Positions 1 to 32,015 of a stretch of 32,015 nt of DNA are shown piece after piece. Every line of letters begins with the position of its first letter. The first letter of the stretch is position 1. The DNA is from Alistipes sp. (lineage in GTDB: Bacteria > Bacteroidota > Bacteroidia > Bacteroidales > Rikenellaceae). The translations under genes were made by a program, and so were the position numbers. Location: contig JAFULF010000028.1 of assembly GCA_017483225.1 (NCBI GenBank), forward strand, positions 1-32,015. The letters run 5' to 3'. The notes beneath the pieces were generated by a model. The model had not been told where the DNA came from, did not search any database, and saw only the letters and a program-made list of their open reading frames with translations.

Positions 1-202
1 AAAATGCTCATTTACGCCGAGTAAACTGCGCTTTTTCGGGCTTCGCAAGGTTGCGATTAAGGCGAATGAAAACAAATGTGTATTTTTTTTCTGAGCCGAA
101 GCAACCAAAAGCCATCGTAGATGGATTAAGCCTAAAATTAGTCCTTGTTATACAACTTCTGAAAAGAAAGAGCGTGTCCGAAAACTTGTTGGACACGCTC
201 TT
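1..202. repeat. Intergenic repeat, copy 1 (with 81-base extra segment)
   Basis: Bases 1-49 and 131-202 match 19582-19709 almost base for base; the differences I see are at 15, 142 and 143. The copy carries 81 extra bases (50-130) that the second copy lacks, and the three bases AAG occur at both ends of this indel. The element probably extends left of the window. It ends in a 12-bp perfect hairpin. It sits downstream of the minus-strand HMA gene. Short open frames on either strand here are not convincing genes because they run through the repeat. The nature of the element (degenerate mobile element or dispersed terminator-type repeat) is not clear from two copies. Confidence 0.85.
168..202. 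terminator. Hairpin terminator at end of repeat copy 1
   Basis: AAGAGCGTGTCC (168-179) pairs perfectly with GGACACGCTCTT (191-202) around an 11-base loop. Read on the minus strand it lies about 20 bases after the stop of the HMA gene and is followed by a T-rich stretch (TTTCTTTTC), so it can end the minus-strand metal operon. The same hairpin ends repeat copy 2 after dnaK. Confidence 0.65.
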
Positions 203-220
203 GACTATTACTCCTGTCTG

Positions 221-541
221 TTACTTCTTCTGTGCCTGCGCCTCAGCCTCGCTCATATACTTGATGACCTTGATGTTGAGGTCGGCGAATGACGACTTCA
301 AACCCTCGGGGGTATTCTTCGACTCGTCGTAGGTTACGGCGACGGTCTTGGTCGGAACATCGACCTTAACCTCCTTCACGCCCTTGCCGTAAAAGTTGTT
401 ATAGACTCTCTTGGCACATCCCTCGCAGTGGAGGTCGGTGACGAATACCGTGGTTACAAACTTCTTCTCTACCTTTGGTGCGGCGGTTGCCACGCCTGCA
501 ATCATCAGTGCAGTGGCCAACAAAATGATAATCTGCTTCAT
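221..541 (-). CDS. Secreted heavy-metal-associated (HMA) domain protein
   Basis: 106 residues: an N-terminal signal peptide (about 1-20, ending ATA/AP) followed by one ferredoxin-like HMA domain. The metal site is L37-H38-C39-E40-G41-C42, the CxxC of the MxCxxC metallochaperone motif with Met replaced by Leu-His. The rest (KEVKVDVPTKTVAVTYD) is the usual beta-strand pattern of the fold. The family binds soft metals, typically Cu(I) or Zn/Cd. With its signal peptide it should act in the periplasm, unlike cytosolic CopZ. It is the last gene of a minus-strand run, 33 bases after the TonB-dependent receptor, so a role in receiving or sequestering a metal handled by that receptor is inferred. Metal identity cannot be read from sequence. 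Confidence 0.88.
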   Translation of the reverse strand: MKQIIILLATALMIAGVATAAPKVEKKFVTTVFVTDLHCEGCAKRVYNNFYGKGVKEVKVDVPTKTVAVTYDESKNTPEGLKSSFADLNIKVIKYMSEAEAQAQKK

Positions 542-574
542 AGTTTTATCTGTGTTTTGGTTCTATTTTCGATG

Positions 575-2932
575 TTAATATAGGTTGAATCTCACGCCCA
601 AGTATATCTTGCGACCCATAAGCGGGCCCCATATGCAGGCGGAGTTGAAGGCGGTGGAGTAGGGCGCATCGACGGCCAATATAGGCTCCTTCTGGCGGAA
701 TCCTGCGATGTTCTCACAGCCGAGGTATATATCCCAACTCTTGATGCGGCGGCTCACCTGTGCGTAGAACATAGGGTAGATTGGCGACCTGCGGCGAGAT
801 GCGAGGTTGCCATCCTGCGTAGGTATCCAGCTGCCACCGTTGAGTTGTGCCGTCACGTCGAAGACCCAGCGTCGCATACGTGTCGCATATTGGAGGTTGA
901 GCAGCGTCTTGAACTCGCCCACCAGCGGACGTGCCACCAGCTGCTCGCTGCCGTCGGCACGACGAATCGTGTAGCGGCTGTTGGTGTAACGGAAGGTGGC
1001 GAAGATGTCGAAGCGCTCCACAGGGTTCCAAGTGAGGTCTATCTGGTAGGAGTCGGTGAACGAGCGACCCTTCGTGTCGTAGATATATATATTCTGCGCA
1101 TCACGCTCCTGGTCCACGACGACGCTGTGGAAGAGTTGCGTGCGGAAATAATCGACGCTGATGGTCATATCACGGTAGTTGATGGTCGATATGGTCTGCG
1201 ACAGCGAGCCACCTGCCGTGAGGGCAGACTCCATTCTGTTGAACTTCTCGAAGCCTCCATCGCCCCACTCGAAGACCAGACGGCGACCCGTGGCGAGGAT
1301 GCCGATGTTGTCGGTGATGATGTCTGTCGGACGGTAGCCGAGGCCTGCCGAGGCACGCACGACGGTCGTCGGGGTGATGTTCCACTTGATGTGGCCACGA
1401 GGTGTCACCAGATGCTTGCGCAGGAAGAAGTTGTAGTCGTAGCGCACACCTGCCACCACCGAGAGTTTCTCCTTAATGGCGTAGGTGTATTCGGCGAAGA
1501 GGCCCGCCTCGCTCTCGTTGCGATTCATCGCCAGCAGGCTGCGACCTTCGTCCATCGTGCTCCACTCGCCCGTGCGGCTCCACGTGCGGTCGGTCAGAGC
1601 CTCATCCACGAAGCGTGTTGAGGCGGAGATGCCCGTATTGAGCGAGGAGCGAGGGGTGAAGTAGTGGGCGTAGAGGATGTTGGCATTGACCATATGCTGA
1701 CGGCCGTTGTAGCCCTTGTCGGCACCGAAGTAGGCATCCTCGTCGAAGTAGTCGTAATCGACCACGAAGGCGACGTTGGAGCGCAACTCGCTGCTCTCCT
1801 CCTTGTCGAAGACCGCCTTGCCCACGGGGCGACCCAGCTTGAAGTAGGCGTTCACCTCCTGATTGGCAACCTCCGAGCCGTAGATGCCCTCCTTGCGCCA
1901 CTGCTCGTACCACGGCGTGCCATCCTCGCCGTCACGCTTCATACTACGCTTGTAGCCGAGCTGTCCGCCAAGACGGTGGTCGTTGATGTACTTGGCTCCC
2001 CAGCGTACCTGCGTGCCATCCTTGCTCTGGTAGAGCCAACGGTTGGCGATGTCCACCTGACGTGCCGAGGCCATATCACGGAAGCCGTCCTTGTTGTGGT
2101 CGTAGCTCTTGGTGTCCATCGAGCCGTGGGCCAGAATTACGGTCGAGAGTCGCTTATCCTTGGTCACGGGGAGTGCCGTTGAGAGGTTTATCTCCGGTTT
2201 GAGCTCATTGTCGAAGTAGATGTTGAGGAAGAGCCGCTCGTCGTCGGTAGGCTTGCGGTGTTCGAGGTTAATCTGTCCCGTGATAGCTTCGTGACCCGCC
2301 GTCACGGATGCCACACCCTTGGATACCTGTATGGAGTTGAGCCACATACCCGGCGTGTAGCTCAACCCGTAGGGAGCGCTCAGACCACGCATTATGGCAC
2401 GATTCTCATCCAAAATCTGGGTGTAGGTGCCCGCCAGACCGAGCATCTTGATTTGGCGTGCGCCCGAGATGGCATCGCTGTAACCCACGGTCACCGAGGC
2501 CGAGTTCTCGAAACTCTCGGCGAGGTTGCAGCACGCCATCTTGCACAGACCCGCAAAGGAGATGTTCTCGCTTTTGAGCAGGCCCTCGTGCTTGATGTAG
2601 TTGCCCGTTGCACCTTCGATGACAACGCTCTCCAACTCAACGCCTTGCGAGAGTCGCAGGGTGACGTTTGCCATACTCTTCTCGATGCGCAGGGTGTCGT
2701 TGCCGTAGCCGAGGAACGAGCCTACGAGGTTGTCATACCCCTTGACACGGCAGATGCGGAAGTTGCCCTCGGCATCCGCAGCGGTGCCGATGTTGGTCTC
2801 CGCCCAATAGACGGAGGCTCCCGGCAGGGCATTGCCCTCGGCGTCGAGAATACGACCCGAGAGGTCTTGTGCCTGCGCCGTAGTGAGTGCGCAAGCAACT
2901 GATAATAAAGTTGTTATAAGTGATTTTTTCAT
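575..2932 (-). CDS. TonB-dependent outer-membrane receptor, probable metal-linked subfamily
   Basis: 785 residues. Signal peptide 1-22 (ends TAQAQ), CarboxypepD-regulatory-like beta domain at about 23-95, plug domain at about 100-225 (IQVSKGVASVTAGHEAITG near its end), then a beta-barrel ending in aromatic FNLY, the usual outer-membrane C-terminal signature. The plug contains C130-K-M-A-C134-C135 followed by NLAESFEN, a motif I recognise from Bacteroidetes receptors found beside heavy-metal proteins; three cysteines so close are unusual in an exported protein. TonB-ExbBD energy would drive import of the ligand across the outer membrane. An HMA protein follows and a Cys/His-rich protein precedes it, supporting a metal or metal-chelate substrate; a siderophore-type or other ligand cannot be excluded. 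The start is supported by a GAGGG sequence nine bases upstream. Confidence 0.9.
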   Translation of the reverse strand: MKKSLITTLLSVACALTTAQAQDLSGRILDAEGNALPGASVYWAETNIGTAADAEGNFRICRVKGYDNLVGSFLGYGNDTLRIEKSMANVTLRLSQGVELESVVIEGATGNYIKHEGLLKSENISFAGLCKMACCNLAESFENSASVTVGYSDAISGARQIKMLGLAGTYTQILDENRAIMRGLSAPYGLSYTPGMWLNSIQVSKGVASVTAGHEAITGQINLEHRKPTDDERLFLNIYFDNELKPEINLSTALPVTKDKRLSTVILAHGSMDTKSYDHNKDGFRDMASARQVDIANRWLYQSKDGTQVRWGAKYINDHRLGGQLGYKRSMKRDGEDGTPWYEQWRKEGIYGSEVANQEVNAYFKLGRPVGKAVFDKEESSELRSNVAFVVDYDYFDEDAYFGADKGYNGRQHMVNANILYAHYFTPRSSLNTGISASTRFVDEALTDRTWSRTGEWSTMDEGRSLLAMNRNESEAGLFAEYTYAIKEKLSVVAGVRYDYNFFLRKHLVTPRGHIKWNITPTTVVRASAGLGYRPTDIITDNIGILATGRRLVFEWGDGGFEKFNRMESALTAGGSLSQTISTINYRDMTISVDYFRTQLFHSVVVDQERDAQNIYIYDTKGRSFTDSYQIDLTWNPVERFDIFATFRYTNSRYTIRRADGSEQLVARPLVGEFKTLLNLQYATRMRRWVFDVTAQLNGGSWIPTQDGNLASRRRSPIYPMFYAQVSRRIKSWDIYLGCENIAGFRQKEPILAVDAPYSTAFNSACIWGPLMGRKIYLGVRFNLY

Positions 2933-2999
2933 AATATATTCCCTCTATGTAAGCAATGTTTGACTGCTCGTGCCGCCGCTACGGGTGGTACGAGTGTAA

Positions 3000-3422
3000 C
3001 TATGCCGACACAGGGGGTGCCCGCAGTGCGGCGACGTGGCCGACTATGGATTGGGGCAGTGGTATCTTCCGTTGCAGGAACTGCTCTCCGAAGCACTCCG
3101 CACGGGACTCCTCGGCACTTTCGAGGTCGGGGAGCAGGATGTCGCACGAGAGAGGTGCGAGTGTAGGGTTCGCCTCCTTCGCCACGTCGTAGAGTTCTAT
3201 CTCCGTGGTGTGCTTGTGGAGGCAGTTGCAGGTGTTGTCTGCGTGGATGCCCTCGCACGCCTCGTGGTGGGCGTGGTGGTGGCAGGCGCAACACTCTTTG
3301 TGGTGCGTCGTGTAGTGTCCGCTGCGCTCGCAGTGACACAATATTACGGTCAAAGCGTAGCCGCATACCGACACTAAATAGACGGTAAGCAACACGGAGG
3401 CTATGTATGACCTTAACTTCAT
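3000..3422 (-). CDS. Small Cys/His-rich exported or membrane-anchored protein, putative metal binding
   Basis: 140 residues. One hydrophobic segment at about 5-28 acts as a signal peptide or membrane anchor. It is followed by a very Cys/His-rich stretch at 29-71 (C29-H-C31, H36, H40-H41, C44-C45, C47-HHH, H52-H53, C56, H60, C65, C67, H69, H71). The remaining half (72-140) has little Cys/His and no recognisable domain. I do not recognise a named family. The composition suggests co-ordination of several soft metal ions. It lies 67 bases upstream of the TonB-dependent receptor on the same strand and is probably co-transcribed with it. A role as metal buffer or sensor at the envelope is inferred only from composition and neighbours. 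Confidence 0.75.
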   Translation of the reverse strand: MKLRSYIASVLLTVYLVSVCGYALTVILCHCERSGHYTTHHKECCACHHHAHHEACEGIHADNTCNCLHKHTTEIELYDVAKEANPTLAPLSCDILLPDLESAEESRAECFGEQFLQRKIPLPQSIVGHVAALRAPPVSA

Positions 3423-3449
3423 CGTTCTCTTGCGTTTAGTGGGTGGGTG

Positions 3450-3713
3450 TCAGATGAGGTTGCACTCTGCGAGTTTGGCAATCCACGCCTCGGCATCACG
3501 TGTGGCAACCGCCTCCTCGACCTCGTAGTTGTCGAGCAGCACCTGCTTCACATCCTCGACCGAGAACTCCTTGCCCTGCAACTCGTTCCACAGCAGCAGC
3601 GAACTCTCGTTCAGCGCAATCACACGGGTCATATCCACACCGAAGCGACCCTGCATAATCACCACGTGCTCGCCGGCAATCTCACGAACTTTATATCCTT
3701 CCTTGAACTTCAT
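3450..3713 (-). CDS. PqqD-like peptide-chaperone family protein
   Basis: 87 residues starting at the ATG at 3713 (MKFKEGYKVREI); a longer in-frame reading to 3785 exists, but this ATG has a GGAG six bases upstream and fits the family start. The pattern of an N-terminal beta hairpin (GEHVVIMQG), then LNESSLLLWNEL and a DVKQVLLDNYEVEEAVATRDAE helix pair matches the PqqD winged-helix-like fold. PqqD proteins bind a precursor peptide and present it to a radical SAM enzyme, but many Bacteroidetes copies stand alone with unknown roles. No radical SAM gene or precursor peptide is visible here. It is first in the minus-strand run, 27 bases before the Cys/His-rich gene. Whether it takes part in the metal system or merely shares the transcript is unknown. 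Confidence 0.75.
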   Translation of the reverse strand: MKFKEGYKVREIAGEHVVIMQGRFGVDMTRVIALNESSLLLWNELQGKEFSVEDVKQVLLDNYEVEEAVATRDAEAWIAKLAECNLI

Positions 3714-3731
3714 AATAACTCCAATTTGGCG

Positions 3732-3739
3732 CAAAGGTA
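3732..3739 (-). promoter_or_regulatory. Bacteroidetes -7 box for the minus-strand metal operon
   Basis: On the minus strand this reads TACCTTTG, an exact match to the Bacteroidetes consensus TAnnTTTG, ending 18 bases before the ATG of the PqqD-like gene. No good TTTG -33 box is seen 19-21 bases farther upstream, and the resulting leader would be very short. Confidence 0.45.
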
Positions 3740-3820
3740 CAAATTTTCTTCGAAAATCGCTCCTCGGCAAGGAAATAATTGGCAAAAAAGAAAATTGTTG
3801 AAAACTATTTCCGTGAAAAA

Positions 3821-3851
3821 TTCGTCAAAATCTTAAAAAATGCTATTTTTG
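3821..3851 (+). promoter_or_regulatory. Probable promoter of the plsC-parE-parC cluster
   Basis: TTCG (3821-3824, one mismatch to TTTG) lies 19 bases before TATTTTTG (3844-3851, exact TAnnTTTG). This is the standard Bacteroidetes sigma spacing. It would give a leader of roughly 70 bases before plsC, containing a small TAGCC-TATT-GGCTA hairpin at 3875-3888. Confidence 0.55.
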
Positions 3852-3928
3852 CCAAACTGTTTATATTGGTGTAATAGCCTATTGGCTAAACGAAGTTTAA
3901 GAGACAAAAAATTAAAAAGAGAGATATT

Positions 3929-4657
3929 ATGTTATCAGCAATCTTCTACATCTACATTTTGGTCGAGCTGACCCTCTTCTTCCTGCTCTCGTGCGTGGCG
4001 TTGGTGGTCTGCTTCCCGTTTGATAAGCCTCGCCGTGTGGTACACGAGCTCTCACGTGCGATATGCCTCTGCTTTTGGCTCGTTCCGCCTACGTGGCGAA
4101 GAAGCTTCAAGGGCTTCGAGAATGCCGACAAGAAGACCCCTTACGTCATCGCCATCAACCACAACTCGATGGCCGACATCCTCGCCCTCTACTTCCTGCG
4201 TATGAACTTCCGCTGGGTGAGCAAGCGAGAGGTCTTCCGTATGCCTTACATCGGGCCGCTGCTCTCCATCCACGGCGATATCGCTATCGACCGAGGTCGT
4301 GGCGCAGAGTCTATGAAGAAGGTTATCGACGACGGCAAGCTGTGGGTGTCACGAGGTGTATCCATCGCCATCTTCCCGGAGGGTACACGCTCCAAGAATG
4401 GCGAGATTCACCGCTTCAAGCAGGGAGCCTTCGTGCTGGCGAAGGAGGCGGGAGTGGCTATCCTTCCGGTGGTAATGGACGGCACACGTGATGTGTTGAA
4501 GAAGAATTGGATGTTCAACTGGCGCAACCACCTCAAAATCTCGGTGTTGAAGCCTCTCTCGGCAGAGGAGGTGGCGGCGACCGATGCCGGCGAACTGGCC
4601 GTGAAGGTGCAGCAGATGATGACCGAGGAGTTGGCCCGTATCCGAGCCGAGCGATAG
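3929..4657 (+). CDS. plsC: 1-acyl-sn-glycerol-3-phosphate acyltransferase
   Basis: 242 residues, the normal size for PlsC. It transfers a fatty acyl group to the sn-2 position of lysophosphatidic acid to give phosphatidic acid at the inner membrane. An N-terminal hydrophobic segment (about 3-30) anchors it. The catalytic HX4D motif is H78-NSMA-D83, and the FPEGTRS motif for substrate phosphate binding is at 149-155; GDIAIDRG at about 116-123 fits the third block. It opens a long plus-strand cluster, separated from parE by 97 bases. Paralogues that act on ornithine lipids or other acceptors exist in Bacteroidetes, so the exact acceptor is inferred. Confidence 0.9.
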   Translation: MLSAIFYIYILVELTLFFLLSCVALVVCFPFDKPRRVVHELSRAICLCFWLVPPTWRRSFKGFENADKKTPYVIAINHNSMADILALYFLRMNFRWVSKREVFRMPYIGPLLSIHGDIAIDRGRGAESMKKVIDDGKLWVSRGVSIAIFPEGTRSKNGEIHRFKQGAFVLAKEAGVAILPVVMDGTRDVLKKNWMFNWRNHLKISVLKPLSAEEVAATDAGELAVKVQQMMTEELARIRAER

Positions 4658-4754
4658 GTCAGCGTTGTGCTGCGGGTGCATACGTCGATTGGCAGGCGGC
4701 GCACACTCGGTGCATACGAACACTTGATGAGGAAACAAAGAATTTAAGATATAA

Positions 4755-6650
4755 ATGGCAGATTTACTTGAAAATAAACGATACGACGACGACTCTATCA
4801 TCACCCTCTCGCCACGAGAGCACGTGCGTCTGCGCCCCGGTATGTATATCGGCAAGCTGGGCGATGGTACGATGTCGGACGACGGTATCTATGTGCTGAT
4901 AAAGGAGGTTACGGACAACTCCATAGACGAGTATATGAACGGATATGGAAGCCGTATCGAGATAAATATCGAGGATAATGTGGTCTCGGTGCGTGACTAT
5001 GGCCGAGGTATTCCGCTCAAATCCCTCTCGGCGGCCGTCAGTGTGATGAACACGGGTAGCAACTACGAGGAGGATGGCAAGAAGACCGTGGGTCTGAATG
5101 GCGTGGGTGTGAAGGCGGTGAACTACCTTTCGAGCGAGTTTACGGCCCGCTCGGTACGTGACGGCGAGGCCCGCACGGTGACCTTCTCACAGGGCTTGGA
5201 GCAGACCGACAAGTGGGAGAGTGGCGTGCAGGAGAAGAATGGCACCTACATCTCGTTCCGTGTGGATGAGGAGGTCTTTGGCAAGTACTCCTACAACTTG
5301 GAGTTTGTCGAGCAGCTGGTGCGTAACTACACCTACCTGAACCGAGGTCTGACCGTGACGCTCAATGGCGAGGTCTATGCCTCGAAGAATGGTCTGCTCG
5401 ATTTGGTGAACGACAACCTGAGCGAGCAGCCGCTCTACGAGCCTATATACCTCACGGGCAAGGATATCGAGGTGGTGATTACCCACGGCAACCGCTATGG
5501 CGAGAGCTACTACTCGTTTGTAAACAGCCAATACACCCCGCAGGGAGGTACGCATCAGGCGGCATTCCGTGAGGCGGTGGCGAAGGTGCTCAAAGAGTTC
5601 TACCACAAGGATTACGACCCGGCAGATGTGCGCTCCTCTATCGTGGCCGCCATCTCGATAAAGGTGTCGAAGCCTATCTTCGAGTCGCAGACCAAGATTA
5701 AGCTCGGCTCGAAGGATATGTGGAAGGATGGCCCTTCTATACGTCAGTATGTGGGAGAGTTCCTCGCCACGGAGTTGGATAACTACCTGCACAAGCACCT
5801 TGACGTGGCGCAGGCTATCCAGCGCAAGATTGCCGAGAATGAGAAGGAGCGTAAGGCTATCGCCGGCGTGCAGAAGAAGGCACGTGAGACGGCTAAAAAG
5901 CTGATGCTCAACAATAAGAACCTGCGTGACTGCAAGATACACTATACGGACAAGCACGAATTGGCCGAGCAGACGATGATATTTATCACGGAGGGTAACT
6001 CCGCATCGGGCTCCATCACCAAGAGCCGTGACCCGCAGACGCAGGCGGTATTCTCGTTGCGAGGTAAGCCGCTCAACACCTTCGGTATGAAGAAGGCTAT
6101 CGTCTATAAGAACGACGAGTTCAACTTCTTGCAGAATGCGCTCAACATCGACGACTATATGGATAACCTGCGCTACGCCAAGGTCATCATCGCAACCGAT
6201 GCCGATGTCGATGGTATGCACATCCGTCTGCTGCTGCTCACCTTCTTTCTGCAATTCTTCCCGGAGCTTATCCGTCGAGGCAACCTCTTCATCTTGCAGA
6301 CACCGCTGTTCCGTGTCCGCAATAAGAAGGTTACCCACTACTGCTACACGGAGGAGGAGCGATTGAAGGCTATTGCGGAGTTGGGAGCGAGTGCCGAGAT
6401 TACCCGATTCAAGGGTCTTGGAGAGATTTCGCCCGACGAGTTTGCGGAGTTCATCGGCGAGAAGATGCGTCTGGACAGAGTGCGCCTTACCAAGGATGAC
6501 CCTATCGTGGATATGCTCACCTTCTATATGGGTAAGAATACCTACGACCGCCAGCAGTTTATCGTCAATAACCTGCGCATTGAGGAGGACCTGATTGAGG
6601 AGCACCTGCAAATCGGAGGGTCTGATTCGGAGTTTGAAAATGAAGAGTAA
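4755..6650 (+). CDS. parE: DNA topoisomerase IV subunit B (type IIA, GyrB/ParE family)
   Basis: 631 residues, the ParE length, without the long insertion of many GyrB proteins. The GHKL ATPase domain shows KEVTDNSIDE (about 50-59), DYGRGIP and the GLNGVGVKAVN ATP lid. A transducer domain follows, then the TOPRIM domain with FITEGNSASGS (Glu of the metal site) and ATDADVDGMHI (DxD), and the C-terminal GLGEISPDEF block. With ParC it decatenates daughter chromosomes by ATP-driven double-strand passage. The parC gene starts 16 bases downstream, as expected for subunits made together. GyrB identity is less likely given length and pairing, although the two are hard to separate by eye. Confidence 0.93.
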   Translation: MADLLENKRYDDDSIITLSPREHVRLRPGMYIGKLGDGTMSDDGIYVLIKEVTDNSIDEYMNGYGSRIEINIEDNVVSVRDYGRGIPLKSLSAAVSVMNTGSNYEEDGKKTVGLNGVGVKAVNYLSSEFTARSVRDGEARTVTFSQGLEQTDKWESGVQEKNGTYISFRVDEEVFGKYSYNLEFVEQLVRNYTYLNRGLTVTLNGEVYASKNGLLDLVNDNLSEQPLYEPIYLTGKDIEVVITHGNRYGESYYSFVNSQYTPQGGTHQAAFREAVAKVLKEFYHKDYDPADVRSSIVAAISIKVSKPIFESQTKIKLGSKDMWKDGPSIRQYVGEFLATELDNYLHKHLDVAQAIQRKIAENEKERKAIAGVQKKARETAKKLMLNNKNLRDCKIHYTDKHELAEQTMIFITEGNSASGSITKSRDPQTQAVFSLRGKPLNTFGMKKAIVYKNDEFNFLQNALNIDDYMDNLRYAKVIIATDADVDGMHIRLLLLTFFLQFFPELIRRGNLFILQTPLFRVRNKKVTHYCYTEEERLKAIAELGASAEITRFKGLGEISPDEFAEFIGEKMRLDRVRLTKDDPIVDMLTFYMGKNTYDRQQFIVNNLRIEEDLIEEHLQIGGSDSEFENEE

Positions 6651-6666
6651 AGTAAGGAGATAAGAT

Positions 6667-9417
6667 ATGTCGGAAGAGAGAGATGATATAATCCGAGAGG
6701 TCGATTTGGCGTCGGACGAGGAGATGGTCGCATCGGAGCCGGGCAAGTATGACCGTTTGATGGCGGAGCAGAGTGTTCGCCGTCTGACGGGTATGTATAA
6801 GAACTGGTTTCTGGATTACGCCTCATACGTAATCTTGGAGCGTGCCGTGCCGCACGTGGATGATGGTCTGAAACCTGTGCAGCGACGTATCCTGCACGCT
6901 ATGAAGGTGGTGGATGACGGCCGCTACAACAAGGTGGCAAACGTGGTGGGACAGACGATGCAGTACCACCCGCACGGTGATGCCTCGATTAAGGATGCGC
7001 TGGTGCAACTCGGACAGAAGGAGCTGCTTATCGACTGTCAGGGTAACTGGGGTAACATCCTCACGGGTGACGATGCCGCTGCGGCACGTTATATTGAGGC
7101 ACGCCTCTCGAAGTTCGCCTTGGAGGTGGTCTATAACAAGAAGACTACGGAGTGGATGCTCTCCTACGATGGTCGTAAGGAGGAGCCTGTGACCCTGCCG
7201 GTGAAGTTCCCGCTGCTGCTTGCACAGGGCACCGAGGGTATCGCCGTGGGTCTGGCATCGAAGATTCTGCCTCACAACTTCTTGGAGCTGATACACGCCT
7301 CGATAGCCTACCTGCGTGGTGAGGAGTTTCAACTCTATCCCGACTTTCCGACGGGCGGTATGATTGACGTGTCGAAGTATAACGACGGTCTGCGTGGCGG
7401 CGTGGTCAAGGTGAGAGCCAAGATATCTAAGATTGACAAGCGCACGCTCGCCATCACCGAGATTCCGTTCTCGACGACCACCGAGTCGGTCAAGGACTCC
7501 ATCTTGAAGGCCAACGAGAAGGGCAAGATTAAGATACGCCGTGTGGACGACAATACGGCGAAGAAGGCGGAGATTATCGTGCAGGTGGCAGCCGACGAGT
7601 CGAGCGACCGCACCATTGATGCGCTCTATGCCTTCACCTCGTGCGAGGTGTCGATATCGCCTAACTCGTGCGTCATCCGTGACGACAAGCCGGCGTTTAT
7701 GGGTGTGAGCGACATCCTGCGCCACTCGGTCGAGCGTACCAAGTCGCTGCTTAAAAAGGAGTTGGAGATTCGTCTGGCGGAGCTCAACGAGGCTTGGCAC
7801 TCGGCATCGTTGGAGCGTATCTTTATCGAGAACAAGCTCTACCAACTTATCGAGGGGTGCAAGAGCCGAGAGGAGGCATACGCAGCCGTGGATAAGGGGT
7901 TGGAGCCGTTCAAGAAGCTGCTGCGCCGAGAGGTCACTACGGAGGATGTGCAGCGCCTTACGGAGTTGAAGTTTATCCGTATCTCCCGCTACGATAGCGA
8001 TAAGGCGGATAACGAAATCAAGCAGATTGAGGCCGATATCAAGGCTACGAAGCACGACTTGGCGCATCTGGTCGATTATACCATAGCCTACTACGAGCAT
8101 ATACGTGATAAGTACGGCAAGGGACACGAGCGTCGCACCGAGATTCGCTCGTTCGACTCTATCGAGGCTACGAAGGTGGCGGTGTCGAATGCCAAACTCT
8201 ACGTCGATAGGGCGGAGGGCTTCTTCGGCATCGGCAAGAGTATGAAGGACTCGGAGTTTGTCTGCGACTGCTCCGACATCGACGACGTTATCGTGATACT
8301 CAAAGATGGCCGCTACTACATCAAGAAGGTTGCCGACAAGTGCTTTGTGGATAAGAATATATATTATATAGGTGTCTTCAAGCGTAACGACGAGCGCACG
8401 ATATATAATATCCTCTATCGTGACGGCAAGAATGGCCCGATAATGATGAAGCGTTGCGCCATCACCTCCATCACACGAGATAAGGAGTATAACCTTACGA
8501 AAGGTACGCCAAAGAGCGATATTATCTATATGACGGTCAATCCTAACGGCGAGGCAGAGGTGTTGAAGGTCTATTTCAAGCCACGCCCACGCCTGAAAAA
8601 GGTTATCGTCGATTTGGACTTCTCGACCCTTGCCATTAAGGGTCGCCAGAGCCAAGGTAACCTCTTCTCCCGCTACGGCATCCATAAGATTGTCTTGAAG
8701 GAGAAGGGTACCTCGACGCTTGCCGGACAGAATATCTGGTGGGATGACGATATCCGCCGCCTCAATAGCGACGGCCGAGGCCGCCTGCTGGGCGAGTTCA
8801 AGGGCGATGACCGATTGGTTGTGTGGACCTCGAAGCACCAGTATTACGTCACGGGCTTCGACCTCGGACAGCACTTCCCTGACGAGACAATTATGGTCGA
8901 GAGGTACGTTGCGGAGCGTACATACAGCCTCTGCTACTTCGACCGTGAGCAGGGCTACTACTATATGAAACGCTTCACGTTGGAGGCGAGCGACCGTCTG
9001 CAACCATTCCTCGACGAGGATGGCCACGACGACTTCGTATGCATCACCTCGAAGGGCAACGCTACGCTGCGCATAACCTATAAGGGTGCGCAGGCGACAC
9101 GCCCTGCCGACGAGATTTCGGTGGATGACTTCGTGGGCGTTAAGAGCCGTAAGGCGAAGGGTAAGCGACTCACCACCTACGATGTCGATACGCTCACCTT
9201 CATCGAGCCGGAGGAGCCGGAGGCAGAGGAGCCGCAGATGCCGGAACCGAGTGAGCCGATAGGAGGGGAGAGTGCCGAGGAGACGGCAAACCTCGATATG
9301 TCGGATATGATTGATGATGAGGAGTTTGCGCCTATTGACAATAGCGGTACGCCGATAGAGATTATCCGCAACCGCATCGACGAGATGGTGGACCCCGAGC
9401 AGTTGAATCTGTTTTAA
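6667..9417 (+). CDS. parC: DNA topoisomerase IV subunit A (type IIA, GyrA/ParC family)
   Basis: 916 residues. The winged-helix breakage-reunion domain contains the catalytic tyrosine Y142 in AAARYIEARLS. The quinolone-determining region is HPHGDASIKD (101-110), where the residue equivalent to E. coli GyrA Ser83 is Ala106 and the acidic residue (Asp110) is kept. A coiled-coil gate follows (about 370-500), then a beta-pinwheel-like C-terminal domain (from about 530) and an acidic, Pro/Glu-rich tail (about 845-890). The C-terminal domain lacks an obvious GyrA box, consistent with ParC. A GGAG lies just upstream of the ATG. It is translated with parE. Confidence 0.92.
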   Translation: MSEERDDIIREVDLASDEEMVASEPGKYDRLMAEQSVRRLTGMYKNWFLDYASYVILERAVPHVDDGLKPVQRRILHAMKVVDDGRYNKVANVVGQTMQYHPHGDASIKDALVQLGQKELLIDCQGNWGNILTGDDAAAARYIEARLSKFALEVVYNKKTTEWMLSYDGRKEEPVTLPVKFPLLLAQGTEGIAVGLASKILPHNFLELIHASIAYLRGEEFQLYPDFPTGGMIDVSKYNDGLRGGVVKVRAKISKIDKRTLAITEIPFSTTTESVKDSILKANEKGKIKIRRVDDNTAKKAEIIVQVAADESSDRTIDALYAFTSCEVSISPNSCVIRDDKPAFMGVSDILRHSVERTKSLLKKELEIRLAELNEAWHSASLERIFIENKLYQLIEGCKSREEAYAAVDKGLEPFKKLLRREVTTEDVQRLTELKFIRISRYDSDKADNEIKQIEADIKATKHDLAHLVDYTIAYYEHIRDKYGKGHERRTEIRSFDSIEATKVAVSNAKLYVDRAEGFFGIGKSMKDSEFVCDCSDIDDVIVILKDGRYYIKKVADKCFVDKNIYYIGVFKRNDERTIYNILYRDGKNGPIMMKRCAITSITRDKEYNLTKGTPKSDIIYMTVNPNGEAEVLKVYFKPRPRLKKVIVDLDFSTLAIKGRQSQGNLFSRYGIHKIVLKEKGTSTLAGQNIWWDDDIRRLNSDGRGRLLGEFKGDDRLVVWTSKHQYYVTGFDLGQHFPDETIMVERYVAERTYSLCYFDREQGYYYMKRFTLEASDRLQPFLDEDGHDDFVCITSKGNATLRITYKGAQATRPADEISVDDFVGVKSRKAKGKRLTTYDVDTLTFIEPEEPEAEEPQMPEPSEPIGGESAEETANLDMSDMIDDEEFAPIDNSGTPIEIIRNRIDEMVDPEQLNLF

Positions 9418-9434
9418 CGAGAGGGAGGAGCAAG

Positions 9435-9962
9435 ATGCGAATCTATCTGATAGGATATATGGGCTGCGGCAAGAGCTCGATAGGGCGAAAGCTCTCCCGC
9501 TACCACTCGCTGCAATTTATTGATACCGACTCGGTTATCGAGCAGAGGGAGGGTGCCTCCTGCGCCGATATCATCAACTATGAGGGGGAGGAGTATTTCC
9601 GCAAGTGCGAGCGAGAGGTGCTCTTGCAGACCGCCGAGACGGAGGATGCCGTCGTGAGTACGGGTGGCGGACTGCCCGTGTGGAGGGACAATATGGAGTG
9701 TATTGCCGAGTTGGGCGTGTCGGTATATATCCGCCGCTCGCCCGAGCAGATTCTCTCACGTCTGTCGCCCCACGGCCGACATAAGCGGCCCAAGTTCCGA
9801 GGGTTGAACGACGAGGAGCTGCTCGAATTTATGCACCGCAACCTCGCCGAGCGAGAGCCGACCTACCTCCGTGCCGACATCGTTGTCGATTGCGAGCAGA
9901 TGGACGATGCGACGCTCATAGAGACGATTATGCAGCGTGTGAAGCAACTGAAACATAACTAA
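9435..9962 (+). CDS. aroK: Shikimate kinase
   Basis: 175 residues, the normal size. It phosphorylates shikimate to shikimate-3-phosphate in aromatic amino acid synthesis in the cytosol. The P-loop is GYMGCGKSS (7-15), the shikimate-binding D30-T-D32 and R56 follow, then the GGG (77-79) of Walker B/shikimate contact, and a mobile lid at about 110-120 rich in Arg/Lys/His. A strong GGGAGGAG ribosome site lies before the ATG. It begins 17 bases after parC and is followed after 12 bases by the phosphoesterase, so it is probably part of the same transcript. Confidence 0.93.
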   Translation: MRIYLIGYMGCGKSSIGRKLSRYHSLQFIDTDSVIEQREGASCADIINYEGEEYFRKCEREVLLQTAETEDAVVSTGGGLPVWRDNMECIAELGVSVYIRRSPEQILSRLSPHGRHKRPKFRGLNDEELLEFMHRNLAEREPTYLRADIVVDCEQMDDATLIETIMQRVKQLKHN

Positions 9963-9974
9963 AAACTTACGAAT

Positions 9975-11606
9975 ATGAGGATTAAGTCTTTGATTTTGAT
10001 GGCTGTGGCCGTGATGCTCTCTGTGGGGGCCTCGGCGCAGATGAAGATTTCGGGAGTGGTGCGTGATACGGCAGGCAAGGCGGTGGCGAACCTTACCGTC
10101 ACGGATGGCTTCTCGTGCGTGCAGACCGATGCGAAGGGTCGCTATAAACTCACTACGCACCGTGATGCTTACCACGTATATTACTCTATCCCGTCGGCAT
10201 ACAAGGTCAATGTCAAGGATGGACACCCCGACTTCTACACCAAGTTGGAGAAGGGTGTCAAGAAGTATAACTTCACGTTGGAGCCTCTGGCGGCTCCGGA
10301 GCATAGCTTCCGCCTGCTGATGGTTGCCGACCCGCAGGCGCAGTGCCCGTTCCACGTCAAGCGTTTCGAGCGAGAGACGGTGCCTGATATGCGTGCCTAC
10401 GTCGATTCGCAGTCGCAGCCGTGCTATGGCGTGACGCTGGGCGATATTATCTACAACGACGGCAAGCACAACTGCACGGAGCTGATGCCGAAGATGCGTG
10501 CGGCGATGGCCTACGACAATACTCATACGCTCTTCTTCCAGACGATGGGTAACCACGACTACACCTACCCTCCGGTGGTGGCAGACGAGAACGCCTCGAC
10601 CTTCAATATCGCCTACCAGCGACTCTTTGAGAGTGTTATGGGCCCTGTGAACTACTCGTGGAACCGAGGCGACGTACATATCGTCTCGTTGCGAGATATG
10701 CAGTATCGCTCGGCATCGTCGGGCAGCAAGTACGACCACGGACTCACTGCCGAGCAGTACGAGTGGTTGAAGCAGGATTTGGCCGTTGTGCCGAAGCATA
10801 AGATGGTCATCCTCTGCATCCATGTAGCGATGTATAACCGCACCGGTCCGTACTTCGAGCAGGTGCGCTCGATGCTCGCCGAGTTCAAGGAGGCGCATAT
10901 TATGGTGGGGCACACCCACTTTATGAACCACGCCGTGAACAATAAGGGTATCTTCGAGCACGTACACGCAGCGGCGAGTGGTGCCTATTGGTGGTCCTGC
11001 ACCAATGGCGATGGCGTGCCTAACGGATATACGATATACGATGTCGAGGGTGCGCACCTGAAAAATTGGCAGTATAAGAGCGTGGGTCACGACCTCTCAT
11101 ACCAGATTCGTATGTATCGTGGCGATGCGAAGTTCGGAGGCGAGTTTGAGACCTTCCGGTATCCATACTCGCACGACACGGTGCTTGCCAATGTCTTTAT
11201 GTCGGACAAGTCGTGGAAGGTGCAGCTCTACGAGGATGGTGTCCTGACGGGCGATATGCAGCTTATCAAGCCGTCGAAGGATTCGGTTCCGGAGGTTGGT
11301 TCGAGCCGTGACTGGTGGGCTGTGGGCTACCATATCGGCGTCATCGGCCGCAGCTATGGCAAGGTCACCGACTGCAAGAGTAAGATGAACGGCGGAGGCC
11401 GCAAGGGCTACCTGACCCGCTGTCAGCATATGTATCGTGCTACGTTGAAGAATCCGAATGCGAAGCAGATTAAGGTTGTGGCTACGGACTCGAATGGCAA
11501 CGTATATGAGCAGACACGCTTTACCGAGGACTTCGACTACTCGGAGAATGCAGTGATGAATGCGCTCTACACCACACCACGAGAGGTGCTGGATAGAGAG
11601 TACTAA
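9975..11606 (+). CDS. Exported calcineurin-like phosphoesterase with N- and C-terminal Bacteroidetes modules
   Basis: 543 residues. Signal peptide 1-22 (SVGASAQ) without a lipobox, so periplasmic. Residues about 24-105 form a carboxypeptidase-regulatory-like beta domain (MetallophosN type). The catalytic domain (about 110-350) has ADPQ (D119, with Gln121 where many relatives have His), GD156-157, GNHD 192-195, H283 and GHTH 312-315, the full two-metal site. Residues about 380-543 form the C-terminal beta domain (MetallophosC type). It hydrolyses a phosphomono- or diester; the substrate is not known. Placed between aroK and murI in a cluster of essential envelope and chromosome genes, it may serve cell-envelope turnover. 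It shares architecture with the lipoprotein phosphoesterase at 27029-29035. Confidence 0.88.
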   Translation: MRIKSLILMAVAVMLSVGASAQMKISGVVRDTAGKAVANLTVTDGFSCVQTDAKGRYKLTTHRDAYHVYYSIPSAYKVNVKDGHPDFYTKLEKGVKKYNFTLEPLAAPEHSFRLLMVADPQAQCPFHVKRFERETVPDMRAYVDSQSQPCYGVTLGDIIYNDGKHNCTELMPKMRAAMAYDNTHTLFFQTMGNHDYTYPPVVADENASTFNIAYQRLFESVMGPVNYSWNRGDVHIVSLRDMQYRSASSGSKYDHGLTAEQYEWLKQDLAVVPKHKMVILCIHVAMYNRTGPYFEQVRSMLAEFKEAHIMVGHTHFMNHAVNNKGIFEHVHAAASGAYWWSCTNGDGVPNGYTIYDVEGAHLKNWQYKSVGHDLSYQIRMYRGDAKFGGEFETFRYPYSHDTVLANVFMSDKSWKVQLYEDGVLTGDMQLIKPSKDSVPEVGSSRDWWAVGYHIGVIGRSYGKVTDCKSKMNGGGRKGYLTRCQHMYRATLKNPNAKQIKVVATDSNGNVYEQTRFTEDFDYSENAVMNALYTTPREVLDREY

Positions 11607-11613
11607 ACGACGG

Positions 11614-12420
11614 ATGGGGATGGCGAACAACAATCCGATAGGCCTCTTTGATTCGGGAATGGGTGGTCTGAGCGTGTGGCGAGCACTGCAACAGACCCTC
11701 ACGAGCGAGTCGTTGCTCTTTCTGGGCGATGGCGCACGCTGCCCATACGGGGAGCGACCACCGCAGCAGGTGTTGCAATTCACGGTCGAGGGTGTCGAGC
11801 GGTTGTTGGAGCGTGGGTGTAAACTTATCGTCGTGGCGTGCAATACGGCTACGGCGGTGGCTATCAACCACCTGCGGGAGCGATACCCCGATGTCCCCTT
11901 TGTGGGGCTTGAACCGGCCGTCAAGCCTGCGGCGCTATCTACCCGCACGGGTGTTGTGGGGGTGCTGGCTACCCGCCGCTCGTTGGAGGGGGAGCTCTTC
12001 GTGAGAACCTCGTCACGCTATGCCGACCGGGCACGCATCATTAAGGCCGTGGGCGAGGGCTTTGTCGAGATTGTCGAGCAGAACCGTGAGAATACGCCGG
12101 AGGCGGAGCAGGCGGTGCGACGTGTTGTCGAGCCACTGCTTGCCGAGGGGGCAGACCGAATAGTCCTCGGGTGTACGCACTACCCATTCCTGCGCCACGT
12201 CATCGAGCGTGTCGTGGGGGAGCGTGACGTGCAGATTGTGGACTCCTCGGAGGCCGTAGAGCGACGTGTCGAGGAGCTGCTTGACAGCCACGGATTGAGG
12301 GCCGCAGCAGAGAATGTGCCACGCTACGAGTTTCTGACCGAGGCGGGCGAGGCGTATGCCGAGCGACTTCGGGAAAAGGCCTGGGAGGGGGTTCGGCAGC
12401 AGAGTAAAGAAGAAAAGTGA
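11614..12420 (+). CDS. murI: Glutamate racemase
   Basis: 268 residues from the ATG at 11614; a second ATG at 11620 is equally possible. It interconverts L- and D-glutamate for peptidoglycan. The N-terminal IGLFDSGMGGLS block, first catalytic cysteine C76 in VVACNTATA and second C187 in LGCTHYPFL are all present. It starts seven bases after the phosphoesterase stop and its own TGA stop is adjacent to the start of the ftsK gene, which points to coupled translation. An upstream in-frame ATG at 11560 lies inside the previous gene and would add residues with no family match. Confidence 0.93.
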   Translation: MGMANNNPIGLFDSGMGGLSVWRALQQTLTSESLLFLGDGARCPYGERPPQQVLQFTVEGVERLLERGCKLIVVACNTATAVAINHLRERYPDVPFVGLEPAVKPAALSTRTGVVGVLATRRSLEGELFVRTSSRYADRARIIKAVGEGFVEIVEQNRENTPEAEQAVRRVVEPLLAEGADRIVLGCTHYPFLRHVIERVVGERDVQIVDSSEAVERRVEELLDSHGLRAAAENVPRYEFLTEAGEAYAERLREKAWEGVRQQSKEEK

Positions 12421-12425
12421 TTATT

Positions 12426-15005
12426 ATGAGCAAGAATAGACGAAAGAGTGACGAAAACCTCTCGCAGACGGAGGTCAGAAGGGTAAAGGATGGGGGAGGC
12501 AAGAGCCCTCGCAGTGGTAAGAAGCAGATTCCGGAGGAGCGCTCCAACGGAGATACTGCGCTGTGGATTCTCGGACTGCTTGTTGCGGCCTGCGGAGTTG
12601 TGCTGCTCGTTGCCGTCATCTCCTACTTCTTCAACTGGCGTGCCGACTACGATGTGCTGTTTGGACAGGATATCGTAGAGCCGCAGAAGAGCATTCAGGT
12701 GGGGAATGTGTGCGGTAAGTTCGGCGTATATGTCGGAACATACTTCGTCACACACGCCTTCGGTCTGTTTGGAGTCCTGCTGCCCGTGGTGCTTGTGCTG
12801 CTGGGCCTGCATATGATTATCAGGCAGTTCCGCTATTTAGCTCATACGCTGCTCTCGCTGCTGCTTGTTACCATCTTCGGCTCGCTGACGCTGGGACTGC
12901 TCTTCGAGGGCCGTTGGGATATGTTTTGCAGTGGCTGGGGTGGTGCCATAGGTATCGAGGTCGCCACTCTGCTCTCCAAAAATATAGGCCCGTTTGGTGC
13001 GTGGATTGTGACCATCGTGGGGTGGATTCTCACGGGTATATTTATCAACCGCAACTTCATCGCCCTGCTCAACCGCACGGGTAGGGGTGTGGTGGATAAG
13101 AGCCGTGACCTGACCGATAAGATGGTGCACACGTTGCAGAATAAGATGGCTCGCCCGCAGAGCGATGACGAGCCGTCGGAGGCTGAGGGGGTAGTTGCCC
13201 AGAGCCCTGACGCCGAGCCTGAGGCGGTGCCGACAGATGTTGCGCCGGAGGAGCCGGAGGAGGGCGAAGAGCCTGCCGAGGGTGAGGTGCCGTGGTTTGA
13301 CGAGGAGCCTGCACACGAGGAGCCTGTACATGGCGTGTCGGCCTACGAGGTGCCGACCGAGGAGATACCTCCGTTTGCAGTGGGTGCCGAGGAGGTGGCG
13401 GATAAGGAGCTGCCAAAGTCGCAGATAGATGTCATAGACGTTATCGAGCATACGGAGAAGGAGGTCAGCGACCGCAAGGCGGATAACCGCCCGTTTGACC
13501 CCGACCATACACGAGGATATAAGCACCCGTCGGTGGAGATGCTCGTGGACTATACCTCCAACTCGGTGGTTACCGACGACGAGATACGCGAGAATAAGGA
13601 TTTGATAGAGGAGACGCTGGGCAACTTCGGCATCCCTATCCGTGATATGAAGGCGACCATAGGCCCTACGGTCACCCTCTACGAGATTGTGCAGGAGGCG
13701 GGAGTGAAAATTTCACGCATCCAGAGCCTTGCGCCCGATATCGCACAGGCCCTCAAAGCACGAGGCATACGTATCATCGCCCCTATGCCGGAGCGAGGCA
13801 CTATCGGTATCGAGGTGCCAAACCGCAACAAGGATGTGGTGTCGATGCGCTCGGCGGTGCTCTCCGAGCGATTCCAATCCTTCAAAGGAGAGTTGCCGGT
13901 GGTCATTGGCCGAAATATCCAGAACGAGAACGTGGTCTTCGACCTTGCCAAGATGCCTCACCTGCTGGTTGCAGGTGCTACGGGTATGGGTAAGTCTGTG
14001 GGCCTTAATGCAATACTCACATCGTTGCTATATCGCAAGGACCCTTCGCAACTCAAACTCGTGCTCATTGACCCGAAGATGGTGGAGTTCTCGCCTTATG
14101 GTAAGTTGGAGCGACACTTCCTGGCGAAGATGGCATCGGAGGATAAGGCTATCGTCACCGACCCGAAGAAGGCGGTATATACGCTCAACTCGCTCTGCGT
14201 GGAGATGGAGCAGCGTCTTGTCAAGTGTAGCGATGCCAACGTGCGCAACATCAAGGAGTACAACGAGTTGGTGCGCAAGCGTGAGGTCGATGATACGGAG
14301 ATTATGCCGTATATCGTGGTGGTTATCGACGAGTTCGCCGACCTGATTATGATTGCCAAGGATGTCGAGATGCCGGTGATGCGTTTGGCGCAGAAGGCCC
14401 GTGCCGTGGGAATCCACCTCATCGTGGCGACACAACGCCCTTCGGTGGATGTCATCACGGGACGTATCAAGGCCAACTTCCCTGCCCGAATCGCATTCCG
14501 TGTGATGCAGATGATTGACTCCCGTACCATCATCGACCAGCCGGGTGCCGATAAACTCATCGGTCGAGGCGATATGCTGCTGTCGAAGGATGGCGAGCTG
14601 ACCCGTATCCAGTGTGCTCTGGTTGAGGGCGACGAGGTCACGGATATCGTGAACTTTATCGCTACGCAGCCATCGCCGACGGGTATGGCCTACGCCCTGC
14701 CTGACTACGATGAGTCGGGAGGCTCGGAGTCGGGTGGCGATATAGGCAGCGAGGAGAGCAGTGCGCCGGTCAAGTACGACAAACTCTTCGGCGAGATTGC
14801 CCGAGATGCCGTGTCGAGCGGACAGATATCCACCTCGTCGATACAGCGTAACTATACCGTAGGCTTCAACCGTGCGGGCCGTATTATGATGCAGCTCGAA
14901 AGGGCGGGCATCGTGGGCCCTCAAATCGGAGCAAAGCCTCGTGAGATAAAGTTCTACGACCTGCCGTCGTTGGAGGCGAAGTTGCAGGAACTCGGCGTGT
15001 CGTAA
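12426..15005 (+). CDS. ftsK: FtsK/SpoIIIE-family DNA translocase
   Basis: 859 residues from the ATG at 12426; an in-frame GTG at 12417, overlapping the murI stop, would add three residues. Four transmembrane helices lie in the first 200 residues, then an acidic Pro/Glu-rich linker (about 240-340), the RecA-like motor with Walker A GATGMGKS (about 515-523) and Walker B VVVIDEFADL (about 630-640), and a C-terminal winged-helix gamma domain (about 788-859, SGQISTSSIQR) that reads polar DNA motifs. It pumps chromosome DNA through the division septum and activates XerCD at dif. The adjacent topoisomerase IV genes act in the same segregation step. Confidence 0.93.
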   Translation: MSKNRRKSDENLSQTEVRRVKDGGGKSPRSGKKQIPEERSNGDTALWILGLLVAACGVVLLVAVISYFFNWRADYDVLFGQDIVEPQKSIQVGNVCGKFGVYVGTYFVTHAFGLFGVLLPVVLVLLGLHMIIRQFRYLAHTLLSLLLVTIFGSLTLGLLFEGRWDMFCSGWGGAIGIEVATLLSKNIGPFGAWIVTIVGWILTGIFINRNFIALLNRTGRGVVDKSRDLTDKMVHTLQNKMARPQSDDEPSEAEGVVAQSPDAEPEAVPTDVAPEEPEEGEEPAEGEVPWFDEEPAHEEPVHGVSAYEVPTEEIPPFAVGAEEVADKELPKSQIDVIDVIEHTEKEVSDRKADNRPFDPDHTRGYKHPSVEMLVDYTSNSVVTDDEIRENKDLIEETLGNFGIPIRDMKATIGPTVTLYEIVQEAGVKISRIQSLAPDIAQALKARGIRIIAPMPERGTIGIEVPNRNKDVVSMRSAVLSERFQSFKGELPVVIGRNIQNENVVFDLAKMPHLLVAGATGMGKSVGLNAILTSLLYRKDPSQLKLVLIDPKMVEFSPYGKLERHFLAKMASEDKAIVTDPKKAVYTLNSLCVEMEQRLVKCSDANVRNIKEYNELVRKREVDDTEIMPYIVVVIDEFADLIMIAKDVEMPVMRLAQKARAVGIHLIVATQRPSVDVITGRIKANFPARIAFRVMQMIDSRTIIDQPGADKLIGRGDMLLSKDGELTRIQCALVEGDEVTDIVNFIATQPSPTGMAYALPDYDESGGSESGGDIGSEESSAPVKYDKLFGEIARDAVSSGQISTSSIQRNYTVGFNRAGRIMMQLERAGIVGPQIGAKPREIKFYDLPSLEAKLQELGVS

Positions 15006-15027
15006 CCGTTATAAGTAGGGTAGTGCT

Positions 15028-15624
15028 ATGCGTAAGATTCTCTTGTTTATGGCCCTTGTCACAGCACCTCTTGCCGCCATGGCAGAGGGGGCGGGTGGCT
15101 CGTTGCTCTCGACTTTTGATGCCCACTTGAAGTCGTTGGGTTGCTATCGTGTTCTGTTCGGGGTGCGTGCCGATGGCTATGAGTCCACGGGCGAGTATGT
15201 CGTCGATGGTAGCGACTTCTACGTCGCCTCCGATGGTGTGGAGGTCTATGTCGAGAAGGGGGTGAAGTATCAGGTGAATGGTGCCGGCCGTGAGGTGGTT
15301 GTCGATACCGCCGCTTCGCTCGGCAACGATATCATCAGCAACCCCGCTATGGGCTTTGCCTCGTTGGCAGAGAGCCTCGTGGCAACTGACCTTGTGGTGG
15401 GTGGTCGTCAGGCTGTGCGCCTCACACCCAAGCAGGGTAGCACCGCCGCCGAGACAATAACCATCGAGGCAGATAAGAGCGGCAGGGTGCCCTCACGCAT
15501 CACATACGCTGCCGACGGTGGCTCCATAATAATAGATATAAAAAGCGTGGATTTGTGCCACGACGGGCTGCCTCGATTTGATGCCTCAAAGTACGTCGAT
15601 TTCGAGACCGTTGATATGCGATAA
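15028..15624 (+). CDS. LolA-like periplasmic lipoprotein carrier
   Basis: 198 residues with signal peptide 1-19 (ends AAMAEG). The remainder is a run of short beta strands (YRVLFGVRADG, GEYVVDGSDFYVA, GVEVYVEKGVKYQV, INSAN-like middle region, then SRITYAADGGSIIIDIKS) in the LolA/LolB half-barrel order, which binds lipoprotein acyl chains in transit to the outer membrane. Sequence identity to LolA is weak by eye, so the call rests on the strand pattern and on the position directly after ftsK, an arrangement I know from other Bacteroidetes. It follows ftsK by 22 bases and closes the plus-strand cluster; no clear terminator follows. Confidence 0.7.
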   Translation: MRKILLFMALVTAPLAAMAEGAGGSLLSTFDAHLKSLGCYRVLFGVRADGYESTGEYVVDGSDFYVASDGVEVYVEKGVKYQVNGAGREVVVDTAASLGNDIISNPAMGFASLAESLVATDLVVGGRQAVRLTPKQGSTAAETITIEADKSGRVPSRITYAADGGSIIIDIKSVDLCHDGLPRFDASKYVDFETVDMR

Positions 15625-15667
15625 TAGCCCGTTCAGCCATCTTTTATCTCAAAAAGTGCATAAAAAT

Positions 15668-15698
15668 TTTGCAGATAAGAAAAAAAGCACTAAATTAG
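15668..15698 (+). promoter_or_regulatory. Promoter of the small HTH gene
   Basis: TTTG (15668-15671), a 19-base spacer, then TAAATTAG (15691-15698, one mismatch to TAnnTTTG). It is the best-matched two-box Bacteroidetes promoter in the window and lies 61 bases before the ATG at 15760, in an AT-rich stretch unlike the flanking coding DNA. Confidence 0.6.
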
Positions 15699-15759
15699 TA
15701 GTGTAAAAAAAGCGAAAATTATCAGTTAATTAAATAATAACACAAAAAACATTACGGCT

Positions 15760-16008
15760 ATGATTATCACATTCAACGAATTGCGCCGCATCAAGGATAG
15801 ACTTCCAAGTGGCAGCTCACAGCGTATTGCAGACGAACTCGGTATCGACGTGGAGAGTGTTCGTAACTATTTTGGCGGAAAGCACTTTGACGCAAAGACC
15901 GGTGTGGGTGTTCACTTTGAGCAGGGCCCTGACGGCGGTGTTGTGACTCTCGACGATACAACCATTTTGGATGCAGCAATGCGTATCTTGAACGAGGAGC
16001 AGAAGTAA
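15760..16008 (+). CDS. Small helix-turn-helix DNA-binding protein
   Basis: 82 residues. The N-terminal half (FNELRRIKDRLPSGSSQRIADELGIDVESVRNYF) has a helix-turn-helix pattern with SQRIADELGI as the first helix and turn and DVESVRNYF as the recognition helix. The C-terminal part is a short strand region (GVVTLDDTTILDAA) ending in a helix. I know similar small proteins to be widespread in Bacteroidetes but of unknown role. It is monocistronic: own promoter upstream, rho-independent terminator 17 bases downstream. That fits an abundant regulator or nucleoid-type protein, but this is inference. Confidence 0.8.
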   Translation: MIITFNELRRIKDRLPSGSSQRIADELGIDVESVRNYFGGKHFDAKTGVGVHFEQGPDGGVVTLDDTTILDAAMRILNEEQK

Positions 16009-16024
16009 GAGTCGCTTTGGTATG

Positions 16025-16064
16025 GAGCCTGACCTGACAACATTGCAGGCAGGCTCTTTTTTTT
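16025..16064 (+). terminator. Rho-independent terminator after the HTH gene
   Basis: GAGCCTGACCTG (16025-16036) pairs with CAGGCAGGCTC (16046-16056), one bulged A, followed by eight T. It closes the small HTH gene 17 bases after its stop. Confidence 0.85.
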
Positions 16065-16102
16065 ATATTTTATATTCGATAACAACCTTAAAACAGAGTA
16101 GG

Positions 16103-17209
16103 ATGAAACGACTGATGTTATTTGTCGCAATGCTGGGATTTGCGCTCAATATTGCGGCTGCCGAGAAGGCGGAGATTAAGTATGTCGATGCACTCTCGCT
16201 TACCCATCTCGGTAAGATGTGCAAGACCACAAACCCTTACCACCGTGTTGAGGTGGATAAATATCCCGAGCTCCTTAAAAAGGAGGCCGACCTGCTGAAA
16301 ATGTCTGCCGGTCAGGCGATACTCTTCGAGACCGATGCCACGGAGATTTGGGTGCAGGCGGAGTATGGCCGCATCGCTTTCAGCCGTGCTATGCCGGAGA
16401 CCGCAGGTGCCGGTTTTAACCTCTATATCGAGCATAACGGCGAATATGTATGGGCAGCGTCGAAGGTCAATAAAGGTGGCCACGATAAGGAGGGAAACTA
16501 CAACCGCAGCAAGCCTCTGCGCCTCATTGCAAATATGGATGGCTCGAAGCATAAGTGCATCCTCTATCTGCCTCTCTTCTCGGAGCTTACATCGTTGAAG
16601 GTGGGTGTTCCGCAGGGCGCAAAACTCAAAGCCTTGAAGAACCCATTCCGTCACAATATTGCAATCTTCGGTTCGAGTTTTACGCACGGCTCGTGCGCAA
16701 CCTGCGCCGGTCAGACATACCCTGCATTCCTCTCTCGCCAGACGGGCCTCTATCTGTGCAGTTTCGGTATGAGCGGCAATAGCAAGTTGCAGCGTGTTAT
16801 GGGTGAGATTTTGGCCGGCACGGGTGCCGATGCCTACATCTGCGACGCCTTCTCCAATCCGACCATCGAGCAGATTGGCGAGCGCATTCGCCCATTCCTG
16901 AATGAGATTCGTGCCAAGAATAAGAAGGCTCCTGTAATCTTCCTGCGCACCATCTACCGTGACGGTCGTCTTTTCGACACCAAGGCAGAGAAGAAGGAGG
17001 CCGACCGTATGGCATACGTGGACGAGTTGATGAAGCAGATTTGCGCCGAGTATGAGGATGTCTATTTCGTTGATGTTAAGGACCAAACGGGCACCGACCT
17101 TATGACCTCGGCCGACGGCATACACCCTTGCTCTTGGGGCTACAAGCGTTGGGCCGATGCTATTCAGGCCGATGTGGTCAGCATCTTGGCAAAGTATGGT
17201 ATAAAGTAG
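16103..17209 (+). CDS. Exported SGNH/GDSL-type hydrolase
   Basis: 368 residues from the ATG at 16103 (MKRLMLFVAMLG), chosen because it gives a signal peptide (cleaved near AAA/EK at about 20); an upstream in-frame ATG at 16022 lies inside the terminator. Residues about 25-175 form an N-terminal beta domain seen in Bacteroidetes SGNH proteins. The hydrolase part begins at about 185 with IFGSSFTHG (block I, Ser192 as nucleophile), a GMSGNS block (223-227) with Gly/Asn of the oxyanion hole, and ends with ADGIHP (D338, H341). Such enzymes remove acyl or acetyl groups from glycans or lipids outside the cytoplasm; the substrate here is unknown. Confidence 0.85.
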   Translation: MKRLMLFVAMLGFALNIAAAEKAEIKYVDALSLTHLGKMCKTTNPYHRVEVDKYPELLKKEADLLKMSAGQAILFETDATEIWVQAEYGRIAFSRAMPETAGAGFNLYIEHNGEYVWAASKVNKGGHDKEGNYNRSKPLRLIANMDGSKHKCILYLPLFSELTSLKVGVPQGAKLKALKNPFRHNIAIFGSSFTHGSCATCAGQTYPAFLSRQTGLYLCSFGMSGNSKLQRVMGEILAGTGADAYICDAFSNPTIEQIGERIRPFLNEIRAKNKKAPVIFLRTIYRDGRLFDTKAEKKEADRMAYVDELMKQICAEYEDVYFVDVKDQTGTDLMTSADGIHPCSWGYKRWADAIQADVVSILAKYGIK

Positions 17210-17230
17210 AGATACATAAAACGGTTTTAC

Positions 17231-17265
17231 TCCCGAATGTCGTTGAGATGTTCGGGATTTTTTTT
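17231..17265 (+). terminator. Rho-independent terminator after the SGNH hydrolase gene
   Basis: TCCCGAA (17231-17237) pairs with TTCGGGA (17251-17257) around a 13-base loop, followed by a run of eight T. It lies 21 bases after the stop. Confidence 0.8.
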
Positions 17266-17371
17266 GTCGCTTTTCTGTCATTTTGTCATATTTTTTGTCG
17301 CAGTGCCTCCCTTTTTGGCATACGGGGTGGCGGTTTTGTTGGTTTTTGGCAGAAAAACAGATTTGGCAAGG

Positions 17372-17396
17372 CGTTTGCTCGATAATGTGGCAAACG
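17372..17396. promoter_or_regulatory. Inverted repeat upstream of dnaK
   Basis: CGTTTGC (17372-17378) and GCAAACG (17390-17396) are perfect reverse complements separated by 11 bases, 64 bases before the dnaK ATG. It is not the CIRCE operator (TTAGCACTC-N9-GAGTGCTAA). It could be an operator site or a hairpin in the leader RNA. Confidence 0.4.
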
Positions 17397-17460
17397 TGAA
17401 AACGAAAACGACGGATAAAAACGGCGAAAACAAATTAAAAACAGATAAAACTTAAAGACT

Positions 17461-19365
17461 ATGGGAAAAATTATTGGTATTGACTTGGGAACCACCAACT
17501 CTTGTGTGGCAGTAATGGAGGGCTCGGAGCCTGTCGTTATCCCTAACTCGGAGGGTCATCGCACCACTCCTTCTGTTGTAGCATTCACCGATGGCGGCGA
17601 GCGCAAGGTCGGCGACCCTGCAAAGCGTCAGGCTATCACCAACCCAAAGCGCACGGTATTCTCTATCAAGCGTTTTATGGGTGAGCAGTACGACAAGGTG
17701 CAGAGCGACATCGCACGTGCTCCATACAGCATCGTTCAGGGTAGCAACAACACCCCTCGTGTAGATATCGACGGCCGTCAATATACGCCGCAGGAGATTT
17801 CGGCAATCATCCTCCAAAAGATGAAGAAGACTGCCGAGGACTATCTGGGTCAGGAGGTTACCGAGGCGGTAATCACCGTGCCTGCATACTTCTCCGACTC
17901 GCAGCGTCAGGCTACCAAGGAGGCGGGCGAGATTGCCGGCTTGAAGGTGCGCCGTATCATCAATGAGCCTACCGCAGCGGCACTCGCTTACGGTATGGAC
18001 AAGAAGAATAAGGATATGAAGATTGCCGTTTATGACCTTGGTGGCGGTACCTTCGATATCTCTATCTTGGAGTTGGGCGACGGCGTGTTCGAGGTGAAAT
18101 CGACCAATGGCGATACCCACCTCGGAGGTGATGACTTCGACCACGTTCTGATTGACTATATGGCCGAGGCGTTCAAGGCGGAGCACGGCGTGGATTTGCG
18201 CCACGACGCTATGGCTTTGCAGCGCTTGAAGGAGGCTGCCGAGAAGGCGAAGATTGAGCTCTCGTCGTCGCAATCGACCGAGATTAACCTTCCGTACATT
18301 ATGCCTATCAACGGCATCCCGCAGCACTTGGTGATGACGCTCACACGTGCCAAGTTCGAGCAGCTCTGCGACCACCTCATCCAGAAGACTATCGAGCCGT
18401 GCAAGATTGCCTTGCGTGATGCAGGACTCTCGGCTTCGCAGATTGACGAGGTTATCCTCGTGGGTGGTTCGACCCGTATTCCGGCTATCCAGAAGATTGT
18501 CGAGGATTTCTTCGGCAAGGCCCCTAACAAGAGCGTAAACCCTGACGAGGTGGTGGCTATCGGTGCCTCTATTCAGGGTGGTGTGCTCACCGGAGAGGTT
18601 AAGGATGTGCTGTTGCTCGACGTTACTCCGCTCTCGCTCGGTATCGAGACCCTGGGTGGCGTGTTCACCAAGCTCATCGAGGCGAACACCACAATCCCTA
18701 CCCGCAAGAGCGAGGTATTCTCCACAGCGGCAGACAACCAGCCGTCGGTAGAGATTAACGTATGCCAGGGCGAGCGTCCGTTGGCGAAGGATAACAAGAG
18801 CATCGGTCGCTTCCACCTCGACGGCATCCCTGCCGCTCCACGTGGTGTGCCACAGATTGAGGTTACTTTCGATATCGACGCTAACGGTATCTTGAACGTG
18901 TCGGCAAAGGATAAGGGTACGGGCAAGGAGCAGAAGATTCGTATCGAGGCTTCGAGCGGCCTTACCGAGCAGGAGATTCAGCGTATGCGTGACGAGGCAA
19001 AGGCCAACGAGGAGAAGGATAAGGTGGAGAAGGAGCGTATCGAGAAGATTAACGCTGCCGACTCCAACATCTTCGCTACCGAGAAGCAGCTCAAAGAGTA
19101 TGGCGACAAGATTCCGGTAGAGAAGAAGTCGGCAATTGAGGGTGCGCTCGCAAAGTTGAAGGAGGCTCACAAGAATGCCGACATCGCCGCTATCGACACC
19201 GCTATTGCCGAGCTCAACACCGCATGGCAGGCAGCATCGCAGGATATCTATGCGCAGCAGCAGGCCGAGCAGGCTCAGCAGGGTGCACAGCAGAACGCAG
19301 GTGCGCAGGGTGGTGCCGAGCAGAAGGCACAGCCTGAGGATGTAGAGTTTGAGGAGGTTAAGTAA
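17461..19365 (+). CDS. dnaK: Chaperone DnaK (Hsp70)
   Basis: 634 residues, full length. The ATPase domain starts at once with [14 protein letters not shown]; further blocks are [28 protein letters not shown] and [11 protein letters not shown]. The linker [14 protein letters not shown] leads into the substrate-binding beta sandwich, then the helical lid, a Gln/Ala-rich disordered stretch and the typical end EEVK. It folds nascent and stressed proteins together with DnaJ and GrpE, whose genes are not in the window. It is monocistronic here: a terminator precedes it and a repeat-borne terminator lies about 300 bases after its stop. A long antisense reading frame over it is the classic dnaK shadow and not a gene. 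Confidence 0.98.
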
Positions 19366-19376
19366 TGCCCCGAATG

Positions 19377-19517
19377 GCGCAAAGGCGTAAGGAGTATTAA
19401 GGGAGTTAAGGGGCGTTGAAGGCTGTTGATGTTGCGCAGAGAGGTTGTGAACTCTTACAACCTTGGCAAACTGCCTGCCTTTCCTTTAATCGCCTTTAAT
19501 CACCTCTCTTATTGCGC
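19377..19517. repeat. Imperfect inverted repeat in dnaK-susC intergenic DNA
   Basis: GCGCAA at 19377-19382 and TTGCGC at 19512-19517 bound arms of about 35 bases that carry short iterated motifs: TTAAGGGAGTTAAGG-like on the left and CCTTTAATCGCCTTTAAT-like on the right, which are rough reverse complements. A separate small hairpin (AGGTTGT/ACAACCT, 19442-19463) lies between. The whole could form a long folded RNA after dnaK or be a small degenerate element. No open frame of note. Confidence 0.45.
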
Positions 19518-19581
19518 AATGACACTTCTAACAAACAGAGAAGCTGTCTAACAAGGCTACTTTGTCGTTATACTCGCCCTC

Positions 19582-19709
19582 AAAATGCTCATTTATGCCG
19601 AGTAAACTGCGCTTTTTCGGGCTTCGCAAGCCTAAAATTAGCACTTGTTATACAACTTCTGAAAAGAAAGAGCGTGTCCGAAAACTTGTTGGACACGCTC
19701 TTTTTTTTT
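19582..19709. repeat. Intergenic repeat, copy 2 (short form)
   Basis: Matches the left edge of the window (1-49 joined to 131-202) in the same orientation, missing the 81-base segment of copy 1. It ends in the same 12-bp hairpin, here followed by nine T. Sequences on either side of the two copies are unrelated, so the unit is a discrete dispersed repeat. Confidence 0.85.
19668..19709 (+). terminator. Hairpin terminator at end of repeat copy 2
   Basis: AAGAGCGTGTCC (19668-19679) and GGACACGCTCTT (19691-19702) form a perfect 12-bp stem, with T at 19701-19709. It would stop transcripts coming from dnaK before the SusC operon. Confidence 0.75.
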
Positions 19710-19821
19710 GTGCAATTTTTGCGGGTGGCGATATGCTCCTTTATGAACATCTCTGCCCGAAATCCGCACTACGAATAGCCCGTTACATCCCCTCCGAGCG
19801 TGTGTTTGTATCTTAACAGTT

Positions 19822-19832
19822 CCCCCCCCCCC
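19822..19832. repeat. C11 homopolymer upstream of the SusC promoter
   Basis: Eleven consecutive C, 66 bases before the proposed -33 box. The rest of 19710-19898 holds no recognisable gene or RNA. Confidence 0.8.
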
Positions 19833-19898
19833 GATTTTTTGAACATTGAGGGCGGTAGGGGAGTGTGTGTGCCGCAAAAAAAATATCGCTGTAAAGAG

Positions 19899-19928
19899 TT
19901 GGAATTCCAAATAAAAATCGTATCTTTA
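19899..19928 (+). promoter_or_regulatory. Probable promoter of the SusC operon with overlapping palindrome
   Basis: TATCTTTA (19921-19928) has one mismatch to TAnnTTTG. TTGG (19899-19902) lies 18 bases before it as a -33 box and is the left end of a perfect 12-bp palindrome, TTGGAATTCCAA (19899-19910). A dimeric regulator bound there would compete with polymerase. The leader would be about 55 bases. Confidence 0.5.
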
Positions 19929-19988
19929 CAACCTAATGTATGCATAAACATTTAATTAACACTAATATTAACCAAAAAATCTACCCAA

Positions 19989-22900
19989 ATGAGTGATTCT
20001 ACTTTTAAGAACAACGCTGTGATTTCTCGATTGCAGCAATCTCTACGGGGGGGGGTACGCAAGTTTATCCTTGTGATGGCGTGCGTACTGTGTGGAAGTG
20101 TTAGTGCCTATGCACAGGGCCATCTTGTGCAGGGTACAATATCGGGTCAAACCGGTAGTGAAGCACCTCTACCCCTGATTGGTGCCACCGTGTCGATTAA
20201 AAACTCGACCGTTGGTACGACGACCGACATTAACGGTCACTACTCTATCAGCGTTAAGTCGCCGGAGGATGTGCTCGTTTTTGAGTTTATCGGTTACAAG
20301 ACAGAGGAGGCCGTTGTCGGCTCTCGCACAACGATTGACTTCGTGCTCAAAGATGAGTCGCAGAAGATTAGCGAGGTTATCGTTACCGCACTGGGTATCA
20401 CCCGTGAGGAGAAGAGCCTCGGTTATGCCGTGTCGAAGCTCAGCAACGAGGAGTTTACCGCAGCGGAGACAAGCAACTGGCTCAGCGGTCTGAACGGTAA
20501 GGTTGCCGGTCTGAATATGGACACCTCGTCTGCGGGCCCTGCCGGCTCTATGCGTGTGACTCTGCGTGGTGAGGGCTCCCTCTCGCACGACAAGAACACC
20601 GCCCTCTTCGTTGTCGATGGTGTGCCTATCAACTCGGATATGGATGCCAACTCGTCCGGTACCTCCTATGGTGACAACGATGCCCCTATCGACTACGGTA
20701 ATGGTGCCGGCGATATCAACCCTGACGATATCGAGTCGGTGTCGGTGCTGAAAGGCCCATCGGCTACGGCGCTCTATGGTTCCCGTGCTGCCAATGGTGC
20801 TATTATCATCACCACCAAGTCGGGACGTAAGGGCAAGGGCCTCGGTATCCAGTACAGCACAAACATCGTTCTGGATGACCCAAGCTACTGGCCTGACTTC
20901 CAGTACGAGTATGGTGCAGGTAACTGGACATACTCAGGTATCGAGCGAGACGAGACGGGTCTTTATCCTGCCGAGTACTCCTTCTGGACCGTGACCGCCA
21001 ATAAGAGCGATACGGGTAAGAAGGTAGCCCGCTACCACTCTCGTCTTGCCTATGGTGAGAAGATTGAGGGCCAGATGCGCTATATGTACGAGTCGAGAGA
21101 TTGGGATACCGATACATATACTCGTCGTCCATACGTTGTGGAGGATAACTACAAGGACTTCTACCAGACCGGTGTGACTTGGACAAATGCCCTCTCGGTA
21201 GATGCCGGCGATGGCAAGGGCCAGTCGTTGCGTGTGTCGGTGAAGGATGTTCGCAACCGCTGGACTGTCCCTAATACGGGCTACAATACGCAGAGCATCG
21301 GTATCTCGATGTCGAGCAAGAAGAACAAGTGGATTCACGCTCAGGCGAAAATCAACTACTACCGCAAGAACTCGGACAATCTGCCTATCTCGGGTTACAA
21401 CGATTCGTCGCCTTTGAAGTCGTTGATGTGGCTGCCTGTATCGGTAACCGATGCGGGTGTGTATAGCGAGTATGAGAGAGACCTCACGAACAGGTACTAC
21501 GAATTGAACGACGGTACCACAACCCTGATTAACTACCAGAGCGATAACCCGTATTGGATGTGCTACGAGCACCTGAACACCCAGCAGCGTGACCGTATCT
21601 ACGGAAATGTGAGCATCACGGCTAACATTATCCCTAACGAGCTGACGCTCACACTGCGTACCGGTTTGGACTTCAACAACGACTTCCGTACACAGCAGAA
21701 GCCATACTACTCCCGTTCTTATGTTCAGGGTATGTATCGTGAGCAGACCGCTCGTAAGTTGGAGATTAACAACGACTTCCTCTTGGCATATAAGAAGGAC
21801 TTCTCGAATGGTATCTCGCTCAACGCATCCTTCGGTGGTAACAATATGATTTACAGATATTCGAACATCAACCTCAAAGCGAATATGCTCGATGCCAAGA
21901 ATGTCTATATGATTGCTAACACGAAGGGTCAGCTGGCTACCTCGACGGTTCGTCGCAACAAGAGTATCAACTCCTTCTACGGCTTCGTATCCTTCGGCTA
22001 CCGAGATATGTTCTATATCGACGTTACCGGCCGTAACGACTGGTCATCTACGCTGGCCAAGGGCAACAACTCATACTTCTACCCATCGGTAAGTGCGAGT
22101 GTGCTGCTCAGCGAGATTTTCCACTTGCAGCAGAACACCTCGTGGATTAGCCTGCTCAAATTGCGTGGTTCGTGGGCAAACGTGGGTAACGATACCGACC
22201 CTTATCAGATTATCGATACCTATACCGCCAACGCAAGCTTTTCGAGTGCTTATGCGCTCACCGGCTCGCTCAAAAATCCGAACCTCCGTCCGGAGAACGT
22301 AGAGAGCTGGGAGGTTGGTTTGGAGGCCAAACTCTTCAAGGGCATCTGGGGCTTCGACGTAGCCTTCTACGATTCGAGCACCACCGACCAGATTATCTCG
22401 GTGCCAACCGACTGGATTACAGGTGCTTCGAGCACGATGATTAATGCCGGTGAGGTTCGTAACTATGGTGTCGAGTTCTCGACCAACATTCGCCCTGTAA
22501 ATACAAAGGATTGGAAGTTTAACATCTCGCTCAACTGGTCGAAGAACTGGAACTATCTGGTTTCGTTGGCCGAGGGTGTTGATGTATGGCAGCTCAACAG
22601 CAATACCATCGGTAGCCGTGTGCTTGTATATGCTTATCCGGGCCAGCGTCTGGGTCAGATTTACGGTACCGGTTTCCAGCGTGCTCCGGAGGGTGCCTTC
22701 TACTACAACGAGGCCGGCGAGCGTGTCGATTGTTCGAGAGCCGTTATCGTTGATAAGACTACGGGTAACCCACTCCTGAGCGAAGAGCTCACATACGTAG
22801 GTAATATGTATCCGAAGTGGAGAGCGGGTGCCAACTTCAACCTCCGCTGGAAGGACCTCTCACTCTCGATGGCCTTCACCGCATCGTATGGCGGTCGTGC

Positions 22901-23354
22901 ATACTCCCTGACCAACGCAATCCTCTCTTACAACGGTAAGAACAAGAACTCGTTGGAGGGTCGTTACGATGGTCTGATTCACGACGGTGTAAATGCCAAT
23001 CCGGATGGTACCTTCTCGAAGAATACTACCGTTACACAGAGTATCTCCGACTACTGGAACTCTGCTATCTGGCACCGTAACAACGTGGAGTCCAACACCT
23101 TCGACACTTCGTTCTTGAAGTTGAAGGAGTTGCGTTTGGAGTACTCGTTGCCAAAGAAAGTTATCAACAGAACCAAGGGCTTGCAGGGCTTCTCGGTGGC
23201 GTTCTTTATGACTAACGTATTCTGCGTTACCAAGTGGCCACAGTTTGACCCGGAGGTTGCCTCTATCGCAGGTGGCTCGCTCCAAGGTGGTGTCGAGACG
23301 GGTAGCTTCCCTATGAACCGCTCGTATGGTCTTAACATTAAACTCAAATTCTAA
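19989..23354 (+). CDS. SusC/RagA-family TonB-linked outer-membrane transporter
   Basis: 1121 residues. An N-terminal extension of about 22 residues precedes the hydrophobic signal (about 24-42, ends SAYAQ). Then a CarboxypepD-regulatory-like domain (about 47-130), plug domain (about 135-290, with VVDGVPI, IESVSVLKGPSATALYGSRAANGAIIITTK), and a large barrel to the C-terminus. SusC proteins import oligomers captured by their SusD lid, powered by TonB. The susD gene follows after 12 bases. A run of nine G (20047-20055) encodes Arg20-Gly-Gly-Val, ahead of the signal peptide; a one-base slip there would shift the frame. An internal ATG at codon 30 would leave a shortened signal peptide. Substrate is not readable from this protein; neighbours suggest a phosphate ester. 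Confidence 0.93.
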   Translation: MSDSTFKNNAVISRLQQSLRGGVRKFILVMACVLCGSVSAYAQGHLVQGTISGQTGSEAPLPLIGATVSIKNSTVGTTTDINGHYSISVKSPEDVLVFEFIGYKTEEAVVGSRTTIDFVLKDESQKISEVIVTALGITREEKSLGYAVSKLSNEEFTAAETSNWLSGLNGKVAGLNMDTSSAGPAGSMRVTLRGEGSLSHDKNTALFVVDGVPINSDMDANSSGTSYGDNDAPIDYGNGAGDINPDDIESVSVLKGPSATALYGSRAANGAIIITTKSGRKGKGLGIQYSTNIVLDDPSYWPDFQYEYGAGNWTYSGIERDETGLYPAEYSFWTVTANKSDTGKKVARYHSRLAYGEKIEGQMRYMYESRDWDTDTYTRRPYVVEDNYKDFYQTGVTWTNALSVDAGDGKGQSLRVSVKDVRNRWTVPNTGYNTQSIGISMSSKKNKWIHAQAKINYYRKNSDNLPISGYNDSSPLKSLMWLPVSVTDAGVYSEYERDLTNRYYELNDGTTTLINYQSDNPYWMCYEHLNTQQRDRIYGNVSITANIIPNELTLTLRTGLDFNNDFRTQQKPYYSRSYVQGMYREQTARKLEINNDFLLAYKKDFSNGISLNASFGGNNMIYRYSNINLKANMLDAKNVYMIANTKGQLATSTVRRNKSINSFYGFVSFGYRDMFYIDVTGRNDWSSTLAKGNNSYFYPSVSASVLLSEIFHLQQNTSWISLLKLRGSWANVGNDTDPYQIIDTYTANASFSSAYALTGSLKNPNLRPENVESWEVGLEAKLFKGIWGFDVAFYDSSTTDQIISVPTDWITGASSTMINAGEVRNYGVEFSTNIRPVNTKDWKFNISLNWSKNWNYLVSLAEGVDVWQLNSNTIGSRVLVYAYPGQRLGQIYGTGFQRAPEGAFYYNEAGERVDCSRAVIVDKTTGNPLLSEELTYVGNMYPKWRAGANFNLRWKDLSLSMAFTASYGGRAYSLTNAILSYNGKNKNSLEGRYDGLIHDGVNANPDGTFSKNTTVTQSISDYWNSAIWHRNNVESNTFDTSFLKLKELRLEYSLPKKVINRTKGLQGFSVAFFMTNVFCVTKWPQFDPEVASIAGGSLQGGVETGSFPMNRSYGLNIKLKF
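20047..20055 (+). repeat. G9 homopolymer inside the SusC coding region
   Basis: Nine consecutive G spanning codons 20-23 of the SusC gene, in frame as written (CGG GGG GGG GTA). Tracts of this length are prone to slipped-strand mispairing in bacteria, and the position before the signal peptide would make any one-base change an off state. Confidence 0.85.
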
Positions 23355-23366
23355 CAGGCATAAATT

Positions 23367-24881
23367 ATGAAAACGATTAAAAATTATCTATTGCTCATAG
23401 GTTTGTGCTTGATTGTAGGTTCATCTTGCACATCCAACTTTGAAGAGATTAACAAGAACCCTAACCAGCCGGAGTATGGCGAAATCAACCCTGCTAACTT
23501 GTTGCAGGTCTTGACGATGAATGCCAGCGACCGTTGGTTGATACATACCTATACACTCAACGGTGAGTTGATTCAGTACACCGTGTCGGGTACAAGCAAC
23601 AACGCCTACCACCGTTTTGTTATTCCTAACACTACGACTGCCGGCTCGTGGAACTGGTACGCCCGTATGGCGGCTACTGCCGACGAGATGGAGCGCTTGG
23701 CTATCAAGCGTGGAGATGTGAACTGTGAGGCTATCGCCATCACGTTGAAGGTTATGTTTATGTCGAACCTCACCGACTGCTTCGGAGATGTTCCATACTC
23801 GGAGGCCTTCGGAAACATCAATGGCACGAAGATTAACAAGCCAAAGTTCGACAAGCAGCGTGATATCTACGAGAAGTTGTACGAGCAGTTGGAGTATGCC
23901 AACACGCTCTACAATACGGATGCCGCATTCGACTCCTCTCGTGACCTGCTCTACAATGGAGATATCTCGAAGTGGAGAAAGTTCAACAACTCGCTCTACC
24001 TGCGTCTGCTTATGCGTCTGAGCAACCGTGACAAGGAGTTCGCCGTAAGCAAGAAGATTCAGGAGATTTACCTCAATCGTACCAAGTACCCTGTATTTGA
24101 GAGCAACGACGATAACGCTACGCTTCACTTTGATGAGGTTGAGCCATTCGTAAACTACTACGGCTCATATACGCAGGCGGCTTTCGGCTCCTCTTCACGT
24201 AAGGCTTGTGCTACGATGATTAAGATGATGCTTGGTCCGGGTGACCCGCGTCTTCCAATCTACTATACACAGAGTGGAGGTGCTTGGGAGGGCCGTGTGA
24301 GCGGTCTGCCTAATGCCGAGCTTGAAACAGAGGGTAAAATCGCATACCTTAATTATGAAACGCTGGGACGCTATCAGTCGCCTGTATCGTTTATGAAGTA
24401 CGACGAGGTGATGTTTATCTTCTGCGAGGCTATCTGGCGTGGCTGGATTCCGGGAGGTGAGACTCTTGGCGAGCAGTATTATCTCGATGGAATTAAGTCT
24501 TCGATTGCATATTGGAGCAGCATCGACCCTGCGGGTACGGATATTACCGAGCTGACTATCAATCGTTTCCTGAACAAGTCGCCTTATAGTCACGAGTTGG
24601 AGACTATTATGAACCAGAAGTACATTGCACTCTTCTGGACAGGCTACGAGGCATGGCACGAGTATCGTCGTACAGGTTTCCCATCACTCCCTATCGGAGC
24701 GGCAACCAGCAACGACCATATTCTTCCACGCCGTTTCTGCTATCCTGACAACACCTCCATTACCAACCCAGACAACTATGCAGAGGCTTGTGCCCGCTTG
24801 CAGAAGGATTATTATGGCGGTGACGATATGAAGACTCCTGTATGGTGGGGAAAGAACGCCATTGAAAGAGGTATTGAGTAG
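23367..24881 (+). CDS. SusD/RagB-family surface lipoprotein
   Basis: 504 residues. Lipoprotein signal with the lipid cysteine C21 (VGSSC), then TSNFEEINKNPNQP, the usual start of the SusD-like subfamily that begins NFEEINxNPN. The body is the helical TPR-like fold (GDVPYSEAF, YEKLYEQLEYANTLY, WRKFNNSLYLRLLMRLS) and the C-terminal RR-type end with LPRRFCYPD. SusD proteins form the lid on the SusC barrel and bind the substrate outside the cell. It is 12 bases after susC. The acidic residues after C21 fit export to the outer leaflet. Confidence 0.93.
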   Translation: MKTIKNYLLLIGLCLIVGSSCTSNFEEINKNPNQPEYGEINPANLLQVLTMNASDRWLIHTYTLNGELIQYTVSGTSNNAYHRFVIPNTTTAGSWNWYARMAATADEMERLAIKRGDVNCEAIAITLKVMFMSNLTDCFGDVPYSEAFGNINGTKINKPKFDKQRDIYEKLYEQLEYANTLYNTDAAFDSSRDLLYNGDISKWRKFNNSLYLRLLMRLSNRDKEFAVSKKIQEIYLNRTKYPVFESNDDNATLHFDEVEPFVNYYGSYTQAAFGSSSRKACATMIKMMLGPGDPRLPIYYTQSGGAWEGRVSGLPNAELETEGKIAYLNYETLGRYQSPVSFMKYDEVMFIFCEAIWRGWIPGGETLGEQYYLDGIKSSIAYWSSIDPAGTDITELTINRFLNKSPYSHELETIMNQKYIALFWTGYEAWHEYRRTGFPSLPIGAATSNDHILPRRFCYPDNTSITNPDNYAEACARLQKDYYGGDDMKTPVWWGKNAIERGIE

Positions 24882-24905
24882 TAATTCTAATACTGTATTG
24901 AGAAT

Positions 24906-27017
24906 ATGAGACATATATTATATTATATAGAAAAAAGCCTCTCTCTCTTGACAATCTCTGCGGTACTTCTGTTTGCTGCCTGCCAGCAGCCGGAGGAGGG
25001 TGCCACAGGTACAGACATCAAGGTTTATCAGGTTGTTGATGGTCAGGAGGTCGCTTTGGAGGAGATTGACTCCTCGCTGAGCGGACAGCTTTACGACTTC
25101 GTTATCTACTCCAATATCGGAGAGTGGGAGTTGAAGCCTACCTTCGAGGAGGATAACGAGTGGTGTCGAGCTTGGCCGGCATCGGGCAAGAATGACGCAC
25201 GTGTCGCTATCAAGGTCTTCGAGAATAAGACGGCATACCCTCGTACCTGCGAGATGAATGTTGTCTCTCGTGGTCAGGTTGTTGCGACAATCACCTTTAA
25301 TCAGACGGCTAACCTTCCGTATATGGACTTCTCGTATGACTATCCGGATGATACCAAGATTGTGAACGAGTTTGGCGAGAAGGTTAGGATTCGTATCGAC
25401 TCTAACGTAGAGTGGAAGGCGGAGCTTACCTACGATACCGGCTGGTTGCACCTTGGCGAGAAGACCTCCGAGTATCAGGAGTTGATTATTGATGGCAACG
25501 ATATGGACGAGAGCCGAGTAGCATCGGTTAAGTTCCGTGCCATCGGTACCGAAATCGACCACCTGCTCTATATCAGTCAGGGCACCTCGGCCGAGTTTGA
25601 GTCTGCCACCAAGTGGACCATCCAGAATGTCCTGAGCACCTTGGAGGATGGCGAAGGCGGTATCTCTGACAACATCTACGTTGAGGGTTATGTCATCAGC
25701 GATTACACATCGGGCAACTTCAACGCACGACAGATGGTTATTATGGATGAGAGCAATGCCGGTATGTGCGTTGAGTTTGAGGATGAGTACTCGAACATCT
25801 ATCCTCTGAACACGAAGGTAACCATCCACCTGAAAGACCTCGCATTTGTCTCCGATAGCGATGTTGTCGGCCCTACCGACGGCACCTTCGGCAGCAAGAT
25901 TGCCGGTCTGCCAAGCTCACGTATCAAGTTCTCGGAGCCATCGGCAGGTATCGACCCTATCGAGGTGGAGTCGGGTGTCGATTTGTATCGCTACGAGCAC
26001 TGCCTCGTTACGTTGAAGGGCGTTGAGTACGCTGCTCCTTATGGAACATACTGCAATGTAAATGAGGATTTTAGCTGCGATTATAGCAATATCGATGGTC
26101 TGGGTACCGCATACGACTACTCGAAGTCGCATATGTACACCACGTTTGGTCACGAGTACGTGCATCTGTTGCGTGATTCACGAGATAACATCGTAGAGCT
26201 CTACACGCTCCGCAATGCTACCTTCCGTGCTGCCCGTATGATTCCGGAGGGCTCGGGTGATATCACGGGTGTTGTGATGCACCGAGTTAAGGATGGCGAG
26301 AGCATCTACCATATCCGTATGCGTAATTTGGAGGATGACCAGACCTCGGATGACCCTGAGACTCGTCGTGCCAAGCCTATATTGAAGATTGGCCCTTGGG
26401 TGGCGAAGAAGGGCTTGGATAAGCTTAGCGCATCGGTAGGTACCGGTACTCTCAACACCTCGTTTACGAAGGGTAATGCCGTGCTCGGTTCGTCGAGTGT
26501 TGCAATCTACTTGGCAGACTCCTTCACTCGTTGTGTGCCGGCAACTTATAATAGTGATAATGGCAAGTGGTATCCGCTCTATGCTACTGCGGAGGGTGTT
26601 ACATACTGGTCTATGCGAGCACTCAACTGGTGGGATAACAACTACAACCGTATCACCGATTATCAGGGTGTTGCGTGGGTTGTCAATACCACTACTGCCG
26701 GTGTTGAGGGCAAGCTCTCGCTCGAATTTGCAATGTGCAGTTCGGGTGGTGGCCCTCGTCCGTTTATGGTTGAGTTCGCCGATAGTGAGGATGCTCCAAG
26801 CAGCGAGTGGACTCAGGTTGAGGAGATTATCTCTCCAAACTCTTCGGTGTCGTATAGTTTCAAACTCTACACAATCGACCTCCCTGCCGGATGTAACGAT
26901 AAGCAAAACCTTGCTATTCGTCTGCGAGTACCAAGGGATGAGCGTGCTAGTACAGCAAGTGCTACGACAGACACCGGTAACAACTCGATTGGTTTTGTTC
27001 GTTTAAGTTGCAGATAA
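24906..27017 (+). CDS. Surface lipoprotein with BACON-like modules and a DUF5689-type domain
   Basis: 703 residues. Lipobox LFAAC with C26, followed by QQPEE, typical of surface-exported lipoproteins. Two BACON-like beta sandwiches lie at about 50-130 and 135-225 (NIGEWELKP..., SNVEWKAELTYDTGWLHLG). Residues about 230-480 match the DUF5689 pattern (WTIQNVLSTL, YVEGYVISDYTSGNF, QMVIMDESNAGMCVEF), an OB-like domain found beside nucleases and phosphatases in Bacteroidetes. The end (about 485-703) is a predicted jelly-roll. No catalytic motif seen. It follows susD by 24 bases and precedes the phosphoesterase by 11. A substrate-binding role at the surface is inferred. Confidence 0.75.
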   Translation: MRHILYYIEKSLSLLTISAVLLFAACQQPEEGATGTDIKVYQVVDGQEVALEEIDSSLSGQLYDFVIYSNIGEWELKPTFEEDNEWCRAWPASGKNDARVAIKVFENKTAYPRTCEMNVVSRGQVVATITFNQTANLPYMDFSYDYPDDTKIVNEFGEKVRIRIDSNVEWKAELTYDTGWLHLGEKTSEYQELIIDGNDMDESRVASVKFRAIGTEIDHLLYISQGTSAEFESATKWTIQNVLSTLEDGEGGISDNIYVEGYVISDYTSGNFNARQMVIMDESNAGMCVEFEDEYSNIYPLNTKVTIHLKDLAFVSDSDVVGPTDGTFGSKIAGLPSSRIKFSEPSAGIDPIEVESGVDLYRYEHCLVTLKGVEYAAPYGTYCNVNEDFSCDYSNIDGLGTAYDYSKSHMYTTFGHEYVHLLRDSRDNIVELYTLRNATFRAARMIPEGSGDITGVVMHRVKDGESIYHIRMRNLEDDQTSDDPETRRAKPILKIGPWVAKKGLDKLSASVGTGTLNTSFTKGNAVLGSSSVAIYLADSFTRCVPATYNSDNGKWYPLYATAEGVTYWSMRALNWWDNNYNRITDYQGVAWVVNTTTAGVEGKLSLEFAMCSSGGGPRPFMVEFADSEDAPSSEWTQVEEIISPNSSVSYSFKLYTIDLPAGCNDKQNLAIRLRVPRDERASTASATTDTGNNSIGFVRLSCR

Positions 27018-27028
27018 AATAGAATACT

Positions 27029-29035
27029 ATGAAAAATATAAGCAGATTTTTACTTTTGCTTGCGACCATTGCTGCTGTATGCGTTGGTTGTAATGCAGGC
27101 GATGATGCTCCTGAGTATCAGTATCAATCTCGCCTTGTAAAGCAGGCTTTTCTCAATAGCGAGATAACCATTTACGATGGCAAGGAGATTGAGATTCAGG
27201 GTATCGGCTTCGTCGTTGGCGATAAGGTCATCTTCCGTACTGCGGAGGGTGACTACACCGCCACTATCACATACGTAGAGGATACTTCGGCTATCTTCCT
27301 TGCTCCTGATATGCCGCAGGGAGTCTATACTCTCTACATCGGTCGAGGCGAGAAGACCCAGAAGGTCGCAAACATCACCGTATGGACTACACTCTCTGTC
27401 GAGATTCCTGAGAAGGATGGTTGCTCGTTGAGAGGTATCGTCTATACTCAGGTCAAGGATGCAACTTCCGGCGAAGAGGTTCAGATGACCAATGTAGGCG
27501 TCGAAGGTGTTTGGGTGTCGGATGGTGTCAATTTTACACAGACCGACGAGAACGGTTACTATTGGTTGGAGTCCGACAAACGCTTCGGATATGTATTTGT
27601 TTGTCTTCCAAGCGGTTATCTGCCGGCTACGGGAAGCAATGCCGTTCCGGGCTTCTGGAAGGCGGTATCTATCGACCCGCACCTCTCGGAGCAGTGTAAC
27701 TTCGAGTTGAAGGCTTCCGATACTACCGATCATCAGGTATTCTTTGCTACCGACCTCCACTTGGCGAACAGAAGTGTTGGCGACAATGCAATCAATGACC
27801 TGACGATGTTTAGAGAGGGCTTCATTAAGGATTCCAAGGCTCTGGCAGAGATCTATGGCTCTAATACGTTCCTCGTTACTATGGGTGACCTTACGTGGGA
27901 TGCTCACTGGTACAAGACGTCATTTATGCCGGAGCAGTATGTCAAGGAGATGAAGGATTACCCGCTGGTGACCTTCAACGGTATGGGTAACCACGACAAC
28001 AACCCTTACGTTCAGGGCGATAACCTCGGCTCGAAGATATATCGTACCACGATTGCGCCTACCTACTACTCGTTTGATTTGGGTAATGTTCACTACATCA
28101 TCCTCGACGATATCGAGTGGATTAACACGAACGGTACCAACGGCTTTGTTGGCGAGCGTAACTACTACGAGCGTGTTGATGATACTCAGTTGGCGTGGTT
28201 GCAGGAGGATTTGTCGCACGTTGCCGACAAGAACAACCCTGTCGTTGTTTGCTCTCACTCGCAGCTCTATGCTAACTGGAATGCCAATCGTAACCCGACC
28301 AAGTATTTGCAGAATGCAGATAAGGTGCTGGATTGCTTCAATGGCTTCTCGAATGTTCACTTTATGACGGGCCACGCACACTACAATATGACTATGGAGT
28401 TGCGTGATAACGTCATCGAGCACAACGTGGGCGCTATCTGCGAGACTTGGTGGCAGAGTTCGGCCGCTTCGATGCTCGATGGTCGTGGTATCAACCGTGA
28501 CGGTACCCCTGCGGGTTACTCTGTCTTCGAGTTCAAGGGTGGCGACTTGAAGTGGTACTATAAGTCTATCGGCTTCGATAAGTCGTTGCAGTTCCGTGCA
28601 TACGATATGAACAACGTTCTACAAACAGCCAAGCGTTGGGATACCTACCTCAGCAAGCAGACCGAGCAGGAGCGAGAGAACGACGGAGTAGACTACAAGG
28701 ATTTGGATGATAACGTCATCTATATCAACGTTTGGGACTACGACTCGAAGTGGAAGATTGAGGTTTGGGAGGATGGTACTCCTCTGACTGTGACACGCAC
28801 CTTCGACCGTGACCCACTCCACACCCTCACTACCGATTTGCCACTTGCTAAGTCGGGCAACCTGGTTGCCAGCAACGCATCTACCAAGACTCCGCATATG
28901 TGGATGGTTACAACCAAGGAGGATGATACCGATATTTCTATCAAGGTTACCAACCGCTTTGGCGAGGAGTTTACCCACGAGATGACGGGCCGTAAGAAGC
29001 GTAATAGTTTCGAAATCTCCACATATATTAAGTAA
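27029..29035 (+). CDS. Lipoprotein calcineurin-like phosphoesterase
   Basis: 668 residues. Lipid cysteine C21 (VCVGC) then NAGDD, a surface-export signal. Residues about 35-130 look like an IPT/TIG immunoglobulin-like domain (GIGFVVGDKVIF, GVYTLYIGRG). About 140-235 is the MetallophosN-type beta domain, 236-490 the catalytic domain with D242-L-H244, MGD, GNHD (320-323), a CSH motif and GHAH (448-451), and about 500-668 the MetallophosC-type domain. All metal ligands are present, so it should be an active phosphomono- or diesterase. It is the only recognisable enzyme in the SusCD operon, so the imported compound probably carries a phosphate ester (nucleotide, nucleic acid, phospho-glycan or similar). 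Compared with the periplasmic paralogue at 9975-11606 it adds the lipid anchor and IPT domain. Confidence 0.88.
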   Translation: MKNISRFLLLLATIAAVCVGCNAGDDAPEYQYQSRLVKQAFLNSEITIYDGKEIEIQGIGFVVGDKVIFRTAEGDYTATITYVEDTSAIFLAPDMPQGVYTLYIGRGEKTQKVANITVWTTLSVEIPEKDGCSLRGIVYTQVKDATSGEEVQMTNVGVEGVWVSDGVNFTQTDENGYYWLESDKRFGYVFVCLPSGYLPATGSNAVPGFWKAVSIDPHLSEQCNFELKASDTTDHQVFFATDLHLANRSVGDNAINDLTMFREGFIKDSKALAEIYGSNTFLVTMGDLTWDAHWYKTSFMPEQYVKEMKDYPLVTFNGMGNHDNNPYVQGDNLGSKIYRTTIAPTYYSFDLGNVHYIILDDIEWINTNGTNGFVGERNYYERVDDTQLAWLQEDLSHVADKNNPVVVCSHSQLYANWNANRNPTKYLQNADKVLDCFNGFSNVHFMTGHAHYNMTMELRDNVIEHNVGAICETWWQSSAASMLDGRGINRDGTPAGYSVFEFKGGDLKWYYKSIGFDKSLQFRAYDMNNVLQTAKRWDTYLSKQTEQERENDGVDYKDLDDNVIYINVWDYDSKWKIEVWEDGTPLTVTRTFDRDPLHTLTTDLPLAKSGNLVASNASTKTPHMWMVTTKEDDTDISIKVTNRFGEEFTHEMTGRKKRNSFEISTYIK

Positions 29036-29054
29036 TCCTTAAACGAAGATTGCT

Positions 29055-30578
29055 ATGAAAAAGATATTTAATATATTTATTGCGATGCTTGCACTCGTTG
29101 CTGTTGGTTGCGAAACCGGAGCCGACGATATGGTTTACGAGGTGAGCAGTGACCGTGTCACTATCGAGGCTAACCGCCGAGGTATTGACAGCAATGGCGG
29201 TCAGATTATTCTCAACGTGACATCCTCTACCTATTGGATTCTCAACGTTGATGAGGCTACTGCTTCGTGGGTAGAGTTCACTCCGAAGGCTGCCGGTGCG
29301 GGTACTACCGAGGTCTTTGTGACCGTTAAGGAGAACGAGGGCGAGGCACGTGTTGCGCAGCTGATGTTCGACACGCAGGTCGGAGTCAAGGAGACCGTTA
29401 CCATCAACCAGCGAGGCTCGGATGAGATGTTGTCCTACTACTGCGAGACCTTCGGTGAGGAGGCTGTTGCGGAGGATACCAATATCAACCGTTTCGATGG
29501 CTGGTGTACGACAGGTTTCGGCTCTAATGTCCTTGTTTACGATGGCGACCTCTCCATCTCGGCTACTAACCCTTCGACTATCGAGGGCTCCTCGGCCGGT
29601 AACTCGCTCTACTTTGGCGAGGAGGGCTTGGAGCTTGTTGTCGGCCCAATCAGCATCTATGGCGACGAGTTCTTCCGTTTCAGCTTCAACGCTTGTAACC
29701 GTAATGGCGCCGTTTCCGATGCGGAGTTCAAGATGTATGCCGGCGACAATGGCGACGATTGGTTCCCATTCTCATACACCGTTGTTGAGCCTGCCGAGAG
29801 TGGCTGGGTGAAGGTCAATGCCGACTTCTCGTTGAAGAAGGATATTGCCACCAATATCTATCTTAAACTTACCGCTCCTGCGGGCTATGAGATTGACGAT
29901 ATCGTGCTCGTTCAGGGCTTGAAGGAGGATAATGCTCCTATGGCACGTGTGTCGATGGACTCAAACCCTATCGGTACCGTCTTCTTCGAGGATGACCTGA
30001 ATTGGATTACACCATCGTTCTCTAATACTATTGATGCCGAGATTCCATTTGCTAACGGATGGTCTGTATGTAATATGAATATGCAGAGCAACGCTTTGGT
30101 TCCACAGGCGAGCAAAGACCTCTGGTTGTCGAAGCGTTATACCACCCCTGTTGATAAGGGCGAGAGAACGTGGAATTATGCATACGTAGAGGTGGATTCA
30201 AATGGCGATGGCCACTTCAAGATTGGCCGTGCATCGCAGAGCAACGCTCGTAACCATACGGGTGAGTTCTACCTGCCTGAGGGTATCCTCTCGAAGATTG
30301 ACCAGGATGCGAGAATTAGCGTATTGTTCTCGCTCGATGTTGCTCGTTTCAATACCGGCGACTGCAACCTTCTCTACGTTACGGCTCATACTCCGGGTCA
30401 GGATATCGACGAGAAGGAGATTGCTGCCGATATCAGCGCAGTGAAGGTCTTCGGTACATTCGAGGTTAGCTTCGATAACGTAACTCGTGACACCACCTTC
30501 TCCATCAAGACGAAGGTGCAGACCGATGCACGCTCTATCCGTCTGGCATTCGATAACTTTAAGATTACAAAACTTTAA
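29055..30578 (+). CDS. Surface lipoprotein with BACON domain and two beta-sandwich modules
   Basis: 507 residues. Lipid cysteine C19 (VAVGC) then ETGADD. A BACON domain at about 30-125 ends in VGVKETVTINQRG. Two modules follow, each beginning with an aromatic-acidic start (YYCETFGEE at about 130 and VFFEDDLNWI at about 312) and rich in short strands, resembling galactose-binding-like or jelly-roll folds. No catalytic motif. BACON domains are thought to hold enzymes or binding modules at a distance from the membrane. It is the last gene of the SusC operon, 19 bases after the phosphoesterase, and is followed by two hairpins. A surface glycan- or ligand-binding role is inferred. Confidence 0.75.
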   Translation: MKKIFNIFIAMLALVAVGCETGADDMVYEVSSDRVTIEANRRGIDSNGGQIILNVTSSTYWILNVDEATASWVEFTPKAAGAGTTEVFVTVKENEGEARVAQLMFDTQVGVKETVTINQRGSDEMLSYYCETFGEEAVAEDTNINRFDGWCTTGFGSNVLVYDGDLSISATNPSTIEGSSAGNSLYFGEEGLELVVGPISIYGDEFFRFSFNACNRNGAVSDAEFKMYAGDNGDDWFPFSYTVVEPAESGWVKVNADFSLKKDIATNIYLKLTAPAGYEIDDIVLVQGLKEDNAPMARVSMDSNPIGTVFFEDDLNWITPSFSNTIDAEIPFANGWSVCNMNMQSNALVPQASKDLWLSKRYTTPVDKGERTWNYAYVEVDSNGDGHFKIGRASQSNARNHTGEFYLPEGILSKIDQDARISVLFSLDVARFNTGDCNLLYVTAHTPGQDIDEKEIAADISAVKVFGTFEVSFDNVTRDTTFSIKTKVQTDARSIRLAFDNFKITKL

Positions 30579-30597
30579 TCTATAACGACGTTTACTC

Positions 30598-30637
30598 GTT
30601 TGTCAAAGGGCGGTTTTACGCCTTTACACCGACAAAC
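30598..30637. other. Long hairpin downstream of the SusC operon
   Basis: GTTTGTC (30598-30604) pairs with GACAAAC (30631-30637). Inside it AAAGGGCG (30605-30612) pairs with CGCCTTT (30619-30625) with one bulged G, leaving an asymmetric five-base loop. No T run follows, so it is either a 3'-end stabiliser or a processing structure rather than a standard terminator. Confidence 0.5.
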
Positions 30638-30677
30638 ACGACATATAATATGAACACGAGTTCAATATATGGGTAAG

Positions 30678-30713
30678 AAAATACCCCTCCCGAGATTCGG
30701 GGGGGGGTATTTT
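30678..30713. terminator. Terminator between the SusC operon and the fimbrillin-like locus
   Basis: AAAATACCCC plus TCCCG (30678-30692) pairs with the segment 30698-30713, which contains nine G followed by TATTTT. The A-rich and T-rich outer ends make it a likely bidirectional terminator. The G9 tract (30699-30707) forms one strand of the stem. Confidence 0.7.
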
Positions 30714-30778
30714 GTTGATTTATAGTTAGTTACAAGAAAGTAAAATAATCCTAAGTATAACCTTTTATTAAAAAACCT

Positions 30779-30916
30779 ATGAGAAAAATTGATTTCTTTG
30801 GAGCCTACACGGCTCCGCAGGTTAGAGTCTGCAACATCCGCATCGAGAGCGGCTTTGTACTCTCTGGCCCAACCGATTTTGAGGATCCGGATTTGGAAGT
30901 ACGTCCGGAGGAGTAA
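30779..30916 (+). CDS. 45-residue small protein upstream of a fimbrillin-like gene
   Basis: The ATG at 30779 opens 45 codons ending in TAA at 30914-30916. The product begins MRKIDFFGAYTAPQVRV, has CNIRIESGFVLSG in the middle, and ends acidic and Pro-rich (FEDPDLEVRPEE). It has no signal peptide and no membrane segment. I know short proteins of this style (M-K/R-x-I/Y...AP...E.G...SG) to occur next to fimbrillin-type genes in Bacteroidales, but I know no function. It lies after a terminator and 29 bases before the fimbrillin-like gene, so the two probably share a transcript. A chance frame is possible, but the codon usage fits its neighbours. Confidence 0.65.
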   Translation: MRKIDFFGAYTAPQVRVCNIRIESGFVLSGPTDFEDPDLEVRPEE

Positions 30917-30945
30917 TTAACCAACATTAAACAACAGTTAAGATT

Positions 30946-32015
30946 ATGAAGAAAATTATGATGCTCGCAGCTGCTGTCGCAATGTTGGCAGGCTGCTCAA
31001 ATGATTTGACCTCGGACCTTGACCCAACAGTCAGCGGTTCGGGCAACACCGGCTCTTGGAGCGGTGAGGGTATTATCGTAGAGGCTGTTGCCGAGGATGT
31101 TACCCGTGTAGATACGAATGTTTCGAGCTCGGAGAGCTACCTCACTTGGGAGGTTGGCGATGAGCTTACCCTCGTACACGGCGGTGCCGCTTACGTGTAC
31201 TTGGCACAGCAGGCAGGCCGTACCTCGACCTTCTTGCCAAAGGACGATGCCAACGCACTTACCGCAGTTGATGCTACGGCACCTGTTGCAGCGTTCTATA
31301 ACGTTGCCAGCGTCGATGCTGCTACCTGCAAGGCAACCTTCAACGTTGCAGCCGAGCAGACCGAGGGCACACTGAACAACAAGTTGCCACTCTACGCTTA
31401 TGCCGCTACTACCGTTGTTGAGGATGGCAAGGTTGTGGTTACAATGAAGCCACTCGCTTCGGTTGTTGAGTTCGAGTTGTCGGCATCGAGCACGTGGAAT
31501 GCCGATGCACTCTCGCTCGGCAAGTCTTCCCGCCAGCTCTACACCTACGCTTCGGCCGAGGGCCTTGTTGTTGATGCCGCTACGGGCGCTATCGACCTTT
31601 CGGCCGCTACGGTAGGCACTACTGTTAAGGTAAACCTTTCGGCGATGCACGACTTTGCAACCAAGCGCAACGTGTCTGTTGTCGTACCGGGCGTATGCAA
31701 CGACGTTACAGTTGAGACTACCGAGGGTGAGGGCGATGCAGCGGTTACTACTACCACAACAACCCACCACGCCCCTGTATATCAGGGCAAGGCTTGCGTA
31801 AAGCTCTATAAGAATGGTGTTGAGAACTTCCGCCGCACTATCTGGGTATCCCAGACAGCTGATGGCACGAAGGAGGTTGACGAGCGCAAGCACGTATATC
31901 AGCCGTTGAAGGATATCCTCGATGGCCACAAGAACGGTATCTCTACCGCCGCCGACTTGAAGGCTTTGGCCGACGAGGTAAACTACTCTGTTGAGACTTA
32001 CCCTTGCGGTACCGG
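30946..32015 (+). CDS. Fimbrillin-like lipoprotein (3' end outside window)
   Basis: At least 356 codons, open to the last base of the window. Signal peptide with lipobox MLAGC (C17), then SNDLTSDLD, as in fimbrial and surface lipoproteins of Bacteroidales. The first domain has the fimbrillin-type pattern: an Arg/Ser-rich strand, then YLTWEVGDELTLVHGG (about 66-81), the usual entry to the Mfa/FimA beta sandwich, a loop of alternating strands, and VVTMKPLASVVEFELSA (about 163-180), the second typical strand block. A threonine run before two histidines (about 266-273) marks the passage to a C-terminal part that is still incomplete. Fimbrillins form cell-surface filaments by donor-strand exchange after lipid maturation. 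Whether it is shaft, anchor or tip cannot be said while the end is missing. Confidence 0.7.
   Translation, partial: MKKIMMLAAAVAMLAGCSNDLTSDLDPTVSGSGNTGSWSGEGIIVEAVAEDVTRVDTNVSSSESYLTWEVGDELTLVHGGAAYVYLAQQAGRTSTFLPKDDANALTAVDATAPVAAFYNVASVDAATCKATFNVAAEQTEGTLNNKLPLYAYAATTVVEDGKVVVTMKPLASVVEFELSASSTWNADALSLGKSSRQLYTYASAEGLVVDAATGAIDLSAATVGTTVKVNLSAMHDFATKRNVSVVVPGVCNDVTVETTEGEGDAAVTTTTTTHHAPVYQGKACVKLYKNGVENFRRTIWVSQTADGTKEVDERKHVYQPLKDILDGHKNGISTAADLKALADEVNYSVETYPCGT

Follow-up and report, generated by a model that had tools for sequence, protein, structure and literature searches.

A SusCD operon with a predicted surface phosphoesterase in Alistipes, a candidate phosphoester-utilisation locus

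SusCD systems are usually interpreted as glycan importers, and Sus-like polysaccharide utilisation loci place SusC, SusD and surface lipoproteins together in one operon. Excerpts of a study of Flavobacterium describe phosphate utilisation systems (PUS), loci that pair SusCD with phosphomono- or phosphodiesterases and whose expression is induced when phosphate is low (PMC8115612). Two further systems involve nucleic acids: Izemoplasmatales genomes with several secreted nucleases are interpreted as DNA specialists in excerpts of PMC8289736, while excerpts of PMC8459023 report that a DUF5689 protein of Riemerella is essential for natural transformation, with DNA binding by DUF5689 being that paper's model rather than a measurement.

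Gene content of the Alistipes operon

The window, by which we mean the whole analysed stretch of 32,015 nucleotides, is an entire contig (G000:C19) of a 1.86-Mb Alistipes genome and carries the following features:

19989..23354, + strand: SusC, TonB-linked outer-membrane transporter, 1121 aa (TIGR04056, 603.9 bits; also TIGR04057, Plug and CarbopepD_reg_2).
23367..24881, + strand: SusD-like_2 lipoprotein, 504 aa (PF12771, 316.4 bits; its PDB relatives are SusD homologues).
24906..27017, + strand: lipoprotein with BACON and DUF5689, 703 aa, putative surface binder (PF18942, 74.7 bits; BACON, 26.1 bits; lipobox FAAC).
27029..29035, + strand: calcineurin-like phosphoesterase with MetallophosN and MetallophosC, 668 aa, predicted lipoprotein with Cys21 (PF16370, 139.6 bits; PF16371, 66 bits).
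29055..30578, + strand: BACON lipoprotein with beta-sandwich-like modules, 507 aa, putative surface binder (BACON, 23.6 bits).
30678..30713, + strand: terminator-like hairpin 3' of gene 5 (scan; folding z-score -4.4).
30779..30916, + strand: small ORF of 45 aa upstream of the GLUG gene (ORF reading).
30946..32013, + strand: 5' part of a GLUG-type lipoprotein gene, truncated at the contig end (identity to L026:12681-15776).

An earlier note on this DNA described five closely spaced genes with gaps of 11-24 bases, and all five ORFs lie where it placed them, with intergenic gaps of 12, 24, 11 and 19 bases. Family matches likewise agree with its identification of SusC, SusD, a BACON/DUF5689 lipoprotein, a phosphoesterase and a BACON lipoprotein, the last with a score slightly under the BACON cut-off of 25 bits; the sister-group homologues of this fifth protein are longer. 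Its statement that glycoside hydrolases, lyases and sulfatases are missing is borne out by Pfam and NCBIfam scans, which found no glycosidase, lyase, sulfatase or other CAZyme domain in the five operon proteins, and Pfam found no CAZyme or sulfatase domain in the partial sixth protein. We also rejected a glycosidase hidden in the large BACON/GLUG genes, as Pfam on those scanned returned BACON, GLUG, lipoprotein-signal and weak fn3, SusE or MAM matches. No nuclease gene lies within the window operon, and Rfam gave no match on the window at gathering scores.

Downstream, the partial GLUG gene is 79% identical over 356 aa to its L026 counterpart, whose protein has the GLUG motif, and ORF starts resembling the 45-aa ORF were seen by eye 3' of gene 5 in L026 and L027. 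No hairpin comparable to that of the window was found in the 66-81 bases tested 3' of gene 5 in L026, L027 and L030. A common promoter motif was considered and set aside, the sequences 5' of the operon aligning poorly among five type A loci.

The phosphoesterase encoded by gene 4 has MetallophosN and MetallophosC flanking a core whose metal ligands are intact, as in enzymes of the MetallophosN/C type, and no PF00149 match reaches E 0.001. Nine ligand positions, D242, H244, D287, N321, H322, D323, H410, H449 and H451, are present there and in all nine aligned relatives, as the earlier note had read them in this protein, and the lipoprotein Cys21 is invariant in 10/10 aligned homologues. An AlphaFold2 model (pLDDT 75, pTM 0.77) matches the folds of GpdQ, wheat phytase, Lmo2642 and purple acid phosphatases with Z scores of 19.2 to 18.2, and its top Foldseek match is SMPDL3A. 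Since these best matches are spread within about one Z unit, the modelled fold favours no single substrate, and we discarded substrate assignment on this basis.

Related loci and their enzyme neighbours

The gene-order search in relatives that the earlier note proposed found the same five-gene order in five close Alistipes loci, and its conservation at 69% phosphoesterase identity rules out a chance grouping. In the sister group, an S1/P1 nuclease gene (PF02265) with intact ligands lies directly downstream in 5/5 loci at a gap of 11-35 bases, a count that represents fewer independent cases because L032 and L036 are almost identical. One of these S1/P1-bearing loci, L034, belongs to Alistipes montrealensis strain kh20. 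Trees of SusC, SusD and the phosphoesterase all join the window to this group (99/99, 97/94 and 100/99, respectively), while the nuclease itself is absent from the window operon and from the other type A loci.

A paralogous operon type, also present in this genome, adjoins a DNA/RNA endonuclease in five of the six loci with enough sequence, and a second such operon in the genome itself also lies beside one. More distantly related, the type C loci L033, L092 and L127 are arranged as GlpD-GlpT-(GDPD or second phosphoesterase)-phosphoesterase-SusCD, in which GlpT of L033 passes the NCBIfam cut-off of 632.55 at 652 and those of L092 and L127 fall below it. The neighbours of orthologous and paralogous operons, namely S1/P1 nuclease, DNA/RNA endonuclease or glycerophosphodiester genes, thus lend good support to the earlier suggestion that the locus takes up a phosphate-ester compound, and the range of substrates it listed can be reduced, nucleic-acid fragments ranking first.

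Within a phylum-wide sample of 296 genomes, a search with the A1 profile recovered only this genome at E 1e-150, and within an order-level sample it recovered at least 5/295 genomes at E 1e-140, this genome counted; both counts are lower bounds because at most four candidates were scored per genome.

Candidate substrates

We favour, with modest confidence, the reading that the operon is a phosphoester-utilisation locus whose most likely substrates are nucleic-acid fragments (oligonucleotides or nucleotides) captured at the surface and imported. The S1/P1 association and the trees suggest this, as do the endonuclease neighbour, the role of DUF5689 in Riemerella and the gene content of the genome as a whole. 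The genome has 11 S1/P1 genes, compared with at most three in each of the 295 other genomes of the phylum-wide sample, as well as 16 MetallophosC genes, and 3/11 S1/P1 genes follow a DeoD-type phosphorylase gene. Across 61 genomes of the genus, phosphoesterase and S1/P1 counts are correlated (rho 0.84, uncorrected for ancestry, against 0.40 for a SusD_RagB control), with exceptions in G045 (5 phosphoesterase and 1 S1/P1 genes), G049 (3 and 8) and G058 (2 and 9). Weighing against nucleic acids are the nuclease-free type A operons, the GlpT/GlpD and phosphodiester-glycosidase neighbours of relatives, the unspecific fold of the phosphoesterase and the type B and C loci, where the lipoproteins scanned contain no DUF5689.

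From this evidence we infer a route in which location, substrate, transport and each catalytic step are all predicted. The DUF5689 and BACON lipoproteins would bind the polymer or pieces of it, the phosphoesterase would trim phosphate esters at the surface, and the SusD lid and SusC would move the product across the outer membrane. Periplasmic S1/P1 nucleases, whose genes lie inside the operon in the sister species and elsewhere in this genome, could then cut the product towards nucleosides and phosphate, with the DeoD-type phosphorylase acting on the resulting nucleosides.

A broader proposal, which we advance only tentatively, is that such loci are the nucleic-acid counterpart of polysaccharide utilisation loci in a phosphodiester-specialised gut Alistipes lineage, and that their DUF5689 lipoproteins bind nucleic acids at the surface, a component they would have in common with the natural-transformation machinery of Bacteroidota. 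The genome encodes three DUF5689 genes besides that of the operon; one lies after nuclease genes, and no nuclease was identified among the few scanned neighbours of the other two. Sequence comparison of DUF5689 with the PDB gave nothing convincing, and we make no claim of an OB-like fold for the domain. If nucleic-acid import is correct, a substrate can be predicted for a class of SusCD loci that lack CAZymes, there is a named candidate route by which DNA and RNA from host, food and microbes are turned over in the gut, and DUF5689 gains a testable role.

The main rival, because more distant relatives adjoin GlpT/GlpD, is import of glycerophosphodiesters, either head groups of phospholipids or fragments of poly(glycerol phosphate) teichoic acid, from which the phosphoesterase would free glycerol-3-phosphate or the head group. 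The GlpD-GlpT arrangement of type C, six GDPD matches in the genome and the presence of GpdQ, a glycerophosphodiesterase, among the best matches of the modelled fold are consistent with it. However, type C is more distant (its SusC is 44-46% identical to that of the window, compared with 60% in the S1/P1 group), and neither glp genes nor GDPD were found among the genes of type A and A' operons, leaving this explanation unlikely.

Less probable still is a general organic-phosphate scavenger like PUS, induced by phosphate starvation and indifferent to the compound, with phytate and sugar phosphates among its substrates. Most SusCD pairs are selective, the nuclease partner of the sister loci suggests a polymer, and Pfam scans of the window proteins (part of the ORFs) showed no sigma/anti-sigma gene, against which stand the Flavobacterium loci and, in the modelled fold comparison, a plant phytase and purple acid phosphatases among the best matches.

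Removal of phosphate or phosphodiester decorations at a glycan or peptidoglycan-related locus is improbable. Glycan loci commonly contain BACON lipoproteins and SusCD, L126 has the same phosphoesterase family beside a phosphodiester glycosidase, and in L041 of this genome an alpha-galactosidase and a SusD_RagB/SusC pair lie close to two MetallophosC genes. Yet the genes of type A and A' operons that were scanned or matched include no glycan enzyme, and the genome has only four SusD_RagB genes.

Comparison with described systems

Set against polysaccharide utilisation loci, the Alistipes operon has the SusCD pair and lacks the CAZyme or sulfatase (at least one) by which such loci are defined. 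In the Riemerella pair RA0C_RS04915/RA0C_RS04920, a surface protein with DUF5689 is likewise found next to an outer-membrane protein, but there the partner is of CarboxypepD_reg type and the outcome is transformation, where Alistipes has SusC/SusD and a phosphoesterase (PMC8459023, excerpts). Izemoplasmatales DNA-degradation loci co-localise nucleic-acid-degrading genes, with no SusD or TonB mentioned in the excerpts of PMC8289736, whereas the Alistipes operon itself has no nuclease. Among the openly licensed PMC papers that literature searches listed, none has a title or abstract opening describing a SusCD operon that includes an S1/P1 nuclease or DUF5689.

The earlier note knew of no described system with exactly this gene set, which holds only in part, since Flavobacterium PUSI and PUSII, like the Alistipes operon, cluster SusCD with phosphoesterases and no CAZymes. 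According to the same excerpts (PMC8115612), PUSI has a PF00149-type enzyme (Table 1), PusD1/PusD2 belong to PF07980/PF14322 where the Alistipes SusD belongs to PF12771, and the PUSI/PUSII phosphoesterases are predicted to be periplasmic where the Alistipes enzyme is a predicted lipoprotein. PUS also has sigma or FecR regulators, none of which was seen in the window proteins scanned, and the excerpts name neither DUF5689 nor a BACON lipoprotein, both of which the Alistipes operon encodes. The pairing of SusCD and a phosphoesterase therefore has its published precedent in Flavobacterium PUS, and the Alistipes operon is a new variant rather than a new category.

The five-gene operon and its closest relatives

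The source genome, Alistipes sp., amounts to 1.86 Mb in 42 contigs, of which the window is one complete contig (C19). The five-gene set of the earlier note is borne out, with the expected families at 19989-30578 separated by gaps of, in order, 12, 24, 11 and 19 bases, and the phosphoesterase metal ligands it called intact are so at all nine positions checked, in the window and in nine aligned relatives.

19989-30578: operon of five genes encoding SusC, SusD-like_2, a BACON+DUF5689 lipoprotein, a MetallophosN/C calcineurin-like phosphoesterase and a BACON lipoprotein (genes 1 to 5)
30678-30713: terminator-like hairpin, downstream of gene 5
downstream of gene 5, between hairpin and GLUG gene: 45-aa ORF
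running off the contig end: GLUG lipoprotein gene, first 356 codons present, remainder beyond the end

Given the hairpin, ORF and partial GLUG gene that follow gene 5, genes 1 to 5 may make up one full transcript. The GLUG neighbour had been overlooked because the gene is truncated at the contig end.

The window phosphoesterase is best matched in metagenome-assembled genomes titled Alistipes sp., with sources in the cecum of goat and roe deer and in the rectum and colon of dairy cattle, and in an uncultured Alistipes bin. The earlier note had suggested searching relatives for the same gene order, and we found it in five close Alistipes loci, termed type A (L026, L027, L028, L029, L030), with phosphoesterases 69% identical to that of the window; L028, a short contig, displays four of the five genes. 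A GLUG gene lies downstream in all four loci whose contigs are long enough. Loci L083, L084, L085, L086 and L088 repeat the gene layouts and lengths of contig of L030, L027, L028, L034 and L031, and each pair was counted once.

Two homopolymer runs lie near susC, 11 C upstream (19822-19832) and 9 G in its start region (20047-20055), and phase variation through them is possible; neither is kept in L026, L027, L029 or L030. Across about 392 kb of the source genome there are 18 distinct runs of at least 8, after merging one listed twice from overlapping sequence, two of them intragenic. Elsewhere in the window, another MetallophosN/C phosphoesterase (9975-11606), which shows no evident lipobox, is flanked by shikimate kinase and Asp/Glu racemase genes, and a TonB-dependent receptor-like gene adjoins a heavy-metal-associated (HMA) domain gene (221-2932, both on the minus strand).

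Nucleases and phosphodiester genes beside related operons

Type A joins a sister group, A' (L031, L032, L034, L036), in the SusC, SusD and phosphoesterase trees with support of 99/99, 97/94 and 100/99, respectively. An S1/P1 nuclease gene begins 11-35 bases after the BACON gene in five of five sister loci (these four and L087), which hold fewer independent cases because L032 and L036 are nearly identical. The assignment draws on PF02265 for L032 (6e-29) and L034 (1.5e-31), on PF02265 matches in the genus search for L031 and L087, and on phmmer for L036. Visual inspection finds a signal peptide on the nuclease and no lipobox; its zinc-ligand residues, under the ligand numbering assumed, align with those of solved S1/P1 nucleases, and all nine are kept in all five proteins. 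A further locus, L089, which both the SusD tree and the phosphoesterase tree put on the side of type A, carries an fn3 protein at the position of the A' nuclease.

Paralogous type B operons, including a second one in the source genome (L040), run SusC, SusD, small BACON, phosphoesterase, large BACON, and near them lie a carrier weakly resembling NhaC/DcuC and a DNA/RNA non-specific endonuclease. The endonuclease is found within a few genes in five of the six loci with sufficient downstream sequence (L035, L040, L091, L093, L094, L096; Pfam for L040 and L091, phmmer for the others), on the opposite strand in L093 and absent near the operon in L094; L095 and L097 are cut off and fall outside this count.

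More distant type C loci combine GlpD, GlpT, a GDPD or second phosphoesterase, a phosphoesterase, SusC and SusD in variable order.

L033 (Tannerella): 4780-19169
L092: 2838-18999
L127: 6204-18978

GlpD was assigned by Pfam in L033 and by phmmer in L092 and L127, and GlpT exceeds the NCBIfam cut-off only in L033. By gene content, type C loci read as candidates for glycerophosphodiester or teichoic-acid use. L090 carries SusCD and two phosphoesterases, with no GlpT within the stretch taken. For the window operon, glycerophosphodiesters are the main alternative substrate, though an unlikely one.

From the nuclease, endonuclease and Glp/GDPD neighbours of types A', B and C, we conclude that the whole operon family is linked to phosphodiesters, with a nuclease as the partner in the type closest to the window. 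Separately, L126 (6870-13856) holds a row of amidohydrolase, phosphodiester glycosidase (NAGPA), MetallophosC phosphoesterase homologue, alkaline phosphatase and glycerate kinase genes.

Gene-family counts and DUF5689

The source genome holds 16 MetallophosC genes (17 search rows, one gene accounting for two), 11 S1/P1, 3 Endonuclease_NS and 4 SusD_RagB genes (E 1e-10). Zinc ligands have been lost from two of the 11 S1/P1 copies (one copy was read without its first residues), and a DeoD-type purine-nucleoside phosphorylase gene precedes three. In a phylum-wide sample, which scored 8 candidates of the source genome, the other 295 genomes have at most three S1/P1 matches each, and 128 of all 296 have none.

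Within the genus, phosphoesterase counts (search profile A1, E 1e-40, scoring limited to 20 candidates per genome) correlate with S1/P1 counts at rho 0.84 over 61 genomes and 0.90 among the 27 whose completeness is 90% or more, against 0.40 and 0.21 for the control of SusD_RagB with phosphoesterase, all with shared ancestry left in. Exceptions are G045 (5 phosphoesterase, 1 S1/P1), G049 (3, 8) and G058 (2, 9). Type A genomes that both surveys cover (G000, G003, G006, G037) carry 9-12 S1/P1 genes, all outside the operon; the A' genomes G032, G053 and G054 carry 2, 2 and 5, including one within the operon.

Tandem S1/P1 arrays mix copies keeping all nine zinc ligands with copies that have lost several (L118:7847-17129 on G057:C37; L110:8718-9563; L112:7832-8635; L115:8063-8896). 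The L118 array has five intact copies (8641, 10603, 12234, 14722, 16317) separated by ligand-loss copies (7847, 9794, 11428, 13897, 15542); a further gene, at 13063, shows a weak Pfam match only and is outside the ligand table. In the source genome, three tandem MetallophosC genes (L037:3913-14470, contig C4) adjoin a ribulokinase (NF003154, 545.7 bits, cut-off 428), a pair of FAD oxidoreductases and an Exo_endo_phos gene, a conceivable pathway for phosphates of ribitol or ribose; similar triples occur in G003, G006, G028, G029 and G037. MetallophosC domains also lie inside very long proteins of about 1,190 to 2,220 aa on source contigs C7, C18, C28 and C41 (L044, L042, L039, L046).

DUF5689 is detected by Pfam in the window protein, L026, L034 and L089, and is absent by Pfam from the scanned lipoproteins of L033, L035 and L040. 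Three further DUF5689 genes occur in the source genome: that on C2 follows Endonuclease_NS, Exo_endo_phos_3 and CarboxypepD_reg genes in one run (L051:2566-10018); among the minority of neighbours scanned around those on C16 and C18, none directly adjacent was identified as a nuclease. By domain only, the DUF5689 and CarboxypepD_reg genes of L051 recall a Riemerella pair in which markerless deletion showed that natural transformation requires the DUF5689 protein and also the CarboxypepD_reg protein encoded beside it, DNA binding by the former being the authors' model (PMC8459023).

Proposed function and known systems

Acidic residues after the lipoprotein cysteine act as an export signal. Because this cysteine is invariant and has acidic residues after it in gene 4 (10 of 10 aligned sequences, read by eye), the phosphoesterase is predicted to be surface-placed. 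Its structure model has a calcineurin-like core best matched by GpdQ, wheat phytase, Lmo2642 and purple acid phosphatases, and Foldseek ranks SMPDL3A first at a low TM-score; the model supports a phosphoesterase and singles out no substrate. General phosphate scavenging by the window operon seems improbable, and phosphoglycans as its substrate very doubtful.

Of the candidate substrates, we favour nucleic-acid fragments, as somewhat more likely than not. In the proposed mechanism, the gene 3 and gene 5 lipoproteins would bind such fragments, the gene 4 enzyme would trim phosphate esters at the cell surface, SusCD would import the trimmed product, and periplasmic S1/P1 enzymes would finish it.

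The earlier note knew of no described system with this gene set. Our literature search, over PMC papers under open licence, likewise found no paper describing a window-type operon; the kind of system is already known, since Flavobacterium PUS loci also pair SusCD with a phosphoesterase (PMC8115612). Compared with PUS loci as described there, the window operon differs in its gene set, SusD family, lipoprotein enzyme and link to a nuclease.
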